Shown here: positions 1 through 64,000 of the stretch, piece after piece
Numbering within the stretch: the stretch's first letter is position 1
How the letters are laid out: every line of letters starts with the position of its first letter
IMG/VR virus record: IMGVR_UViG_3300008267_000009
Coordinates: 1 to 64,000 of that record
Length of the DNA: 64,000 nucleotides
Origin: a virus
Direction: 5' to 3' (one strand)
Translations under genes and position numbers: made by a program
The notes under the pieces: generated by a model
The model's input: only the letters and a program-made list of their open reading frames with translations
Databases searched by the model: none
Told to the model about the DNA's origin: nothing

Positions 1-1
1 A

Positions 2-63
2 TGTGGATAACTTACGCTCAAAATTCCAGGGATTTCCACACCTGTGTATAAAGCTGTGGATAA
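2..63 (-). promoter_or_regulatory. Cluster of DnaA boxes (possible replication origin)
   Basis: Read on the minus strand, positions 2-10 and 55-63 are both TTATCCACA, the consensus DnaA box, and 43-51 is TTATACACA, an accepted variant. A weaker box in the opposite orientation (ATTTCCACA, two mismatches) sits at 32-40. Three same-direction boxes in 62 bases is far above chance. The stretch has no convincing gene, although the boxes may continue left of the window. DnaA is the host initiator, so this could be a phage origin recruiting host DnaA, or a DnaA-regulated promoter for leftward genes beyond the edge. Confidence 0.55.
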
Positions 64-85
64 CGCCCCCAAAAAGCTGCGGGCC

Positions 86-101
86 GATCTGACAATTGTC
101 A
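86..101. promoter_or_regulatory. Perfect palindrome with GATCTGACA motif (operator-like)
   Basis: TGACAATTGTCA (90-101) is a perfect 12-base palindrome. It overlaps GATCTGACA (86-94), a motif that recurs as GGTCTGACA at 743-751 and 1218-1226, each time in an intergenic region that precedes leftward genes. This fits a binding site for a dimeric repressor or activator; no regulator can be assigned. Confidence 0.35.
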
Positions 102-119
102 AACCGACACGCCGCTAAT

Positions 120-263
120 TTACTGTGATTTATCTCGCATTGCTAAACGCCACGACCACACAAGGGCGGGAATACCGATAAGCAAATAGAGCGGGATATT
201 AGCATAGAGCCCTAAGAAATCGGAGTTTATATATAAGAAATCCCAAGTAATTTCAATCTCCAT
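120..263 (-). CDS. Small single-span membrane protein (47 aa)
   Basis: No known family. The protein has one hydrophobic segment at about residues 18-38 (LYANIPLYLLIGIPALVW) followed by a basic tail (RLAMRDK), which suggests a single membrane span with the C-terminus in the cytoplasm by the positive-inside rule. Its ATG shares one base with the stop of the upstream gene (TAATG), so it is probably translated by coupling. It is the last of three overlapping small leftward genes. Function unknown; possibilities include an accessory lysis or superinfection protein, but nothing in the sequence decides this. Confidence 0.6.
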   Translation of the reverse strand: MEIEITWDFLYINSDFLGLYANIPLYLLIGIPALVWSWRLAMRDKSQ

Positions 264-439
264 TATTCGTATGTCTCCCAATCTAGTGTAAGAGATTTAG
301 ACATCTCATCTTCATCATACTCATCAGAGCCTAACTCTATTAAGCCCTCTTCTAGAGCCTTGTTATACATTTCTTCTTCATCAAGATAGACATAAGCATC
401 GCTTACATCTGCTTGGATAGTATCCCATTTAGTCATCAT
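263..439 (-). CDS. Small acidic protein (58 aa), unknown function
   Basis: Begins MMTKWDTIQADV and is strongly acidic in the middle (DEEEMYNKALEEG, DEYDEDEMSK). The first of two adjacent ATGs is chosen because it overlaps the upstream stop as TAATG and has AGGAG about ten bases before it. No recognisable domain. The charge pattern resembles small phage proteins that bind and inhibit host nucleic-acid enzymes, but this is only an analogy. It lies in the middle of a three-gene leftward operon. Confidence 0.65.
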   Translation of the reverse strand: MMTKWDTIQADVSDAYVYLDEEEMYNKALEEGLIELGSDEYDEDEMSKSLTLDWETYE

Positions 440-612
440 TACTTATTATCTCCTGTCTTGATAGTCATTACATTAGCAGAAAACTTAGTTTTCTTACCTA
501 GTTCGCTAGCGTTAAGCGATTCGATTAGGTGGTCAATAGCCTTTATATCGTGGGCTACATTGTCAATAGATAGTAGGCGAGAGCCTTGCCAAATTGAGTA
601 AGTGATTGTCAT
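439..612 (-). CDS. Small hypothetical protein (57 aa)
   Basis: Begins MTITYSIWQGSRLL and ends in KTGDNK. No family recognised. It has a predicted helical middle (DNVAHDIKAIDHLIESL) and is soluble. It is first of the three-gene leftward operon and its stop overlaps the next start (TAATG). A weak purine-rich SD (AAAGAAG) lies upstream of the ATG. The gene accounts for the bases that also carry a spurious rightward frame at 413-601. Confidence 0.6.
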   Translation of the reverse strand: MTITYSIWQGSRLLSIDNVAHDIKAIDHLIESLNASELGKKTKFSANVMTIKTGDNK

Positions 613-655
613 TATCTGTTCTTCTTTCGTTAGTAGTTAGTTAGTTGTTAAGCGG

Positions 656-697
656 TTATTTGCTAGGCTCACCTTTCGGATTATTTGCTAGGCTCAC
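656..697. repeat. 17-base direct repeat, two copies
   Basis: TTATTTGCTAGGCTCAC occurs at 656-672 and again at 681-697, a 25-base period, upstream of the leftward operon that starts at 612. On the minus strand the unit reads GTGAGCCTAGCAAATAA. Two copies about two helical turns apart suit a regulatory protein site. No promoter is clearly placed relative to them. Confidence 0.5.
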
Positions 698-736
698 GCT
701 TTAATTCTTATTTAATTGTTATGTCTGTAAGACTAC

Positions 737-751
737 ACTATAGGTCTGACA
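737..751 (-). promoter_or_regulatory. TGTCAGACC-TATAGT element
   Basis: On the minus strand TGTCAGACC (751-743) is followed directly by TATAGT (742-737). The same pair of words occurs in the promoter at 1205-1234, where TGTCAGACC lies in the spacer and TATAGT is the -10 box. This is therefore a likely promoter or operator for the leftward genes starting at 612. The -35 is unclear: TTGAAA (753-758) is only 10 bases away. Confidence 0.35.
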
Positions 752-786
752 TTTTCAACCTTATAGGGGGGTGTGTCGTGTGTGAG

Positions 787-939
787 TTACCTCACATTGA
801 CTAGGGCGTGTGTAGCGTAGTTACCGCCACACATTACGCATAGTGTCCAAGCGGTTACCCTACCGCAACCATTAGAACACGCCACATAGTGGCTAGGTGT
901 GTGATAGTCGTTACGACTTTCCCAAATACGATTAGTCAT
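787..939 (-). CDS. Small zinc-ribbon protein (50 aa)
   Basis: The translation contains CSNGC and later CVMC, four cysteines in two knuckles (C-x3-C and C-x2-C) spaced like a zinc ribbon, so it probably binds one Zn ion. Family unknown. The ATG lies one base after the stop of the upstream gene, and an AAAGG SD sits inside that gene's end, so the pair should be co-translated. Small zinc-ribbon proteins are common among early phage genes and often contact nucleic acids or host proteins. Confidence 0.65.
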   Translation of the reverse strand: MTNRIWESRNDYHTPSHYVACSNGCGRVTAWTLCVMCGGNYATHALVNVR

Positions 940-940
940 A

Positions 941-1153
941 TTAGTTAGCCTTTCTATTAGCGAACACCCAAGCGGACTCGCTAGGTGATAGGTAGCGGTG
1001 AGAGATTAGACCCTTATCGGCTACCATATAGACATAAGCCATACGGCTAATGTAGTTACCATTAGCAAGACGGAAGATATTGTTATCCTTAGTGTTACTA
1101 GAGGACATTGGATGAGTAGGTTCTACTACTACGCTTACATTTAGTGAGTTCAT
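941..1153 (-). CDS. Hypothetical early-type protein (70 aa)
   Basis: Begins MNSLNVSVVVEPTHPM and ends ANRKAN. The reading frame is open back to 1234, but the start at 1153 is chosen because a perfect AAAGGAG lies at 1159-1165, five bases upstream. Near the end, ISRMAYVYMVADKGLISHRYL looks like a small alpha/beta fold. No family is recognised. It is first in a two-gene leftward operon with the zinc-ribbon gene and is driven by the promoter at 1205-1234. Confidence 0.65.
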   Translation of the reverse strand: MNSLNVSVVVEPTHPMSSSNTKDNNIFRLANGNYISRMAYVYMVADKGLISHRYLSPSESAWVFANRKAN

Positions 1154-1204
1154 TTGAACTCCTTTCTTTAGTAACACCTTGTTACTTTCTTTCTTATACC
1201 TATA

Positions 1205-1234
1205 ACTATACAGGGGGGGTCTGACAAATATCAA
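1205..1234 (-). promoter_or_regulatory. Leftward promoter, TTGATA-18-TATAGT
   Basis: On the minus strand TTGATA (1234-1229) and TATAGT (1210-1205) are separated by 18 bases. The spacer contains a run of seven C's and the recurring TGTCAGACC word. Transcription would begin near 1198 and give a leader of about 45 bases with AAAGGAG for the 70-aa gene. Confidence 0.5.
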
Positions 1235-1241
1235 GTCGAAA

Positions 1242-1330
1242 ATCGGACATTCAGGACAATTTGAAAAAATAGTTAGTGAGATACATCACATTTAGGCTCA
1301 TTATGGGCGCACTATCGGACAAATCGGACA
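1242..1330. repeat. Three ATCGGACA repeats
   Basis: ATCGGACA occurs at 1242-1249, 1314-1321 and 1323-1330, the last two nine bases apart. They lie in the intergenic region between the leftward promoter and the rightward genes, so they may be operator sites of a switch or iterons. No coding sequence was found in 1154-1424. Confidence 0.4.
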
Positions 1331-1395
1331 TGTTTTAGGTTCAGCATCATACAAATTAAAAATATATTAACATTTTAGAAAATATGAAATAGTAG

Positions 1396-1418
1396 TTGAC
1401 TGAAATATATAGTACAAT
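1396..1418 (+). promoter_or_regulatory. Probable leaderless promoter (-10 TACAAT)
   Basis: TACAAT at 1413-1418 ends six bases before the ATG at 1425, the spacing seen for other leaderless genes in this window. TTGACT (1396-1401) is only 11 bases upstream of it, so it cannot be its usual -35. An alternative pairing is TTGACT with TAGATA (1418-1423, spacer 16), but that would start transcription inside the gene. Confidence 0.4.
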
Positions 1419-1424
1419 AGATAT

Positions 1425-1532
1425 ATGGAAAAGATCCCAGGATATAAGCAGACTCCACCAGATTGGTGTGATGATTGCAATGCTGCTCCAGGGGGAGAAT
1501 GTCCAGATTGTGGATGTACTCACAATTGTTAA
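1425..1532 (+). CDS. Cys-rich miniprotein (35 aa)
   Basis: Begins MEKIPGYKQTPPDWC. It has six cysteines: C-x2-C (WCDDC), then C-x2-C-x-C (CPDCGC) and a final Cys with a His before it (THNC). This is enough to bind one or two zinc ions. No SD is visible and the -10 box TACAAT ends six bases before the ATG, so the message is probably leaderless. A longer frame at 1396-1662 overlaps it but runs through the tRNA and has no start signal. Function unknown. Confidence 0.6.
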   Translation: MEKIPGYKQTPPDWCDDCNAAPGGECPDCGCTHNC

Positions 1533-1561
1533 AAAGCGGGAACCGAATACGCTAATCCTTT

Positions 1562-1636
1562 GGGGATATAGCTTAATCTGGTTAAAGCATTTGTCTTATA
1601 TACAAACGATTCTGGGTTCAAATCCCAGTATCCCTA
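1562..1636 (+). tRNA. tRNA-Ile (anticodon UAU)
   Basis: A complete cloverleaf folds by eye. The acceptor stem is 1562-1568 with 1629-1635 (one G-U pair), the D arm is GCTT/AAGC with GG in the loop, and the anticodon stem TTTGT/ACAAA (1590-1594, 1602-1606) holds loop CTTATAT. The T arm is CTGGG/CCCAG with loop TTCAAAT. U33 precedes anticodon TAT and A37 follows. The discriminator base is A, as for Ile. CCA is not encoded (ACTA follows). Bacteria usually read AUA with a lysidine-modified CAU anticodon, so a UAU anticodon is uncommon. Confidence 0.9.
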
Positions 1637-1644
1637 CTAAAGTC

Positions 1645-1674
1645 TTGACAGTGAAATTTTGATAATGTTATAAT
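1645..1674 (+). promoter_or_regulatory. Consensus sigma-70 promoter of the deoC operon
   Basis: TTGACA (1645-1650) and TATAAT (1669-1674), both perfect, are separated by 18 bases. Transcription would start near 1681, just downstream of the tRNA, and give a leader of about 65 bases. This leader contains two six-G runs separated by TC (1681-1695) and then a very AT-rich stretch before the SD (AAGGA) of the next gene. Confidence 0.75.
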
Positions 1675-1747
1675 TCCATAGGGGGGTCGGGGGGTCAGCA
1701 AATCAACAAATAACAAATATTTAATATATATAATATATAAGGATAAT

Positions 1748-1843
1748 ATGGATAAAAAGTTAAAGAAAATGAAGAATGCAGTCCTAGTATTTTCTTGGAT
1801 CTGGATAGCTGGTTGGATTTGGTATATATGGCATCTGAATTAG
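1748..1843 (+). CDS. Tiny membrane protein (31 aa)
   Basis: A basic N-terminus (MDKKLKKMKN) is followed by one Trp-rich hydrophobic helix (VLVFSWIWIAGWIWYIW) that fills the rest. AAGGA precedes the ATG by about four bases. It overlaps the start of deoC by 16 bases, which would couple the two. Tiny basic one-span phage peptides may act in lysis or at the membrane; nothing further can be said. Confidence 0.55.
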   Translation: MDKKLKKMKNAVLVFSWIWIAGWIWYIWHLN

Positions 1844-2637
1844 AATTTTTGCAATTTTCAAGTAAAATTGATCACTCAGTATTAAACCCTTCATACACAG
1901 ATGATGAAGCTATAGAAGAAGTTAAAGTGTCTGCTTGGTACAGAACTAAGTATGCTATTGTAAAACCACATCACTTGCCTATAACAAAAACTGTTCCAGG
2001 TGGTAATATAATAAGCACTATCGGATTTCCTCATGGCGGAAACTCAATGAGAAGTAAGATAATCGAAGCTCAGTATTTGCATACATTTATGTGTAAGGAA
2101 GCTGATATGGTTATGAATATAGGTGCATTTAGATCTAAAAAGTTTAAGTATGTAGAAGATGAAATTATAGCTGTAAAAAATGCTTTAAATAATGTTATTA
2201 ATACAGCTCCAGGTGTTACTTTGCCAAGTGGAGATTCTAGATCTCATAATGGTTCAGGTTCTGTGCTAAAGGTAATTATTGAAGTTGGACATCTAACAGA
2301 TGATGAGATTGCTGATGCTTGCAAACTTGTAGAGCAAGCAGGTGGAGATTTTGTAAAGACATCTAGTGGATATGGTCCTAGAGGAGCAACACTAAAAGAT
2401 ATTGAGATTATGAAAAATTCTGTTAGCTCAGCTGTTGGAGTAAAAGCAGCGGGTGGAATTAGAACATTAGAATCAGCACTTGCAATGATAGATGCAGGAG
2501 CAGATAGACTAGGACTTACTGCAACTAAGAAAATATGTGATGATTGGCGTATTATGCATGGATTAATTGATTTAGATTGGGATAATCCAGATTACAAAGA
2601 TCATAAAGTAACAGATGCGATGTTAAATCAACTATGA
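1828..2637 (+). CDS. deoC: Deoxyribose-phosphate aldolase
   Basis: Class I aldolase that cleaves 2-deoxyribose-5-phosphate to glyceraldehyde-3-phosphate and acetaldehyde, normally in deoxynucleoside salvage. All hallmarks are visible in 269 residues: the Schiff-base lysine K177 in FVKTSSGYGPRGATL, the second lysine K206 in VKAAGGIRTLESA, D93 in ADMVMNIGAF, and the phosphate-binding GADRLGLT near the end. The ATG at 1828 overlaps the tiny upstream membrane gene; a longer start at 1795 has no SD. The gene fits with the phage ribonucleotide reductase as nucleotide metabolism. It could recycle host deoxyribose for carbon, or run in reverse toward deoxyribose synthesis. Confidence 0.92.
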   Translation: MASELEFLQFSSKIDHSVLNPSYTDDEAIEEVKVSAWYRTKYAIVKPHHLPITKTVPGGNIISTIGFPHGGNSMRSKIIEAQYLHTFMCKEADMVMNIGAFRSKKFKYVEDEIIAVKNALNNVINTAPGVTLPSGDSRSHNGSGSVLKVIIEVGHLTDDEIADACKLVEQAGGDFVKTSSGYGPRGATLKDIEIMKNSVSSAVGVKAAGGIRTLESALAMIDAGADRLGLTATKKICDDWRIMHGLIDLDWDNPDYKDHKVTDAMLNQL

Positions 2638-2744
2638 AATTTTGTACTTATTGCGATAAGCTATCATATACTTCTAAATTAACTTCAGAAGGCAAAATTA
2701 TATATTATTGTTCAGATCATGCTATAAATATCTCAGTCGACTAG
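2634..2744 (+). CDS. Zinc-ribbon peptide (36 aa)
   Basis: Begins MKFCTYCDKLSYTS and contains a first knuckle C-x2-C (CTYC) and a second knuckle CSDH, giving three Cys and one His in a zinc-ribbon arrangement. Its ATG overlaps the deoC stop (ATGA), so it is translated by coupling. It looks like the single-ribbon peptides common in phages. No partner is known. Confidence 0.65.
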   Translation: MKFCTYCDKLSYTSKLTSEGKIIYYCSDHAINISVD

Positions 2745-2768
2745 GTTTATTATATATAGTACTAATGA

Positions 2769-2774
2769 TAGAAT
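2769..2774 (+). promoter_or_regulatory. -10 box TAGAAT for leaderless HNH gene
   Basis: TAGAAT ends exactly six bases before the ATG at 2781 and there is no SD. The -35 position has TTTATT (2746-2751, spacer 17), a weak match. The palindromic CAGTCGACTA (2734-2743) lies just upstream. Confidence 0.45.
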
Positions 2775-2780
2775 GTAGCT

Positions 2781-3065
2781 ATGAAATCAGAAAAGTCTTC
2801 TGTAGCTAAACAAAAGGCATTTCTGACTAGATATATTCAAGAATTAAAAAGTAAAACTCCCTGTATGGATTGCAAAGAATCATATCCATACTACGTAATG
2901 GATTTTGATCATGTACGTGGGCGGAAACAAGCAAATGTAATGGAACTAGTTTCTACTCTATCTAAGAAAAGAATAGATGAAGAAATATCTAAGTGTGAGA
3001 TTGTTTGTTCTAATTGTCATAGAATAAGAACTCATTTAAGAAAAATTAAAAAGATAAATAAGTAA
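2781..3065 (+). CDS. HNH endonuclease-like protein (94 aa)
   Basis: Has the zinc-HNH layout: C28 and C31 (CMDC), then the active-site DFDHVRGRKQANV with H44, then CSNCH (C76, C79, H80) and H85. The catalytic His and the two zinc knuckles are intact, so it can probably nick or cut DNA. HNH proteins in phages serve as homing endonucleases or in packaging. It is not inserted in a gene and is far from any terminase, so a free-standing homing enzyme is the simpler reading. Predicted leaderless start at 2781. Confidence 0.8.
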   Translation: MKSEKSSVAKQKAFLTRYIQELKSKTPCMDCKESYPYYVMDFDHVRGRKQANVMELVSTLSKKRIDEEISKCEIVCSNCHRIRTHLRKIKKINK

Positions 3066-3075
3066 TATATTCTAG

Positions 3076-3104
3076 TTGACTAAGATATATATGAATAATA
3101 AAAC
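3076..3104 (+). promoter_or_regulatory. Promoter TTGACT-17-TAAAAC
   Basis: TTGACT (3076-3081) and TAAAAC (3099-3104) are 17 bases apart, and the same TTGACT begins the other clear promoters in this window. TTGACT is part of the near-palindrome TAGTTGACTA (3073-3082). Transcription would start around 3111, only a few bases before the ATG at 3115. Confidence 0.45.
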
Positions 3105-3114
3105 GGGGGGATAT

Positions 3115-3417
3115 ATGGAAAATCGTCTCAGATTGGCCTATGAGAGCTCAAGACTCGAAAACAAGAACTTCTACCTTGGAGATGAGATCTTGGCTAAAAA
3201 GGCCCTTGGAGTATTTATAGACTATATCCTAGAAAAGTTGCTAGAATGTCCAAATGTAGAATATTCAAAGTGCTCTACTTGGTGGAGACATGATGATTGT
3301 AATAAATTGATGGAAATGTTATTCGAATTGACTGGAAATATTAAATATAAGGCAGTATATGGTGATAGGTTACTATCTGAACCTGCTGATGGTAAGCAAT
3401 TGAACCTATGGGATTAA
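3115..3417 (+). CDS. Hypothetical protein (100 aa)
   Basis: Begins MENRLRLAYESSR and ends KQLNLWD. Mostly helical, with the moderately conserved-looking stretch STWWRHDDCNKLMEML. No known domain. The start at 3115 is preferred over in-frame starts at 3076 and 3091 because GGGGGGA lies just before it and the promoter -10 box would overlap the earlier ones. It converges with the leftward gene at 3414 and the two stops overlap. Confidence 0.65.
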   Translation: MENRLRLAYESSRLENKNFYLGDEILAKKALGVFIDYILEKLLECPNVEYSKCSTWWRHDDCNKLMEMLFELTGNIKYKAVYGDRLLSEPADGKQLNLWD

Positions 3418-3605
3418 ATTAGGTTCTTCTTCTCCCGCCGCACTTTCACTTTTTTAATCCAATATAAAGGATTAAGCGCATTTAATATTTTATATATACG
3501 AGCTTCTATTTTCTTCTCTATCTTAGCAGTATTAGACTCTTCCTGAAAATACTTAGTTCGGAAGTATGGGTTATTCATCTGCTTCGAAAAATGATGTGGG
3601 CTCAT
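3414..3605 (-). CDS. Small basic protein (63 aa)
   Basis: Begins MSPHHFSKQMNNPYFR and ends in a basic stretch (KKVKVRREKKNLI). The middle (EKKIEARIYKILNALNPLYW) may form an amphipathic helix. No family known. It has no SD. TATAAT (3617-3612) ends six bases before the ATG, so the message should be leaderless. The basic tail could bind nucleic acid or membrane. Confidence 0.55.
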   Translation of the reverse strand: MSPHHFSKQMNNPYFRTKYFQEESNTAKIEKKIEARIYKILNALNPLYWIKKVKVRREKKNLI

Positions 3606-3611
3606 ATTTTA

Positions 3612-3617
3612 ATTATA
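3612..3617 (-). promoter_or_regulatory. Perfect -10 TATAAT, leaderless
   Basis: On the minus strand TATAAT is followed by six bases and the ATG at 3605. The -35 region (3635-3640, GCGAAA) is weak. Same geometry as the promoter of the next leftward gene upstream. Confidence 0.5.
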
Positions 3618-3660
3618 CCCCCAAACCTTTCTTTTTTCGCCGCACTTTTTTCGCACTATT

Positions 3661-3939
3661 TTATTCTATTACCATAACTGCAACAGAAATTGATTGCAAA
3701 GGATCTTCAGATATTACATATAGCCTATCGTTATAAGGCACACCCTCTATTGTAACTGGAGGCTGATCGTGCTCTACTCTTATGCCATATTTAGTTAAAG
3801 ATACATCTGGTCCACCAACTAGTATATGCTTATTTGCACTTAAATTTGTAATAATTATTTTATAATAAGATTGCACTTCATCTGGAAAGCTAAGCTCCAC
3901 AGGAGTCGCATTTGCTGTTACTAGCTTGGTTCTAATCAT
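3661..3939 (-). CDS. Beta-rich virion-like small protein (92 aa)
   Basis: Alternating hydrophobic and polar residues throughout (KLVTANATPVELSFP, YKIIITNLSANKHILVGG, LYVISEDPLQSISVAVMVIE) suggest a small beta sandwich. This composition resembles phage capsid-decoration or fibre-base domains; assignment is by composition only. The ATG follows TATAAT by six bases with no SD (leaderless). It lies alone between two terminator-like regions, so its expression is independent of the lysis block. Confidence 0.55.
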   Translation of the reverse strand: MIRTKLVTANATPVELSFPDEVQSYYKIIITNLSANKHILVGGPDVSLTKYGIRVEHDQPPVTIEGVPYNDRLYVISEDPLQSISVAVMVIE

Positions 3940-3945
3940 ACCCTA

Positions 3946-3975
3946 ATTATACACCCATATAAACACAAAACCCAA
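3946..3975 (-). promoter_or_regulatory. Leaderless promoter TTGGGT-18-TATAAT
   Basis: On the minus strand TTGGGT (3975-3970) and TATAAT (3951-3946) are 18 bases apart, and the ATG at 3939 follows six bases later. The -35 lies inside the 3' arm of the upstream hairpin (3968-3999), so terminator and promoter share bases. Confidence 0.55.
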
Positions 3976-3999
3976 CCAGAGGCGGATCCGATTGGGTTT
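3968..3999 (-). terminator. Terminator of the leftward lysis block
   Basis: AAACCCAA (3968-3975) and TTGGGTTT (3992-3999) form an eight-pair stem with a 16-base loop. Read leftward, the 3' arm runs into TTTTGTGTTT, a U-rich tail. It lies downstream of the last gene (4091) of the leftward block. The interval 4000-4090 has no other feature I can support. Confidence 0.5.
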
Positions 4000-4090
4000 A
4001 TGTAGTATATTACTATACATTATACTGGGAACATCTCTGCTCTACCAGCACTTCTTAATTGTAAAATAATAATTTTACAATGTCAATAGT

Positions 4091-4288
4091 TTAGGCATCA
4101 AAATTGATGACGCCCTTAGAGGCCAATATATCATAAAGTCCACCGCACATATATTCTAGCTGTGGTCTCATTTCTTCGATATATTTCTCTAAATCAGCGA
4201 GTTTAGTACCTTCTTGATTCACAGCCGCCAAACGATTATCGTTATTAATCTTTTCGACCATAAGCAAGACTACTTGTTCTTTTGTCAT
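4091..4288 (-). CDS. Small helical protein (65 aa)
   Basis: Begins MTKEQVVLLMVEKINN. Two amphipathic helices are predicted (residues 3-15 and 28-50, ADLEKYIEEMRPQLEYM), consistent with a helical hairpin. No domain recognised. Its ATG overlaps the stop of the upstream gene (ATGA), so they are coupled. It is last in the leftward block with the glycosyltransferase and lysozyme genes. Confidence 0.6.
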   Translation of the reverse strand: MTKEQVVLLMVEKINNDNRLAAVNQEGTKLADLEKYIEEMRPQLEYMCGGLYDILASKGVINFDA

Positions 4289-4503
4289 TTATTTTCCTCT
4301 TCATTGTTAGGGACGTAAGAAGGGACTGGTCCCAATAAGTAACCCTTCTCATGATATTCTACCATTTTTTCTACGTCTTGGCTACCAGCAACCTCTTTTG
4401 CAATAAGGGTAAGCATGTCATATATTCTGTGCAGCATAATATAATTTACTAGTGGCAAATTATCTTCTATGCTATTCGTCTGTTGATTCTGGTCTTCCTG
4501 CAT
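4285..4503 (-). CDS. Small helical protein (72 aa)
   Basis: A Gln- and Asn-rich start (MQEDQNQQTN) precedes a helical core (LVNYIMLHRIYDMLTLIAKEV) and an acidic tail (NNEEENK). No family known. Coupled to the downstream gene by ATGA. Its start lies inside the end of the 37-aa gene upstream. Confidence 0.6.
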   Translation of the reverse strand: MQEDQNQQTNSIEDNLPLVNYIMLHRIYDMLTLIAKEVAGSQDVEKMVEYHEKGYLLGPVPSYVPNNEEENK

Positions 4504-4585
4504 CTAGCCAAAATACCTCTCTACCCATTGCATCTGTAACATACATTGCAGATCCTTCATATTCTATTTTTTCAGGCTCACACAT
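4472..4585 (-). CDS. Short protein (37 aa) overlapping its neighbours
   Basis: Begins MCEPEKIEYEGSAMYV and ends GRPESTDE. It overlaps the end of the glycosyltransferase-like gene by eight bases and the start of the next gene by 32. The frame fills what would otherwise be a gap in a tightly packed operon, and its composition is protein-like, but there is no domain match. It may be a real leader peptide or a chance frame. Confidence 0.4.
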   Translation of the reverse strand: MCEPEKIEYEGSAMYVTDAMGREVFWLDAGRPESTDE

Positions 4586-5759
4586 TTTGAAACCATTTCT
4601 TAATTATAGGGCTTTCAGTTGTTTCTAAATACTCTATCATGCTTTCAGGGTTATTATCTGTATAAATATTTTTAACCTCATGGTCCCATCTAGCAGACTG
4701 GTTTGAATATATTAACCAGTCCTGACTTTTGTCTGGATAAAATATAATTTGTTGGGTTCCTTTATCTGCATACATAGCATTTAAAAAGTTACTTCCAACT
4801 ATTCCAACAATACACTCAGCTTCAGTAACAGATTTAATCTGATCCATCATATTAATGTCTTCATTATAAAAAATTTCAAATCCTTTAGATTCCATATAGT
4901 CATTTAATTTATCTGTATTTGAAATTGCTCTATCGCTATAGAGTTTAGTGTTTCTAGCTATGAATATTTTTTTTCCAGGAATGGTTCTACTTATAAGACC
5001 GCTTTCGGCAAAATTTCTTTTTAAAATCTCAAAAGAATCTGAGTACAGAAGTAAAGTAGGTTGTCCAAATGTAATGATTTGATAAGATAGCTTAAAGGCT
5101 AAGCTTTCGTGTCTTGTAGGAAAGACTCTTTTTACTCCAGATAGCCCAGTATTGTTTGACCAATGAATGTAGTTAGTTGTATATGTCTCACTGTCGTTAG
5201 CAGGCTCAAATCCCATGTCGGTATAATAAAATACATAAGCTGAGTCTGCAGATATTACTTTATTAAACTTAGAGTCTGTACACTCATAATCAATTTCATA
5301 AAAATTTAAAAAATCAAGCCAATATCTCAAAGGTTCAGTGTTTATGTCTTTCGCCTGTTGAGCAGTCATTAAAAACGTTTTATATATTTTATCTTCAGTA
5401 ATCATGCTTTCTCTGGCATTAAAAACAACTTTAAATTTTTCATTATTTTCTTTTAGCGTAAGAATTATTGGCATAATTTCAAGCATGTCGTGAAAATATT
5501 TTTTTGTAATTGGTATTGTAAGTATAGCTCCATCGTAATGTTCTTCTTGCTTATTATTAAATTCACCAACCATAGGAATCATTATTCCATTAAACTGATG
5601 TCTATAATTTATTACAGGATTTTTTACTTTTACATAAAACCCAAATTCTCCGTAAGGCTTAACATCCTCAACTTGCTCTAAAGATCTTATTTCTTCAAAA
5701 AAGGCTTCTCTTACTTCTGGATGAGTTATTGTTATTCCTTTAATTGGACCAGCAGCCAC
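4578..5759 (-). CDS. GT61-like glycosyltransferase
   Basis: A 393-residue protein whose C-terminal third (about 263-345) matches the pattern of the DUF563/GT61 glycosyltransferases: IFIARNTKLYSDRAISN, then KGFEIFYNEDINMMDQI, then AECIVGIVGSNFLNAMY and TQQIIFYP. In the family these words surround the sugar-nucleotide site. The N-terminal part (to 160) is not recognised. GTG start (5759) with AAAGGGG six bases upstream, overlapping the previous stop (TAGTG). Such enzymes build capsule or O-linked glycans; here it may glycosylate phage virion proteins or the host surface. The motif match is by eye. Confidence 0.6.
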   Translation of the reverse strand: MAAGPIKGITITHPEVREAFFEEIRSLEQVEDVKPYGEFGFYVKVKNPVINYRHQFNGIMIPMVGEFNNKQEEHYDGAILTIPITKKYFHDMLEIMPIILTLKENNEKFKVVFNARESMITEDKIYKTFLMTAQQAKDINTEPLRYWLDFLNFYEIDYECTDSKFNKVISADSAYVFYYTDMGFEPANDSETYTTNYIHWSNNTGLSGVKRVFPTRHESLAFKLSYQIITFGQPTLLLYSDSFEILKRNFAESGLISRTIPGKKIFIARNTKLYSDRAISNTDKLNDYMESKGFEIFYNEDINMMDQIKSVTEAECIVGIVGSNFLNAMYADKGTQQIIFYPDKSQDWLIYSNQSARWDHEVKNIYTDNNPESMIEYLETTESPIIKKWFQNV

Positions 5760-5965
5760 TACAACCCCTTTATCTGTTTGCAGAGCTTATCATAAAAATC
5801 TAAGCCTATATTTTTTTTATAAGAACATGATAAGCAGTATAAGTATATATTACCATTTAAGTCTTCATTAGACATAAGAAGGCCCTGATCCAGAGGACAA
5901 TCGAGTCTTGGAACAAGGCCTTCTCTTGATAAGGCTATATATTTAGATACGTATTGTATCTGCAT
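5759..5965 (-). CDS. Zinc-ribbon-like protein (68 aa)
   Basis: The centre has CPLDQG and then CLSC, an incomplete zinc-ribbon pattern with three cysteines (plus C63 near the end, KLCKQIKGL). Begins MQIQYVSKYIALSREGL. Sits five bases downstream of the lysozyme gene and overlaps the GTG of the glycosyltransferase-like gene, so it is part of the same operon. Function unknown. Confidence 0.6.
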   Translation of the reverse strand: MQIQYVSKYIALSREGLVPRLDCPLDQGLLMSNEDLNGNIYLYCLSCSYKKNIGLDFYDKLCKQIKGL

Positions 5966-5970
5966 CTGAC

Positions 5971-6522
5971 CTACTTCTTGTTATCAGTCGGGAATTGCAA
6001 TAGCCATTCCTGTGCTTTTGGGGTCATACCCTTCCAAGCTGACCAATCAATACCGCCATTGGTCATGTAGTACGTTATCTCTGCGTTTGTTACTGGGTCG
6101 AATAACTCTTTGTTACTCTTTAGGTCGAATTTCTCAAGTCTTTCAGGACCTAAGTCTCCGATCATATTTATCTGGAATATTCCATAGGAATTGTCTCCAG
6201 TTTTCTTATTCCCGTTATATGCAAGCGGTCTTCCATTAGATTCACGCTTTGCTATTGACCAGGCTTTCTTAAGGCCTGTTCCTTCGAATCCTACAGTCTT
6301 AAGTAGCGTTAGCAACTCTTGATCTGTAAGCATCTCAGATGGCTTGTAAATCTCTTTACTAAAACTATCTAAGACTTCTTGCTTTAATTGGGCTTCAGTT
6401 TTCACTAAAGGTTTTACTTTTAAGGCATTTGCAGGCTGGACTGGAAACAAAAATAATGTTATCATTACTATTGTTACCAGGTTATGAGCCAAATCACTTA
6501 CCTGTTGTTTTATTTTCTCCAT
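5971..6522 (-). CDS. Secreted lysozyme/transglycosylase-like endolysin
   Basis: Residues 1-33 form a signal peptide: basic start MEKIKQQ, hydrophobic core LVTIVMITLFLFP, and likely cleavage after PANA. Residues 80-165 are a lysozyme-like fold, with candidate catalytic E94 in AKRESNGRPLAYN followed by the SYGIFQINM motif typical of soluble transglycosylases and actinobacterial resuscitation-type lysozymes. It should cut the glycan strand of peptidoglycan after export. The start at 6522 is chosen for AAAGGAGG seven bases upstream; a frame from 6585 runs across the divergent promoter region. It heads the leftward block. It could also be a virion-free lysis enzyme or an entry enzyme. Confidence 0.75.
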   Translation of the reverse strand: MEKIKQQVSDLAHNLVTIVMITLFLFPVQPANALKVKPLVKTEAQLKQEVLDSFSKEIYKPSEMLTDQELLTLLKTVGFEGTGLKKAWSIAKRESNGRPLAYNGNKKTGDNSYGIFQINMIGDLGPERLEKFDLKSNKELFDPVTNAEITYYMTNGGIDWSAWKGMTPKAQEWLLQFPTDNKK

Positions 6523-6606
6523 TGGCATTTCCTCCTTTAGAGATAACGAACTATAATAGTAGCATTGATTGGATAAGCCTGTCAACCTAGTTAACTAAAA
6601 AAATAT
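6523..6606. promoter_or_regulatory. Divergent promoter region with TAGTTAACTA palindrome
   Basis: This short gap separates the leftward lysozyme gene from the rightward glycosyltransferase gene. TAGTTAACTA (6588-6597) is a perfect ten-base palindrome, closely related to TAGTTGACTA at 3073 and CAGTCGACTA at 2734. TTGATT (6565-6570) could be a rightward -35. The rightward ATG at 6607 has no SD, so it may be leaderless. The -10 is not clear. Confidence 0.4.
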
Positions 6607-7593
6607 ATGCAAATATCATTCTCTACGCCTAAAATTAACTTAACTCAAAATACTGGTTATGGCTATGCTAGCTGGAATATTATACAATCTTTGCAAAAAT
6701 TAGGGCATCAAACACCATTTCAAGATTACCGTGCTCCAGTACAATTAAATTTTGCACAGCCATTTCAACATAAACTTCATAAAAATCAATACCAAATTAG
6801 TTATACACCTTGGGAATCTACAGTAGTTCCAAAAACATGGTTTCCAATGGTAAATTATTGTGATGAAGTCTGGGCTACATCAGATTGGTGTGCAAATGTT
6901 TTTGAAGATAATGGAATGAAAAATGTAAAAGTTTATCCTCATGGAATTAGTCCAGCATGGAAGCCTAAAAAAAGACAAGAGTCTGATGTTATTAAATTTT
7001 TGCATGTTGGCGAGCCAGCTCCTAGAAAAGCGGGACAGATGGTTGTGAATGCATTTGTTTCTTTATTTGGTAATAACCCAAAGTATAGTTTAACTATAAA
7101 AGCATATAGAGAAAACACAACAAGAGTTTTTAATAATTTTATAGATAAAGAAATAATTGGTTTGCCAGACAAAATGTATAATAATATAAAGGTTATTACC
7201 GAAGACATGTCTGAAGAAGAATTGGTTAGGTTGTATCACGATCACGATGTTTTAGTTTATCCAAGTTACGGTGAGGGATTTGGATTTATACCGCTTCAAG
7301 CCTTAGCTACTGGTATGCCAACTATATGTACTGGTGGATGGGCACATTACTTTAAATTTTTAGGACCACTTGTTTTAAAATCAACTTTACAAGATTCAAA
7401 ATTTTTTAATCTTCCTGGTAAAGTATATGAACCAAACTATCAACACCTACTTGAGCTTATGAGAGATGTTACTCAAAATTTTAAAGCATATTCTGGATAC
7501 TACTATAAACAATCTGAAGAAATACATAATGAATATAATTGGATCCAGTTGACTAAGAATAGCTTTGATCCAATTTTTAAAAAATTTAAATAA
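6607..7593 (+). CDS. GT4-like glycosyltransferase
   Basis: A 328-residue GT-B type transferase of the group 1 (GT4) kind. N-terminal half contains TGYGYASWNI (15-24) and DEVWATSDW (86-94), both typical of this group. The C-terminal half has FLHVGEPAPRKAG (131-143) and the nucleotide-sugar motif YPSYGEGFGFIPLQALATGMP (218-238). In the usual E-x7-E motif the second Glu is replaced by Gln here (E223, Q231). It lies between the lysozyme and ribonucleotide reductase genes. Probable donors are nucleotide sugars; the acceptor is unknown and could be a virion protein, modified DNA or the host surface. Confidence 0.8.
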   Translation: MQISFSTPKINLTQNTGYGYASWNIIQSLQKLGHQTPFQDYRAPVQLNFAQPFQHKLHKNQYQISYTPWESTVVPKTWFPMVNYCDEVWATSDWCANVFEDNGMKNVKVYPHGISPAWKPKKRQESDVIKFLHVGEPAPRKAGQMVVNAFVSLFGNNPKYSLTIKAYRENTTRVFNNFIDKEIIGLPDKMYNNIKVITEDMSEEELVRLYHDHDVLVYPSYGEGFGFIPLQALATGMPTICTGGWAHYFKFLGPLVLKSTLQDSKFFNLPGKVYEPNYQHLLELMRDVTQNFKAYSGYYYKQSEEIHNEYNWIQLTKNSFDPIFKKFK

Positions 7594-7683
7594 GCTCTTC
7601 CCCTTTGAATTAAAGTTTGGTAGAATTGAGCTTCAACTAAAAATTATAGAACCGCAAGGCGGAGAAAAGGTGTTATTTAAAAA

Positions 7684-9618
7684 ATGTCAAAAACTATTGC
7701 AAACCCATATGAAAATTTCATTGCTCTGTCTCGTTATGCGAGATGGATTCCAGAAGAAGGACGCCGTGAAACTTGGGGCGAAACAGTAGACAGATATTTT
7801 AACTTTATGTTAGATCATCTAAAGGTAAACAATAACTATGTTCCATCAGAAAGCCTAGTCACAGAATTAAAAGATGCTGTATTTAATCGTAACGTAATGC
7901 CTTCTATGAGATCTGTAATGACTGCAGGTGCCGCATTAGATAGAGACAATGTTGCAGGATATAACTGCTCATTTGTTCCAGTAGATTCACCACGCTCATT
8001 TGATGAAACTATGTATATCCTTATGTGTGGAACAGGTGTTGGGTTTTCTGTAGAATACAAGTATGTTAACAAACTTCCTTCCGTCCCAGAGACGTTTGAA
8101 AAAACAACAACAGTAATTGTTGTAGAAGATTCAAAACAAGGTTGGGCCAAAGCATATCGTGAACTGCTAGCTCTTTTGTGGACAGGACAAGTTCCAGCAA
8201 TTGATGTTTCTAAAGTTAGACCAGCAGGTGCTCGTCTTAAGACTATGGGAGGAAGATCATCTGGTCCACAGCCACTTATAAACCTATTTGATTTTACTAT
8301 TGCAAAATTTAAGAATGCGGCAGGCCGTCAACTTAAGCCAATTGAAGCACATGACATTATGTGTAAGATTGGAGAAGTTGTAGTAGTTGGCGGAGTAAGA
8401 CGCTCAGCAATGATTTCTCTTTCTAATATTAATGATATTGAAATGGCTGCAGCCAAATCAGGTAATTGGTGGGAGAACAATACTCAACGTGCACTTTCAA
8501 ATAACTCTGTTGCATATTCACGCAAACCAGAGATGGAGCAGTTTATAGCAGAATGGAAGAATCTTTATGATTCAAAGTCAGGAGAACGAGGTATATACAA
8601 TGTGGCCGCAGCTCAAGCCCAAGCAGCCAAGTATGGAAGAAGAGATCCAGATATTCACTATGGAACTAACCCATGCTCAGAGATTATCCTACGTCCTTAC
8701 CAGTTTTGTAATCTTTCAGAAGTCGTACTACGTGAAAAAGATACAAATGAAGATGTTGCAAATAAAGTACGCCTTGCAACAATTCTTGGTACATGGCAAT
8801 CAACACTAACAGATTTTAAATACCTTCGTAAAATTTGGAAGGATAACACTGAAGAAGAAAGACTACTTGGAGTTTCACTAACAGGACAATTCGGACATAA
8901 GTTTTTTTCTGGAAAACAGGGTCTTGATAAATTGGAAGATGCATTATCTCGACTTCGTGAGTATGCTCGTGAAATTAATAAAGAAGAGGCTGGGAAAATT
9001 GGGATTCCTGAGTCTGCAGCTATTACATGCGTAAAACCTTCTGGAACAGTTTCCCAATTGGTCGGGGTATCTTCAGGAATGCATCCATGGCATTCCCCAT
9101 ACTATATTAGAACAGTCCGTGGCTCAAAGGGAGATCCAATTTCTGTATTTTTAAAAGAAGTTGGAATTCCAGTAGAAGACGATGTTATGAAGCCAAATGA
9201 TACATACGTATTTTCATTTCCAGTAAAGGCTCCAGAAGGTGCTATTGTTAGAAACGATTTAACTGCACTAGACCACTTGAATACTTGGTTGGTTTACCAA
9301 CGTGCATGGTGTGAGCATAAGCCATCTATTACAGTTTCTGTAAAAGAAGAAGAGTGGATGGAGGTAGGTGCATGGGTTTACAAGCATTTTGATGAAGTCT
9401 CTGGAATCTCATTCTTGCCACACTCAGATCATTCTTATAAGCAAGCCCCATATCAAGAGGTTACAGAAGAAGAATACTTAGAGTTGTTGGCAAAAATGCC
9501 TTCAGATATTCGTTGGGAAGATTTATCATTTTATGAGACAGAAGACGGAACTTCTACAAATGCTACACTTGCATGCTCTTCAGATGGAAATTGCGAACTT
9601 GTAGATATTTCTGCTTAA
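7684..9618 (+). CDS. rtpR: Adenosylcobalamin-dependent ribonucleoside-triphosphate reductase (class II, monomeric)
   Basis: Makes deoxynucleotides from ribonucleoside triphosphates with coenzyme B12. The 644 residues show C95 (AGYNCSFVP), the NPCSEI motif with C331 and E333, C342 (FCNLSE), the PSGT loop (VKPSGTVSQLVG, 450-461), and a C-terminal redox pair C631/C637 (CSSDGNC). These match the Lactobacillus-type enzyme, in which the first and third cysteines form the active-site disulfide and NPC carries the thiyl radical. It is shorter than that family's usual 730-740 residues. It needs no small subunit or oxygen, but the host must supply B12. A TAGAAT box at 7621 and a leader of about 50 bases precede it. 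Confidence 0.93.
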   Translation: MSKTIANPYENFIALSRYARWIPEEGRRETWGETVDRYFNFMLDHLKVNNNYVPSESLVTELKDAVFNRNVMPSMRSVMTAGAALDRDNVAGYNCSFVPVDSPRSFDETMYILMCGTGVGFSVEYKYVNKLPSVPETFEKTTTVIVVEDSKQGWAKAYRELLALLWTGQVPAIDVSKVRPAGARLKTMGGRSSGPQPLINLFDFTIAKFKNAAGRQLKPIEAHDIMCKIGEVVVVGGVRRSAMISLSNINDIEMAAAKSGNWWENNTQRALSNNSVAYSRKPEMEQFIAEWKNLYDSKSGERGIYNVAAAQAQAAKYGRRDPDIHYGTNPCSEIILRPYQFCNLSEVVLREKDTNEDVANKVRLATILGTWQSTLTDFKYLRKIWKDNTEEERLLGVSLTGQFGHKFFSGKQGLDKLEDALSRLREYAREINKEEAGKIGIPESAAITCVKPSGTVSQLVGVSSGMHPWHSPYYIRTVRGSKGDPISVFLKEVGIPVEDDVMKPNDTYVFSFPVKAPEGAIVRNDLTALDHLNTWLVYQRAWCEHKPSITVSVKEEEWMEVGAWVYKHFDEVSGISFLPHSDHSYKQAPYQEVTEEEYLELLAKMPSDIRWEDLSFYETEDGTSTNATLACSSDGNCELVDISA

Positions 9619-9627
9619 TGGTAAAAT
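9599..9627 (+). promoter_or_regulatory. Promoter TTGTAG-17-TAAAAT
   Basis: TTGTAG (9599-9604) and TAAAAT (9622-9627) are 17 bases apart and straddle the stop of the reductase gene. A transcript from here would lead into the holin-like gene with SD TTGGAGATG. Confidence 0.5.
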
Positions 9628-9690
9628 AATAATATTGGGGGAAATACCCTCAAAATTCTGGGCACAGGGCCCAAAATTGGAGATGATCAA

Positions 9691-9918
9691 ATGAATAGAG
9701 ATCTAAATAAGGACGGAAAGGTTACAATGACAGAGGAAATTTTAGCAGCGCTAGGAACATATGCAAGAGCATTTCTTTCAGCCGCAATTGCTTTGTACAT
9801 GACTGGAAACACAAATCCAAAGGATTTGTTGATGGGTGGCATCGCAGCCGTTGCTCCAGTAATTTTGAAGGCTCTTAGCCCAAGTAATCAAGAATTTGGT
9901 TTCAAGACTAAGAAGTAA
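9691..9918 (+). CDS. Holin-like membrane protein with EF-hand loop (75 aa)
   Basis: Residues 4-15 (DLNKDGKVTMTE) fit the canonical 12-residue EF-hand calcium loop: D, N, D at positions 1, 3, 5, Gly at 6, Val at 8, Glu at 12. Two hydrophobic segments follow (about 20-40, TYARAFLSAAIALYMTG; 47-63, LLMGGIAAVAPVILKAL) and a short charged tail. Size, two spans and placement near a lysozyme gene suggest a holin; many phage holins are 70-110 residues. A virion membrane-active role is also possible. ATG at 9691 is preceded by GGAGATG. Confidence 0.55.
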   Translation: MNRDLNKDGKVTMTEEILAALGTYARAFLSAAIALYMTGNTNPKDLLMGGIAAVAPVILKALSPSNQEFGFKTKK

Positions 9919-9936
9919 TTAAAGACGATTAGGATG

Positions 9937-9967
9937 ACTCCTGTGCTAAAATAAGCATAGGAGTTTT
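9937..9967 (+). terminator. Terminator-like hairpin
   Basis: Ten-pair stem (9937-9946 with 9955-9964, one G-U) with loop TAAAATAA, followed by only a short T run (TTTT). It lies after the holin-like gene and before the fibre block. The T run is short, so it could also be a leader hairpin. The SD of the next gene, TAGGAG, follows. Confidence 0.45.
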
Positions 9968-9988
9968 CCTATTTAGGAGTACTAGCAA

Positions 9989-10336
9989 ATGGCAGGGCAA
10001 AAAAATTTCGAAGTAGATCAAAATGCTACTTTTACATTTATTGTTGAATATAAAGACAATAATAACTTACCCATAAACTTAACTGGGGCAAGTGCTAAAA
10101 TGCAGGTCCGTGATTCTAAAGGCGGACAAAAGTTGGCATTTTCTTTAACCTCACCAGGCGGTGGAATTACAATAGATCCACTACTTGGTAAGCTAACTAT
10201 TAAAATAACTCCTACTCAAACAAATAAACTATTTTATCCAAAATCAGAGTATGACATTATGCTTACTGATTCTAACGCTAATAAGATTAAGCTGCTAGAA
10301 GGATATATGACGCTGAGTAGGAGTGTAACTATTTAA
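9989..10336 (+). CDS. Baseplate/BppU-like N-terminal virion protein (115 aa)
   Basis: The pattern FEVDQNATFTFIVEYKD, LPINLTGASAKMQVRD, GGITIDPLLGKLTIKITPTQT and SEYDIMLTD is that of the small beta-sandwich found at the N-terminus of BppU-type phage baseplate proteins. In the family it links receptor-binding parts to the tail. It is first in a compact run of fibre genes and its stop overlaps the next start (TAATG). Confidence 0.6.
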   Translation: MAGQKNFEVDQNATFTFIVEYKDNNNLPINLTGASAKMQVRDSKGGQKLAFSLTSPGGGITIDPLLGKLTIKITPTQTNKLFYPKSEYDIMLTDSNANKIKLLEGYMTLSRSVTI

Positions 10337-10803
10337 TGGCCGAAAAAGTAATCGTAAACGAAGAAACAAACCTTGTTGTTGTAAAAGAAAATATAAATGC
10401 TGTTAAAATTTCTTCTCCTGGCCCACAAGGACCAAGAGGAAAAACCATTCTCAACGGAGAAGGTGCACCAGCAGACAACCTTGGTCTAGAAGGAGATTTT
10501 TACTACGATAAAAATACTACTAGATTTTATGGGCCAAAGCTTTCAGACCTAACTTGGGCAAACTCTACTAACTATCTATTAAGCACAATGACAATGACCT
10601 ACCCATTTGCAATAGGTCAAGTAACTGGTCCAGTAGATGGCATATATTCTGTAGAAATTTCTCATAACCTAGGATACAACCCAAACGTAACAGTAAAAGC
10701 TAGTTCTGGAGATATATTAGAAACAGGAATAGACTATAATAGTATTAATAAAATAACGCTGACAATGGCTCAACCATTTTCAGGGACAGCATATCTGTCT
10801 TAA
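10336..10803 (+). CDS. Tail-fibre protein with short collagen-like segment (155 aa)
   Basis: Residues 28-36 read PGPQGPRGK, a short collagen-like triplet stretch that can trimerise fibres. It is followed by GEGAPADNLGLEGDFYYD and FYGPKL, a fold common in phage fibre adapter proteins. The C-terminal beta region (YSVEISHNLGYNPNVTVKAS) has the His-Asn-Leu-Gly word also seen in the next protein's tail (ITHNLGTREVSVQVY). Likely a trimeric connector. Confidence 0.6.
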   Translation: MAEKVIVNEETNLVVVKENINAVKISSPGPQGPRGKTILNGEGAPADNLGLEGDFYYDKNTTRFYGPKLSDLTWANSTNYLLSTMTMTYPFAIGQVTGPVDGIYSVEISHNLGYNPNVTVKASSGDILETGIDYNSINKITLTMAQPFSGTAYLS

Positions 10804-10813
10804 GGAGAAGTAA

Positions 10814-12292
10814 ATGGCAAGATTATTCGTAACGAGTATTAACCTCAATAAAAATGAGTTGTTAAATGCTCGTATTCAAAATTTAAGTACCCCGCCATCT
10901 AGTCCAGTAACTGGTCAGATTTATTACAACAACGCTGACAATCTTCTGTATTTCTGGAATGGAACAGAGTGGCTAACAGCATCAGGTGATTTTGGAGATA
11001 GCAACTATACTACCAGAATTAAATTTGGACAGGCGGTCAACCATGGTTCATCCATGTATGTTGCACGAGCAGACCATACTCACGATGTAGCAGATATTAT
11101 TGGAACAGCAAATCAAATTACTGTATCAAAAGCAGCAAATGGAGATGCTACACTATCACTGCCAACACAATTAAACGTAACAAATATTAATGCTTCTAAC
11201 GTAGAGCTTTCAGGCAATGCAGACGTTTCTGGAACACTTGAAGTAACTGGAGCAGCAAATTTAAATAATACTTTAACTGTAGATGGACATACAGAATTAA
11301 ATAGCACCCTACATGTAGATGGTGCAACCACACTTGGATCAACAGTAACTGTAACTGGAGGAACAACTCTAAATGGTGCTGTAGCAATTAATGCAAATAC
11401 AACAATTGCTGGAGATGTAACTTTATCTGGTGCTTCATCAGACCTTAGCGTTGGTGGAAACGTAACAGTAACTGGAACATCTACTCTAAATGGAGCAACA
11501 ACAGTAGATGACACTTTACATGTAACTGGTGCAGTAGATTTAGACAGCACATTAAATGTAGACGGAGCCGCAACAGTAGGTGGACAGCTTACAGTAAATA
11601 ATGCAGTTGATATTAATGGAAGCGCAGACATATCAACGAACCTTGTTGTAGGTGGAACAACCGATTTAAATTCAACACTAGATGTAGTCGGAGCAGCACA
11701 GTTTGACTCTACATTAGGAGTAACTGGAAATGTAACTCTAGGCGCAGACCTTTCTGTTGGAGATGATTTAACAGTAACTGGAGACGCAACAGTAGGTGGA
11801 ACCTTTGGTGCTACAGGCGATGCAACATTCGGTGCAAATGTACAAATTAACGGTAGCCTAAATGTTCAAGGTTCTATTAACTCAATTAATACTACACAGG
11901 TAAATATCTCTGATAATAAGATTAACCTTAACAGCGATATGCCAGAAAACCAAGCGCCAACAGTTGATGCTGGATTAATTGTACATAGAGGGTCTGAAGA
12001 AGATGCTTTGTTTACATGGAATGAAACATCTAATCGTTGGGAAATTGGATTAGTCAATGGCCCACAGCATGCTATTACAAGAAAATTTGTATCTCAAATT
12101 GGTGACGGAACTGAATTAAACTGGCCAATTACACACAATCTGGGAACAAGAGAAGTTTCTGTTCAGGTTTATGATGCAGGAACATATGATACGGTTGAGG
12201 CTGATGTTGTTAGAACATCAGATAACATTGTAACAGTATCCTTTGCTTCACCACCACCAGCGCAAGCCTTTAAGGTAGTAATTATAGGATAA
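10814..12292 (+). CDS. Tail-fibre protein with beta-helical repeats (492 aa)
   Basis: N-terminal domain (1-55) has SPVTGQIYYNNADNLLYFWNG, shared with the next protein. Residues 100-360 consist of many repeats with an L-x-V-x-G pattern (LEVTGAANLNN, LHVDGATTLGS, LTVTGDATVGG), an elongated beta-helix-like trimeric shaft. The C-terminus (INSINTTQVNISDNKINLNSD onward) includes a conserved folding-type region and ends in a beta domain. It is part of the receptor-binding fibre. SD GGAGAAG precedes the ATG. Confidence 0.75.
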   Translation: MARLFVTSINLNKNELLNARIQNLSTPPSSPVTGQIYYNNADNLLYFWNGTEWLTASGDFGDSNYTTRIKFGQAVNHGSSMYVARADHTHDVADIIGTANQITVSKAANGDATLSLPTQLNVTNINASNVELSGNADVSGTLEVTGAANLNNTLTVDGHTELNSTLHVDGATTLGSTVTVTGGTTLNGAVAINANTTIAGDVTLSGASSDLSVGGNVTVTGTSTLNGATTVDDTLHVTGAVDLDSTLNVDGAATVGGQLTVNNAVDINGSADISTNLVVGGTTDLNSTLDVVGAAQFDSTLGVTGNVTLGADLSVGDDLTVTGDATVGGTFGATGDATFGANVQINGSLNVQGSINSINTTQVNISDNKINLNSDMPENQAPTVDAGLIVHRGSEEDALFTWNETSNRWEIGLVNGPQHAITRKFVSQIGDGTELNWPITHNLGTREVSVQVYDAGTYDTVEADVVRTSDNIVTVSFASPPPAQAFKVVIIG

Positions 12293-12597
12293 TGGCAAAA
12301 AGATTTCTAACTCCGATTCAGTTGGCAACGCTAGATGCGCCACCAGCTAGTCCTTCAGTTGGTCAAATCTATTACAACTTAAATGAACAAACTATAAAGG
12401 CGTATAATGGAGTTGTTTGGTATGATGTGGCTGGTCCAAAAGAAATACTTGAGCACACTCACGGAATAGACGGCATAGTTGATGAAGTTTCTTACGGAGA
12501 TTATGTAGATGAAGATAGAGTTATTGCAGATAGCTCTAATGTAAACGCAAACTTTATAGAAGATTATATAGACGGAGGTAGTGCAAGTGGCAATTAG
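12292..12597 (+). CDS. Small fibre protein (101 aa)
   Basis: Begins MAKRFLTPIQLATLDAPP and contains ASPSVGQIYYNLNEQTIKAYNG, homologous to the N-terminal domain of the preceding fibre. It seems to be a free-standing copy of that adapter domain. Stop and start overlap on both sides, so it is translationally coupled to its neighbours. Confidence 0.65.
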   Translation: MAKRFLTPIQLATLDAPPASPSVGQIYYNLNEQTIKAYNGVVWYDVAGPKEILEHTHGIDGIVDEVSYGDYVDEDRVIADSSNVNANFIEDYIDGGSASGN

Positions 12598-15500
12598 AAT
12601 TCAATTACGTAGAGACACTGCAGCAAATTGGAGTTCAGTAAATCCAATATTAAGAGCTGGAGAAGTTGGAATTGAAACAGACTCACTACGCTTTAAAATT
12701 GGTGACGGGTCATCCACTTGGTCAAGCAGACCATATGTTAACGTATTACCTTCTGAGCTTACAGAGCTTTCTCAAGATGCTGTAAATCAAGCACTTACTG
12801 CTGGTAATGGCATTACAAAAGTATACAATGATGCAGCAAATACTATTACAGTATCTGTTGATACTTCAGTAATTGCAAATAAGCAATATGTAGATGACTC
12901 ATTAGCTGCAGTTTTAGACACTGCCCCAGAGCTACTTAACACTCTTAATGAATTAGCTGCCGCTATTGGAGATGACCCCAACTTCTTTGCATCAGTTGCA
13001 GCAAATTTAGCTTCTCACGAAGCAGATACCACAAATATTCACGGTATTCCAGATACAAGTATTTTAATAACAACTACTGGAACACAAACACTTTCTAATA
13101 AAACTTTAGCTTCTCCAATTTTAACAGGAATTCCGACAGCTCCAACAGCAACTGCTGGAACTAATACTACTCAAGTTGCAACAACAGAGTTTGTTAAAAC
13201 TGCTGTAGATAATTTAATTGACGGGGCTCCTGGAGTTCTTGATACTTTAAATGAGCTTGCAGCAGCCATAAATGATGATCCAGCATTTTTTAATAATGTT
13301 GCAACAAATCTAGCTAGCCATGAAGCTGATACAACTAATGTCCATGGTATAGCTAATACTGCAAAATTAATTACTGATGACGGATCACAAACTTTATTAA
13401 ATAAAACAATTATGTCTCCAGTTATAACTACACCAACTGGAATTGTTAAATCAGACGTTGGCCTTGCAAATGTTGATAATACTTCAGATATTAATAAGCC
13501 ATTATCTACAGCTGCCATAGACGCACTTGCGCTAAAAGCTAATTTATCAGACATTACAGAGCTTGCACAAGATGCAGTAAATACATCTCTAAACGCTGGT
13601 GTTGCTCTTTCAAAAAATTATGATGATGTTAATAATATAATAACAATAGATTTAGATAATACTACTGTTAATGCTGGATCTTATGGATCTACAACTAAGA
13701 TTCCTACTTTTACTGTAGATAATCAAGGTAGATTAACAGCAGCAGGAGAAACAGATGTAGCAACAAATCTTTCAATAGCTGGAGACACTGGTTCAGACAC
13801 AGTTAATTTACTAACAGACTTTTTAACAGTTGAAGGCGGAGAAGGAATTGATGTGTTGGTTACAAACAACACAATTAACGTTTCTGCAGAAGATGCAACT
13901 TCTACAAATAAAGGTGTGGCCTCTTTTGATCAAACAGACTTTACTGTTGCACAAGGAAATGTTACATTAAATACTGAACGTGTACAAGATATTGTAGGTG
14001 GCATGATTGATTCTAATACAGAATCAGGAATTTCTGTAACGTATAATGATATAGATGGCAAAATTGATTTTAATGTAGCAGACCCAACAATTACTTTAAC
14101 TGGTGATGTTACTGGCTCTGCAACAATGACAAACCTAGGAAATGTTGAAATTTCAACAACAATAGAGCCGAACTCCATATCTCTTGGAACAGACACATCT
14201 GGAAATTATGTAGCAACAATTACTGGAACAACAAATGAAATTGAGGTTACAGGTTCTGGCTCAGAAACAGCTTCTGTTCAAATAGGATTACCTTCTGACG
14301 TAACTGTAACAAATAACCTACATGTTGGAAATAATCTAGAGATAATGGGTAATTTAACAGTTAATGGTACAACAACAACAATTAACTCATCAACTCTATC
14401 TGTAGATGATAAATTCATTGAGCTTGGAGACATAGCAAACCCAACAGATGCAACTGCAGATGGCGGAGGTATTGCTCTTAAGGGTGATACAGAAAAACAT
14501 ATTTATTGGTATAACACTTCAGACGCATGGACATCTTCCGAAAATATTGATATCCATGCTGGAAGATCTTATATGATTGATGAGGTTCCAGTACTTACTT
14601 CTAACTCTGTATTAAATATTAATAAAGATAATTTAGGAAAAATTACACAAAAGCAGTCTTCATCATTTTTAGCCTCAGAAGTTTTACGAAATGGTGAAAT
14701 TGGATTTGAAACAGATACACTTCAAATAAAGATTGGTGACGGAACCTCTACTTGGGCACAGCTTGAATATGTTACAGTTACTCCAGATGGACTACAAAAT
14801 AACTTAGGTGATTATATTCCACTAAGTCAATTAGATGCTCCTGGTGGTGCAGTAAAATTAGATAATGACGGAAATGTTTTAGCTCAAAATAGTGTAATAT
14901 TAAATTCAGATCATGATCCAGCCACCGCTCCTCAACCAGGAACAAACTATGGAATTATTGTTGAAAGAGGAACTTCTACAGATGCAGGAATAGTTTGGGA
15001 TGAAACAGTAGACCAATGGAAAGTATTTGAAAATGGAAATGCATATAATCCTATTGCATCACAAAACTACGTAGCTCAGAATCTTGCAGTAGAAATTAAT
15101 AATCATAATAATGAAACTACAGGCGTTCATGGAATATTAAGCACTGCCGATTTAGTAACTGAATCTGAATTAACAGCTGCAATAACAATATCTGAAACAT
15201 CAACTGCAACAGCAATTGCAACAGCAGTTTCAGCTCATCACAATGATACTACAGCAGTTCACGGTATTGCAGATACAGCACAGTTAGTTACTCAAACACA
15301 ATTAACTGCACAAGGTACAACATTAAGCGCTGATATAGCTACAGCATCAAGCTCAGCCGCTTTAAATTTAGCAATTCATGAAGCAGACACAACAAATATA
15401 CATGGAATTACAGATACATCACAACTTGCATATCAGTCAGATGTCTCTGCTGCCGAAACTGCAGCAGCCACAGCTCTTGCATCTCACGAAGCAGACACAA

Positions 15501-17143
15501 CAAATATTCACGGAATTGCAAACACTGCTCTTTTAGCAACAACATCTTATGTTGATACACAAGTTGCACAGGCTAGCGTTACAGATAAAGCTTACACTGA
15601 TGCTGAAATTCAAGAATTAGATCTATCAATTGCAACAGATTTATCTACACTAGATGCTTCATTAAAACAGTATACAGATTATGGTATAGCTCAAGAAGTA
15701 ATTGCTAGAAATAGCAGAATAGCTTCAGATATAACTGCACATCAAAATGATACAACTTCAGTTCATGGAATAGCAGACACAAGCGTACTTGCAACTAATT
15801 CTTCTGTAGATGCTGCAATATCTGTACATAACTCAGATACTCTAGGGGTACACGGAATTGTAGATACTTCTCTTTTGACAACACAAGAATATGTTGGAAA
15901 TGCTATATCTACTCAAGCTGGAATTACAGAAGGTGCAGCAAACTCATTTACAACTTCAGCAATTTCAACACATAATGATGTAACAACAAATGTTCACGGA
16001 ATAACAAATACAGCAAACTTAGTATATACTAATGATGTAAGGCTTTCTGACACAAGAGTTCCAACAGATAATTCAGTAGGTACTGCAAAAATTATTAATG
16101 ACGCAGTAACAAATGAAAAAATATTTGGAGGAATTGATCAGTCTAAGATAACTAATTTAGTTTCAGATTTATCATTAAAGGCTCCATCAGAAGATCCAGT
16201 TTTTACTGGTAGCGTAACTCTTCCAACATCAATATCTTTATCAAATTCTTCAATAATAGATTTGACACATTTATCATCAATTACTAGCTCTGTTCAGGGG
16301 CAAATTGATTTAAAGGCTTCTTTATCTTCTCCAGCTCTTAGTGGAATTCCTACTGCTCCAACAGCAGCACCAGGAACTACAACTACACAAATTGCTACAA
16401 CAGAATACGTACATTTTGAAATAAATGATTTGCTTAATGGTGCTCCAGCAGCCTTAGATACATTAAATGAGTTGGCAGCAGCAATTAATGATGATGCAAA
16501 TTTTGCTGGAACAGTAACAACAGCCCTAGGATTAAAGGCACCACTTGCCTCACCTACATTTACTGGTACAGTAATTCTTCCAAATTCAACTATTACAGAA
16601 GCAATGATTGCAGCAAATGCAATTACAAATGATAAAATTAGCGCATCAGCCGCAATTGATCAATCTAAGATTTCAGGTTTGGTTAGCGACCTGAATTTAA
16701 AGGCTCCAAAAGCTTCTCCAACATTTACTGGAACAGTAACAGTTCCATCTCCAGTAAATCCAACAGATGCCGTAAATAAAGCATACGTTGACTCATATGC
16801 CCAGGATATTATACCTTTAGATAATTTGACTAGCCAATTTAACGGCGCAGAACAAAGGTTCCAGCCAAAATTCAATAATACTGTAGTAAACATAACCAAC
16901 CCTCTTAGGCTTTTAATAAGCATTAATGGTATAATTCAAATACTAGGAAATCAAGATAATCATTGGTTATCTCCGATACCTCAAGAAGGTTTTTTTGTAG
17001 ACTCTCAGGGTTATCTGAACTTTGGAGAACCTGTACCAAGAGGATCTACATTTGACGGTAGAGTTATGGGCGGACCCGCCACTAACTCTATAACCAAATC
17101 AAAGTATCCGTTTAGACCAATAGATATATTATTAGGAGCGTAA
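12587..17143 (+). CDS. Giant tail-fibre protein with HGI repeats (1518 aa)
   Basis: N-terminus (IRIQLRRDTAANWSSVNP, then GEVGIETDSLRFKIGDG) resembles the N-terminal domain of major-tropism-determinant-type adhesins; a second copy occurs mid-protein (GEIGFETDTLQIKIGDGTSTW). Nine repeats of about 18 residues with the core H-x-x-[DE]-T-x-x-[VI]-H-G-I (HEADTTNIHGIPDTS, HHNDTTAVHGIADTA and so on) and three ELAAAI[NG]DD segments follow. Paired His residues resemble metal sites in long tail fibres. Start GTG at 12587 has GGAGGT eight bases upstream. This is a receptor-binding structure. Confidence 0.75.
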   Translation: MAIRIQLRRDTAANWSSVNPILRAGEVGIETDSLRFKIGDGSSTWSSRPYVNVLPSELTELSQDAVNQALTAGNGITKVYNDAANTITVSVDTSVIANKQYVDDSLAAVLDTAPELLNTLNELAAAIGDDPNFFASVAANLASHEADTTNIHGIPDTSILITTTGTQTLSNKTLASPILTGIPTAPTATAGTNTTQVATTEFVKTAVDNLIDGAPGVLDTLNELAAAINDDPAFFNNVATNLASHEADTTNVHGIANTAKLITDDGSQTLLNKTIMSPVITTPTGIVKSDVGLANVDNTSDINKPLSTAAIDALALKANLSDITELAQDAVNTSLNAGVALSKNYDDVNNIITIDLDNTTVNAGSYGSTTKIPTFTVDNQGRLTAAGETDVATNLSIAGDTGSDTVNLLTDFLTVEGGEGIDVLVTNNTINVSAEDATSTNKGVASFDQTDFTVAQGNVTLNTERVQDIVGGMIDSNTESGISVTYNDIDGKIDFNVADPTITLTGDVTGSATMTNLGNVEISTTIEPNSISLGTDTSGNYVATITGTTNEIEVTGSGSETASVQIGLPSDVTVTNNLHVGNNLEIMGNLTVNGTTTTINSSTLSVDDKFIELGDIANPTDATADGGGIALKGDTEKHIYWYNTSDAWTSSENIDIHAGRSYMIDEVPVLTSNSVLNINKDNLGKITQKQSSSFLASEVLRNGEIGFETDTLQIKIGDGTSTWAQLEYVTVTPDGLQNNLGDYIPLSQLDAPGGAVKLDNDGNVLAQNSVILNSDHDPATAPQPGTNYGIIVERGTSTDAGIVWDETVDQWKVFENGNAYNPIASQNYVAQNLAVEINNHNNETTGVHGILSTADLVTESELTAAITISETSTATAIATAVSAHHNDTTAVHGIADTAQLVTQTQLTAQGTTLSADIATASSSAALNLAIHEADTTNIHGITDTSQLAYQSDVSAAETAAATALASHEADTTNIHGIANTALLATTSYVDTQVAQASVTDKAYTDAEIQELDLSIATDLSTLDASLKQYTDYGIAQEVIARNSRIASDITAHQNDTTSVHGIADTSVLATNSSVDAAISVHNSDTLGVHGIVDTSLLTTQEYVGNAISTQAGITEGAANSFTTSAISTHNDVTTNVHGITNTANLVYTNDVRLSDTRVPTDNSVGTAKIINDAVTNEKIFGGIDQSKITNLVSDLSLKAPSEDPVFTGSVTLPTSISLSNSSIIDLTHLSSITSSVQGQIDLKASLSSPALSGIPTAPTAAPGTTTTQIATTEYVHFEINDLLNGAPAALDTLNELAAAINDDANFAGTVTTALGLKAPLASPTFTGTVILPNSTITEAMIAANAITNDKISASAAIDQSKISGLVSDLNLKAPKASPTFTGTVTVPSPVNPTDAVNKAYVDSYAQDIIPLDNLTSQFNGAEQRFQPKFNNTVVNITNPLRLLISINGIIQILGNQDNHWLSPIPQEGFFVDSQGYLNFGEPVPRGSTFDGRVMGGPATNSITKSKYPFRPIDILLGA

Positions 17144-17147
17144 GCAC

Positions 17148-20100
17148 ATGGCAAGAAAAATTTTAGTAGAAACACATTATACATTTACACCATCGACTAA
17201 GACTTTGGTGATTCCAAAGGCAATCCCACGAGAGAGACTGCTTTTAATTACAAACGTTACCCAAAATCAGGTAATTTATAACTTCTCTGACCCTTCACTT
17301 AATGCAACATCTTATGTTTCATTAGAGGCAAATGGTGTCGAGACCACGACCATCGTTTTTGCATATAATACAGCAGCGATGTTGTCTACAGATAAAATTT
17401 CAATCACATTGGATGAGGTGGATGAATCATTTACTCCATCAGAAACAATGTTGGATCCAACAAATAAGCTTAGAGTAACTCAGCCACAAGCTCTTATTGA
17501 TACAGACTTTGAATATGGAACACAGATTTCAAAGTGGGAAAACTTAGCTCTCTATAACAACAAGCCTTTTGCTTACGCATCTCCAACTCCAATTGCAAAT
17601 ATTGGATCAATTACTTACGGCTTGGGAACAAACGTTGTAACCGTATCATTAACTTCAGGAGTTGGTCCAAATAACGGAGACCCTATTTCTGTACAAGATA
17701 CATTTGCTCCAGCAGCAAACGGTAACTTTGTTGTGGAGTCTGGTGGAGGAACAAATACATTCACTTATACAGCTTCTTCAAAAAATAGCCAAGCTAACCT
17801 AACAAATATTTTAGACACAAATAAAACAGCAATTTATAGAGCTACAGTATTTAGTGGCGCAAGAATTGGATTTATTCCAGCATTAACCTATTCTACTAAT
17901 AGAATTAACGTTACTACTACAGTAGACCACGGACTAGCAATTGGAAACGAAATTGTTGTTAAGGGATCAACAGCTACAACAAATCCACCAAACGGTAACT
18001 TTGTTGTTGCAACAGTTCTTAGCCCAACACAGTTTGTGTATTACGCAAATAACGTTCCAACAGGAACACTAGGAGGGCCAACAGAAATTTATGTTAGACC
18101 TCAAGGTGTTTTCTTGCATAGACCAGCAGACGGCGGAGTAATTTTTGGTACTCAAGCTGGTTCTAACTACGGAGAAGCATATCGTCAAACAAGACGTTAC
18201 TTTAGATATCAATCTGGTAAGGGCATTCAAATGTCTTCAGGAACAATTCTAAAGCCATACGCAGGTATTGACTCAATTACTTCATCTGGAACAACTGTAA
18301 CTGTTGTTACAAAAGAAAAGCACTGTATCCAGCCAGGAACTATAGTAAAAATTGGTGGTGCTGATCAATCAGCATACAATGGAACATTCGTGGTAAACGA
18401 TATTCTAGGATACAATAGGTTCTCATATACAGCTCTATCTACACCATCAAGCACTATTGCAACTGGCAACGTGTTTGCTTCTATTGAAGCATGGTACGGA
18501 TGTCAAAATAGACTTGGTATGTTTGATGAGCAAAACGGAGTATTTTTTGAGTATGACGGAACAAAGCTTTATGCAGTTCGTAGAAGCTCAACAACTCAAC
18601 TTTCTGGAAGAATTAACGTAACTAACGGTTCAGACGTTGTTGTTCAGTCACTTAGCGAACAACCAACATATTTTAGCAAGCAGTTAATTCCAGGAGATAC
18701 AATTGTAATTAGAGGACAATCTTACAGAATTACTTCGATTACAAATGATATTGAAATGAATATTTCTCCTGCATATAGAGGAGCAACAGCTTCACTATGT
18801 ATTTACTCAAAGACAATTGATACAAGAGTTCCTCAAGATCAATTTAACATGGACAAGGCAGATGGAACAGGACCTTCACAATATACAATGGACCTTTCTA
18901 AGATGCAGATGTTCTATATCGACTATACATGGTATGGAGCAGGATTTATCCGTTGGGGTGTAAGAGGTCCAAAGGGTAACATTATTTATTTGCACAGAAT
19001 GCAAAACAATAACGTTAACACTGAAGCGTATATGCGCTCTGGTAACCTTCCAGGTAGATATTCTTCAACTACAAACCCTCCTTTTACAAGCCTAACAGAT
19101 ACAGTATTGACTACTGGCACATCTTTGCCAGTAAAAGATACATCAAGATTCCCTAGCTCTGGAACCTTGGTTGTTAGAAATACAACACAGGTTGAGTATG
19201 TAAATTATTCTGGTAAAACAGCAACATCATTTACTGGTTTAACTCGTGCAAAGCTTGGAGCACAAAACGTAGCAATTACTATTGGAAGCGGACAAAATAG
19301 AGGAAATATTACACTTGGTGCTGATACAGCAAAAATTCAGGTTGGTATGAGAGTCGTTGGGTCAGAGTATCCAGATGAGACTTTTGTATCTGCAATTAAC
19401 TACGATACAGGAGCAATTACATTTAGCCAGCCAGTAGCTGCAGCTAACTCTGCTTTCTCAGCAGTTCCAATGGGATCAGATGTTCCTCTACAGTTTACCT
19501 ATGACGCACAATCACCAGCATGTGTTGAGTTAGCTTTCCCAACATTTGCAGCAACTATTTCACACTGGGGAACATCAGTTATTATGGACGGACAGTATGA
19601 TGAAGATAAGTCACTTATCTTTACATATGGACAGAGAACTGCAACTTCAGTTCCATCAGGAGCAACAAGAGCACTTCTTTCAATTCGTGTAGCACCTTCT
19701 GCAGATAACGGAATTGCTGCAAACTTTGGTGCTCGTGAAATTGTAAATAGAATGCAGCTTGCCATGAGGGCCCTTGACGTATCTGTATCATCAGGTTCAA
19801 CAATTCTGGTACAGGCAATACTTAATGGAACACCATCACAGTCATTAACATGGACAAATGCAGTTGGTAACGTAACAGGCGCAGTCAACTCATCTCTTGC
19901 ACAAATTGCAGACTATTCTGGTCAAAGCTCAACAGTTTCTGGCGGAGAAGTTACTGGTGGATTCTTTACCACTGGAACAAACTCAGTTGACCTAAGTACA
20001 CTTAGAGATCTAGGAAACTCTATCTTGGGTGGAGGAGGAACCGTAACAACTTCTGGTATTTATCCAGACGGTCCAGACGTTCTAACAATTACAGCAACAA

Positions 20101-20162
20101 ACCTCGGAGGGTCAACTGCTAGCGTTTACTCTCGTCTATCTTGGACAGAAGCATCAGCGTAA
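17148..20162 (+). CDS. Large beta-rich virion protein (1004 aa)
   Basis: Begins MARKILVETHYTFTPSTK. Beta-rich throughout with a repeated unit of the type GNFVV...TFTYTA (NGNFVVESGGGTNTFTYTA, NGNFVVATVLSPTQFVYYA, NGTFVVNDILGYNRFSYTA), three copies around 200-430. A later segment (RRYFRYQSGKGIQMSSGT) is like those in large structural proteins of marine phages, from memory. No enzyme motif seen. Probable fibre or baseplate-attached adhesin. Confidence 0.65.
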   Translation: MARKILVETHYTFTPSTKTLVIPKAIPRERLLLITNVTQNQVIYNFSDPSLNATSYVSLEANGVETTTIVFAYNTAAMLSTDKISITLDEVDESFTPSETMLDPTNKLRVTQPQALIDTDFEYGTQISKWENLALYNNKPFAYASPTPIANIGSITYGLGTNVVTVSLTSGVGPNNGDPISVQDTFAPAANGNFVVESGGGTNTFTYTASSKNSQANLTNILDTNKTAIYRATVFSGARIGFIPALTYSTNRINVTTTVDHGLAIGNEIVVKGSTATTNPPNGNFVVATVLSPTQFVYYANNVPTGTLGGPTEIYVRPQGVFLHRPADGGVIFGTQAGSNYGEAYRQTRRYFRYQSGKGIQMSSGTILKPYAGIDSITSSGTTVTVVTKEKHCIQPGTIVKIGGADQSAYNGTFVVNDILGYNRFSYTALSTPSSTIATGNVFASIEAWYGCQNRLGMFDEQNGVFFEYDGTKLYAVRRSSTTQLSGRINVTNGSDVVVQSLSEQPTYFSKQLIPGDTIVIRGQSYRITSITNDIEMNISPAYRGATASLCIYSKTIDTRVPQDQFNMDKADGTGPSQYTMDLSKMQMFYIDYTWYGAGFIRWGVRGPKGNIIYLHRMQNNNVNTEAYMRSGNLPGRYSSTTNPPFTSLTDTVLTTGTSLPVKDTSRFPSSGTLVVRNTTQVEYVNYSGKTATSFTGLTRAKLGAQNVAITIGSGQNRGNITLGADTAKIQVGMRVVGSEYPDETFVSAINYDTGAITFSQPVAAANSAFSAVPMGSDVPLQFTYDAQSPACVELAFPTFAATISHWGTSVIMDGQYDEDKSLIFTYGQRTATSVPSGATRALLSIRVAPSADNGIAANFGAREIVNRMQLAMRALDVSVSSGSTILVQAILNGTPSQSLTWTNAVGNVTGAVNSSLAQIADYSGQSSTVSGGEVTGGFFTTGTNSVDLSTLRDLGNSILGGGGTVTTSGIYPDGPDVLTITATNLGGSTASVYSRLSWTEASA

Positions 20163-20183
20163 AAGAATAAGGAGGAGACTTAA

Positions 20184-20687
20184 ATGTCTGTACAAAAAGT
20201 AAAAATACCTTATAACGCTGAACTATCAGTAAAAACTCTGTCGGTAGCAGAAGAATTTGGTGTTAATGGTTCCGCCACACTAGGCGGAACTGTTAACCTT
20301 ACTGGAACTATGAATACTGGTAATGGAACATTAAATTTTTCAGATGGACCTCAGTCTAAACAAGGCGTTCCTTCTATTACTAAAATAAATAAGGTTTATT
20401 CAAATTATACTCTTTCTTCTTTAGACGAAAGAGACTCTATAATTGAAATGTCATTAAAGGTTGCTGGAACACTAACTATTCCAGCAGACACACCTTCTCT
20501 AACATTTCCAATAGGAACAACTATAGATGTTATTCAAACCAATTCTGGTCAAATTACTATAGGTAGTGCTTTTGGAGTTAATCTTAATGCTACCCCAGGA
20601 TTAAAAATAAGAAGTCAGTGGTCAATTGCCACTCTATTAAAACGGGATGCTAACACATGGTTAGTATTCGGAGATCTTACGGCTTAG
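20184..20687 (+). CDS. Small fibre protein (167 aa)
   Basis: Residues 10-50 contain the same short beta-repeat type as the large shaft gene (LSVKTLSVAEEFGVNGSATLGG, in two parts), followed by a compact C-terminal beta domain (TLTIPADTPSLTFPIGTTIDV). Strong SD GGAGGAG. Probably a fibre tip or cap. Confidence 0.6.
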   Translation: MSVQKVKIPYNAELSVKTLSVAEEFGVNGSATLGGTVNLTGTMNTGNGTLNFSDGPQSKQGVPSITKINKVYSNYTLSSLDERDSIIEMSLKVAGTLTIPADTPSLTFPIGTTIDVIQTNSGQITIGSAFGVNLNATPGLKIRSQWSIATLLKRDANTWLVFGDLTA

Positions 20688-20695
20688 GAGTATAA

Positions 20696-22357
20696 GTGGG
20701 AAAGAAATCTGGTAAGAAGTCAGCAGCAGCAGGCGATTTTGAAAAGCCGTTGCCACCACTTAACCCTGTAGCAACAGATGTTGGAACAAATAGACTTTTT
20801 AATAATGGAGCCGCAACAGTAAGCTTTACAGTAGATCCATTAAGTACTGTTCCAACAAGCTTTACAGTAAGATCTACTCCAGGAAGTTTTACTGGTGAAG
20901 GATCGGCAAGCCCAATTACAGTTGTAGGACTTCAAAGTAATGTTAATTATACTTTTAAAGTTTTAGCAACAAATGCTAATGGTAACTCAGATGAATCTGT
21001 ATCTTCAAATCAAATTTTAGCAACTACAGTTCCTGGTATTCCAAGAACTCCAGCAGTTTCGTCAACTGTAGCAGATCAAGATGTTGTATCTTGGACAGCA
21101 CCAGCAAATGACGGTGGAAAAGCTATTTCTAGTTATAGAATTACATCTAGTGATCCAAACACTCAGCCACCTTCAGATGGAACACCAGGTCCAGTTTATA
21201 ATAACGTAACATCACCATACACAATCTCAGAGGTTGGTGGAACTTCACAGTCTTATACAGTAGTAGCAATTAATGCTAACGGAACTTCTGTTGGAGCTAC
21301 AACAAATCAAGTAACAACATTCTTTAGCCCACCGTCATTCTTCGGCCCACCAGGATTCTTTGCCCCACCAGCATTTTTCTTGCCACCAACTTTCTTCGTT
21401 CCACCTCTTTTCTTTACGCCACCAGATTTCTTTGCACCACCACGCTTCTTTGCACCACCACGTTTCTTTTCTCCTCCAGGGTTCTTTGCCCCTCCAGGAT
21501 TCTTTGGCCCACCGTTTTTCTTTGGACCCCCAGCATTCTTTGGTCCTCCAGGATTCTTTAGCCCACCAGGGTTCTTTGCCCCGCCAGCGTTTTTTAGCCC
21601 ACCACGCTTCTTCGGCCCACCGTTCTTCTTCGGCCCACCAGGGTTCTTTGGTCCTCCAGGATTCTTTGCACCACCACGTTTCTTCGGCCCACCAGGGTTC
21701 TTTGGTCCTCCAGGATTCTTTAGCCCACCAAGATTCTTTAGCCCACCACGTTTCTTTGGTCCTCCAGGATTCTTTAGCCCACCAAGATTCTTTAGCCCAC
21801 CAAGATTCTTTAGCCCACCAAGATTTTGTATTCAGGAGGATACTCCTGTACTCACAACGGACGGGTACAAGAAAGCAAAAGATATTGTTATAGGAGACAC
21901 ACTAGCTACGCTAGACTTTGACGATATAACATACGGAGCAGACAATTGTTCGTTTGGAGTAGTTACAGCAGAATGTTCAGAAATAGTAAATTCATGGTCA
22001 GTTAATGAGTTAAAAAATCATAAACTATTAAATTCTAAAATAACTAATATTTTAACTGAATCTCATAATAAAACTATGGTTATTAACGATGATCAAGATA
22101 AGAGATTTTCATTAAAAGAAGATGTTTTAATTTATAAAAATAATAAATATGTTATTGTTACAGTTGAAAACTTATCTGTAGGAGATTCTTTAGTTATTTA
22201 CTCAGATGAATCTATCAATATTGTTCCAATAACTAGTTTAAATATTATAAAAGAGAAAACAAATACAATTCTTTTCTATAGAGAGCCATACGGCATGATT
22301 ATTGCTGGAGGTATGCTTGCATACAATGGATGCCCCATCCATATGTTGACTAACTAG
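20696..22357 (+). CDS. FN3 - (FFxPPx)28 - Hint protein
   Basis: GTG start with TTAGGAG upstream. Order of parts in 553 residues: two fibronectin III-like domains (about 20-110 and 112-208); 28 tandem hexapeptides F-F-x-P-P-x (209-377); and a Hint/intein-like domain (378-546). The Hint begins with Cys378 (CIQEDTPVLTTDGYKKAKDI, VGD), has an LTESH word like the block-B T-x-x-H, and ends with GMIIAGGMLAYNG-C. Hint domains cleave or splice peptide bonds via the first Cys, so this may release or attach the Pro-rich arm. Only seven residues follow C546, so true splicing would leave a tiny extein. It lies at the end of the fibre block, just before five oxygenase genes. Confidence 0.75.
   Translation: MGKKSGKKSAAAGDFEKPLPPLNPVATDVGTNRLFNNGAATVSFTVDPLSTVPTSFTVRSTPGSFTGEGSASPITVVGLQSNVNYTFKVLATNANGNSDESVSSNQILATTVPGIPRTPAVSSTVADQDVVSWTAPANDGGKAISSYRITSSDPNTQPPSDGTPGPVYNNVTSPYTISEVGGTSQSYTVVAINANGTSVGATTNQVTTFFSPPSFFGPPGFFAPPAFFLPPTFFVPPLFFTPPDFFAPPRFFAPPRFFSPPGFFAPPGFFGPPFFFGPPAFFGPPGFFSPPGFFAPPAFFSPPRFFGPPFFFGPPGFFGPPGFFAPPRFFGPPGFFGPPGFFSPPRFFSPPRFFGPPGFFSPPRFFSPPRFFSPPRFCIQEDTPVLTTDGYKKAKDIVIGDTLATLDFDDITYGADNCSFGVVTAECSEIVNSWSVNELKNHKLLNSKITNILTESHNKTMVINDDQDKRFSLKEDVLIYKNNKYVIVTVENLSVGDSLVIYSDESINIVPITSLNIIKEKTNTILFYREPYGMIIAGGMLAYNGCPIHMLTN
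21320..21826 (+). repeat. 28 tandem 18-base repeats encoding FFxPPx
   Basis: 507 bases made of 28 perfect 18-base units plus one codon; each encodes Phe-Phe-x-Pro-Pro-x. Variable position 3 is Gly, Ala, Ser or rarely Leu, Val, Thr; position 6 is Gly (10 units), Arg (9) or others. Bases are richer in C and G than the flanks. Related unit order (SPPR and GPPG runs) points to recent duplication, so unit number may vary between relatives. Confidence 0.9.
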
Positions 22358-22374
22358 ATATTAAATGCTAAAGT
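22346..22374 (+). promoter_or_regulatory. Leaderless promoter TTGACT-17-TAAAGT
   Basis: TTGACT (22346-22351), 17-base spacer, TAAAGT (22369-22374), then six bases to the ATG at 22381. It lies across the end of the Hint-domain gene. Identical geometry to the promoter at 62147-62175. It gives the oxygenase run its own transcription start. Confidence 0.7.
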
Positions 22375-22380
22375 AGGAAT

Positions 22381-22995
22381 ATGAATAAAATAGAAATATT
22401 CCCAGGTATATGGAAATTTGAAAATGTTTTTGATAAGTCATTTGATGTAATAAATGAAATTGAAAAAGCCGTATCAAAAGGGGATTGCTCTTGGGCTAAA
22501 GCTCAAGTAGGACTAGAAGAAACAGATATAGAATATAGAGACTGTTATGATTTTAAGCTAAGCGATTTAGGAAAAGATCATAATATATATAAACATCTTT
22601 ATGAATCTCAAAAGCCTTATGTAGATGCATATTGCGATTATTACCAAATAAAAATGGGTTTTTGGGAATGGACTAATGTTGTTAAATATGGTCCAGGACA
22701 ATATTTTAAAGAGCATGCAGATCATGGATGGTCATATATATCTACAGTTTCATTAGTATCTTATCCAAATGACGACTATGTTGGAGGAGAATTAGCTTTT
22801 CCAAAATTAAAGATTTTTGAAAAACCAAAGGCAGGGGACTTATACATATTTCCTTCTACCTATTTGTTTTCCCACGTAGCAATGCCAGTAAGGTCGGGAA
22901 CTAAATATTCATTTGTAACAATGCTAGATTATAATGATGACACTCATACTGTAGAGTATGAAGAATATATAGATAGAAAGTATGGTATAAAATAA
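22381..22995 (+). CDS. 2-oxoglutarate/Fe(II) oxygenase, prolyl-4-hydroxylase-like (A)
   Basis: 204 residues. Iron triad H112, D114 (KEHADHGW) and H165 (FSHVAMPV), with K175 (SGTKYSFV) as the 2-oxoglutarate-binding base and the linking GGELAFP and KPKAGDLYIFPS words. These are standard for the double-stranded beta-helix of prolyl-4-hydroxylase-like enzymes, which couple 2-oxoglutarate decarboxylation to hydroxylation. First of five such genes, with its own leaderless promoter. Substrate unknown; a Pro-rich virion protein lies directly upstream. Confidence 0.85.
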   Translation: MNKIEIFPGIWKFENVFDKSFDVINEIEKAVSKGDCSWAKAQVGLEETDIEYRDCYDFKLSDLGKDHNIYKHLYESQKPYVDAYCDYYQIKMGFWEWTNVVKYGPGQYFKEHADHGWSYISTVSLVSYPNDDYVGGELAFPKLKIFEKPKAGDLYIFPSTYLFSHVAMPVRSGTKYSFVTMLDYNDDTHTVEYEEYIDRKYGIK

Positions 22996-23693
22996 TGTTT
23001 TCTCCAAATGCAGAGTACTTACATTACGGAATTGTTGTATATAGAGATGTTTTTACAAAAGAAATGGACCTTGTAAACAGACTAGAAAATTCTTTAAGTA
23101 AGAGCGAAGGTAAATATAAGTGGAATCAGTCTCAAACTGGTTATGCACATACAGATTTAAAATATAGAGATGCACACGATTTTAAAATTAAAAGAAATAG
23201 CGATGACAGTCTAATGCTATCAATGCAGTATGTTAATAAAGACAATAAAAAAGAGGCCGAAATAGAGTTAGAAAAAATTTGGGAAGACTCTTATAAAGCA
23301 CAGCTAAAGCCAGTTGAAGAATATCGTAATGCTTTTGGACTTGCCCCATTAAACTATTGGGAGTCATTTAACTTTGTTAAGTATGGACCAAACCAACACT
23401 TCCAGGTTCATTCAGATCACGGATACTCCTACATTTGTGTGCTTTCTTCTGTTGGATATATTAATGATGATTACGAAGGCGGAGAGCTCTTCTTTGATAA
23501 GTTTAACTTAAAGATTAAACCAAAAGCAGGAGATCTTTATTTATTCCCGTCTTCTTATATTTATTCTCATGCAGCAATGCCAGTAACAAGCGGAACAAAA
23601 TATTCAATTGTTACTATGCTAGATTATCTAGAAGCTCCACATACGCCAGACTATCGTGATATTGAAAAGAGATATACAGAAGGTTATGTATAA
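22995..23693 (+). CDS. 2-oxoglutarate/Fe(II) oxygenase (B)
   Basis: 232 residues. H139, D141 (QVHSDHGYSYI), H192 (YSHAAMPV) and K202 (SGTKYSIVTM), with GGELFFDKF and KPKAGDLYLFPSS. Close to enzyme A in both length and words (FVKYGPNQHF against VVKYGPGQYF), so A and B are probably recent duplicates. Start overlaps A's stop (TAATG). Confidence 0.85.
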   Translation: MFSPNAEYLHYGIVVYRDVFTKEMDLVNRLENSLSKSEGKYKWNQSQTGYAHTDLKYRDAHDFKIKRNSDDSLMLSMQYVNKDNKKEAEIELEKIWEDSYKAQLKPVEEYRNAFGLAPLNYWESFNFVKYGPNQHFQVHSDHGYSYICVLSSVGYINDDYEGGELFFDKFNLKIKPKAGDLYLFPSSYIYSHAAMPVTSGTKYSIVTMLDYLEAPHTPDYRDIEKRYTEGYV

Positions 23694-24405
23694 AATAAAA
23701 GCTTATGTTTCTTCTGAAGATGCTGCTACATTGTCTCCTTTACAGGCAAAACGTGAGTGGATGGAGCAAACATATGACAGACATGCGTATACTTGTTTCC
23801 CAGTAACTTTAACAAATACTCTTGGTTGGTCATTATCTTTTCCAGAAGACATAACTTTTGTTTGGGATGGAAAATCAGATTCTAGTAAAGATCACGTAAA
23901 AATTCTTGCTGGACATAAATATTGCTACACAGAAAGAGCTAATGCAACTATAAGTTTTAAAACAGGATTAATTTTTAAAACTGAAGAAAATGTTAGCCTA
24001 CTTGGAATGCCAGCCCCTAATTACTTTTTAGATGGGGCTCAACCTTTTACAACAGCAATAAGCACTTCTTTTTATACTGCAGAATTTCCAGTAGCGTGGA
24101 GAATAACTAAGCCGTATACTCCAATTACAATTCCAGCAGGACACCCAGTAATATCAGTAATACCAGTGTCACTTGGCGAAATCGAGCTTTCAGAAATAGA
24201 GATGCTAAATAAAAACACTATGCCTATTTCTCCATATGCAGATCAATATAATGAAACAGAACATATTAAATATGTTGCAAAGCTTGCAGAAGAAAACAAG
24301 TGGACTAATTTTTATCGTGATGCTGTAGATTATTTAGGAAATAAATTGGGTAAACATGAAGTTAAAAGTTTAAAACTTAAGGTGGTAAATAATGCCAAAA
24401 ATTAA
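23686..24405 (+). CDS. DUF6065-like protein (239 aa)
   Basis: Begins MYKIKAYVSSEDAATLSP. Contains LQAKREWMEQTYDRHAYTCFPVT, then NTLGWSLSFPEDITFVWDG, and later VAWRITKPYTPITIPAGHPVISVIP. This order (a Tyr-Cys-Pro start region, GW..P..i.f.WDG, then P-x-I-x-AGhPV) resembles proteins of the family I recall as DUF6065, which have no known function; the family name is from memory. Start chosen at 23686 with AGAAGG just upstream; overlaps the previous gene by eight bases. Sits inside the oxygenase operon. Confidence 0.5.
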   Translation: MYKIKAYVSSEDAATLSPLQAKREWMEQTYDRHAYTCFPVTLTNTLGWSLSFPEDITFVWDGKSDSSKDHVKILAGHKYCYTERANATISFKTGLIFKTEENVSLLGMPAPNYFLDGAQPFTTAISTSFYTAEFPVAWRITKPYTPITIPAGHPVISVIPVSLGEIELSEIEMLNKNTMPISPYADQYNETEHIKYVAKLAEENKWTNFYRDAVDYLGNKLGKHEVKSLKLKVVNNAKN

Positions 24406-25132
24406 ATTTGGTTCTGCAAGACCTTATAATAATGAAAATGAGCACAAGTCTTTAGAGCCAGGGCCAGCTAAAAATTTTATGCCAAATTGGTGGAAAGATG
24501 CAACAAAATATTGGGTTGATGATAACGGAGATCCAATAATGGCAGCATACAATAAAGATGATGAGCTAGAAAAATCTTTAGGGTTTAAATCTTGTCCAGC
24601 ACTCCTAGATGTTTTTTCAACAGGATATGTTTTAAGAACTCCGACAGACATAATGTTTGCCCAGTATGATGGAGAGCCACATGTAATTATTGATCCAAAA
24701 TATAAAGATTTTTGTGAAGCAAGAAGTAGCATGCCACAGTTTGAATATCCTCATGGATATAGCAAAAAGCATTTTCATTGGTGGCCTAATTGGGGAATAC
24801 AAATGCCAGATGGATATAGTGCTTTAGTAACTTCTCCTCTCAATAGAAATGATCTACCATTTTTAACAGTTAATGGAATAATAGATAGCGATAGGTATAC
24901 TTTGCCAGGCTTAATGCCATTCTTTTTAAAAGAAGGGTTTTCTGGTTTAATTCCAAAAGGAACACCGTTTGCTCAGATATTTCCGATAAAGCGTGAGGCT
25001 TGGACTTCAGAGATGGTATACTATAGTAATGACGAAATGTACGATAGGCACATGTCAATCGTATCAAAATTTAGAGTTAAATTTGGCGGAGTTTATAAAA
25101 AAACAACTTGGGTTAAAAAAAGCTATGAATAA
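24392..25132 (+). CDS. Paralogue of the preceding unknown protein (246 aa)
   Basis: Begins MPKIKFGSARPYNNENEH. Shares order of words with the neighbour: GYVLRTPTDIMFAQYDGEP, then WGIQMPDGYSALVTSP, and FSGLIPKGTPFAQIFPIKRE. This is a plausible duplicate fold of the previous protein, perhaps beta-sandwich or cupin-like. No catalytic motif recognised. Overlaps the previous gene by 14 bases and stands between oxygenases B and C, so a shared pathway is likely. Confidence 0.55.
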   Translation: MPKIKFGSARPYNNENEHKSLEPGPAKNFMPNWWKDATKYWVDDNGDPIMAAYNKDDELEKSLGFKSCPALLDVFSTGYVLRTPTDIMFAQYDGEPHVIIDPKYKDFCEARSSMPQFEYPHGYSKKHFHWWPNWGIQMPDGYSALVTSPLNRNDLPFLTVNGIIDSDRYTLPGLMPFFLKEGFSGLIPKGTPFAQIFPIKREAWTSEMVYYSNDEMYDRHMSIVSKFRVKFGGVYKKTTWVKKSYE

Positions 25133-25141
25133 GGAGAAAAA

Positions 25142-25894
25142 ATGGACAATATAATTTCTTTCGATAGTGACGTTTTGTTTAAAAGCGCTCACGACGATGA
25201 TATCATTCAAAATCATGATTCTTTAGAAGAGGGTAAGCATATTAGAACTGCTAGAAAGTCAATCACCCCTTCAGGTTATTTTGGGTCTGGTCCAGAGATG
25301 ATAGGCGAAATAGAAAATTTTCTTACAGAAGAAGAGTGCGACTATCTAGAAAATTTTGCCAGAAACAATAAGATCTGGGACGTAACCGAATCTCATTATA
25401 ATGAAAATGGCACAATTATTTATGATCACAGACCATGGGAAAATAGAGTAGCTACACTAAACACCTTAATGAAAGCAGATCAAAAAGTTGTAGACATGCT
25501 TCGTGAAGTAATAGCAAGATTTAAACCAGTTATAGAAGATTTTTTTGGTGTTGTAGAAGTTGAGCCAACAAACCCAGCTATAGTTAGATGGCCAGTAGGA
25601 ACTTTTCAATTTCCACATGCAGATAAAGAATTACACGAGGGTCCAGATGCAGGAACTGAAAACGATTTCCCTTGGTATGACCTAGGAACAATATTTTATT
25701 TAAACGAAGATTATGAAGGAGGGGAGCTTCATTTCCCATTACAAAAAATTGCATTCAAGCCAAAAAGAAGAGCGGTATATTTTTTCCCAGGAGACAAAAA
25801 TTATATTCACGGAGTAGATAAGGTTACAAAGGGAACAAGATATACATCTCCATGGTTTTGGACTATTAAACAATTAACAAAGGAAGACAAGTGA
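25142..25894 (+). CDS. 2-oxoglutarate/Fe(II) oxygenase (C)
   Basis: 250 residues, SD AAGGAG. H159 and D161 (FQFPHADKEL), H223 (NYIHGVDKV) and R233 (KGTRYTSPWFW) as the 2-oxoglutarate base. GGELHFPLQKI and KPKRRAVYFFPG words are intact. An N-terminal segment (60-75, LTEEECDYLENFA) is the usual start of prolyl-4-hydroxylase folds. Confidence 0.85.
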   Translation: MDNIISFDSDVLFKSAHDDDIIQNHDSLEEGKHIRTARKSITPSGYFGSGPEMIGEIENFLTEEECDYLENFARNNKIWDVTESHYNENGTIIYDHRPWENRVATLNTLMKADQKVVDMLREVIARFKPVIEDFFGVVEVEPTNPAIVRWPVGTFQFPHADKELHEGPDAGTENDFPWYDLGTIFYLNEDYEGGELHFPLQKIAFKPKRRAVYFFPGDKNYIHGVDKVTKGTRYTSPWFWTIKQLTKEDK

Positions 25895-26631
25895 TTAGTC
25901 AAGAAATTTTAGATAAATATCCAACAATTAAAGAGTGGAAAGACGACGTCTTTACTGTTGAAAATTTTATTTCCGAGCAAGAAGCAGAAGCTATGATTAA
26001 ATATTTAGAATCATTAGTTGAAAGTGGAAGACTTAAGTGGAATCAAATTTCTTTTTATGACTCTTTTGCAATGGGATTCTGGGACTCAGATCCTACTCTG
26101 CCAGAGTTTGGCCTACCAGAAGACTACTTTAACAGATTAAAGTTTAAATTTAAAAAGTGTGGCGAAGATATATTTGGACATAAATTTGCTGAAATTAGTT
26201 ATCATGCTCAAAAGTGGGTAGAAGGAGCTTTCGCAGATTTTCATTCAGACAATTCAAAAGACGGTAAGCCAACAGCGTTTGAAAGAAGTAGATATGCTGG
26301 ATTCTTATACTTAAATGATGATTTTGATGGAGGCATATTAAACTTTCAACATTATGATATAGCAATAAAGCCAAAGGTTGGTTTATATGCAATATTTAAA
26401 GGCGGACATGGTAACGAACACGAAGTCACTCAAGTCAAAAATACTAGAAGAGATAGATATACAATAGGATCTTTTTGGGATGACGCTAGAATGGAATATA
26501 CAGACGAACAAAGGCAAAGGTGGGCTGATGAATTAGCTGCAACTAGAAAAGAACAAGATTTGTCTTACGATCAATGGGCAAAAGACAAAGCTGCTGGAAA
26601 TGCTCCAATTTATAAGGGTAAGGGTGAATAG
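25891..26631 (+). CDS. 2-oxoglutarate/Fe(II) oxygenase (D)
   Basis: 246 residues from a GTG start overlapping the previous stop (GTGA). H118 and D120 (FHSDNSKDGK), H177 (GNEHEVTQV) and R189 (RRDRYTIGSFW). GGILNFQHYD and KPKVGLYAIFKG replace the usual words. A long charged C-terminal tail (EYTDEQRQRWADELAATRK) sets it apart. N-terminal domain has FISEQEAEAMIKYLESL. Confidence 0.8.
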   Translation: MISQEILDKYPTIKEWKDDVFTVENFISEQEAEAMIKYLESLVESGRLKWNQISFYDSFAMGFWDSDPTLPEFGLPEDYFNRLKFKFKKCGEDIFGHKFAEISYHAQKWVEGAFADFHSDNSKDGKPTAFERSRYAGFLYLNDDFDGGILNFQHYDIAIKPKVGLYAIFKGGHGNEHEVTQVKNTRRDRYTIGSFWDDARMEYTDEQRQRWADELAATRKEQDLSYDQWAKDKAAGNAPIYKGKGE

Positions 26632-26633
26632 TA

Positions 26634-27332
26634 ATGAATAATGTTAATGTTAAAGATTTGACAGAAAATCTTACAATTTTTGCTGATAAAATATTTGTTT
26701 TTAAAAATGTTATAAATTTAATGGAAAGTTGGCCTAGAGAGCTAGAAGAGTTAGATGCAAGATTTGAAGATGAAAAAACATTTAATATAAAAGGAAACCC
26801 ATTAAAGCAGCTAGGTCCTTGGTTGCCATGGCCTGCAAACGATGACCCAGAGTATTTTTATGGTAGAACTAAAACAGGGCATTTTATATTTAATCATTCT
26901 TCTGAGCCATCTGGAGGAGATTTAATTGCCTATGATCTTGTAGAGGTTATGAGAAAAGCAGCAGAAGAATTGGCTCAAAAATATTTTAGTAGATTAGATA
27001 TAAAGGACATACCTCATCTTCCTAGTACCTTTGAAATTAAAGAATACAACACTGGCTCAGACATGGGGCCACATTTTGATGATTTCCCAGGAGACGATAA
27101 TCAAACAATATTATCTGCTGTTATTTATATTAATGATGACTATGAAGGTGGAGAATTAGCGTTTCCTCAACATAATATTACAATTAAACCAGAATCTGGA
27201 TGTTTAATATTTTTCCCTTCTACTCCAGATTATATTCATCAGGCAAAAGTTGTTACATCTGGTAAAAAATATTGTGTTCCACTATTTTTCTATAAAAACC
27301 CTCCAGTATCAATTTCTGACGATAAGGGCTAA
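26634..27332 (+). CDS. 2-oxoglutarate/Fe(II) oxygenase (E)
   Basis: 232 residues. H147 and D149 (GPHFDDFPGDD), H202 (DYIHQAKVV) and K211/K212 (SGKKYCVPLFFY). GGELAFPQHNITIKPESG is intact. Last of the run and two bases after gene D. The substrate may differ from A and B, since the region before the His motif is distinct (MESWPRELEELDARF). Confidence 0.82.
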   Translation: MNNVNVKDLTENLTIFADKIFVFKNVINLMESWPRELEELDARFEDEKTFNIKGNPLKQLGPWLPWPANDDPEYFYGRTKTGHFIFNHSSEPSGGDLIAYDLVEVMRKAAEELAQKYFSRLDIKDIPHLPSTFEIKEYNTGSDMGPHFDDFPGDDNQTILSAVIYINDDYEGGELAFPQHNITIKPESGCLIFFPSTPDYIHQAKVVTSGKKYCVPLFFYKNPPVSISDDKG

Positions 27333-27337
27333 AGTAA

Positions 27338-29044
27338 ATGAGCTACCAGTCAAAAATTATGCAAGAAAATCCAATAGGATTTTGGAGACTTGACGAGAGT
27401 AGCGGAACTACAGCATATGATTTTTCAGGATGCTCAAATAACGGAACTTACTCTGGAACCTTTAACTATAATATATTGCCTCTAGTTTCTGGTGGCACAA
27501 GAGGAACTTTAATCACAAACTCTTCTTCTATATCTCTTCCAGTAACTAAAAACTATTATGCTGTTACAGCAACAGAAGGTCTAGCAACTAAATATACAAG
27601 CGATAACGATTTTACGCTTGAAGCCTGGATTTATCCAATGTTTTATGGATCTTCTAACGATATACAAAAAATATTTGGTTCTTCTGAAACTGGAATATTT
27701 TGGCAAAAAGGAAATATTATTTTTAAGGTTGGATCTGAATCCGTAGAGTATAGCCTGCCATATATTAAAAAATCAATTTACTTAGTTGCAGTATATACAA
27801 CCAGGTCTATTGTAATTTATATTGATGGTATACAGGCAGCCTCAAAAACTTTATCTAATTTTAAATTTTCTGCAACAAATTTTGAGCCATCAATAGGTCC
27901 TTGTAATACTGCACAGGATTCTTTTATAGTTGATGCTCCAGCAATATATAGATATGCATTAACAGATGCTGCTATAAAAAAACATTATATAGATGGTAAT
28001 ATCACATCTCCAGCAATTCAAGTTGTATTTCCAGACGAAGGAGTTTTGTTCTCTGGTACTGATGCAAATATAAGATCTACCTATGAGTACTCTTATCCAA
28101 TTAATAAAAAATGGGAAGACATTTTATCTTCTAACACTTATTATGATAATGAATCTAGGTACGTTTCTTTTTATTCTGATTTATCTGGAGCACAAACATT
28201 TGTATATCAAGACTCTGTTTTAATACCAAATAGTTTAGGTCTAACTACATCTAAAATTGAATGGAGAGATTCCGAATTAGTTTCTGTTCGTTCAAGCGTA
28301 GATGGCATTAACTGGCAGGTCTGTACTAATGGTAGCCCAGTACCTCAGTATAAAATTGGATCATTTTCTTCAGAATATAAACTGTATCTTGAAATTACAA
28401 TGACAACAACAGATGTTGCAAAATATAAGCCTAGGCTATCATTTTTTTGCGTAAGTTTTTATTCAGATAGAACTTTATACGCAGACAACTACGGAGACAA
28501 AATTACTTCAACTTCTGATTATAATTTATCTTCAATCAGGTACCCAGTATTGTCAAGAAATTATATGAATGGAATTAGGCCCTTATCAGACAAATTTACA
28601 ATAAACACCCTATCAGATATAAAATCAATAGAAATGATTTACACTCCTACCGCAACTATCGGAAATGGGTTGGTAAATGGATTATCATGGAATAATAGCG
28701 GAGCAATAACAAAAAGTAATATAAGCAAGATATACATCAATAACGTAGATATTTCAACCCAATCAAATATATCATCATATTTAATCCCAGAGCAGCCACA
28801 CCACATAGTGGTTGTTTTTACATCACCAATTACAGGGGCCATAGACCTAAATGTTGGTGGCGGACAGAACTTATATAAAAATATAGCAATATACCAAAAA
28901 GAAATTACTGGCAGTATTTGTGACACCCACTTTACCTTGTATACTGGGCAACCTCAGTCTAGCTTAACAGAGCCAGTCGTAACCCTGACAGATAGTGAGC
29001 TAAAATACTATAACAATGACTGGGTGGTTATCCAAAGCGTATAA
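27338..29044 (+). CDS. LamG/concanavalin-like adhesin (568 aa)
   Basis: The N-terminal domain (ENPIGFWRLDESSGTTAYDFSG, then DFTLEAWIYP, and APAIYRYALTDAAIKKHY) is the LamG/pentraxin-type lectin fold common in phage and bacterial adhesins, residues about 8-230. The rest is beta-rich and unassigned. It lies immediately downstream of the oxygenase run, perhaps the tail end of the adhesion module. SD weak. Confidence 0.7.
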   Translation: MSYQSKIMQENPIGFWRLDESSGTTAYDFSGCSNNGTYSGTFNYNILPLVSGGTRGTLITNSSSISLPVTKNYYAVTATEGLATKYTSDNDFTLEAWIYPMFYGSSNDIQKIFGSSETGIFWQKGNIIFKVGSESVEYSLPYIKKSIYLVAVYTTRSIVIYIDGIQAASKTLSNFKFSATNFEPSIGPCNTAQDSFIVDAPAIYRYALTDAAIKKHYIDGNITSPAIQVVFPDEGVLFSGTDANIRSTYEYSYPINKKWEDILSSNTYYDNESRYVSFYSDLSGAQTFVYQDSVLIPNSLGLTTSKIEWRDSELVSVRSSVDGINWQVCTNGSPVPQYKIGSFSSEYKLYLEITMTTTDVAKYKPRLSFFCVSFYSDRTLYADNYGDKITSTSDYNLSSIRYPVLSRNYMNGIRPLSDKFTINTLSDIKSIEMIYTPTATIGNGLVNGLSWNNSGAITKSNISKIYINNVDISTQSNISSYLIPEQPHHIVVVFTSPITGAIDLNVGGGQNLYKNIAIYQKEITGSICDTHFTLYTGQPQSSLTEPVVTLTDSELKYYNNDWVVIQSV

Positions 29045-29068
29045 TTTGAACATTTTGATGACAAAATG

Positions 29069-29097
29069 TAGACTTATGTATTAAAGAATGGTATCAT
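29069..29097 (+). promoter_or_regulatory. Promoter TAGACT-17-TATCAT
   Basis: TAGACT (29069-29074), 17-base spacer, TATCAT (29092-29097), eight bases before the ATG at 29106. Starts the head gene block. A different start at 29088 is possible. Confidence 0.45.
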
Positions 29098-29105
29098 ATT
29101 ATCCT

Positions 29106-29450
29106 ATGGATATTAAAAGATTAAATCAGACTACTGTTGAAGAAACAACACTTGGCATATATGTTTGGGAAATGCCAGACGGTAGATGGATTGGAGATGA
29201 CGATGGCAATTTTCTTTCGATCACGTCAAAAAAAGGCAATAGATCCAGAATCGATGCTTTGGCTAGAGAAGTTCGCTCATACGGCATATATGAGGGCGGG
29301 CCTAAATTTCTTTCTAACAGAAGAAAAATATCAGACGAAGAATTTGAACACCAAAAACAAAGACTTGATTGGGGACTAGTTCCAGATCCTTTGGATATTG
29401 GAAACTATAAGGATGAAATGAGAGCCTTAAAAAATGGGGGAAATAAATAA
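29106..29450 (+). CDS. Hypothetical protein before the portal (114 aa)
   Basis: Begins MDIKRLNQTTVEETTLG. Contains YVWEMPDGRWIGDDDGNFLSI, a segment seen in small phage proteins, and an acidic and basic C-terminal tail. No domain identified; the position directly before the portal suggests a head-related or packaging role. The start at 29106 follows a -10-like TATCAT; an in-frame ATG at 29088 is the alternative. Its stop overlaps the portal start (TAATG). Confidence 0.55.
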   Translation: MDIKRLNQTTVEETTLGIYVWEMPDGRWIGDDDGNFLSITSKKGNRSRIDALAREVRSYGIYEGGPKFLSNRRKISDEEFEHQKQRLDWGLVPDPLDIGNYKDEMRALKNGGNK

Positions 29451-31036
29451 TGGAATTTATTGAAGACGATAATGAAATGCAAGATTCTATTAATATATCT
29501 AATGTAGCAGACTGGATGAAATTTAATGCGCCAAGTGCATCTACAGAAACAGACCCATTTAAGGTAGACGGAGAAGAATTACGAAAAATAAATGGACTAG
29601 GCTCCTCTTTTCGTAGAAAAATGGGAAGAGATCTTCAAAAAAGATTTGTTGGTATAGACGGAACTGCAACACAGCAAAACTTGTTAGCCCAAGCAATTAC
29701 TGGCTACGCAATGTTTGATTTAATTGAACCACCTTATAATTTAGAATATCTTTCAAAAATTTATGAAATCTCTCCATACAATTATGCAGCGATAAACGCT
29801 AAGGTTTCAAACATTGTTGGCCTTGGTTATTCTTTTGAGGAAACAGGAAAAACAAAAGATGCGCTAGATGAAATTGATGATCCTAAGCAGCTTGAAAGAG
29901 CAAGAAATAAAATTAATAGAATTAAAAGAGACCTAGAGCAATGGCTAGAGTCTGTAAATGAAGAAGAAACATTTACTGAAACGTTAGTAAAGGCTTATGT
30001 AGATTTAGAAGCAACTGGTAATGGATATATTGAAATCGGAAGAACTGTTGCTGGAAACATTGGATATATTGGACATATCCCAGCAAAAACTATGAGAGTT
30101 CGTAGACTACGTGATGGCTTTATTCAATTGCTATATGGCAAGGCTGTATATTTCAGAAATTTTGGAGACTTATCAACAGAGAATCCAATTGCTGGTGCTG
30201 AAGATAGGCCTAATGAAGTTATTCATCTAAAGAAATATACACCTACAAATAATTATTATGGAATTCCAGATATTATTGCCGCACAAAATGCAATGGCAGG
30301 AAACGAATTTGCTGGTAAGTATAACCTTGATTATTTTGAAAACAAGGCTGTTCCAAGATATATTATTACAGTAAAGGGAGCAAAGCTTTCTACAGATTCT
30401 GAGAGAAAGCTTCTTGAATTTTTTCAAGTAGGGCTTAAGGGTAAAAACCATAGATCTCTTTACATACCTTTGCCACCAGATTCTCCAGACTCAAAAGTTG
30501 AATTTAAAATGGAGCCAATTGAAGCTGGTACACAAGAAGGATCTTTTAATACATACAGACTGTCAAACAGAGACGAGATATTACTTGCCCACAGAGTTCC
30601 TATTAATAAGGTAGGAACCCCAGCTGGAGTAAATCTTGCAGTAGCTAGAGATGCCGATAAAACATTTAGAGAACAGGTCTGTGGCCCAGCACAAAATAAT
30701 TTAGCAAAGAAATTAAATAAAATTATTGAAGAAAAAACAGATGCTTTATTAATTAAATTTAATGAACTTACCCTTACTGATGAAGACACTCAGTCAAAAA
30801 TTGATGAAAGATATTTGCGTATGCAGGTAATTACCCCTAATGAGGTTAGAATTAGAAAGGGTATGATTCCAATTGAGGGGGGAGACGAGGTCGTTGATTT
30901 AAAGGCTGATGCGGCAGCTGAGCAGGTTGCACAAGCTGGAAAAACCAGGACTAGAGATTCTGAGCGATCTGCAAATTCTCCTGATAAATCTGGGGAGGGT
31001 CGTAATGCTAAAGGCGATGGGCGGTCAGCAGAGTAA
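29450..31036 (+). CDS. Portal protein
   Basis: A 528-residue portal of the PBSX/XkdE-like type. It forms the dodecameric ring at the head vertex through which DNA is packed and released. Seen: YNYAAINAKVSNIVGLGY (102-119), ETLVKAYVDLEATGNGYIEI (about 176-195), IPAKTMRVRRL, EVIHLKKYTPTNNYYGIPDI and the KYNLDYFENKAVPRYII segment in the middle. A charged low-complexity tail (RTRDSERSANSPDKS) ends it. Followed by protease and capsid genes in the usual order. Confidence 0.9.
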   Translation: MEFIEDDNEMQDSINISNVADWMKFNAPSASTETDPFKVDGEELRKINGLGSSFRRKMGRDLQKRFVGIDGTATQQNLLAQAITGYAMFDLIEPPYNLEYLSKIYEISPYNYAAINAKVSNIVGLGYSFEETGKTKDALDEIDDPKQLERARNKINRIKRDLEQWLESVNEEETFTETLVKAYVDLEATGNGYIEIGRTVAGNIGYIGHIPAKTMRVRRLRDGFIQLLYGKAVYFRNFGDLSTENPIAGAEDRPNEVIHLKKYTPTNNYYGIPDIIAAQNAMAGNEFAGKYNLDYFENKAVPRYIITVKGAKLSTDSERKLLEFFQVGLKGKNHRSLYIPLPPDSPDSKVEFKMEPIEAGTQEGSFNTYRLSNRDEILLAHRVPINKVGTPAGVNLAVARDADKTFREQVCGPAQNNLAKKLNKIIEEKTDALLIKFNELTLTDEDTQSKIDERYLRMQVITPNEVRIRKGMIPIEGGDEVVDLKADAAAEQVAQAGKTRTRDSERSANSPDKSGEGRNAKGDGRSAE

Positions 31037-31055
31037 TATCTGCTCGACTACTTAT

Positions 31056-31084
31056 TTGCGTTATATAGTATAACGGTATAAAAT
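31056..31084 (+). promoter_or_regulatory. Promoter TTGCGT-17-TAAAAT
   Basis: TTGCGT (31056-31061), 17-base spacer, TAAAAT (31079-31084), seven bases before the ATG at 31092; no SD present, so likely leaderless transcript for the protease-scaffold gene. Confidence 0.55.
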
Positions 31085-31091
31085 TAAGCAT

Positions 31092-32414
31092 ATGAATATA
31101 GAAAAATCCTATTGGTCTGCCAATGGCGAAAGCATTCATCTCTCAGTTCCTTTTACAAAGGTTAACCGTGAGAAAAGAACTGTTTCTGGATTTGCAACAC
31201 TAGATAACGTTGATCAAACTGGTGATGTTGTTACAGCAGAAGCAAGCCTAAAAGCTTTTGAAAATTTCCGTGGCAACCTTCGTGAGATGCACACACCTCT
31301 TGCTGTTGGAAAGGTTGTTTCTTTTAAACCAGAAACATTCTATGATCCAACCACAAAATCTTTTTATAGCGGAGTGTATGTTGATGCATACATTTCAAAG
31401 GGTGCACAAGATACATGGGAAAAAGTTCTAGATGGTACTCTTTCAGGATTTTCAATCGGCGGAAAAATTAATGAGTCTGACAATGAAGTAAATAAAGCTA
31501 CTGGTCAATCTGTTAGATTTATTAAAGACTATGATTTAATTGAACTTTCAATTGTTGACTCACCAGCAAATGAACTATGTAACATTTTGTCTATTTCAAA
31601 AGTTAACGGACAGTTAGTTTTTAAAGGAATAGCAGCAGATGTTAAAATGGAAAATATTTTTTATTGTGCAGAAAGTGATTCTGTTTTTATCTCAACAGAC
31701 AAAACTTATGTATCACCAGTTACAAATAAACCAGCAGAATTAATAGGTTGGGTAGAAAGTAATGATGTAAATAAAGCAAAAGAGATAGATAAAATTCTTG
31801 ATGCGTACAAGCAATCAAGAGTGTCGTTGCCTGAAACACAAACAATTGCAAAACAGGCAAACGCAGAAGGAGGTAATGAAGTGTCAGAAAACACAGAAAA
31901 CGTAGTTGCAGAAGATGCAGTAGCACCAGAAGCAGCCGTAGAAGAAACATCAGTTGTTGCTGAAGAAGCACCAGCTGAAGCTCCTGCAGATGCAGTAGCA
32001 GACGCTCCTGCCGAAACTCTGGAAAAAGCAGCCGACGTATCAGAAGTTGAGGTTGATGAACCTGATTTTGCAAAGATGCTTGGCGAAATTAAGAACTTTT
32101 TCTCAGAAACTGTAGCAAAGTCAGCAGAACAAAAGTCTGCTGAAGTTTCAGCAATCAAAGATTCAGTAGAGTCTTTTGCAAAGAATGTAGAAGCTAAGAT
32201 TACAGAATTGGCAGAACAAAATGCAGCGCTATCAAAGGCAGTTGCAGAAATTAACACACTAATCAACACAGTTGAGAAGCGTGTAGACGCAGTAGAATCA
32301 GACACTGCAATTAAGAAGTCCAGTGACCTTGGCGGGTCTCAGGAAGTTTTACAAAAATCCAAATCTAAATGGAACGGTTCTTTCCTCGGTTCCGTACAAG
32401 AATTAATCAAATAA
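31092..32414 (+). CDS. Prohead protease fused to scaffold
   Basis: 440 residues. The first 165 match the HK97-type S78 prohead protease: VSGFATLDNVDQTGDVV, H67 in LREMHTPLAVG, and S118 in TLSGFSIGG, with a final DLIELSIVDSPANELCN. Residues 270-430 are Ala/Glu-rich and coiled coil, as in the delta domain or scaffold. The protease would cut itself and the scaffold during capsid maturation. Placed between portal and major capsid. Predicted leaderless start. Confidence 0.88.
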   Translation: MNIEKSYWSANGESIHLSVPFTKVNREKRTVSGFATLDNVDQTGDVVTAEASLKAFENFRGNLREMHTPLAVGKVVSFKPETFYDPTTKSFYSGVYVDAYISKGAQDTWEKVLDGTLSGFSIGGKINESDNEVNKATGQSVRFIKDYDLIELSIVDSPANELCNILSISKVNGQLVFKGIAADVKMENIFYCAESDSVFISTDKTYVSPVTNKPAELIGWVESNDVNKAKEIDKILDAYKQSRVSLPETQTIAKQANAEGGNEVSENTENVVAEDAVAPEAAVEETSVVAEEAPAEAPADAVADAPAETLEKAADVSEVEVDEPDFAKMLGEIKNFFSETVAKSAEQKSAEVSAIKDSVESFAKNVEAKITELAEQNAALSKAVAEINTLINTVEKRVDAVESDTAIKKSSDLGGSQEVLQKSKSKWNGSFLGSVQELIK

Positions 32415-32428
32415 GGTAGGTGAAATAA

Positions 32429-33478
32429 ATGAGTAATGAACTATTAGAAAAGGCAGCAGAAGCAGGTACAACAGTATCAACAGGCTTTGGCTCCTCAACA
32501 GGTGGTACAGGAGTACACAGAGCTTCCGAAAACGGAAACGGTGGACTTCTAAACCCAGAACAATCAGCCCGCTTTCTAGATTATATGTTCGATGCTACCG
32601 TAATTGGTAAGGTCGCCCGTACAGTCCGAATGAAGGCCGATACAACAGAGATTGACCGTATGTCAGTCGGAGAGAAACTAATGAAGCTTGCTTCAGAAGG
32701 TGAAAACACAGGCACAAACAGTGCAGTGACTTTCTCAAAGATTTCTCTAACAACAAAGAAGCTTCGCCTAGACTGGGAGCTTTCAACAGAAGCACTTGAA
32801 GACAACATTGAAGGTGCAGATCTAGAAGATCACATTGCACGTTTGATGGCAACACAGGCAGGTAATGATATTGAAGATGTAGTTCTTAACGGAAATACAG
32901 CTCTAACTTCAGACAACCTATACAAGTCATTTGACGGTGTTGTAAAGAAGGCAAAGGCTAGCGGACACGTAGTTGACGCAGCAGGTGCTAATATTTCTCG
33001 TGCAGTATTCAACTCAGCGTTGAAGGCACTTCCACGCAAGTACAAGCAACGTCGCCAGGATCTTCGATTCCTTGCAGGATCTAACTTGATCCAGGACTAC
33101 TTGTACTCAACATCACAAAACATCCAGAACGTAAACCCACAAGATATTGCTTCAAGCATTATCCGTGGAGATCAACCAGGTCTTGGTGGTCCAGCTGGAT
33201 TCGTTGCACCATTCGCATTCGGTATTCCAATCGTTGAAGTTCCTCTTCTAAAAGAGGCACAAGACGGTGACTACTCTGGTGAGACTGGCGATCACGGAGA
33301 CGTACACTTGACATTCCCAAATAACGTAGTTATTGGTATCAAGCGTGATGTAACTGTATATCGCTTCTTCTGGCCAAAGAAGGACTCTATCGAATACACA
33401 ATGTTTACTCGTGTTGGCGTTCAGATTGAACAAGCTGATGCATGGGTAGTTGTAAAGAACGTTAAGGTCGCTTCCTAA
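32429..33478 (+). CDS. Major capsid protein (HK97 fold)
   Basis: 349 residues, SD AAGGTAGGTG. Position, length and layout fit the HK97-fold shell protein: N-terminal Gly- and Thr-rich region (TVSTGFGSSTGGTG), FLDYMFDATVIGKVARTVRM, then LRLDWELSTEALEDNIEGADLED with the domain A pattern, and a C-terminal region (GVQIEQADAWVVVKNVKV). Codons are relatively rich in C (ACTCGTGTTGGC and so on), suggesting selection for high expression. A strong terminator follows. Confidence 0.88.
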   Translation: MSNELLEKAAEAGTTVSTGFGSSTGGTGVHRASENGNGGLLNPEQSARFLDYMFDATVIGKVARTVRMKADTTEIDRMSVGEKLMKLASEGENTGTNSAVTFSKISLTTKKLRLDWELSTEALEDNIEGADLEDHIARLMATQAGNDIEDVVLNGNTALTSDNLYKSFDGVVKKAKASGHVVDAAGANISRAVFNSALKALPRKYKQRRQDLRFLAGSNLIQDYLYSTSQNIQNVNPQDIASSIIRGDQPGLGGPAGFVAPFAFGIPIVEVPLLKEAQDGDYSGETGDHGDVHLTFPNNVVIGIKRDVTVYRFFWPKKDSIEYTMFTRVGVQIEQADAWVVVKNVKVAS

Positions 33479-33492
33479 TTAGGAAATAGGCT

Positions 33493-33528
33493 TGAAAAGC
33501 CCCCAAATTTATTTTTGGGGGCTTTTCA
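33493..33528. terminator. Strong bidirectional terminator after the capsid gene
   Basis: A 15-pair perfect stem (33493-33507 with 33514-33528), core GCCCCC/GGGGGC, loop TTTATT, with A-rich 5' and T-rich 3' sides, so it works for either direction. It lies 14 bases after the major capsid stop. Stops most transcripts there, leaving the capsid message abundant. Confidence 0.85.
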
Positions 33529-33545
33529 TTTGAATTTAACAATGA

Positions 33546-33551
33546 TATAAT
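33546..33551 (+). promoter_or_regulatory. -10 TATAAT of the connector block
   Basis: Perfect TATAAT, with TTTTCA (33523-33528) at a 17-base spacer as weak -35 inside the terminator's 3' arm. It would restart transcription for the connector genes. Confidence 0.45.
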
Positions 33552-33576
33552 TAAATACCTAGAAAAAGGAGACAAT

Positions 33577-33978
33577 ATGTCATTTGACACATTAAAGGTA
33601 ACCGAACTAAAGAAACTTGCCGAAGATTTTGGCGTAGATACAGGAACCTTAAAGAATAAAGCAGACGTAATAGCAGCATTATCAGAAGAAGGCGTAACAT
33701 GGTCTGTATATCAAAAAACACTACAAACAATGAAAGATGTATCAGAAGAAGACACGATTGAAGTATTGCCTAAGTTTGATCACAAAAAAGAGCAGGCGGC
33801 TGGAACTGTCCTAGTAAGAATGACTAGAGATAATTTTAGATATGATATTCAAGGGCATACATTTACAAAGGAGCACCCTTTTGTAGCACTAACTGAAGCA
33901 GAAGCTCAAAAGATTTTTGACGTAGAAGAAGGTTTCAGAGTTGCAACTCCAAAGGAAGTTCAGGAATTTTATAACTAA
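33577..33978 (+). CDS. Head protein with HeH/SAP-like N-terminus (133 aa)
   Basis: The first 40 residues (LKVTELKKLAEDFGVDTG, then LKNKADVIAALSEEGV) form the helix-extended-helix motif found in SAP or LEM-like domains and common in phage head proteins. The C-terminal half (KEHPFVALTEAEAQKIFDVEEG) is unassigned. Position directly after the capsid gene fits a head-completion or decoration role. SD AAAAAGGAG. Confidence 0.6.
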   Translation: MSFDTLKVTELKKLAEDFGVDTGTLKNKADVIAALSEEGVTWSVYQKTLQTMKDVSEEDTIEVLPKFDHKKEQAAGTVLVRMTRDNFRYDIQGHTFTKEHPFVALTEAEAQKIFDVEEGFRVATPKEVQEFYN

Positions 33979-34001
33979 AAGCAATAAGAAGGAGTAGGTC
34001 A

Positions 34002-34985
34002 ATGGCAGAAGTATTGATAGGTACCAACTCGCCAATATCTCATCAGGTATTTTGGCAAGGAGAGGTAGTAGACTCAGATTCTGCCCCAACTGTAAAAGTT
34101 TATGATATTACAGAAGACCCCGCTATTGTTCCATCAATAAGCCCTACTACCATTTTAACAACATTAACTTCAGTTAAAGATGAAACAAATATTGGTTTGT
34201 ACAATGTTTATATTCCTTTAAATATAACAACAAGAAACAGGGTTTTAAAATTAGAGTGGAATTATACCGTAAACTCTTCTGCTGTTTCTAAAACTCACGA
34301 CGTCTCTGTTGTTACTCCATATACCGATTTGTCTCAGATGTACCAAGAGCTTGGTATAAGTTCAGATCCCTCAGATCCATCTTATAGGTCTTATAAAGAA
34401 TTAAAAGCTGCAGAAAATTATGCACGTAGAAAAATTGAAGACTATACTGGACAGTCGTTTTATTTGTACGATGATGTAGAGCTAGTTTATGGTTCTGGGT
34501 CAGATGTTCTACCAACACAACAAAAAATTAATACAATATATAAGCTATATGTAAATGATGTTCTTCTCTATGATAGTTTAAATTCTATAAACAACTGGGG
34601 CCTTAGCCTAGAAGTATCTGAAACTGGATACGGAATTAAAGTTAATAGAGCAAATCTACTAGATAACTCAACATATATTGCAAACGGAATGGTGCCTCCA
34701 TCATTTAATGATTATGGGACTGGTGCATTTATACCAAATGTAAAATATAAGGTTATAGGTAAATTTGGCTGGAATAAAGTGCCAGCCCAAGTTGATTTAG
34801 CATGTATTGAGCTTATTAAAGATTTCTTCTCTAACGATAAAGAATGGAGAAACAGGTACTTAAAAACAATACAGACGTTTGACTGGAACTTTGAGTTTGA
34901 TTCACAAGCTTATACTGGTACTGGAAACGCCTATGCAGATCAGCTTTTATCAGAATATGTCTTAACTCAGTCGGTAATAATTTAA
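34002..34985 (+). CDS. Head-tail connector protein (gp6-like C-terminus)
   Basis: 327 residues. The C-terminal part has YKELKAAENYARRKIEDYTGQSF (about 130-152), IPNVKYKVIGKFGWNKVPAQVDLACIELIKDFF (250-280), and two helices typical of HK97 gp6 or SPP1 gp15-like adaptors. The first 110 residues are a beta-rich domain (LTTLTSVKDETNIGLYNVYIPL) not usual for such proteins. It forms the ring below the portal. SD AAGGAGTAGG. Confidence 0.65.
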   Translation: MAEVLIGTNSPISHQVFWQGEVVDSDSAPTVKVYDITEDPAIVPSISPTTILTTLTSVKDETNIGLYNVYIPLNITTRNRVLKLEWNYTVNSSAVSKTHDVSVVTPYTDLSQMYQELGISSDPSDPSYRSYKELKAAENYARRKIEDYTGQSFYLYDDVELVYGSGSDVLPTQQKINTIYKLYVNDVLLYDSLNSINNWGLSLEVSETGYGIKVNRANLLDNSTYIANGMVPPSFNDYGTGAFIPNVKYKVIGKFGWNKVPAQVDLACIELIKDFFSNDKEWRNRYLKTIQTFDWNFEFDSQAYTGTGNAYADQLLSEYVLTQSVII

Positions 34986-35413
34986 TGAACAATTTAATAG
35001 ACTCCCTACTTTCTATGAAGTTGGATGTATACAGACAAATAGATTCTCAGGATGCAAATACTGGCGCCATTAAAAAAGAATGGATCTTTTATAAAACGGT
35101 GAATTGCCATGCAAAGGGGGTTATAAGTAATTCGGCAACTTCAAGAGGCAGCGACAGACAAGTATTTTCAAATAAGTATTCTAATGAACAGGTTCTACAA
35201 ATAAGAACTTTAGAGAGATTAACAGCTAGAGATAAAATAAGCAATATTCGTGATTCTTCAAATAGGCCAATTTGGACTGAAATAAATTATCCAAATGAGA
35301 CCCCCACAGTTTTTGAAATTATAGGAACGACACCAATAACAGATCCTTTTGGAAAACCTATTGGATTCAACACATCTGTAAAGAGATCGGAGAATCAGCA
35401 AATTGGACTATAA
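34985..35413 (+). CDS. Head closure protein (142 aa)
   Basis: Small beta protein with KLDVYRQIDSQDANTGAIKKEW and ISNIRDSSNRPIWTEI, the pattern of head-closure (SPP1 gp16-like) proteins that plug the connector. Position after the connector agrees. Start overlaps the previous stop (TAATG). Function is by synteny and composition. Confidence 0.55.
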   Translation: MNNLIDSLLSMKLDVYRQIDSQDANTGAIKKEWIFYKTVNCHAKGVISNSATSRGSDRQVFSNKYSNEQVLQIRTLERLTARDKISNIRDSSNRPIWTEINYPNETPTVFEIIGTTPITDPFGKPIGFNTSVKRSENQQIGL

Positions 35414-36194
35414 TGGAATGTTACTTCAAGCAGCCAGCGGCCTAGAAAGATTAGCCGTAGGCAGTAATAGTCGTGATAAGACAATATTTAAAGATAGCAC
35501 AGTTGCTCAAGTATCTGCATATGTTTATTACGAAGCAAACGTCATTGCCAAATTGACTACTAATAAAACATTTCAAAACAAATTCACTAAAGTAATCTTT
35601 GATCAAATAAACAAAGATTTTCCAGAATATATAGATTCTCAATCAAGAATTAAGCCAAAATCTTTTCACCATGTATATGAATGGAAAAAGACTGGAGATG
35701 CTAGCTCTAGATTATTTAAGATAAATAAAGTATCTCAAGATGGACTTTCATTTGCAATTAATTATGAATTTTTGCCATCTAAGGTTGGTGTACCAACTAG
35801 AATGCCAGGCAAAAAGCATGTGTTTAGAGATAAAGCTTTTATTATGGAAAAAGGAGAGCCTCTAATAATCTCTCCACGCTCCTCTAAGCGACTTGTTTTT
35901 TCTATGGATGGAGTTACTGTATTTATGCCAGAAGGGGCTTCAGTGACCGTTAGAAGGCCTGGAGGACCCTCTGTAAAGAACTCCTTTGACCTACAATATT
36001 CTAGATTTTTTAGTGGCCAACTTGTAAGCGGTTCAATTAAAAAATCAGGATTTCAAAAAATGTTTAATAGTTCTATTTCAAAAGCATTAAGCGTTCCATC
36101 AAATATTAAAAGAGTTCAATATTCATTTTCTCCAAATTATATTCGTTCACAGGCGGACTCTGCACTTACTCAGGCATTTGGAGGGTCATTATGA
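35403..36194 (+). CDS. Head-tail joining protein, HK97 gp10-like (263 aa)
   Basis: Contains TKVIFDQINKDFPEYI, HHVYEWKKTGDASSRLFKI and RDKAFIMEKGEPLII, fitting a tail-joining (minor tail, gp10-type) protein. TTG at 35403 has GGAGA about nine bases upstream and overlaps the previous gene; an in-frame ATG at 35418 lacks an SD. Assigned mostly by position. Confidence 0.5.
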   Translation: MDYNGMLLQAASGLERLAVGSNSRDKTIFKDSTVAQVSAYVYYEANVIAKLTTNKTFQNKFTKVIFDQINKDFPEYIDSQSRIKPKSFHHVYEWKKTGDASSRLFKINKVSQDGLSFAINYEFLPSKVGVPTRMPGKKHVFRDKAFIMEKGEPLIISPRSSKRLVFSMDGVTVFMPEGASVTVRRPGGPSVKNSFDLQYSRFFSGQLVSGSIKKSGFQKMFNSSISKALSVPSNIKRVQYSFSPNYIRSQADSALTQAFGGSL

Positions 36195-36703
36195 CAGCAG
36201 ACTATAAGTTAGATGCCTCAATAGAAATAAGAAAATATTTGTGGGATCAAATTTTAACAATAGGTCTATTAGAAGCAGACGATTATTACTCAGACAGCCT
36301 TGGTTCATCAATTGTTCCCATTATTCCAGTTCAACAGTCTCCAGAGATGAATCAATTTTTAAGTGGCAAAACCCATATTGTGTATGACAAGATTGGTATG
36401 TCGTATGAAGAGAATTGGGCAATATGTTGCGAACAAATACTTTTTACTATTTATTCAACAGACGTTTCTGAGATAAATCAGCTTAGAAATTTTATGACAG
36501 ATTTATTTAGAAGAATGGATGACTCAGCAAGGGATCTAAATTTGTGGGGTGGAGTATCTGATAAGTTTAAGTTCTACAGCATTTTTATATCAGAGATTTC
36601 CCCAACTAGTCCTTCTGAAGAAATCCAGGGATTTTTGTCTTCAGATGTAATCCTTGAAGTTAAGTATGCCAGGATATCTGACGTAAATGGCAGGTTTGTA
36701 TAG
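36191..36703 (+). CDS. Tail terminator-like protein (170 aa)
   Basis: Short protein with IEIRKYLWDQILTIGLLEADDYY and KTHIVYDKIGMSYEENWAICCEQILFTIYS, the pattern of tail-completion proteins that cap the tail tube. Sits between the joining protein and the major tail protein, the usual slot. ATGA overlap with the previous gene. Confidence 0.55.
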   Translation: MTADYKLDASIEIRKYLWDQILTIGLLEADDYYSDSLGSSIVPIIPVQQSPEMNQFLSGKTHIVYDKIGMSYEENWAICCEQILFTIYSTDVSEINQLRNFMTDLFRRMDDSARDLNLWGGVSDKFKFYSIFISEISPTSPSEEIQGFLSSDVILEVKYARISDVNGRFV

Positions 36704-36706
36704 AGT

Positions 36707-36735
36707 TTGCCTTTGGGTCGTTTATCCACTACAAT
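36707..36735 (+). promoter_or_regulatory. Promoter TTGCCT-17-TACAAT of the major tail gene
   Basis: TTGCCT (36707-36712), 17-base spacer, TACAAT (36730-36735). A leader of about 60 bases follows to the SD (CAGGAGGT) before the ATG at 36805. Places high-level transcription on the major tail gene. Confidence 0.6.
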
Positions 36736-36804
36736 TAGACAAGAGGAACGGCCTAGCCAGCCACAAAAACTTAATATTATGTTTAAAAAACAGGAGGTAT
36801 AACA

Positions 36805-37518
36805 ATGGCATTTAATAATGCAAAGAATATTCTTGTTGGTGCATCACCACTATATGTATCAGTCAAGGATTCAACAGATCCATCATACGTTGAAAATATT
36901 CTAGATTCAGGTTCAGGAGTTTCATTTGCTCCAAGAACATCAGCCGCAACTACACTTGCAGCATCTAATCTAGTTCGTAACGTTGGTTTCACCAACAATG
37001 GTCTTCAGATCACTTACAACCCAACATATGATTCAGTAACAGTAGATCAGCTTCTTGATACAGCTAAGCTTTTCAAGTCAGCGATGGAAGTTATGATTGC
37101 AACCGAAATGTCTGAAGGAACACTTGCAAACGTTCTTTTGGTATTCGGACAGGGAGCTTCAACTCTCACAAAGGATAACGTAGCATCAACAGATGCATAC
37201 CCTACAAAGGGCGCAACAGGTGCAGACGATAAGTCTCTAACACTTGGCCTTGAGGCTGGAGCACTTGGTGTTCAGCCAACAGAGCGTCAGTTGTTTGCAG
37301 TTGGTCAAGCACCAACTCTTGCAAAGGGTGCATCGGCAGAAGTAGCAGCAACAACAGAGCGTGTATATTATGCACGTCGTGTTCTTTCTGTACAACAGTC
37401 ACAGTTCTCACTAGCACGTAATACACCAACAACTTTCCCAGTAACATTCCGTCTGCTTCCAGACGCTAATTACACTGGTTCAGAATATGGTAAGATTATT
37501 GACCGAGTTCTTGCGTAA
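36805..37518 (+). CDS. Major tail protein (237 aa)
   Basis: Begins MAFNNAKNILVGASPLYV. Beta-rich (NNGLQITYNPTYDSVTVDQLL, TTFPVTFRLLPDANYTGSEYG), size and position right for the tail-tube subunit. Codon composition is C-rich like the capsid gene, in contrast to the neighbours, consistent with high expression. Has its own promoter and terminator. Strong SD. Confidence 0.8.
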   Translation: MAFNNAKNILVGASPLYVSVKDSTDPSYVENILDSGSGVSFAPRTSAATTLAASNLVRNVGFTNNGLQITYNPTYDSVTVDQLLDTAKLFKSAMEVMIATEMSEGTLANVLLVFGQGASTLTKDNVASTDAYPTKGATGADDKSLTLGLEAGALGVQPTERQLFAVGQAPTLAKGASAEVAATTERVYYARRVLSVQQSQFSLARNTPTTFPVTFRLLPDANYTGSEYGKIIDRVLA

Positions 37519-37535
37519 TTAATTTATTAATTAAC

Positions 37536-37567
37536 AGGGCCCCCCAGAAATGGGGGGTCTTCTGTTT
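37536..37567 (+). terminator. Terminator after the major tail gene
   Basis: Stem 36-45 with 52-61 of the 37500s: six C-G pairs flanked by G-U and G-C pairs, loop AGAAAT (37546-37551), followed by CTGTTT. Immediately downstream of the major tail stop. Confidence 0.75.
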
Positions 37568-37594
37568 GTGGTGATAATACCTATATGTTATAAT
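37566..37594 (+). promoter_or_regulatory. Promoter TTGTGG-17-TATAAT
   Basis: TTGTGG (37566-37571), 17-base spacer, perfect TATAAT (37589-37594). Starts directly after the terminator and drives the chaperone and tape measure genes. Leader has AGGAGG (37612-37617) before the TTG start. Confidence 0.65.
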
Positions 37595-37623
37595 AAATGA
37601 GACTAGATCCTAGGAGGATTAAA

Positions 37624-37956
37624 TTGGCAACAACAGTATATAATGTAGAAGAAATCACCTTACAAAATGGTGCCGTAGTAAAACTTAAGCCTTTAACAAT
37701 TAAAGAGCTTAGAAAGTTTATGCAAGCCATCCAAAGAACTGGTGAAGCAACAACAGAAGATGAAACTCTAGATATTTTAATTGATGCAGTAGCAGTAGCA
37801 CTAGAAAAGCAGCAACCAGAACTCGTAGCAAATAGAGACGCATTAGAAGATGCTCTTGACGTTCCAACCATCAACCGCATACTTGAAGTATGTGGTGGTA
37901 TTAAGTTGGACGACCCAAACCTACTAGCGGCAGCGGTTCTGGCTGGTCAGAACTAG
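37624..37956 (+). CDS. Tail assembly chaperone (gpG-like, 110 aa)
   Basis: Shorter product of the chaperone pair that assembles the tape measure and tube. TTG start at 37624 has a perfect AGGAGG six bases upstream; the in-frame ATG at 37597 lies too close to the TATAAT box. Contains VKLKPLTIKELRKFMQAI and VEEITLQNGA, and KLDDPNLLAAAV at the end where the slippery site lies. The gpG/gpGT arrangement is conserved in long-tailed phages. Confidence 0.75.
   Translation: MATTVYNVEEITLQNGAVVKLKPLTIKELRKFMQAIQRTGEATTEDETLDILIDAVAVALEKQQPELVANRDALEDALDVPTINRILEVCGGIKLDDPNLLAAAVLAGQN
37914..37920 (+). other. -1 frameshift slippery site C-CCA-AAC
   Basis: CCCAAAC is in the zero frame as C CCA AAC, the X-XXY-YYZ form. 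Slipping back one base reads CCC AAA, then continues from 37920 into the downstream frame, which stays open to 38285. Twelve codons remain before the zero-frame stop at 37956. No clear stimulatory structure was seen by eye. Confidence 0.75.
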
Positions 37957-38285
37957 ACTTAGCCGCTTTATTAGGAGAAGTTTTTCTTTTAGGTCATTGG
38001 AAAAATTACGAAGAACTAGAAGAAAGTCTTTCAATGCCAGAGTTATTGCAAACATTGAAATCTATTAAAAAGAAAGAGTCGGAGGAAAGAAAGTTTCTTG
38101 CAGGAATGCAAGGTATCGATCTTAACATCGAAGAAGAAAAAAACGAAGGTCCTACCTTTGAAGATGTCAGAAGAAAAGCATTAGGAATTGAAGCAGACGG
38201 ATCTGACATAGTTTCACTACAAGGACAATTTGCTGCAGAAGCAGGATTTGGAATTGGAGCAGGTTTAGGATATTCTAAGGAGTAA
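37920..38285 (+). CDS. Frameshift extension of the tail chaperone (gpT part)
   Basis: Read after a -1 slip at 37914-37920; the joint product is about 229 residues from 37597, or 220 from 37624. Contains LDLAALLGEVFLLGHWKNYEELEESL and KKKESEERKFLAGM. A free start at 38034 has no SD. The T part binds the tape measure in lambda-type phages. Directly upstream of the tape measure gene. Confidence 0.75.
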   Translation, partial: PTSGSGSGWSELDLAALLGEVFLLGHWKNYEELEESLSMPELLQTLKSIKKKESEERKFLAGMQGIDLNIEEEKNEGPTFEDVRRKALGIEADGSDIVSLQGQFAAEAGFGIGAGLGYSKE

Positions 38286-38288
38286 TAA

Positions 38289-41200
38289 ATGGCTGATGAA
38301 CAAGTAAGAACCCGAATTACCGCAGATGCGGATTTTTCGGGACTCATTGCAGATGTTCATAAAGTAACCGCATCCCTATCTAAACTGCAAGAAAAAATTG
38401 CATCATCAAACAAGATGTTTGCAAATCAAATTGCAGTAATGAATAGGTCCTTTTCGGACACTTTAAGAAGCACAGGCCAATTTTCAACACACTTTGTAAG
38501 CTTAAATTCTGATGTAGAAAAATTTGGAAAAAATTTAGATTCAGGACAGCTTAAGTTAAATCAATATTATAAGACTATGCAAAATCACGCCAAAACATCT
38601 GGCGGACTTATTAGAGATCTTGCAAAACAACAAGTAGCATTGCAAAACGCAATTATACAGCCTCTGGGAAGAAATGCTCAGGGGCTAATGCAATTTAACG
38701 TACAGGTGCCTAGAGGCCTTGACGAAGTAAAAAATAAAACTGCAATTGCAAGACAAGAACTTCAGATTATGAATAAAGTTGTTCAGCAGGGCGCTGGTCA
38801 ACTTATTAACTGGGGTAAAAATACACAGTGGGCAGGTCGTCAGTTAACTGTAGGTCTTACACTTCCTCTAGCAGCATTTGGAAAAGCTGCAGCAGATGCT
38901 TTTAGAACGGCAGATGCAGAGTTAACAAGACTTGTAAAGGTTTATGGAGATACTGCTGGAACTACAACAGAAGAATTAGGTAAGGTAAGACAAGAGGTTG
39001 AGGCAACAGCTAAAGCTTTATCTCAAAATTTAGGTGCGTCATATAGAGAAACTTTAGCGCTAGGCGCAGATATTGCAGCAACAGGAAAAACTGGACAGGA
39101 GCTTATTGCTTCAATCGAAGAAACAACTAGACTTGCAGTGCTTGGAGAAGTTGATAGAGCAGAAGCAATGAAAGCAACATTAGCAATTCAATCTGCATTT
39201 AAACAAAATACAGATCAACTATCAGAATCAATTAACTTTTTAAACGCAGTTGAAAACCAAACATCAACAAGTCTAAATGATTTGGTGGAAGCAATTCCAA
39301 AGGCTGGACCAGTAATTCAAGGTTTAGGCGGAAGCGTAAAAGATTTAGCTCTTTATTTAACAGCTATGCGTGAAGGTGGAATTAATGCATCTGAAGGTGC
39401 TAACGCACTAAAATCAGGTCTTGCATCTTTAATTAACCCTACAGATAAAGCTGTAGAACAATTTAAGGGATTTGGAATAGATCTTTTAGGAATTGTAAAT
39501 GACAATGCTGGAAGCACCACAGATACCTTACTTGCTTTGCAAGCAGCATTAGATCAGCTTGATCCATTAAAAAAGCAACAAGCAATTGAAAATTTATTTG
39601 GTAAATTCCAGTTTTCTAGAATGAATGCCCTATTTGAAAATCTAGGAAAACAAGGAAGCCAGACACTACAAGTTTTAGACTTAATGAAAGCAAGCACAGG
39701 CGATTTGGGAGCATTGGCTGATCGAGAATTAAAGGCTGTTACAGAATCTGCTTCTGGAAGATATAATAGAGCTGTAGAAGGATTAAAGGCTGAGTTGGCC
39801 ACAGTAGGAAATCAATTTTTAGCAATTAACACAACATTAATTAATGTTGTTACAAAAATATTAGAATTTGTAGATAATTTACCTAAGCCATTAAAACAAG
39901 TACTAACATTATTTGGAGGGCTAACAGCTGTAGCTGGACCACTTATTATGTTAACTGGTGTACTTGCAAACTTCTTTGGATATATAGTAAAGGGTGTATT
40001 CCATATGAAGGCTCTGTTTAAAGGCGGAGAAGGATGGAAATATTTAACTCCAGAAATTTTAGCAGCAGAAAAAGCTGGAAGTTTAATTGAACAAACTCTT
40101 TATAGCGATGCTAAAGCAGCAGGAGTTTTACAGCTAGCATTAAGAAATCTTATTGATGAGTTTAGTGTTCTAGAAGCAAAAGCAGCAACTGGTTCAATAT
40201 CTGTAGCCCCAGCAGTTAACACTATGGCTGGAAATTTAGTTCAACGAGCAGGCGCAGGAGCAAGAGTAGTTGATAAAAATCACCCACTTGTAGGACCAGC
40301 TTATTCAAGGGCAAGTTCTCACATGAATCCTCGTGGAGTTATGTCAACAACAGAAAGACTTAATCAAACAATGTTCGGCATGGTTCCTGGATCTATTCCA
40401 GTAAATCAAAGAATTGGTCAGAACCCACAAATTTATGCAGAGTCAGAATTACCAAATATACCAGGACTTACAAGAGTTAATGGAGCATCTACTGGCATAG
40501 TCGCCTCTGAAGCTGGAAAATGGCATGCAATGATGGCGACATTAGGCATGCAGTCAAAAGCAGAAATTGCTGCACTTAAAAAATCTATTGCTACTACTGG
40601 ATTAGCAAGCGCAGAATTTATGCAAGTGTTTGACGATGTTTTGCCAGCAGTTCAAGCTATTACTAAAAATGCAGCAATTGAGTCAAGAGCAATCATAGCA
40701 CAACTTGAAGCAGGAGCAATGAATGTTCAACAGGCTAGAGCAGAAATTATGGCACTAAACTCTAGGACAGAAGCTCTTATTGCAGAAACAACTATGGCAC
40801 AAGCAAAGGGAATGGGTAGGACTTTAAATCCAACTGTAATTCCTACATTAAATCAGCCAGTTGTAACGGCTACTGGTAAGTCTAATATGCGTGAGCTTTT
40901 TAAGAAAAGCAAAACAAAAAACTTTATTGATAGTATTGCTAGAAATTTAGGAGTAAGAACATCAGGTGCTGGTTATAATATAGAGACTACTAAGCCAAAA
41001 AATTTCAATGATGGTGGATATGTATATACAGCAAATGATGGAAGCATAGTTCCTGGGCCAAACATAAATGCAGATGTTGTTCCAGCAATGCTTACACCAG
41101 GAGAATTCGTTGTAAATGCTCAGGCAACAAAACAAAACCTACCATTGCTTATGGCTATTAATGGTGGCGCTGGAGGAACAGGTCCAAACTTTAATGGCGG

Positions 41201-44200
41201 AGGAACAGCCACAGATCTAGATTTATACAGACAAATATTGTCTATTGAAGAAAGATATGCAACATCTCCAAACTGGGGAGATGAGGCTAGATTTAGAGCT
41301 ATAATGAATAATGCTAGCGCACTAGTGCCTCTTGGCGTAGATCCGTCAGATGCAATTGCTATGGCAACAGCGGACGTAGATACTGCTTTAAGAAATTCTT
41401 TTAGAAAAGATTTACGTGGCGGGCAAGGTGAGATTGATAGAAGATTATTTAAAGAGCAAGCAAGAAAAGTAACTCAAGCTAGACACAGATATATTAAACA
41501 AAAATATGGAAGATCATTGCTTACAAAAAATGCTGGCGGTCTGCAGGCTTTGTCTGCAAAACAAGCAAATCAAGATTCTGTAAAACTTTTAAGATTACTA
41601 GAAGCATCAGATCCAAAAATGGCGGCAAGGGTTTTCCCTAGATTATTCCCAGACGTAGACCCTTCTAAAATTAGACTATCAGATTTAACAAGTAGAAATC
41701 TTTTTGAATCAGAACACGTTTCTCCAAAAGACAAGTCTGGCTTTAGAAACTGGGGATATAATGCTGCAGGTAATTATATGCAGGCAATTGCTGGCGAGTC
41801 TAATATTAATAGATTGCACAACACTCTTGGAAATAGAGGCCTTGTTCCAAATGCCGTGCCGTTAACAACATCATCTGCAGAATCAGTGCAGAAACAAATG
41901 AGAGCTAAGCGTGGAAATATATCTTATCCAAAAGCAGTTTCAATGTCTCCTTCTAGAAGTACCAGAATTGCTAAAGCAATAATTGGTGCATCTTCAAGAA
42001 GAAGATTATTTAGTATGGCTTCTGCTGGCGGAATGAATAAGGGCGGAATGGTTTATGCAAACAAGGGAGGAATAATACCTTCATTAAGATCTGGATTTAG
42101 CGAGGGACGTGCTGGAAAATCTGGAGGAGAGCCTTCCGAAATGGGAGGAATGGGACAATTTGGTTTAGGTATGGGCTTGCAAATGGCTGGCATGTATACT
42201 GGAGGAAGCCTTGGAACTGGAATGATGGCTTCAGGAACTGCTCTTCAAATGTTGCCTATGTTACAAATGCTAAAGCCAGCAATGGGACAATTAAAAAATA
42301 TTACTGGGGCAGTAAGTTTATTTGGAAGAATTGCTGGATCAGCGTTTAGAATAGCTGGAGCAGCAGTAAAATTCTTTACTGGCCCTGTTGGACTAGCAAT
42401 AATTGCAGTAGGTGGTTTAGTTGCAGCATATAAATTAATTAAAAAAGAAATAGCAGAACAAAGAAGAGAAACAGCTTTGTTAAATGGAATAACAAAAGAA
42501 GGCGCAAAAGAAGCTGGAATATCTTATGAAACAATGACAGAAAAGCTAAAGCGTGTTAACGCTGAACTAAAGCTTCAAAGAGAAAAAGGATTGCTTGCCT
42601 ATGAAGCAACAACAAATTCTGGAGTATCTGGATTAACATTAACAATTGCAGAGTTAAAAAAGCTTAAAGAAACTGCAAAAGAAACTATGCCTACGCTGTA
42701 TGCAACATTTAATAACATTGATTCTTCTAAGGTAAATGATTTAGCTGCTAACCTAAAAGCACAATTTGTTGCAGGCGGAATGAGTGCACAAGACGCTACA
42801 AATAAAATTTATGCATTAATTGAGGCATCTAATAAGGCTGGTCAAGGATTTAATGCAATAGCTCAAAAGGGTTTTCAGCAAATTGTAGATAAAGGGTCTG
42901 CAGCATCCTTTACTATAGAAACATTAAAGGGAAATATTTTAGATTTTGAAAAAGGAATTAGAGACGTAGATTCTGCAGCTTTCTCTGGCAATGTTGATTC
43001 AGTTATTAATTCTTTAGAAGGAGCAGTAAATGCTTTAGTTGGAACAAGAGATGCTAGTGGGCAAAAAATAACAGAAGCTCAAGCATTAGTTATGCAATAC
43101 GAAAAGCTTAATACTCTAGGGGTAAAAAATCTTCAAATTGGAGAAACCGCTCTAAATAATTTAAAGAAAGAAAATCCTTTGCTAGCAAGCATATTAAAGT
43201 CAACGGATACTGTTGGAGGAATGTGGGCAAAGGTAAGATTACAGACTGCTGGAGTTAATGTTAATTTAAAAAACATGAGCTCTGAACTAGCAATATCTCT
43301 TTCTCTTTACCAAGATGCTTTAGAGCAAGCAGGCGATCAAATAGAATCTGGAGAAGTTGTTTCAGATGCATTAGGAAAAGCAGCAGCGGGATCCAAAAAA
43401 CTTGGCGAAGAAATTAAAAAGAATTCTGATATTCTTAAAAAGGCAGAAGATGCTCAAATAGGAATGGATAGGGCAGCTATTAAAAGAATTAATGACAAGA
43501 TTGCTGCAATAAGAAAAGAGGCAGATGCAAAAAAGAAAGCAATGTCAGATGCCCTTGAATCAGAAAATACAGAATTAGAGTTACAAAAACTTCAATTAGA
43601 AGCACAGGCTCAACTAGCTCGTGGAGACAGAGATGGTTATGCACAGACACAGCTTGCTATTAAACAATTGGTAAATGAAACCCAAGCTAAAAAGGCTATG
43701 CAAAAAGTTGATGAACTTGCTCAAAAAGAAGAAGACAAGTGGAGAAAGAAGCTAGATGACGATCAAGAAAAGAAAGATAGACAAGGTGATAAGGTTGATG
43801 CTGCAAATAAAGGAAACAATAGAGCGGTAGAGACAAAAGCCAAGGTAGACGAGTACCTTGCAAAGCTTACAGCTCTTGCACAAAGAATGTCTAATGCTCA
43901 AAGATTAAAAGATCCAACAAGAAGAAAAGAATCTGTAGATGCTGTAACTGGAGAAAAAAATCTTTTAATTGAAAATCTTGGCAAAGAGTCTAAAGAAGTA
44001 AGAGAATTTTTTAGCAATTATGTTGACCCTTCAACTGGTAAAAAATTAAAGGGTGTTGCTAAGTGGGGTGGCGGAGCAGATTCTGAATTTAATAAGCTTG
44101 TTCAAGAAATGGAAAAACAGGCTGGCACCAACTATGACAAGATGGTTAAAGACCTTGGTGGGGGTTCAACTTTAAATGACGTTGTAAGAGCAATGGGTGG

Positions 44201-44759
44201 TAAAGCTCCAGTAACAAGAAACATTACAGCCGATAATTTAAGTTCTATTTTAAAGGGTTCAGAAAAACTTAGCGACTTGTTTAAAAAGAATGGTGACCTT
44301 ACAGACATAGCTAGAACAAGACTTATAAATAAATTTAAGTTAAAGCAAGATGATGTCTTTAGATATGGGGAAGATGAATATAGAGTCACAATAGGAGAAG
44401 ATGCTATTCTTCATGATGCTAAGGCTGTAAAAAGAGCTGGCGGAGGAAGATTTACCCCTGGACAAACATATACCATAAATGATGGAATGAAAACAGAAGG
44501 TATTAGGTTTGATATGCCTGGAACCATATATCCTAATATTAACACTTCTCCAAGATATAATATTCCTTCAAATAGCATAAATGGAATGAGCGGCGTATCA
44601 AATAATGCATCTTCTTCAAATTGTGTGTATAATGTTAACATAGCTCTCAACGGAACAAATGTAAGCGTTGATGAGGTTGTAATGAGATTTAAGCAAGAGC
44701 TTTCAAGAATGGGAGCTAAAGAGGGAAGAATTAAAACAATTGGAGCTGGTGTAGTATGA
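38289..44759 (+). CDS. Tape measure protein (2156 aa)
   Basis: Longest gene here. Residues about 200-400 hold the phage tail tape measure (TP901-type) pattern: RTADAELTRLVKVYGDTAGT, QNLGASYRETLALGADIAATG, LNDLVEAIPKAGPVIQG. Two hydrophobic segments (about 545-575 and 1360-1385) and a Gly-rich linker (GGMNKGGMVYANKGG) with VVPAMLTPGEFVVNAQAT occur mid-protein. C-terminal part is coiled-coil (KKAEDAQIGMDRAAIKRINDK, in part). Length sets the tail length; at about 0.15 nm per residue the tail would be near 320 nm. Confidence 0.95.
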   Translation: MADEQVRTRITADADFSGLIADVHKVTASLSKLQEKIASSNKMFANQIAVMNRSFSDTLRSTGQFSTHFVSLNSDVEKFGKNLDSGQLKLNQYYKTMQNHAKTSGGLIRDLAKQQVALQNAIIQPLGRNAQGLMQFNVQVPRGLDEVKNKTAIARQELQIMNKVVQQGAGQLINWGKNTQWAGRQLTVGLTLPLAAFGKAAADAFRTADAELTRLVKVYGDTAGTTTEELGKVRQEVEATAKALSQNLGASYRETLALGADIAATGKTGQELIASIEETTRLAVLGEVDRAEAMKATLAIQSAFKQNTDQLSESINFLNAVENQTSTSLNDLVEAIPKAGPVIQGLGGSVKDLALYLTAMREGGINASEGANALKSGLASLINPTDKAVEQFKGFGIDLLGIVNDNAGSTTDTLLALQAALDQLDPLKKQQAIENLFGKFQFSRMNALFENLGKQGSQTLQVLDLMKASTGDLGALADRELKAVTESASGRYNRAVEGLKAELATVGNQFLAINTTLINVVTKILEFVDNLPKPLKQVLTLFGGLTAVAGPLIMLTGVLANFFGYIVKGVFHMKALFKGGEGWKYLTPEILAAEKAGSLIEQTLYSDAKAAGVLQLALRNLIDEFSVLEAKAATGSISVAPAVNTMAGNLVQRAGAGARVVDKNHPLVGPAYSRASSHMNPRGVMSTTERLNQTMFGMVPGSIPVNQRIGQNPQIYAESELPNIPGLTRVNGASTGIVASEAGKWHAMMATLGMQSKAEIAALKKSIATTGLASAEFMQVFDDVLPAVQAITKNAAIESRAIIAQLEAGAMNVQQARAEIMALNSRTEALIAETTMAQAKGMGRTLNPTVIPTLNQPVVTATGKSNMRELFKKSKTKNFIDSIARNLGVRTSGAGYNIETTKPKNFNDGGYVYTANDGSIVPGPNINADVVPAMLTPGEFVVNAQATKQNLPLLMAINGGAGGTGPNFNGGGTATDLDLYRQILSIEERYATSPNWGDEARFRAIMNNASALVPLGVDPSDAIAMATADVDTALRNSFRKDLRGGQGEIDRRLFKEQARKVTQARHRYIKQKYGRSLLTKNAGGLQALSAKQANQDSVKLLRLLEASDPKMAARVFPRLFPDVDPSKIRLSDLTSRNLFESEHVSPKDKSGFRNWGYNAAGNYMQAIAGESNINRLHNTLGNRGLVPNAVPLTTSSAESVQKQMRAKRGNISYPKAVSMSPSRSTRIAKAIIGASSRRRLFSMASAGGMNKGGMVYANKGGIIPSLRSGFSEGRAGKSGGEPSEMGGMGQFGLGMGLQMAGMYTGGSLGTGMMASGTALQMLPMLQMLKPAMGQLKNITGAVSLFGRIAGSAFRIAGAAVKFFTGPVGLAIIAVGGLVAAYKLIKKEIAEQRRETALLNGITKEGAKEAGISYETMTEKLKRVNAELKLQREKGLLAYEATTNSGVSGLTLTIAELKKLKETAKETMPTLYATFNNIDSSKVNDLAANLKAQFVAGGMSAQDATNKIYALIEASNKAGQGFNAIAQKGFQQIVDKGSAASFTIETLKGNILDFEKGIRDVDSAAFSGNVDSVINSLEGAVNALVGTRDASGQKITEAQALVMQYEKLNTLGVKNLQIGETALNNLKKENPLLASILKSTDTVGGMWAKVRLQTAGVNVNLKNMSSELAISLSLYQDALEQAGDQIESGEVVSDALGKAAAGSKKLGEEIKKNSDILKKAEDAQIGMDRAAIKRINDKIAAIRKEADAKKKAMSDALESENTELELQKLQLEAQAQLARGDRDGYAQTQLAIKQLVNETQAKKAMQKVDELAQKEEDKWRKKLDDDQEKKDRQGDKVDAANKGNNRAVETKAKVDEYLAKLTALAQRMSNAQRLKDPTRRKESVDAVTGEKNLLIENLGKESKEVREFFSNYVDPSTGKKLKGVAKWGGGADSEFNKLVQEMEKQAGTNYDKMVKDLGGGSTLNDVVRAMGGKAPVTRNITADNLSSILKGSEKLSDLFKKNGDLTDIARTRLINKFKLKQDDVFRYGEDEYRVTIGEDAILHDAKAVKRAGGGRFTPGQTYTINDGMKTEGIRFDMPGTIYPNINTSPRYNIPSNSINGMSGVSNNASSSNCVYNVNIALNGTNVSVDEVVMRFKQELSRMGAKEGRIKTIGAGVV

Positions 44760-45229
44760 CAACAGTAAAGTTGCCTAGAGGATCAATATTACAAATAGAG
44801 GCAAAAGATTTATTGGCAACCCCTGCTGGCACCACTCTTATTTGGAATAAGGTTACAGAGCATAATAGATCTGAGTTTAATATGTCTATTGAAAGAATAG
44901 AAAAAGTTGTTAGAACATCAAATGGCACACTTAGAAAAAACCATATTGCTGATAAAAGAATTTTTTCTACATCTTGGGACATGCTTCCTTCATATAGAAC
45001 TTTTACTGTAGACGGAGCATGGGGAGCAGAAGACATTAGATCATTTTATTTATCTGATGCTGGAAAATCTCCATTTAATATTAGAATTAATTTAGCAAAA
45101 ACTGGATCAGATCAATCTTCTTCTGGATACGAATCAGCAACAGTAATGTTTAGCTCATGTAATTTTACACTTATTAAAAGAGGCTCCCAGCCTTTTTGGA
45201 ATGTTTCTCTGACATTGGATGAGGTATAA
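44756..45229 (+). CDS. Distal tail protein candidate (157 aa)
   Basis: ATGA overlap with the tape measure gene. Contains VKLPRGSILQIEAKDLL and FSTSWDMLPSYRTFTVDGAWG with a beta fold; the YRTFTVDG..G word is like that of tail proteins that follow the tape measure. Assigned distal tail or minor tail by position. Confidence 0.55.
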   Translation: MTTVKLPRGSILQIEAKDLLATPAGTTLIWNKVTEHNRSEFNMSIERIEKVVRTSNGTLRKNHIADKRIFSTSWDMLPSYRTFTVDGAWGAEDIRSFYLSDAGKSPFNIRINLAKTGSDQSSSGYESATVMFSSCNFTLIKRGSQPFWNVSLTLDEV

Positions 45230-47112
45230 TGATATCTGCTCTGGAGTCTACTAAAACAAATATTAATCAAAGTGCTTCTTTAAGATTAAAGTCTGGCTGC
45301 ACATTTGAGTATAATATGAATAGATTAGTAGATAATATTGTTGCTTCTGGTACAGAGTATGTTGCCGCAGATGGAAGCAAACCATTTAAAAAATTGTTTC
45401 CAGTAGATTCAGTTATTAAACCAAATAGACCGCTATCGGCAGGAATTAAGTACGCAATTAGCGGAGACGTATCACAAAATAGTTATAGAAATCCTAAATC
45501 AATTTCTTACCCTATAAGCTATAGAACGTATTATCCTGGAGCAGATACACTATATAAATATTATATTTCTCCAAAAGGTTCTGGTCTTTCTGTTACATTA
45601 ACTTATCCAAAAACAATCTTAACAAATAAGATAGTGGCAAGGTTTGAGCTTGCTCATTCAACACCAGCAACATGGACAATATCTGGAAATGGATCAACTT
45701 TAGCAACTGGAACATCAGCAAGTATTGCAGCATTTGGAACTAGCAATGCAGGAACTTTAACAATATATTGGAACGGTACTTCATGGTCCACAACAGAGCC
45801 ATCAACTATATCTGCACCAGTTAGCCTTACAAGCATAGGAATTTCAACTCCTGGAGTTACAAATAAATATATTGGTCTCATAGAGCTCTGTCCAAAATGG
45901 GTAGTGGATGTTTCAGATAGAATAACAGAATTTTCAATGTCTAAAGAGTCTTCTACTGGAGCAGATGAAATTCTTCCAGTTGGAAAAATAACAGCAAACT
46001 CACTTTCGTTGTCCTTGGTTTCTTACGAAGATAATAGAGTTGTTCAGACATTTGATAAAACAAACAACTTTGATTCTTCAAAAATATACATATATAAACA
46101 AATTGAAGTTCATCCTTATATTAAAGTTTATCATTCTGGTGGAAATTTAACAGACTCAGAAGGATCTTATGAAAAGATAGAGCAAGGAGTTTTTTTCTGC
46201 GACAATTGGAGCACACAAGAATTTGGAGAAATAGAACTAGAGGCCCTTGATTCTGCCAAGCTTTTGCAAGAAACTATGTGCCCAAATATTGTTTGTGAAG
46301 GGTATTCTGTTCCTGGAATTATAAGAAGATTGTTAGATGCAGTAGGTTTTACGTCTTATAATATTAATCTTTTATCTACAGAAACTTCACCATTAAGTCC
46401 AAAATACTGGTGGTCGGATGACACAAAAACTGTATGGCAAGCGCTTCAAGAAATTTGTAGGGATGCACAAATTACAGGAGTTTGTGATGAAAACAATATA
46501 CTTCAATTTTACACTAGAGATTATATATTTAGCCCAACTAGACCAGTTGATTGGACGTTTAGATATGCTTCAGATGGCTTAAACTTAGCAAACATTTTGT
46601 CTTTAAATAAAACAGATCTTCCATCTGCAAACCAAATAAAGATTTTATGGAATAGCGTTACAACTAATCAATATGCTGGAGGATCTCAACAAATTTGGTC
46701 ATCTAGCAATAGTTTTATGGGAGCACTTTCTTTAGAACAAAATTTATTAACTACAGCAGGAACAGGTTCATTTGTTTCATTAAAAGCTGTAGAAACAAAT
46801 GAGTATGCAGCAAACCAAATACTTTTTGAATACAGTGGATATTTAGTTATTGATTCTGAAATTATAGAATATGATGCTGTTGAATATCAATATGAACAAG
46901 AAAATGGAAATAAAGTTTTAGTTATTGTTCAAAGCGATTCCGATGTGTTAAAGTTCCTAGGACTTGGTGCAATTGGTTCTGATAAATATATTAGAACTGG
47001 AAGAGTTAGAATTAAAACAAGAGGGGCATTTGGTACAACAATTGATAATCATTATGCTGCAGCGCAAGATATATTAGACTCCTGGTCGGGGTATGAGGTG
47101 AAGTGGGTATAA
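45229..47112 (+). CDS. Minor tail / tail-tip hub protein (627 aa)
   Basis: Large beta-rich protein; middle part (EIEALD.. like FGEIELEALDSAKLLQE, PNIVCEGYSVPGIIRRLLDAVGF, TVWQALQEICRDAQITGVCDE) resembles the hub or tail-associated proteins of long-tailed phages. ATG overlaps the previous stop region. It would close the tail tip. Low sequence conservation limits certainty. Confidence 0.6.
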   Translation: MISALESTKTNINQSASLRLKSGCTFEYNMNRLVDNIVASGTEYVAADGSKPFKKLFPVDSVIKPNRPLSAGIKYAISGDVSQNSYRNPKSISYPISYRTYYPGADTLYKYYISPKGSGLSVTLTYPKTILTNKIVARFELAHSTPATWTISGNGSTLATGTSASIAAFGTSNAGTLTIYWNGTSWSTTEPSTISAPVSLTSIGISTPGVTNKYIGLIELCPKWVVDVSDRITEFSMSKESSTGADEILPVGKITANSLSLSLVSYEDNRVVQTFDKTNNFDSSKIYIYKQIEVHPYIKVYHSGGNLTDSEGSYEKIEQGVFFCDNWSTQEFGEIELEALDSAKLLQETMCPNIVCEGYSVPGIIRRLLDAVGFTSYNINLLSTETSPLSPKYWWSDDTKTVWQALQEICRDAQITGVCDENNILQFYTRDYIFSPTRPVDWTFRYASDGLNLANILSLNKTDLPSANQIKILWNSVTTNQYAGGSQQIWSSSNSFMGALSLEQNLLTTAGTGSFVSLKAVETNEYAANQILFEYSGYLVIDSEIIEYDAVEYQYEQENGNKVLVIVQSDSDVLKFLGLGAIGSDKYIRTGRVRIKTRGAFGTTIDNHYAAAQDILDSWSGYEVKWV

Positions 47113-48944
47113 TGACAGTTAATACAACAACACTAGCAGGAATCATGGCAGCATCATGGGGCAACTTTTATGATGTTGATAGACCAGCAACTTCACCAAC
47201 ACCAGCTCAACTAGCTATTCCTTGGATACATGTTTCAATTATAAATTCTACAGATGTTCAGGTTATTATAATGACTCCGTCTGTTACTCCAGGAAGTTAT
47301 AGGGGAGATGTCTCAGAGTCTACATCGTTTAGCAGCCCAGTAAGAACGTTTAATGATGTAGATGGAATTTTTACATTAACAGGATTAACTCCAGGAAAAG
47401 AATATAGGCTTAGAGCAGCATGTCACGCAGCAGATCCATCAATATACGGAGCATATAAATATCATACATTTACAATGCCTAAAGCAGCAAATGTAGGTTC
47501 TGTTAGTTCTACTGCTAATGGAGTTGCAGTTCCAAGAAATGTACCTCCAGAGCCATCGTATGTTGATACAACAACTTTGTCTGGAATACAAGCTGCTTCT
47601 GGTAACGTAGAGAATAATGCTAATGATGCTGGAGACTCAAATGAAACTCTAACTCCAGTGCCAACTGGAAGCTACAACGCAGTTGCTGGAAATAGACAAG
47701 TAACTAGATCGCTCTTTAAGGTTACAAATAACTCAAAAGATAAAGATGCATACTCCATTGCAGTTAAAAATCTTGGAATATCTACATCATCTTCTTACTA
47801 TACTTTTGGAGCAGCTCTGTTCTTTCAGAGCAGCGTAACAAATACGGATGCTTCAGGAGGATTTGGATTTTTTACAAGTAGTAATGGTATGGATGGATAC
47901 TATGTTATGATGGAAACTACATCCAATCTTTCTATTCATGGAGAAAAAGAAGTAAAGATTTTAAAGGTTGTTGGCGGTAAAAAAACAATATTAAGTGACA
48001 GTCAAAATAGCAGCTCTTCTACAATGAATGGTATTGTGGGGGCAAAAAATTATAAAATTGATATTAAGGTAAAGGCAAGTGCTACAGTTAATGTTATAGA
48101 TATTTATATTAATAACTTTAAAATATCTGCAGTTGACACTAATACGCCAAATACTACTGATCCAACAAAATTAATTTTACCAGTAACATCAAATGTTGCT
48201 CTTGTTTCCTCAGTTGGATCATCAAACTTTGACTATGTTTATGCTGCTCCAATTAGTGAAAGTCAATATACTACTGGAGTTCTTCAAAACGTATACAACG
48301 GCCAGTTTGCAACAACCACCCTAGACTTTTTATATGGAGAAAAGGTACTAAGCAATTTTAATAAAGCAGAAATTCCTGGAGGTAAACTAGAGGAATTTGG
48401 AACGGTTGCTAGAGAGCTTAGAAAGGTTGCTGTAAAATATCAAGATAGGCCAGCACAACCTTTATATTCAACTGTTGGTATTAATAAATTTATTCAAATA
48501 CTAGGACAAAGACTTACAAGTTTTGGGGCTGAAATATATCTATTAAATAATTCAGGCACCTTTGTACCTTTAAGCGATGGTCAATTTAATTCATTTAACG
48601 TGATAGGAAACTATGTGGTTCCTACTGGACAACACGAGTATACAGACAGTACAATAAATGAATTCAGTACTCCAGAGCCAGCAATATTTGAATCTGTATG
48701 GATTCAAACAGAATCTGATGCTAAAAAACTATCTGATTGGATTAAAACCCAGTGGTCAAAACAACAGGTTATTTTAAGCATGAATGTATTTAGTAATCCT
48801 TTGATCAGTGTAGGAGACGTCATTTCTGTAAACTATCCAGACAATGGATTAGATGGAACTAAAAAGTACATTGTTACAAACGTAAATCAATCATTTAATC
48901 AGGGCCTAGATACATCTATAACTGCAAGGTCTATATATGTTTAG
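47112..48944 (+). CDS. Minor tail protein with FN3-like start (610 aa)
   Basis: ATG at 47112 overlaps the preceding TAA (TAATG). N-terminal 110 residues have FN3-like features (TFNDVDGIFTLTGLTPGKEYRLRAACHA). The middle contains a beta sandwich (YYTFGAALFFQSSVTNTDASGGFGFFTSS) and the end has NPLISVGDVISVNYPDNGLDGTKKY. A TATAAT box lies in the end of the gene for the next one. Probable tail-tip component. Confidence 0.55.
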   Translation: MTVNTTTLAGIMAASWGNFYDVDRPATSPTPAQLAIPWIHVSIINSTDVQVIIMTPSVTPGSYRGDVSESTSFSSPVRTFNDVDGIFTLTGLTPGKEYRLRAACHAADPSIYGAYKYHTFTMPKAANVGSVSSTANGVAVPRNVPPEPSYVDTTTLSGIQAASGNVENNANDAGDSNETLTPVPTGSYNAVAGNRQVTRSLFKVTNNSKDKDAYSIAVKNLGISTSSSYYTFGAALFFQSSVTNTDASGGFGFFTSSNGMDGYYVMMETTSNLSIHGEKEVKILKVVGGKKTILSDSQNSSSSTMNGIVGAKNYKIDIKVKASATVNVIDIYINNFKISAVDTNTPNTTDPTKLILPVTSNVALVSSVGSSNFDYVYAAPISESQYTTGVLQNVYNGQFATTTLDFLYGEKVLSNFNKAEIPGGKLEEFGTVARELRKVAVKYQDRPAQPLYSTVGINKFIQILGQRLTSFGAEIYLLNNSGTFVPLSDGQFNSFNVIGNYVVPTGQHEYTDSTINEFSTPEPAIFESVWIQTESDAKKLSDWIKTQWSKQQVILSMNVFSNPLISVGDVISVNYPDNGLDGTKKYIVTNVNQSFNQGLDTSITARSIYV

Positions 48945-48952
48945 GGAAATGG

Positions 48953-48958
48953 TATAAT
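48953..48958 (+). promoter_or_regulatory. -10 TATAAT, leaderless
   Basis: Perfect TATAAT ending six bases before the ATG at 48965; the -35 position (48930-48935, TCTATA) is weak. No SD for the next gene. Confidence 0.5.
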
Positions 48959-48964
48959 AATAAA

Positions 48965-49348
48965 ATGACTAGCAAAAAAATATCAACTACTGGAATTGGC
49001 AATGTTGCTCCAGTAACTGTTTATTCTAATTCCAAAGAAAATAATGATCTTAGCCCAAACTCTAAGGTTGTTCTTCCAGGCAATGTTGTTGGTCCTATGT
49101 TGGTTGCATCTGCTGAGCTAGACTCCGACGAGGTAAACCTTGAAATAGTTCCAGAAGATGACCCAGCAGTTGTTGTGGCCAACCCAAATCCTTTATATGG
49201 GGTACCGCAATTATCTGATATACAGTTAGTATCAAATTCTGTTATCTATGATGCATCTGGGAATCCTAGTGTAACTGCAGTATTTAAAATTAAAAATTCT
49301 AGCGGAAGAGAGCTAAAGGGAATAAATGTGAGGGTTCAATCAGCATGA
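48965..49348 (+). CDS. Small tail-region protein (127 aa)
   Basis: Begins MTSKKISTTGIGNVAPVTV. Beta-rich (VVLPGNVVGPMLVASAELDSDEV) with an unassigned C-terminus (NSSGRELKGINVRVQSA). No enzyme motif. Leaderless-type start; stop overlaps the next ATG (ATGA). Confidence 0.55.
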   Translation: MTSKKISTTGIGNVAPVTVYSNSKENNDLSPNSKVVLPGNVVGPMLVASAELDSDEVNLEIVPEDDPAVVVANPNPLYGVPQLSDIQLVSNSVIYDASGNPSVTAVFKIKNSSGRELKGINVRVQSA

Positions 49349-50250
49349 TAACAAAATTTGGAAAAAGATTTTTAACAAACTATTTAGCAGGTAATGTCCC
49401 ATTTGGAAATAAAGATATTGCTTTGGGCATAGGCTCAACAACTCCAAATGCTAAAGGTAAAGACACAAGATTAGAGTTTGAGTTTTATAGACTTCCAGCA
49501 TCTATTGGAAGTATTAATATAGAACAAACAGGAGTTGACGGAGACGGTGAAGCCGTATTTGCTTATAGTGTAATATACCAAGCAACAATACCGCAAGATG
49601 TTGCTGGAATTATATCCGAAGTTGGACTGTATCCTGGAATTAAATCGTCAAAAAATAATTTTGATAGCAAGTTTTTAACTGACTTTGAAAATAATTTACT
49701 ATGGTCTGATGGCTCCTTTAACCCAGTGCTAAGACCAAACTCTGATTTATTTAAAGCAAAAATTGGAGAAAATATGGTGCAAGTAGATGTTGATTCTGCT
49801 AGCTCATCTAAAGAATATAAAAACTCTTTAATTTCTTATGATATATCTGGGTATAGTGTAAATGACACAGTGACACTTGCTTACAAAAAAATGGATAACA
49901 ATTTATCCAAAATTAGAGTAAAGCTTTATAGTTCAGACACAGCATATTGCTTTGTTGATTTTACTCCAACATCTGGAACAGGAGATAGAATACAATCTCA
50001 ATCGGTTTCCACACTATTTGCTAATTCTATAAATAGTCCAGATTTAACTTTAATTACAAAACTAGGAGTTGAAGTTTATTCAACTTCTGGAGGAGCCACA
50101 CAGGTATATTTTGACGGAGTTAGAATAAATGATGAAGACACATTTGATCCAACCTATGGATTAATAAGCAGGTCTTTACTAACAACTCCATTAGAAAAAA
50201 AGTCTGGCAGAACAGTAGACATAGAATATAAGATTTTGTTAGGATTCTAA
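49345..50250 (+). CDS. Tail protein (301 aa)
   Basis: Begins MITKFGKRFLTNYLAG with NVPFGNKDIALGIGSTTPNAKG, seen in phage tail proteins that precede fibres. The mid region is a carbohydrate-binding-like beta sandwich (LISYDISGYSVNDTVTLAYKK, with AYCFVDFTPTSGTGDRI). No known enzyme. ATGA coupled. Confidence 0.55.
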   Translation: MITKFGKRFLTNYLAGNVPFGNKDIALGIGSTTPNAKGKDTRLEFEFYRLPASIGSINIEQTGVDGDGEAVFAYSVIYQATIPQDVAGIISEVGLYPGIKSSKNNFDSKFLTDFENNLLWSDGSFNPVLRPNSDLFKAKIGENMVQVDVDSASSSKEYKNSLISYDISGYSVNDTVTLAYKKMDNNLSKIRVKLYSSDTAYCFVDFTPTSGTGDRIQSQSVSTLFANSINSPDLTLITKLGVEVYSTSGGATQVYFDGVRINDEDTFDPTYGLISRSLLTTPLEKKSGRTVDIEYKILLGF

Positions 50251-52200
50251 ATGACAAATACTCAAGACGCTGGAAAGGGAATTGTTCCATCTGATTTAGC
50301 TTTAGTGGCTCAACCAGATATTAATAAAGATTATTTTAATGTAACAGTTAAAGACCTTAAAATAAATAAAGCATATGCAATTCAATTTCAGTGGGTAGAG
50401 TTAGACGGAAAGCTTGGGTCTTGGTCCCCAGGATTTATTTTTACTACATCAAACGAGGTTGCTCCAGCAGTGCCAACTGGAGTTACAGTTCCATCTACAG
50501 CAAGCGGCAGTATTCCTGTTACACTTTCATCATTTCCCACAAATGCTAAAAGAGTAGATGTAATTATAACTGGCGGTATTTTTGGAACAAGTACAGTTGC
50601 ACATTCATTTACTACAGCAGGAACAACAACTATTGCTGCGCCAGCTGGAACATATCAAGTACAGTTAAGATCAATATCGCCAACTGGAGTAACAAGTACA
50701 GTTGGAACAACATTTACTGTTACAGTATCTTCTGCTGATATTGTTGTACTTCCTTCAACTGCACCTTCTACTCCAACAGCTTCTTCCACACTTGGAGCAA
50801 TACAACTTTCATGGAATGGAAAAACTTCAACTGGATCAGATCAACCTTCAGGGTTCGTTGCTGCAAAAGTTTATGTAGGAACAACTTCTGGATTTACTCC
50901 AGTAGATACTGGCTCTGCAGGAGCTAATCAAGTAGATGTTTTAAATTTTGCTAACGGCCAAAACACATTAAATATAGCAGTTGGCACAGTTGTAAATGGA
51001 ACTGCATTAACTTATGGCGTAGATTATTTTATAAAAATAAAAACAACTAATGGAAATGCTGCTCAGGATTCAGCAGCAGTTTTAGCTAGCGGAAGCCCAG
51101 TAAGAATTGGGCAAGTTGGTAATGGCGACATTGTAGAAATAACAGCAGATAAAATTAGAACTGGAACAATATCAACACAAACAATAACTGTTGGTGCACC
51201 AGGCGGCAAAAGAGTAGAATTACGTGGAAGCGGTAACTCATTTGAAATATTTGGAACTGGCGGAACATCTCTTTTATCATATAATGCTGCTGGAAACAAA
51301 TTATCTGTAACTGGAGAAGGTTCTTTTACTGGAAGTATTACTGGAGCTAGCGGTCAATTTGACGGAGATCTTGGAGCTTCTGGAGGAAACTTTACAGTAA
51401 GAAGCGGCATAGTAACTGCACTTGCTGGATCAATTGGTGGATGGGTAATAAATAGTCAAGCACTAAAAAGCTCAGCAGTAACATTTCCTTCTATACAACT
51501 AGACCCAGTTGGCTCTAAGATAGAATTAAGGGGAAGTCCTGGTGGAAGTGACATAGGTAACTATATTAAAATGGATACTACCACTGGACTAAGAATTGGA
51601 TCAGTTAGTAGTCCAGCATTTACAGTTGCAATGGACGGATCAATGACTGCAACAAAAGCTAATTTTCAAAATGAAGTTGGTGGAAATACAATTATATTAG
51701 ATAACACTAGTTTTAGAATGTCTGGGGCTAACGGAACAACGACACTTGGATATAATTCAAACATTACTTTATCTAGTACTGGAAATATTTATAACAGCAG
51801 CGGAAGCTACATAAGTTTGCTAAATAGCGAATCTTCAACAGAGCTATGGCCAGGAGGAGTGAGATACTTCCAAGGATCGATATTTGGGTCAGCTCCAGTA
51901 AGTTTTTCTCAATATATTTATAATAGTCAATTAGTAAATTATACAAACTCACTACTTGGAATAACCTGGACATCTGGACTTTACGTTACAGGTTCTTATG
52001 CATATAACAATAATAGCGTTTCAACAAGGTTTGGGGATGAGTTTAGGCCTCTTGGAGTAACTCCGTTTGGAGAGCAAACTCTTGGACAAAGATTGTTTAG
52101 CGGAACGGCAACTACAAACTCAGCAATTAATACAGATATTAACAATAGAGGGTACGCAGCGAACTCTCAAAATGGCGATTTTTACTTTAGTACAGCGTGA
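50251..52200 (+). CDS. Central tail-fibre protein (649 aa)
   Basis: FN3-like repeats at the start (VNVTVKDLKINKAYAIQFQWVELDG) and middle (APSTPTASSTLGAIQLSWNG), then the strongly conserved tail-fibre block ITADKIRTGTISTQTITVG with LRGSGNSFEIFGTGGTSLLSYN and ASGQFDGDLGASGGNFTV, as in lambda gpJ-type central fibres and related tail tips. C-terminal part is beta-rich and probably contacts the receptor. Confidence 0.7.
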   Translation: MTNTQDAGKGIVPSDLALVAQPDINKDYFNVTVKDLKINKAYAIQFQWVELDGKLGSWSPGFIFTTSNEVAPAVPTGVTVPSTASGSIPVTLSSFPTNAKRVDVIITGGIFGTSTVAHSFTTAGTTTIAAPAGTYQVQLRSISPTGVTSTVGTTFTVTVSSADIVVLPSTAPSTPTASSTLGAIQLSWNGKTSTGSDQPSGFVAAKVYVGTTSGFTPVDTGSAGANQVDVLNFANGQNTLNIAVGTVVNGTALTYGVDYFIKIKTTNGNAAQDSAAVLASGSPVRIGQVGNGDIVEITADKIRTGTISTQTITVGAPGGKRVELRGSGNSFEIFGTGGTSLLSYNAAGNKLSVTGEGSFTGSITGASGQFDGDLGASGGNFTVRSGIVTALAGSIGGWVINSQALKSSAVTFPSIQLDPVGSKIELRGSPGGSDIGNYIKMDTTTGLRIGSVSSPAFTVAMDGSMTATKANFQNEVGGNTIILDNTSFRMSGANGTTTLGYNSNITLSSTGNIYNSSGSYISLLNSESSTELWPGGVRYFQGSIFGSAPVSFSQYIYNSQLVNYTNSLLGITWTSGLYVTGSYAYNNNSVSTRFGDEFRPLGVTPFGEQTLGQRLFSGTATTNSAINTDINNRGYAANSQNGDFYFSTA

Positions 52201-52205
52201 TATAA

Positions 52206-55200
52206 ATGCCTAGATTATTTCAAAAGCGTGGTGGTACATGGTCAGAAATTCTTTCTGTATTTCAAAAACAGGGCGGTACATGGGTTGAAATATTAAATAT
52301 ATTTCAAAAAATTGGTGGTACATGGACTAAAGTTTTTGCAGCCGCAAAAATACCAGGCAATACAGTAGCACCAACAATAACTGGAACAGGATATTTATAT
52401 AGCACTTTAACAAACAATAGCTTAGGTACATGGACAAATTCTCCAACATCTTATACTAGACAATGGAGAAGGGGAACTCCTCCAGCAGGAGGCGGAGAAC
52501 CTCAAGGTTATTCTAATATAACAGGAGCAACATCTAGCACATATGTAACAACAGCTGCAGACGATGGTAAATACATAATTTGCCAAGTAACTGCAACAAA
52601 TGCTTTGGGCTCTAATTCAGCAGCATCAAATCCAATATATGTTAGCAAATATAGTCCAGTAGCAAATGGAATTTATACGATAACTGGATCGCCAGTTGTT
52701 GGTGGAACATTAACTGCAGTTGAGCAAGTCGGTACATGGAAAGCAACAACAACAAATACTGGGGATACATCACCAGATACATTTGTTTATACTTGGTCTA
52801 GAATAGTATCAGGTATTACACAAACACCTCCACTACAAGAAGGTACTTCTTCAAGCTATTTAATTCAGCCTTCAGACAACAATACCACTATAGCAGTTGC
52901 AGTAACTGGAACAAATACTGGTGGATCCGCTACAACTGCTTATTCTGTTGTAGTAAATGTTTCATCTGTTTATTCTTTTTCAATGGGTAAAACTTTACAT
53001 ATGAGCACAAACTGCTTTGTGTCTCTAGATAATCCTAGTGCTAGCTTTACAACTCTACCAAATGGATATTCTATTCCAGTATCTCTTCAAGATTTTTGGA
53101 ATCCAGTTGGATATAAATGGTCTAACGGAGAAGAGTTTGTTTTGCATTATGATGGATATAAATTAAATCAATCAACAACAGCTTTCAGAGCAACATGGCA
53201 AATGAGATTTTATACAAATCAAAATTATGCAGATTTTAAAATAATTAGATGGGGAAGCAGTACAGGGCCTGGAAGTAAAACTGTTGCTATGTATAAAGAC
53301 GACGCTGTATTTGGAACAGCGGTTGCAGGCCCAATTGCTCAGTATATAGCAGGACAAACATTTAGAGTATACTATAGTGGAAGTCAGCCTACTCAATCTG
53401 TAGGCTTTACTGAAATTGTTACAGACTCAATGGTTCCAATATCAATAACTGCTGGTAGCGCAGATGACGGCTACTTTTCTGTTGTTACATCAACAAATCA
53501 ATATACTAAGCCATTTATATCTGGATTAACATCTTCTGGAACTGGCACAAGTATATCTACTAATTCATTTACTACTGGCGGAGGATATAATGGGTTTAAT
53601 TATGTTATTAGAACAGGTTCACACTTTGGAACACTTGTAGCTTCTGGATCATCTTTTGCTGGTTCATATTCTCAATCTGGACTTACAAGTGGAACAACAT
53701 ATTATGTAACACTAACACCATTTAATGCATATTCTCAATTAGGTGATTCAGTTCAATTTAGTCAAGCAACAACAAATGCTCCTGGACCATTTAGCGTAAA
53801 TAGTGGAAGTAAGGCTATTCCTTCTGGCGGATACAGAACAGTTACTGTAGGATGGACAACTTCTACAAATGGTCCAAACTATGAAGTTCAACTAGAAGGA
53901 AGTGATGATGGTACTACATGGTCTGTAGTGACTGGTACATTTGAAACAAGAACTGTACGGCAAACATTAAATTTATTATCTTCACCATATTTTACATCAA
54001 ACTCTACAACATTTACAAACGTTGATTATCGATATTTTTATCGTGCAACAGCAAGAGCACGAAACTCGTCCCTTGATTCAGAAAATGCTGCTTACTCAAA
54101 TGGTGGAACATCTACTTCATTAGCATATTATGAAATACCAGGAGTTGCTCCAGGAACCCCAACATTAGGAACCATAACTGTAACAAAAACTACAGCTTCT
54201 ATACCTTATACATTTCCATCAAATACTGGATCAAATACAATTGACTGGATTCAATTTTCATTAGATGGCATTTCGTTTAATAATGATTTTACTAGCCCAT
54301 ACGATTTTACTGGGTTGACATCTGGTACAACGTACACTCTTTATTATAGAGCATTAAATTATGATAAGCTTTATTCAAGCACTTTAACTACTACATTTAC
54401 TACTACAGCAGCTAAACCACCAGGGTTTGTACAATCAATAACAGCTGGCACTAAAACCAATACAAGTATAGCTTGGAGCTGGACTGCTCCAACTGTAACA
54501 ACATCAAATAATGCTGCTACTGGATATGAATATGCTCACACACAAAGTACAGCAACTCCAACATCATGGACAGCTCAAACTGGAACAAGCGTTACTGTTT
54601 CTAATTTAACAAAAAATACAACATACTATATGCATGTTAGAGGCACAAATGCTGATGGTCCTGGACCGTCGACATATAATTCTGCCTCAACAAATAACGA
54701 TAGCTTTTATACGGTTTCATTTAACGTTAATGGCTCTGGAGGAACTAATCCTGCATCTGTTACTCAGACTACCGCAGGAGGATCAGTAACCCTTGCGGCA
54801 GCTCAAACAAGAACTGGTTATACTTTTGGCGGATGGAATACTAATACTTCTGGCACTGGAACAAATTATAATGCTGGATCTTCATATACACCAACTGCAG
54901 ATATAACACTTTATGCAAAGTGGACGTTGGCATTTGTTACGCCAGCACCAACAACACCACCAAGCTTTATATTTTCAAGAGGATTAAATGGAGCTACATC
55001 TTCAACTAGACGTAACTGGGGATGGAACGTATCAAGTGGTATGGGAAGTTACAGTTATGTTATATATACTTTAGAGTGGCATAATGTTAACTCAACAACG
55101 CCTCCTTCAACAACAAGAACCCCAGACGCACTACTTACATTCGGATCTTCTGGTTCATCAGCTCCAGTATCAAATGGACAGACATATAACTTGAGCGGAA

Positions 55201-55364
55201 ATTCAACTCCAAACTATAGAACAATGGCAAGGGGTTCTTCTTATGCAGGAACAAACGGAACAACTATTACAGCCTCAACCAATTTTTCATGGGCTAGAGC
55301 AATATGTAGGGTAACAGGAACAAACGGAACTACCTATCCAAGTGGCTATACAGGATTCTTATAA
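52206..55364 (+). CDS. Multi-domain tail adhesin with FN3 and InlB-like repeats (1052 aa)
   Basis: Starts with three copies of FQK-x-GGTW-x-E/K-[IV] (3-45: FQKRGGTWSEILSV, FQKQGGTWVEILNI, FQKIGGTWTKVFAA). Several FN3-like domains follow (SGLTSGTTYYVTLTPFNAY, VSNLTKNTTYYMHVRGTNADGPGPS), then an InlB B-type repeat near 840-905 (YTVSFNVNGSGG, TGYTFGGWNTNTSGTGTNYN, ITLYAKWT). Such repeats serve as surface adhesins. Likely a tail-tip host-binding protein. Confidence 0.7.
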   Translation: MPRLFQKRGGTWSEILSVFQKQGGTWVEILNIFQKIGGTWTKVFAAAKIPGNTVAPTITGTGYLYSTLTNNSLGTWTNSPTSYTRQWRRGTPPAGGGEPQGYSNITGATSSTYVTTAADDGKYIICQVTATNALGSNSAASNPIYVSKYSPVANGIYTITGSPVVGGTLTAVEQVGTWKATTTNTGDTSPDTFVYTWSRIVSGITQTPPLQEGTSSSYLIQPSDNNTTIAVAVTGTNTGGSATTAYSVVVNVSSVYSFSMGKTLHMSTNCFVSLDNPSASFTTLPNGYSIPVSLQDFWNPVGYKWSNGEEFVLHYDGYKLNQSTTAFRATWQMRFYTNQNYADFKIIRWGSSTGPGSKTVAMYKDDAVFGTAVAGPIAQYIAGQTFRVYYSGSQPTQSVGFTEIVTDSMVPISITAGSADDGYFSVVTSTNQYTKPFISGLTSSGTGTSISTNSFTTGGGYNGFNYVIRTGSHFGTLVASGSSFAGSYSQSGLTSGTTYYVTLTPFNAYSQLGDSVQFSQATTNAPGPFSVNSGSKAIPSGGYRTVTVGWTTSTNGPNYEVQLEGSDDGTTWSVVTGTFETRTVRQTLNLLSSPYFTSNSTTFTNVDYRYFYRATARARNSSLDSENAAYSNGGTSTSLAYYEIPGVAPGTPTLGTITVTKTTASIPYTFPSNTGSNTIDWIQFSLDGISFNNDFTSPYDFTGLTSGTTYTLYYRALNYDKLYSSTLTTTFTTTAAKPPGFVQSITAGTKTNTSIAWSWTAPTVTTSNNAATGYEYAHTQSTATPTSWTAQTGTSVTVSNLTKNTTYYMHVRGTNADGPGPSTYNSASTNNDSFYTVSFNVNGSGGTNPASVTQTTAGGSVTLAAAQTRTGYTFGGWNTNTSGTGTNYNAGSSYTPTADITLYAKWTLAFVTPAPTTPPSFIFSRGLNGATSSTRRNWGWNVSSGMGSYSYVIYTLEWHNVNSTTPPSTTRTPDALLTFGSSGSSAPVSNGQTYNLSGNSTPNYRTMARGSSYAGTNGTTITASTNFSWARAICRVTGTNGTTYPSGYTGFL

Positions 55365-55393
55365 TATGATATACTTGGAAAAATGGAGGATAA

Positions 55394-55630
55394 ATGACAA
55401 ATAATTATTTAAGTAAGCAAGATATGCTAAATGTTGTAACAGCTCATATTAGAGATTTACATGCTGAGAAATATAGTCATCAACTTAGAATTATAGAATT
55501 TGATGCTGCTGGATCAGAAAATATTGATCAGCTTCTTTATAATCAAATAGCAGATATGGTTACCCAATATGATTTAAGAATTTCAGCTTTAGAGGCTGAG
55601 AAAGAAAAAGTTTTGGCTTTGCCAGAATAA
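55394..55630 (+). CDS. Small coiled-coil protein (78 aa)
   Basis: Begins MTNNYLSKQDMLNVVTAHI with RDLHAEKYSHQLRIIEF, then a helix DLRISALEAEKEKVLA. Related in layout to the next gene (I-x-x-L-x-x-x-KY). SD TGGAGG. Probably a tail-associated or lysis-related accessory. Function unknown. Confidence 0.6.
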   Translation: MTNNYLSKQDMLNVVTAHIRDLHAEKYSHQLRIIEFDAAGSENIDQLLYNQIADMVTQYDLRISALEAEKEKVLALPE

Positions 55631-55642
55631 AAAGGAGATAAA

Positions 55643-55873
55643 ATGACAACGCTATCAAATGCAGAAAAAGCTCAAGTTATTAATCAAAGAATTAAAAATT
55701 TGAACTATACTAAGTATAATTATGATCTAGACCTGCTTGTTGAAAACACTAAGGCAGCACCACTTGCCAGTGCTATTTCAACAATAACTACATCTATATC
55801 TGATATTAATGCTCAAATTGCTGCTCTAACAACTGAGCTTGCAAAGTATCCAGTAGAACAATCAGAGGAATAA
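55643..55873 (+). CDS. Small coiled-coil protein, paralogue of previous (76 aa)
   Basis: Begins MTTLSNAEKAQVINQRIKNLNYTKYN and ends ALTTELAKYPVEQSEE. Same KY-containing start and a terminal helix (SDINAQIAALTTELAK) as the previous protein, so probably a duplicate. SD AAGGAG. No function known. Confidence 0.6.
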   Translation: MTTLSNAEKAQVINQRIKNLNYTKYNYDLDLLVENTKAAPLASAISTITTSISDINAQIAALTTELAKYPVEQSEE

Positions 55874-55874
55874 A

Positions 55875-56060
55875 ATGGCTGAAAAAGCAGAACTAGTAAT
55901 TACGGCATTGCAGCAAAGAATCGGTGAGTTAGTCTCAAATTATGAGACTCAAATTGCAATATTAAGAGCAGATCTTACAAAGCTGGTAGAAGAAAAGGAC
56001 GCAAAGGTTGAAGCTACGAAGTCGTTCGAAGCCCATCTCGATAATATCACAACCAACTAA
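55875..56060 (+). CDS. Small coiled-coil protein (61 aa)
   Basis: Begins MAEKAELVITALQQRIGELVSN; heptad-like pattern (ITALQQRIGELVSNYETQI, in part, then ILRADLTKLVEEKDAKVEA), likely trimeric or tetrameric coiled coil. Third of three small genes. Its 3' end overlaps the next gene by 53 bases. Confidence 0.55.
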   Translation: MAEKAELVITALQQRIGELVSNYETQIAILRADLTKLVEEKDAKVEATKSFEAHLDNITTN

Positions 56061-56406
56061 TTTCCCTTCAGGTATTGCTGTTAAAACAGACAAAGATACA
56101 TACTGGATTAAAGATGGTAAAAGGTATAAATTAATTTCTGATAGGGCTGCCCAGTCTTGGTGCTTTACTACGGCATTAGCAACTGAAGCGGCATTGTCTG
56201 GGATTAAGCTTGTAGGTAAATTAGGGTTTAGAGACGGCGCTTTGATCAAGAACGTTGCAGATGGTAAAATGTATCTAGTATCACAAAATAAACTAAGACA
56301 CATTGTTGACCCAGACGCTTTTGACAGATATGGGTTAGATAGGTCAAAATTAATTGAAGTGTCAGAAAAAGAAATTTTGGCACACGATTTAGGAGAAAAC
56401 TTATAA
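56008..56406 (+). CDS. Virion-associated protein with repeats of a small motif (132 aa)
   Basis: Contains KTDKDTYWIKDGKRYKLISDRA and VADGKMYLVSQNKLRHIVDPDAF, the short YW-x-x-DGK-RY-x-[IL] units of proteins seen with phage tails and secreted bacterial surface proteins. Start TTG at 56008 is the only conventional start after the upstream stop. It overlaps the preceding gene in another frame. AAAAGG lies nine bases before it. Confidence 0.5.
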   Translation: MKLRSRSKPISIISQPTNFPSGIAVKTDKDTYWIKDGKRYKLISDRAAQSWCFTTALATEAALSGIKLVGKLGFRDGALIKNVADGKMYLVSQNKLRHIVDPDAFDRYGLDRSKLIEVSEKEILAHDLGENL

Positions 56407-56828
56407 TGGCATTTAATGATGGAGAGCCTTTAGACGCAGCAAAACTCGGAGCCTTAGAGCTACAGGTAAATAACCTTGCGTCTAGTATTCCAAAGATTGG
56501 TGCATCAACTACAAATGTTACTGTAACTAATAATACAGTTCAACAGGCAAATATTCCACAAATTGTAGCAAGTGCTCCTGGTACAAAGTTTGAGTTAAAA
56601 TCTGGGCAGGTTAACGAACAATATTTTTCTTTTAATGGGACAGTTAATAGTGTGCCTAGAGCCGTTATAATTACATCTAGGCATAGCGGAAGCGGTACTG
56701 GCTGGCATCCACAAATTAATACAAAAACTCAATCTATTACAAAAGACGGTTTTACCGCAGTAGTATATATGCCGTCAAGTGCCCCCACACACACAGTATA
56801 TATTACTTGGCTAGCTATCTGCTATTAG
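56406..56828 (+). CDS. Small virion-like protein (140 aa)
   Basis: Begins MAFNDGEPLDAAKLGALELQVN with a C-terminal beta domain (YFSFNGTVNSVPRAVIITSRHSG, FTAVVYMPSSAPTHTVYITWLA). Similar N-terminal words occur in fibre-base proteins. TAATG overlap with the previous gene. Last gene of the tail block. Confidence 0.55.
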   Translation: MAFNDGEPLDAAKLGALELQVNNLASSIPKIGASTTNVTVTNNTVQQANIPQIVASAPGTKFELKSGQVNEQYFSFNGTVNSVPRAVIITSRHSGSGTGWHPQINTKTQSITKDGFTAVVYMPSSAPTHTVYITWLAICY

Positions 56829-56830
56829 TA

Positions 56831-56869
56831 TTGACAATTTTTAATCATATGTTACAATTACTGTAACAT
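56831..56869 (+). promoter_or_regulatory. Promoter TTGACA-16-TACAAT with overlapping operator palindrome
   Basis: TTGACA (56831-56836), 16-base spacer, TACAAT (56853-56858). An inverted repeat ATGTTAC-7-GTAACAT (56849-56855, 56863-56869) covers the -10 and start site. A dimeric repressor bound here would block the promoter. The transcript meets a terminator within ten bases (next feature). Confidence 0.6.
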
Positions 56870-56870
56870 C

Positions 56871-56895
56871 AAAGTCACGTACCCGTGACTTTTTT
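56871..56895 (+). terminator. Hairpin terminator just downstream of the promoter
   Basis: AAAGTCACG (56871-56879) pairs with CGTGACTTT (56884-56892), loop TACC, then a six-T run. It ends the tail transcripts and would also catch transcripts from the promoter a few bases upstream unless antiterminated. The SD (AAGGGA) of the next gene follows. Confidence 0.75.
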
Positions 56896-56913
56896 ACATA
56901 TTTAAGGGATTTA

Positions 56914-57714
56914 ATGAGTAACGACTTAAAGTGGATGCTGTCATCAGACCAGCAATTCCCATATCAAGATGACAAGATGATAGCTCTATGGTTTAAGGTT
57001 ATGAAGTGGTTTAAGCCAGATGTAGTAGATTATTTGGGAGACACAGATGATCAAGCATGCTACAGCAAATATAATGAAGGCTTGTCCTCAGAATTTCTTG
57101 CATTGCATAAGACTGACAGTAAGGATTTAATTGTTCCAATGATGCGTCATGAAGCAAAGGGAGCAAGAGATTTTTATGCAAAGACTAGAGAGATGTTACC
57201 AGATGCTCAGCTTTTTTCTGCTTTAGGAAATCACGATATTAGAATTTTTAATTACATGGATGCAAAGCTTCCAGAATATTTAAAAGAAGTAACACCAGAA
57301 ACTCTTTGGAATTTAGACTCATTAGGTTATGAATATATATATTATGACTCTTTGCCAAAGCGTCGCTTTGGTGACGTGCATGTCCACCATGGAATCTCAA
57401 TATCTGCAACTGGATCAGTAAGAAAAGATATGGAAGATCTTCAGGTATCTTTAATTAGAGGACACTCACACAGAATTGCCTCACACATGGTAACATATGA
57501 ATTAAGAAATAATGGCGAAGGAGAAACCCTTCGTGGATATGAGATTGGTCACATGTGTGATGAAAAGGGGCCAGGGATGAAGTATACCCAGCACCACGAC
57601 TGGCAAAAAGGTTTTGCTATTGCACATATTGTAAATGATTATCCTCACATTCAAATGATTCATGTGTCCCCAGACTACTCTTGCGTTGTGGACGGAAAGG
57701 TGTTTACTCTATAA
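56914..57714 (+). CDS. Metallophosphoesterase (266 aa)
   Basis: Calcineurin-type fold with D12 (LSSDQQ, Q in place of the usual His), D43 (DYLGDTDD), N106-H107-D108 (GNHD), H159 (HVHHG) and H184/H186 (RGHSHR). All metal ligands bar the first His are present. In phages these enzymes dephosphorylate or cut nucleic acids. First gene of the replication block after a terminator. Confidence 0.8.
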   Translation: MSNDLKWMLSSDQQFPYQDDKMIALWFKVMKWFKPDVVDYLGDTDDQACYSKYNEGLSSEFLALHKTDSKDLIVPMMRHEAKGARDFYAKTREMLPDAQLFSALGNHDIRIFNYMDAKLPEYLKEVTPETLWNLDSLGYEYIYYDSLPKRRFGDVHVHHGISISATGSVRKDMEDLQVSLIRGHSHRIASHMVTYELRNNGEGETLRGYEIGHMCDEKGPGMKYTQHHDWQKGFAIAHIVNDYPHIQMIHVSPDYSCVVDGKVFTL

Positions 57715-57899
57715 TGTGGTGCGGAAAATGTGGTGGAAGAGTATTCGTTGATCGAGTATTTTCACAAAAGCTTCACGTAGAAGTGTTCTGTATACTTTGC
57801 GGAAAACGTAATATGATTAATAAAGAAACGAGTGCGTTTGGAAAATGGCTAGAGAGAAAAGAAACAGCAAATCAAAAAGCTTACGGTATTTCTTCTTAA
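57714..57899 (+). CDS. Zinc-ribbon protein (61 aa)
   Basis: Begins MWCGKCGGRVFVDRVF with a second knuckle CILCGKR: C-x2-C and C-x2-C, a zinc ribbon typical of small phage proteins. ATG overlaps the previous stop (TAATG). Overlaps the next gene. Confidence 0.65.
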   Translation: MWCGKCGGRVFVDRVFSQKLHVEVFCILCGKRNMINKETSAFGKWLERKETANQKAYGISS

Positions 57900-58324
57900 A
57901 CGATAAAATACATAAAGTTTTAAAGTTATCTAGAGCAAAAGACGAACTAGTTTCCTGGTGCTACCCAGATAAAAAAAGATATTTATATTCTTATTCTCAA
58001 GTTAAAAAGAATATGGAAAACGCTTACGATATTAATCAAGTTGGATTTATGCTTAACAAGCACAAAGTTACAATAATAGATTATATATTAGAAGGAAAAA
58101 TATCTGCTCCTCAGAAGGTGTACCCTATTGGAAATCCAGGTAGTAAATGGTCTAAGTATATGTTTAGTCAAAAAGACATTTTAGACATACATGAATTTAT
58201 TTTAGACTCTGGACATTCTTTAGAGTTGCCATCACGCTCAGAATTATTAGCTCTTCTCAAACACAACATTATATTGTATACTAAGACCGATAACGGATTC
58301 GTACCAGTATGGAAGGCGGAGTAA
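57845..58324 (+). CDS. HTH-containing protein (159 aa)
   Basis: Begins MAREKRNSKSKSLRYFF. Middle has IHKVLKLSRAKDELVSWCYPDKKRY, then a helix-turn-helix of MerR or excisionase-like type (INQVGFMLNKHKVTIIDYILEGK) and KMY-like wing GSKWSKYMFSQKDILDIHEFI. Probably DNA-binding. Overlaps the upstream zinc gene by 55 bases; stop overlaps the next start. Confidence 0.6.
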   Translation: MAREKRNSKSKSLRYFFLNDKIHKVLKLSRAKDELVSWCYPDKKRYLYSYSQVKKNMENAYDINQVGFMLNKHKVTIIDYILEGKISAPQKVYPIGNPGSKWSKYMFSQKDILDIHEFILDSGHSLELPSRSELLALLKHNIILYTKTDNGFVPVWKAE

Positions 58325-58434
58325 TGGCAAGTAGCAGAATTGTAATTTGCCCAGATTGTAACAAAGAGCTTGAAGTTAGATCTGATTTTGCACACCTAAC
58401 ATTATCTAACCATATTAAAAAGGAGCATAAATGA
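58324..58434 (+). CDS. Zinc-finger peptide (36 aa)
   Basis: Begins MASSRIVICPDCNKEL; C-x2-C (CPDC) followed by HLTLSNHIKKEH with two His about 16 residues later, a C2H2-like or zinc-ribbon arrangement. TAATG overlap with the previous gene and ATGA overlap with the next, so it is a real member of the operon. Confidence 0.65.
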   Translation: MASSRIVICPDCNKELEVRSDFAHLTLSNHIKKEHK

Positions 58435-58634
58435 CAACGAGAGTTAAGGTAGACCTTTCATTTACACGTAATCTAGGCAATTATGAAAGCATTAAGATTG
58501 GTGTCGGCATAGAAGATGATGTAAGATCTGGAGAAAATGTTGATGCGGCAACAGAGCGTGTCTATAAGTTTGTTGAAAATAAACTAATTGAAAAGACAAC
58601 TGAGATAGAGAAAGAGCTAAAAGATGGCAAATAA
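58431..58634 (+). CDS. Hypothetical protein of the replication block (67 aa)
   Basis: Begins MTTRVKVDLSFTRNLGN and ends KELKDGK. Contains FTRNLGNYESIKIGVGIEDDV, a beta-hairpin rich start, then a helix (VDAATERVYKFVENKL). No family is certain; position suggests a replication accessory. SD AAGGAG. Confidence 0.55.
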   Translation: MTTRVKVDLSFTRNLGNYESIKIGVGIEDDVRSGENVDAATERVYKFVENKLIEKTTEIEKELKDGK

Positions 58635-58947
58635 TAAAGAGCCTTACATAATGCTGACTTTATATCAAAACCTATACAAGCAAAAATATAACACTGCTCC
58701 TAAAATTAATAAGTTTAGAGAAAAGTGGGCTATGCAAGATGTTATAGATAGCGTAGGTCTAGAACGTGCAATAGAGATATTAGAGTATTACTTTAGTCTG
58801 CAAAAATCTGGGCACCCACTAAATTTCTTTTTCTATAATTTTGATAAAATGGAAGCTGCTATTATTGCTATTAAAAAAGATAAAGAGGCAAGGAAAGCCT
58901 TGCTAGAAAAAACTAAAACGTTAGTAGAAAAAGGCGGTATAGAATGA
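58624..58947 (+). CDS. Possible helicase loader or replication protein (107 aa)
   Basis: All-helical: LYQNLYKQKYNTAPKINKFREKW, AIEILEYYFSLQ, MEAAIIAIKKDKEARKALLE. Lies directly before the DnaB-like helicase and its stop overlaps the helicase ATG (ATGA). Position and helicity suggest a loader, but there is no motif to confirm it. Confidence 0.5.
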   Translation: MANNKEPYIMLTLYQNLYKQKYNTAPKINKFREKWAMQDVIDSVGLERAIEILEYYFSLQKSGHPLNFFFYNFDKMEAAIIAIKKDKEARKALLEKTKTLVEKGGIE

Positions 58948-60191
58948 ATACTGAGGCAACATTAATTTCTGCAGTATGTAAGAATAAAGACATCAGTGTA
59001 CTTCTTGCTGATAATGTTGATGAAATTTTTACATCACATAGAGATATTTGGGAGGGCTTAAAGTCTTATTATTATAAGTTTAAAGCAGTTCCAGAAGTTG
59101 GTATTCTTCAAGAAAAGTTTAAAGACTTTGATCCAGACACAAACATTAAAGGCGAAACCGCATACTACTTGGATAAGTTAAAGAATGAATATCTTACTAG
59201 CAGAATTAAGAATATAATTCTTAAGGGTGGCTCTATGCTAAAAGAAGATGCTGCTTCAAGAGTTTTGTCTCAAATGCAAAGTCAGCTTTCTATGCTTAGT
59301 AAATTTACAAATAATGTTAGAGACCTAGAAGTTACAGATATTGAAAATGCTACTAAGCACTTTGAGTCAGTTAAACTTCGCTCTGCAACAATGGGTGGGT
59401 CCCCAGGAATTAAAACAGGGTTTGAAGCAATTGATTTAGCGTATCCAACTGGTATGGCTCCAGGACATTTAATTGTTGCTATTGGTTGGCCAGGACGAGG
59501 AAAAACTTGGTTTACATCTTACCTTGCATGTAAAGCTTGGGAGCAAGGATTTAAGCCAATGATTGTTTCTCTTGAAATGTCTCCAGAAAATATGCGTGAC
59601 CGCATTTACACAATGATGGGTTCAGGACTATTTCGTGCTAGCGATTTATCAAAGGGAGAAATTAATATTGATGATTTTCGTTCATGGGGACAAAAGAAGT
59701 TTGATAATAAAAACGGATTTGTTCTTGTCTCAAATGAGGGAATGTCAGAAGTAACTCCAGCAACCATTCAAGGTAAAATTGATCAGCATAAACCAGACCT
59801 AGTTATCTTAGACTATCACCAACTTTTTTCTGATAATAAAAAGAGTATGGGCGCAACAGAGCGTAATATGAATATATCTCGTGAGTTTAAAATGCTTGCA
59901 ATGACAAACAATATTCCTATTATTGATATTACTGCAGCGACAATGGATGATGTATCAGATCAAGATAATCCACCAATGCTTTCCCAAGTTGCTTGGTCTA
60001 AGGCTATCGAATATGATGCAGATATGGCTATTGCTATTCATAAGTATACTGGTACAAATATGATTGAGGTTGTATCTAGAAAGAATAGACATGGACAAGA
60101 ATTTGGAATGTATTTAGATTGGGACATCAACAGAGGTCTTGTAAAGGAAATATACGAAAACCCATTTGCAAATGACTCATCGAAGAATTAA
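58944..60191 (+). CDS. DnaB-like replicative helicase (415 aa)
   Basis: RecA-fold ATPase. Walker A GWPGRGKT (181-188), Walker B LVILDYHQLF (286-295), and the SLEMSPENMRDR word (209-220) characteristic of DnaB. An N-terminal domain of about 130 residues precedes the motor. Unwinds the phage fork and should act with the primase two genes downstream. Hexameric. Confidence 0.9.
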   Translation: MNTEATLISAVCKNKDISVLLADNVDEIFTSHRDIWEGLKSYYYKFKAVPEVGILQEKFKDFDPDTNIKGETAYYLDKLKNEYLTSRIKNIILKGGSMLKEDAASRVLSQMQSQLSMLSKFTNNVRDLEVTDIENATKHFESVKLRSATMGGSPGIKTGFEAIDLAYPTGMAPGHLIVAIGWPGRGKTWFTSYLACKAWEQGFKPMIVSLEMSPENMRDRIYTMMGSGLFRASDLSKGEINIDDFRSWGQKKFDNKNGFVLVSNEGMSEVTPATIQGKIDQHKPDLVILDYHQLFSDNKKSMGATERNMNISREFKMLAMTNNIPIIDITAATMDDVSDQDNPPMLSQVAWSKAIEYDADMAIAIHKYTGTNMIEVVSRKNRHGQEFGMYLDWDINRGLVKEIYENPFANDSSKN

Positions 60192-60474
60192 AAGATTTCA
60201 GGTTCAGGTTGAGTTTCATGATAATTCTCAACTTATAAGCTTAAGGCCTCAGTATGAAAACTTGTTAATTCAAGATATGCGTGGCAAAGGATACATCAGG
60301 GTACTTGACATAGATCCAGCTTTTTCGGTAGAATTTACTGGTGAAACATGGAAGTTCTTAATGAGCATTCATGGCGTTTATGTAGGAAAGAAGAAGGCAT
60401 GGCAATTAGAGGGTACAACACAGAACAAATTGATACCACGAGCTACTCACCAGCCCACATCAAGTCTGTCCTAA
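60172..60474 (+). CDS. Hypothetical protein between helicase and primase (100 aa)
   Basis: Begins MTHRRIKRFQVQVEFHDNS. A beta-rich core (YIRVLDIDPAFSVEFTGETWKFLMSIHGVYVG). It overlaps the helicase by 20 bases and the primase by 76. Compact packing supports expression. No family known. Confidence 0.55.
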   Translation: MTHRRIKRFQVQVEFHDNSQLISLRPQYENLLIQDMRGKGYIRVLDIDPAFSVEFTGETWKFLMSIHGVYVGKKKAWQLEGTTQNKLIPRATHQPTSSLS

Positions 60475-61397
60475 AATCTTTAGGGCTTAGTATAACTGGA
60501 GAAACTTCTAACGACTTTCTTTGCTACTGCCCATTTCATTCTAATAGACATACTTCAAGTTTTAGCGTTAGTCGTGAAAAGGGTGCATTTATATGCTTTA
60601 ACCCATCCTGCGGAGAAGCTGGAACACTACAAGAGCTAGTTAAAAGAATTACAAATAAAAATGAGTTTGAAGCTATGAGATTTATATCTTCAAAAGAATC
60701 CGAAGCTTTAGAAAATTTTGATGAACTACTTGCAGAATCACTAGAAGAAAAGCCAACTTTTGAAGAGTTCTCTAAAGAAACTCTTGCAAAATTAAACGAC
60801 GACCTTGTAACAGAATGGAGAGCACAAAAGTATTTTGAGTCCAGAGGCATTAAAATGGAGTCTGGAAAATACTTTAATTTAGGATATTCAAAGAATATGG
60901 ATATGGTAACGGTACCAGTACATAGCCCAGATGGAATGCCTATCGGTATTGTTGCTAGATCAATTGAAGGTAAAACTTTTAAAAATAGTACAAATTTGCC
61001 TAAGAGTAAAACGCTATTTAATATACACCGTGCTAAAAAAATTGGAGACCATGTAATAGTTGTTGAGTCTAGCTTTGATGCAATTCGTGTTCATCAAGCA
61101 GGATTTCCAAATGTTGTTGCTACTTTAGGAGGATTTCTTTCTACGGAACAACACAATTTGCTTAATAGGCATTTTAATAAAATAACTATAATGACAGATG
61201 CAGATACTGCAGGCAGGGAGCTAGGTAAAAGTATTGCTTCAAAATTAAAGTTTAAAGACCTATTGTGGGCTTCCTATGAATATGGTAGAATATATCCTCA
61301 TGATGCAAAAGATGCTGGCGATATGACCGATGAAGAAATAAAAATATGCATTAAAAATTCTGTTTCCGATATGGAATACAGATCTTGGAACTCGTGA
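60399..61397 (+). CDS. DnaG-type primase (332 aa)
   Basis: CHC2-type zinc domain with C44, H47, C66 and C71 (CPFHSN, ICFNPSC), then a Toprim domain: VIVVESSFDAIRVHQAGF, and ITIMTDADTAGRELG. Makes RNA primers for lagging-strand synthesis. ATG at 60399 chosen over 60348; AAGAAGG precedes it. No helicase-binding domain is evident at the C-terminus. Confidence 0.88.
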   Translation: MAIRGYNTEQIDTTSYSPAHIKSVLKSLGLSITGETSNDFLCYCPFHSNRHTSSFSVSREKGAFICFNPSCGEAGTLQELVKRITNKNEFEAMRFISSKESEALENFDELLAESLEEKPTFEEFSKETLAKLNDDLVTEWRAQKYFESRGIKMESGKYFNLGYSKNMDMVTVPVHSPDGMPIGIVARSIEGKTFKNSTNLPKSKTLFNIHRAKKIGDHVIVVESSFDAIRVHQAGFPNVVATLGGFLSTEQHNLLNRHFNKITIMTDADTAGRELGKSIASKLKFKDLLWASYEYGRIYPHDAKDAGDMTDEEIKICIKNSVSDMEYRSWNS

Positions 61398-61403
61398 TAT
61401 AAT
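61398..61403 (+). promoter_or_regulatory. -10 TATAAT before ssDNA-binding gene
   Basis: TATAAT starts right at the stop of the primase gene. A leader of about 45 bases contains AAGGAG before the ATG at 61452. The -35 position (AATACA) is poor. Confidence 0.45.
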
Positions 61404-61451
61404 GAAAACACAGATGGATATATACCATCAACTACAAACAAGGAGATATAA

Positions 61452-62123
61452 ATGAGTATAGTAAAGGGTCTAAAAGACCTAAACAAGGCATTGGACAAGC
61501 CTACTTATAGCGGTGGAGAAGACAATAAAGGTCGCTGGCTAAAGATTGAAGATGGAGAAAGCGTAAAGATTCGCTTTTTGCAAGAGTTGGATCCAGACTC
61601 ACCAACATACAACGATAAGCTAGGTTGTGGATTTATTGCGTTAGAGCATACTAATCCAAAAGACTATCGTCGTAAAGCATTAGATACAATGGAAACAGAA
61701 GGTCGTGATTGGGCTAACGAGCAACATCGTAAAGACCCAAAGGCTGGTTGGAAAGCTAGAACACGTTTATATATTAACGTATTGGTGGATGACGGTAAGG
61801 AAGAGCCATACGTAGCAATTCTTTCACAAGGTACAAGCGGTAAAACAATTACGCCAACGCTAATTGAATATGCTGGTGAAATGGGAAGCATTTCAAACCT
61901 AATGTGGCGCATTAAGCGCTCAGGCTCAAAAACAGATACAAGTTATACAATCATTCCTTTAGCTAAGGATGAGACTCCTTTCGACTCATCTGGGCTAACA
62001 TTGTATGACTTAGAAAAAACTGCGGTTCGTCATGTTCCATATGCGGAACAAGAAGCATTCTATATGGGCGAATCTCAGGATAAAGAAGAAGCCTCTTCAA
62101 CAAGCAACAATTTGGAGTGGTAA
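61452..62123 (+). CDS. Probable ssDNA-binding protein (223 aa)
   Basis: Begins MSIVKGLKDLNKALDKPTY. Contains RWLKIEDGESVKIRFLQEL, KARTRLYINVLVDDGKEEPYVAI and LMWRIKRSGSKTDTSYTIIPL, the OB-fold pattern of T7/T4-like phage ssDNA-binding proteins. An acidic tail (QDKEEASSTS) is present. It sits between primase and polymerase. Strong SD. Confidence 0.7.
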   Translation: MSIVKGLKDLNKALDKPTYSGGEDNKGRWLKIEDGESVKIRFLQELDPDSPTYNDKLGCGFIALEHTNPKDYRRKALDTMETEGRDWANEQHRKDPKAGWKARTRLYINVLVDDGKEEPYVAILSQGTSGKTITPTLIEYAGEMGSISNLMWRIKRSGSKTDTSYTIIPLAKDETPFDSSGLTLYDLEKTAVRHVPYAEQEAFYMGESQDKEEASSTSNNLEW

Positions 62124-62130
62124 TTATATA

Positions 62131-62162
62131 CAATGAGGCCAGTCTATTGACTGGCCTCATTG
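62131..62162. terminator. Perfect 14-pair hairpin
   Basis: CAATGAGGCCAGTC (62131-62144) and its exact reverse complement (62149-62162) flank loop TATT. No U run follows, so it may be a processing or attenuator hairpin rather than an efficient terminator. It holds the -35 of the next promoter in its 3' half. Confidence 0.65.
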
Positions 62163-62175
62163 CATATAGTAGAAT
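62147..62175 (+). promoter_or_regulatory. Leaderless promoter TTGACT-17-TAGAAT
   Basis: TTGACT (62147-62152), 17 bases, TAGAAT (62170-62175), six bases to the ATG at 62182. Identical layout to the promoter at 22346-22374. The -35 lies within the hairpin, so structure and transcription start may compete. Confidence 0.7.
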
Positions 62176-62181
62176 AGCAAA

Positions 62182-62388
62182 ATGAAATCATACGACATAC
62201 CAGACCCATTTACGCAGTTTCGTATAGATAAATACAACCGCACAAAAGGATTACGATACGATTTCTTTTCTGGCGAATGGGACATGGAATGTGGTTGTTG
62301 TGGTGAGCCACTCAGTGCTCCAAACCGAAAGACTATGACAAAGATTAGACTTTATCATACTAGAAATGAATGTTTAGGCGGATACTAA
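62182..62388 (+). CDS. Small zinc-binding protein (68 aa)
   Basis: Begins MKSYDIPDPFTQFRIDKYN. Contains CGCC (C-x-C-C) with later C64 (NECLGGY). Conserved-looking RYDFFSGEWDMECGCCG. Function unknown. Its stop overlaps the polymerase ATG (TAATG), so they are coupled. Confidence 0.65.
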   Translation: MKSYDIPDPFTQFRIDKYNRTKGLRYDFFSGEWDMECGCCGEPLSAPNRKTMTKIRLYHTRNECLGGY

Positions 62389-64000
62389 TGAATTTTACAC
62401 ATTTACATGTTCACTCCTACTATTCATTAATGGATGGACTAAATTCTCCAAAAGAGTTATGCCAAGCTGCCCTAGATGCTGGTCAAACTTCAATTGCAAT
62501 CACAGATCATGGTACAATTTCTTCACATAGAGATATGCAAATAGCAGCAAAAGAACTGGGCATAAAGCCTATTCTTGGCGTAGAGGCTTATATCTCTTCA
62601 ACAGATAGATTTGATAGATCTTCTAAAACAGATAAAAGTATACAAGCGTATAACCACATTATTTTATTGGCTAAAAACCAAATTGGTTTAAATAATATTA
62701 ATGTCTTGCAGGAAATTGCTTGGAACGAGGGTTTTTATCACAAGCCACGTATTGATAGAGAGGTTTTAAAAGAATATGCGGAAGGTATTATTGTTCTTAG
62801 CGGATGCCTTAATGGGCTTATTAGTAAGTGCATCGAAAAAGGCGAATTGGGAGAAGCAAAGCTTATACTCAAAGATTTTAAAAAAACTTTTCAAGAAGAT
62901 TTTTATGTTGAAGTACAGTCTCATAATCCGCCAGAAATAAACTCTGCTCTTCTTAAACTTGCTGATGAGCTTAAAATTAAGGCGGTGGCAACTGGAGATG
63001 CTCACTTTGCTAAAGAAGAAGATAGAGTATTAGAAGAAGCCATGCTTATTCTTTCAACATCTCCTAAAGTAGATAAAGATGCAGATGTTGAAATGTCTAG
63101 AAATATAAAGGACATTAATGAAAGATTAAACTATCTTTATCCAGATAGAAAAATATCATTTCAGGATATGAATTTGTTTATTCAAACTCGTTCCGAAATT
63201 GAGGCAGACTTTAATAAGTCAGGTATTAATCGAACAGACATTTACGATAATACCATGGAGATAGCCTCTAAAATTGAAGAATACGATTTTAACAGGGGTC
63301 TAGACCTATTGCCTGTACCTAAGACCAATGCCGACCAAAAGCTCCGCCAAATGGCCCTAGAAGGCCTTAAAAGGCTAAACAGGGACGAGGATCAGACCTA
63401 CCTAGATAGAATTGAAGAAGAGTTATCTATAATTAAAGATAAGGCATTTGCGTCCTACTTTTTAGTTGTTGCAGATATGATTAACTGGGCTAAAGGCCAA
63501 AATATTATGGTTGGTCCAGGTCGAGGTTCTGCTGCTGGCTCTTTAGTCTGCTATGCCCTTGGTATTACAGATGTAGATCCAATTGAATATAACCTACTGT
63601 TTTTTAGATTTATTAATCCAGAGCGTAATGACTTTCCAGATATTGATACAGATTTTGAAGATCGTCGTCGCAAAGAAGTTAAGGATTATTTAAAAAAGAA
63701 ATTTAAGCACGTTGCGTCTATTTCAACATATACTTATTTTAAAGATAAGGGTGTAATTCGTGATGCTGCTCGTGTATTTATGGTTCCACTTCAAGAAGTT
63801 AACCGTGCAACAAAACAAATAGACACGTTTGAAGATTTTTTAAGTTCTCCAAATACTAGAGAGTTTAGAGCCAAGTATCCAGAAGTTCAATGGTTGGCAG
63901 ATAAACTTCGTGGAAGAATTAGATCTGTAGGAGTACATGCTGCTGGTGTTGTTGTTGCAAAAGATGAACTTAGAAATTATGCTCCTGTAGAATCTAGAGC
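62388..64000 (+). CDS. dnaE: DNA polymerase III alpha subunit, partial
   Basis: Runs off the right edge, so only the first 537 residues are seen. PHP domain: HLHVHS (5-10), TDHG (39-42), GDAHF. Polymerase palm: GPGRGSAAGSLVCYALG and the catalytic PDIDTDF with D418 and D420. Thus a bacterial C-family replicase rather than the usual phage A- or B-family enzyme. Starts one base inside the previous stop. The C-terminal OB and beta-binding parts lie outside the window. Confidence 0.93.
   Translation, partial: MNFTHLHVHSYYSLMDGLNSPKELCQAALDAGQTSIAITDHGTISSHRDMQIAAKELGIKPILGVEAYISSTDRFDRSSKTDKSIQAYNHIILLAKNQIGLNNINVLQEIAWNEGFYHKPRIDREVLKEYAEGIIVLSGCLNGLISKCIEKGELGEAKLILKDFKKTFQEDFYVEVQSHNPPEINSALLKLADELKIKAVATGDAHFAKEEDRVLEEAMLILSTSPKVDKDADVEMSRNIKDINERLNYLYPDRKISFQDMNLFIQTRSEIEADFNKSGINRTDIYDNTMEIASKIEEYDFNRGLDLLPVPKTNADQKLRQMALEGLKRLNRDEDQTYLDRIEEELSIIKDKAFASYFLVVADMINWAKGQNIMVGPGRGSAAGSLVCYALGITDVDPIEYNLLFFRFINPERNDFPDIDTDFEDRRRKEVKDYLKKKFKHVASISTYTYFKDKGVIRDAARVFMVPLQEVNRATKQIDTFEDFLSSPNTREFRAKYPEVQWLADKLRGRIRSVGVHAAGVVVAKDELRNYAPVESR

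Follow-up and report, generated by a model that had tools for sequence, protein, structure and literature searches.

Why does a phage carry five 2-oxoglutarate (2OG)/Fe(II) oxygenase genes directly beside a gene for a phenylalanine- and proline-rich repeat protein? This arrangement is found in a 64,000-nucleotide stretch of viral DNA, here called the window (positions 1 to 64,000 of IMG/VR record IMGVR_UViG_3300008267_000009), and an initial annotation had proposed that the oxygenases hydroxylate the prolines of the adjacent fibre. Our preferred answer, to which we assign a probability of roughly 0.6, is that the block is a virion-modification cassette in which the oxygenases are peptidyl, most likely prolyl, hydroxylases and the substrate is the neighbouring Phe/Pro tandem array. 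The substrate role of the array, proline as its target, its presence in the virion, and the timing and effect of modification are what we infer.

The repeat protein and its gene block

The array protein (20696..22357, plus strand) is an ORF of 553 aa with a GTG start, combining an fn3-type N-terminus (PF00041, 2.9e-8 in a Pfam profile search), an FFxPPx array and a degenerate Hint-like C-terminus. Translation bears out the 28 FFxPPx units reported previously, ten of them with Pro-Pro-Gly; they run in tandem and uninterrupted from 21320 to 21823 (plus strand; residues 209-376), ending in PPG in 10/28 and PPR in 9/28. A codon pattern spanning three units has 26 overlapping matches in the window against none in 100 shuffles, and every one of the 28 copies of a 14-base unit pattern in the 100,563-base record lies inside the array gene. 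Codon changes between adjacent units, at four fixed positions, comprise 32 synonymous and 0 non-synonymous cases, so it is the peptide rather than the DNA that is conserved, and purifying selection acts on the array residues. The gene lies between tail-fibre and portal genes, and one relative's F-array protein carries a C-terminal tail-spike chaperone domain (Peptidase_S74); this gene context and that single relative suggest a putative tail-type virion protein. Just upstream, a small tail/fibre-type protein (20184..20687, plus strand) has minor tail and tail fibre matches (phrog_8780/phrog_16053), and tblastn placed homologues of it in 132 of the related loci sampled.

A C-terminal Hint domain had also been annotated. 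The assignment holds as Hint-like by alignment to relatives (21827..22354, plus strand), with the position 1 nucleophile kept as Cys378, but the block-B His (TxxH) and the terminal His-Asn are both missing, and neither Pfam nor PHROGs detected a Hint domain in the window's array protein. Four of the five relatives tested gave Intein_splicing matches, at 2.9e-6 to 1.2e-3, which fall short of the curated cut-off. Among 57 aligned rows, in which the window's own copy counts twice, all Hint features occur together in 7, with block B judged on one automatic alignment; the nucleophile is present in 57/57 by construction, the rows having been selected by a motif demanding C or S at position 1. As aligned, array proteins can do without the Hint-like domain, and most copies of it are degenerate. 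Because the block-B and HN motifs are missing, and a short tail takes the place of the domain in 91/173 distinct array proteins, active Hint processing of the fibre is unlikely in the window phage.

The five oxygenases, all on the plus strand, are OX1 (22381..22995; PF13640 at 1.8e-10), OX2 (22995..23693; 3.3e-13), OX3 (25142..25894; 7.6e-7), OX4 (25891..26631; 4.4e-8) and OX5 (26634..27332; 3e-13). As annotated, each retains the HxD...H triad and a basic 2OG-binding residue, and each passes the PF13640 cut-off. The basic residue is Lys in OX1, OX2 and OX5, which we take to be the 2OG 5-carboxylate ligand of prolyl 4-hydroxylase (P4H) type, and Arg in OX3 and OX4, presumably as in PHD2 and others. 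Nine PF13640 matches, seven above the cut-off, occur in the whole record. Catalytic residues are nearly invariant over 605 distinct oxygenase relatives, with HxD..H kept in 62/62 distinct relatives of OX1 and 96/96 of OX4. OX2, the sole oxygenase of the five that was modelled (pLDDT 93.8), has the P4H-type double-stranded beta-helix fold and aligns with an algal P4H in complex with a (Ser-Pro)5 peptide (Z 20.4, 173 aligned, rmsd 2.3); further matches include PHD2 and the P4Hs of Pseudomonas putida, Bacillus anthracis and PBCV-1, and 48 of the 50 listed structural matches are prolyl hydroxylases by title. Among solved sequences, the closest to OX5 is B. anthracis P4H, and prolyl hydroxylases are closest to OX2 as well. 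The fold predicted for OX2 is of the peptidyl-prolyl hydroxylase type.

Two genes separate OX2 from OX3, for which we use the joint label DUF6065/phrog_7084: a DUF6065 protein (23656..24405, plus strand; PF19541, 1.4e-32) and a phrog_7084 protein (24392..25132, plus strand; 3.3e-32). The model of the latter (pLDDT 88.4) has a dUTPase-like fold (Z 10.2 over 119 of 246 residues). We considered it as part of the hydroxylation chemistry and set it aside, its homologues occurring in relatives that lack the oxygenase cluster (G079, G082, G088). The block is closed by a LamG/ConA-like protein (27338..29044, plus strand; PF13385, 6.4e-8), the gene for which is also found in relatives with neither array nor cluster.

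Arrays and oxygenases in other phages

The initial annotation had named co-occurrence of the repeat gene with these oxygenases in related phages as a check, and such co-occurrence was found in both search directions. With the FFxPPx pattern alone as bait, 98 of 120 viral stretches among the matches listed contain oxygenase ORFs; the records of 19 of the remaining 22 have a PF13640 match (18 above the family cut-off), leaving three of the 120 oxygenase-free in stretch and record, which are fragments of 8.5, 13.5 and 9.3 kb. Among arbitrary viral contigs taken as a control, 0/39 had oxygenases. A scan for FFPPFFP, in which seven further loci already in the sample were left uncounted, placed oxygenases in 83/113 viral loci among the matches listed and none in the examined DNA of the other 30. 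Two of these 113 loci lack an array ORF, and downstream DNA of 2.5 kb or more is available for 78 of the rest; a same-strand oxygenase lies within 2.5 kb of the array gene in 69 of those 78, again among the matches listed. Conversely, with the oxygenase alone as bait, 80 loci were listed, of which 49 have 3 kb upstream, and 48 of these 49 have a same-strand F/P array; the remaining locus starts within the Hint tail of an array gene that is cut off. Oxygenases without any Pro-rich fibre had been named as evidence against the proposal: distant cyanophage 2OG enzymes provide such cases, and the close orthologues sampled here, at 48/49 with an array, do not.

A second lineage of six records (70-205 kb) has array and oxygenases with no portal relative at E 0.001. 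Against the link, PF13640 is absent from two array records, 38 and 48 kb long, and from five shorter ones (7.7-13.5 kb). A search of 257 Gb of prokaryote genomes gave 11 array stretches, with an oxygenase in the examined DNA of 0/11, and on these 11 the arrays look phage-bound. The samples contain near-duplicates, and their rows are not independent.

Portal relatives allowed presence and absence to be compared. Of the best 80 of 581, one (L041) was already in the sample and was left out, and the 27 of the other 79 that have at least 9 kb upstream were tabulated; their portals are 77-100% identical. The 12 with an array all have at least five PF13640 matches (12/12), whereas among the 15 without, array absence being judged within 9-10 kb (with further DNA for G075, G079, G081, G082, G086, G088 and G090), 13 have none, one has one and one has two, and the cluster occurs in 0/15. 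These array-less relatives lack the oxygenase cluster yet retain fibre genes, LamG and GT4, in some cases with phrog_7084 as well. A portal tree was built from the window and 36 loci that have 5 kb or more upstream. The oxygenase label changes at least four times on it, and in a pair test on 28 rows with at least 9 kb the array changes along with it in 4/4 independent pairs (sign test, p 0.125). In this scoring L297 (one oxygenase) and L286/G088 (two elsewhere in the record) were counted as lacking the cluster, and the array of L308, L322 and L325 was set to present by hand after more upstream DNA was read; L255, L274 and L300 (6-8 kb upstream) have oxygenases and no array in the examined DNA. 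The block is gained or lost whole on this tree. Shared descent accounts for part of the linkage inside one lineage, for which the tree offers only four independent pairs.

Substrate, target residue and alternatives

Since the pairing recurs in many phages, the best candidate substrate for this abundant phage enzyme family, to which none has been assigned, is the repeat. The oxygenases would hydroxylate array residues during synthesis of the array protein; the FFxPPx/FFPP segment, otherwise extremely hydrophobic, would thereby become a rod bearing hydroxyl groups, as would suit an exposed structure of the tail. The several paralogues, whose order is conserved, would divide array positions or steps among themselves. 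The proposal that fibre prolines are hydroxylated thus has strong circumstantial support in the linkage from both directions, the joint presence and absence, and the OX2 fold; one part of it that does not stand is Pro-Pro-Gly as the common site. Gly makes up 46% of position 6 across FFxPPx units, PPG is absent from 18/114 FFxPPx arrays and Pro-Gly from 40/50 FFPP-type arrays. A collagen-type X-Pro-Gly is not a common site, and the collagen analogy was dropped as a shared basis of the arrays, Gly not being required.

The most serious competitor, which we nevertheless regard as unlikely, is that the oxygenases act elsewhere, on host metabolites, cell-surface sugars, nucleic acid or other tail proteins, and that adjacency reflects a shared, exchangeable tail-fibre module. 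The part of the literature available to us usually classes the 2OG genes of phages as auxiliary metabolic genes (PMC9602691), and cyanophages have many 2OG genes without arrays, some flanking tail-fibre genes, with two large proteins measured at about 4% Pro. Gain or loss of the block as a whole also fits such a module. Neighbouring genes may travel as a unit even if neither acts on the other. However, the link extends to records without a detectable common portal, to two array classes and to both search directions; the array-less relatives keep fibre genes, LamG and GT4 and lack the cluster; and the fold of OX2 is that of peptidyl-prolyl hydroxylases.

Which residue is modified is bound up with a second class of arrays. 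A scan for Tyr arrays returned 33 stretches, of which ten tail-type records were counted (nine others were out-of-frame reads, 12 other proteins and two without an ORF); these represent about seven types, L359/L363 having the same protein and L351/L373 being near-identical. Read over whole records, including that of L359 (G079), oxygenases are absent from eight of the ten and present in two, and a further Tyr/Pro-type array (YSNPPPYDNTY, in G088) has an oxygenase close by. The YYAPPV arrays keep Pro-Pro yet lack oxygenases, which does not fit a simple rule that Pro-Pro is the target. Phe might instead be the main target, hydroxylated on the ring or beta-carbon to give a Tyr-like or beta-hydroxy-Phe array, since Phe matches Pro in invariance within the array and Phe versus Tyr sorts the records better than Pro-Pro (8/10 Tyr-array records without oxygenases against 3/120 listed FFxPPx stretches). 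We think this improbable: the nearest folds and sequences to OX2 and the nearest sequences to OX5 are prolyl hydroxylases, a 2OG-Fe(II) enzyme that hydroxylates protein phenylalanine is not known to us, and an array with Tyr may simply have no need of hydroxylation for solubility. The comparison moreover ignores phylogeny, spans about seven types and includes the oxygenase-bearing cases above.

Tyr/Pro arrays, mostly without oxygenases, adjoin a GT60-type transferase (PF11397). Oxygenases are absent from 8/8 loci with this transferase beside a Tyr array; in F/P-array loci it is rare (8/233) and accompanies oxygenases in seven of those eight. Among its relatives (best 80 of 87), the nine at 48% identity or more all lie next to a Tyr/Pro array, and the examined DNA around them has no oxygenase (9/9); this neighbourhood scan flagged 32 loci, 16 of them read as genuine arrays (these nine and seven others, three of which have an array sequence in common) and the other 16 as chance matches or phrog_7084-like.

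It had been suggested that hydroxyproline is then glycosylated, as in plant extensins, by the phage's own GT61 (4578-5759; PF04577, 2.4e-16) and GT4-type (6607-7593; PF00534, 6.9e-10) enzymes; both genes are present and the OX2 fold is kin to algal P4H, but about 13 kb separate the GT4 gene, and about 15 kb the GT61 gene, from the array gene downstream, GT4 homologues 51-56% identical occur in G079, G081, G088 and G090, four records that lack both an F/P array and the oxygenase cluster, and so the GT4 gene is not tied to the oxygenases, and the transferase that does track arrays is the GT60 type, above all beside Tyr arrays without oxygenases, all of which leaves the suggestion unsupported and very improbable.

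Beyond the hydroxylation cassette that we favour, we offer tentatively, as the less probable extension, that phages use aromatic-proline arrays generally as scaffolds for modification, served by two unrelated enzyme types, with a hydrophilic, decorated, hydroxyproline- or mucin-like tail bristle as the outcome. The 2OG hydroxylase clusters would create hydroxyl groups beside Phe/Pro arrays, the GT60-type glycosyltransferase would serve Tyr/Pro arrays, in which Tyr already provides the hydroxyl, and the oxygenase paralogues may differ in the positions they target, Phe possibly among them.

Comparison with known systems

The F/P array provides a concrete candidate substrate for a phage oxygenase family. 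If hydroxylation of the array is true, phage particles incorporate hydroxylated repeat proteins, O2 and 2-oxoglutarate are required for the array's hydroxyl groups, and some 'metabolic' phage genes are really particle-maturation genes. Among the open-licence PMC papers listed, titles and abstract openings gave no account of this array-oxygenase cassette.

Cyanophage 2OG-Fe(II) oxygenases (phrog_61 and related) belong to the same superfamily as OX1-OX5 and occur several per genome, at 25-41% identity to OX1/OX2 among the matches listed. Five of six cyanophages checked have 7-11 distant 2OG matches and no such array, and neither FFxPPx nor FFPxFFP arrays were found in the nine cyanophage records searched. 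The P4Hs of B. anthracis and P. putida are among the closest solved sequences to OX2 and OX5; unlike the phage oxygenases they are cellular enzymes, linked to EF-Tu by entry titles. To our knowledge they do not stand beside a repeat protein. Algal and plant P4Hs acting on the Pro-rich repeats of extensin-type glycoproteins offer another likeness, the Chlamydomonas P4H with (Ser-Pro)5 heading the OX2 fold matches (tied within 1 Z), but the units of the oxygenase phages are Phe-rich and have no supported glycosylation partner. In the Skp1 pathway of protists, as described in the parts of the sources available, a prolyl hydroxylase and a GT60 GlcNAc-transferase act on one protein site (PMC6939170, PMC8724618). 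P4H-type and GT60-type enzymes likewise both occur beside phage arrays; unlike in that pathway, the GT60 type stands with Tyr arrays without oxygenases and is seldom found in F/P-array loci.

A viral parallel, and the one viral P4H found discussed in the literature available, is the P4H of PBCV-1, a virus-encoded enzyme of the same type as OX2 and close in fold (5c5t, Z 17.8). In the portion of the report at hand, it acts on Pro-containing peptides, hydroxyproline was not found in PBCV-1 virions, a point against the cassette reading, and the enzyme appears as a single one of a eukaryotic virus with no mention of a linked repeat substrate (PMC7019647). The window and its relatives differ in having at least five paralogues beside one repeat protein, in phages.

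The array protein and its locus

The virus record, of which bases 1-64,000 make up the window, measures 100,563 bases. Its array protein (20696-22357, + strand) consists of an fn3-type N-terminus, 28 FFxPPx units and a C-terminal extension from Cys378; the units are uninterrupted and as numerous as the initial annotation had counted in its fibre-type protein, and the pattern does not occur elsewhere in the record. Between neighbouring units, all 32 codon changes at F1, F2, P4 and P5 are synonymous. Tail-fibre-type genes are the immediate upstream neighbours. Downstream, after a gap of 23 bases, lie OX1 (22381-22995) and OX2 (22995-23693), then genes for a DUF6065 and a phrog_7084 protein (23656-25132), OX3 (25142-25894), OX4 (25891-26631) and OX5 (26634-27332), all five oxygenases on the + strand; beyond them come a gene for a LamG-type protein and then the portal, protease and capsid genes. 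The phrog_7084 protein has a predicted dUTPase-like fold across half of its length, and relatives of it occur in tailed viruses of haloarchaea, HF1/HF2 among them. Elsewhere, a 1052-residue protein (52206-55364) that matches the List_Bact_rpt (Flg_new) repeat and, weakly, fn3 is probably a further surface or tail protein.

The extension from Cys378 is Hint-like, as annotated, but lacks two motifs of an active domain. Among 57 aligned rows, all selected for a Cys or Ser as first residue and counting the window copy twice, block-B [TS]xxH and terminal HN/HD are both kept in only seven, and the window's domain has neither. Of five relatives tested with Pfam, four matched Intein_splicing, and a further relative matched Hint_2; every match was under the curated cut-off, and the window's array protein matched neither model. 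Since these motifs and matches are missing, autoprocessing is unlikely here. In phage NCTB (LT598654.1, about 101.0-103.7 kb), intein domains are annotated in two of the neighbouring tail proteins and collagen-like stretches in two.

Scanning IMG/VR with a three-unit FFxPPx pattern gave at least 120 stretches. Relatives sharing a similar fn3-type N-terminus carry FFxPPx or FFPP/FFP arrays at the equivalent place, with up to 30 Pro per 60 residues; across 169 distinct arrays the Phe fraction is 0.313 and that of Pro 0.305. The 173 distinct array-plus-C-terminus sequences divide into 58 Hint-like, 91 complete short and 24 other or incomplete ends. The array terminates a 797-residue protein in L179, a locus that also encodes one of 280 residues, precedes a tail-spike chaperone domain (PF13884) in L021, and lies between domains in L482. 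Two relatives without array and oxygenases encode proteins (L347:3659-5368; L341:14141-15703) that have a stretch resembling the fn3 part and finish with a Gly-rich or other domain where the array would be. Only 11 array stretches were found in 257 Gb of prokaryote genomes, with oxygenases around none of the 11.

Association of arrays with oxygenases

Iron ligands are nearly invariant in 62, 200, 137, 96 and 110 distinct relatives of OX1-OX5 respectively; most relatives of OX1, OX2 and OX5 have Lys as the basic residue, those of OX3 and OX4 Arg. Bacillus anthracis prolyl 4-hydroxylase (P4H) ranked first among PDB sequence neighbours of OX2 and OX5; NCBIfam gave only weak matches, far under cut-off, to PKHD-type Fe2+-dependent dioxygenase models. 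The predicted OX2 structure (pLDDT 93.8) matched Chlamydomonas P4H with (Ser-Pro)5 (Z 20.4, rmsd 2.3, 173 residues), Trichoplax prolyl hydroxylase (Z 20.3), and P. putida P4H, PHD2 and PBCV-1 P4H; 48 of 50 listed matches are prolyl hydroxylases by title. The P4H-type fold of this model does not prove which residue is the target.

Co-occurrence in related phages, which the initial annotation had proposed as a check, was found in both directions. Among the matches listed, oxygenase ORFs (339 in all) occur in the sequence around 98 of 120 FFxPPx stretches, and a same-strand oxygenase lies within 150 bases of 48 of the 106 array genes with 800 bases examined downstream. The remaining 22 stretches were traced to whole records, 19 with a PF13640 match (in L026 solely below the family cut-off); the records of L029, L064 and L128 (8.5, 13.5 and 9.3 kb) have none. 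An arbitrary 17-base control pattern gave 39 contigs, none with oxygenases. In a second sample, of FFPPFFP arrays, oxygenases occurred in 83 of 113 loci and on the same strand within 2.5 kb of 69 of the 78 array genes with that distance examined downstream (among the matches listed); for five of the nine exceptions the record has PF13640, and for the other four, two of 38 and 48 kb and two short, it has none. Conversely, a profile of the five oxygenases retrieved 536 loci, and among the best 80, the closest orthologues, 67 have a same-strand F/P array upstream, including 48 of 49 with at least 3 kb examined upstream; the other 31 have less, and the only coverage of more distant orthologues is the set of cyanophage records described below. 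The sole exception, L227, begins within a truncated array gene, in its Hint tail; this locus also carries a third hydroxylase type, of the aspartyl/asparaginyl kind (1399-1710, +; PF05118, 2.6e-13).

Portal homologues (77-100% identity; 27 loci with 9 kb upstream, from the best 80 of 581, three examined further upstream) allow a matched comparison. All 12 with an array have at least five PF13640 matches per record; of the 15 without, 13 have none, G075 one and G088 two (Fisher 5.8e-8, phylogeny ignored). On the portal tree the oxygenase label requires four changes, and array and cluster change jointly in four of four independent pairs, too few for significance. Arrays and oxygenases also occur together in six records of 70-205 kb, possibly incomplete, in which no portal relative was found at E 0.001 (G060, G124, G125, G126, G128, G131). 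Five of their loci (L033, L039, L042, L067, L100) have the order array, reversed OX3-type, OX2-type, and in the sixth (L106, of G060) the oxygenases lie elsewhere than at the array; other groups conserve orders such as 1-2-3-5-4-5 (10 loci) and 1-3-2-4-5 (9 loci). A functional link and co-inheritance of neighbouring genes can be separated only in part.

Tyrosine arrays and a GT60-type transferase

The portal relative G079 (78 kb, portal 82% identical) encodes a PASTA-domain protein with a YYAAPQ array in the equivalent slot, and its record lacks PF13640. A complete Tyr-array scan gave 33 stretches, ten in tail-type proteins; PF13640 is lacking from eight of these ten records and matches three times in each of the other two, which are near-identical (YYNPPV). 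The contrast with F arrays is not absolute, because G088 has a YSNPPPYDNTY array, outside the scan pattern, with an oxygenase a few hundred bases off. Two of the eight oxygenase-less loci (L357, L364) share 50-54% identity in their fn3 parts with F-array proteins of L220 and L228, where oxygenases are present.

In all eight a glycosyltransferase adjoins the array, assigned by Pfam to PF11397 (GlcNAc, GT60-type) in the three tested; the other five are 55-100% identical to one of these three. One example is L340:6746-7822 (- strand); the same arrangement, with no oxygenase cluster, was seen in L349, L353, L357, L359, L363, L364, L367 and L378. Among the best 80 of 87 transferase loci, each of the nine with at least 48% identity follows a Tyr/Pro array at a distance of 4-751 bases, and none has an oxygenase in the surrounding sequence. 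Genuine aromatic/Pro arrays adjoin just seven of the other 71, so the transferase family as a whole is not tied to arrays. Among the matches listed, a transferase relative is rare in F/P-array loci (2 of 120 FFxPPx, 6 of 113 FFPPFFP); seven of these eight also have oxygenases; the exception, L029, belongs to the three FFxPPx stretches without PF13640.

Published work describes GT60 enzymes that transfer GlcNAc onto a hydroxyproline in Skp1, and other members of the family that transfer it onto Ser/Thr-rich proteins (PMC6939170, PMC8724618). The transferase may be to Tyr arrays what the oxygenase cassette is to F/P arrays. Taken together, the findings are most simply explained if the arrays serve as substrates, with hydroxyl groups that either come from the action of the oxygenases or are supplied by Tyr; the same Tyr/F data allow that Phe may be the oxygenase target.

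Distant oxygenases and known systems

Distant 2OG or phrog_7084 relatives were examined in nine named phage records, six of them from cyanophages. PF13640 is present in eight, with 7-11 matches in five of the six cyanophages, and both array patterns are absent from all nine. Because PF13640-bearing records lack either pattern, an array is not a requirement of the 2OG superfamily as a whole; oxygenases without a Pro-rich fibre, which the initial annotation held would count against its proposal, thus exist as distant 2OG genes of cyanophages, not among the close orthologues sampled. In cyanophage S-MbCM7 (NC_023587.1) some 2OG genes directly flank tail-fibre genes (19514-20792, 35898-38228), the large fibre measured having 4% Pro, and the linkage of phage 2OG enzymes to tail-fibre genes may extend beyond the arrays.

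In the excerpts consulted, phage 2OG enzymes are seen as metabolic or DNA repair genes (PMC9602691, PMC2984593) or as members of a capsule or secondary-metabolite cluster (PMC7824862), and the role of viral P4H is termed cryptic (PMC9301287). Searches of titles and abstract openings in the open-licence PMC literature yielded no aromatic-Pro array with an oxygenase cassette. PBCV-1, according to an excerpt, has an active P4H, yet hydroxyproline was not detectable in its virions (PMC7019647). Peptidyl (prolyl) hydroxylation of a repeat protein is known; what would be new, as predicted from sequence, is its occurrence in a phage, with a multi-enzyme cassette.
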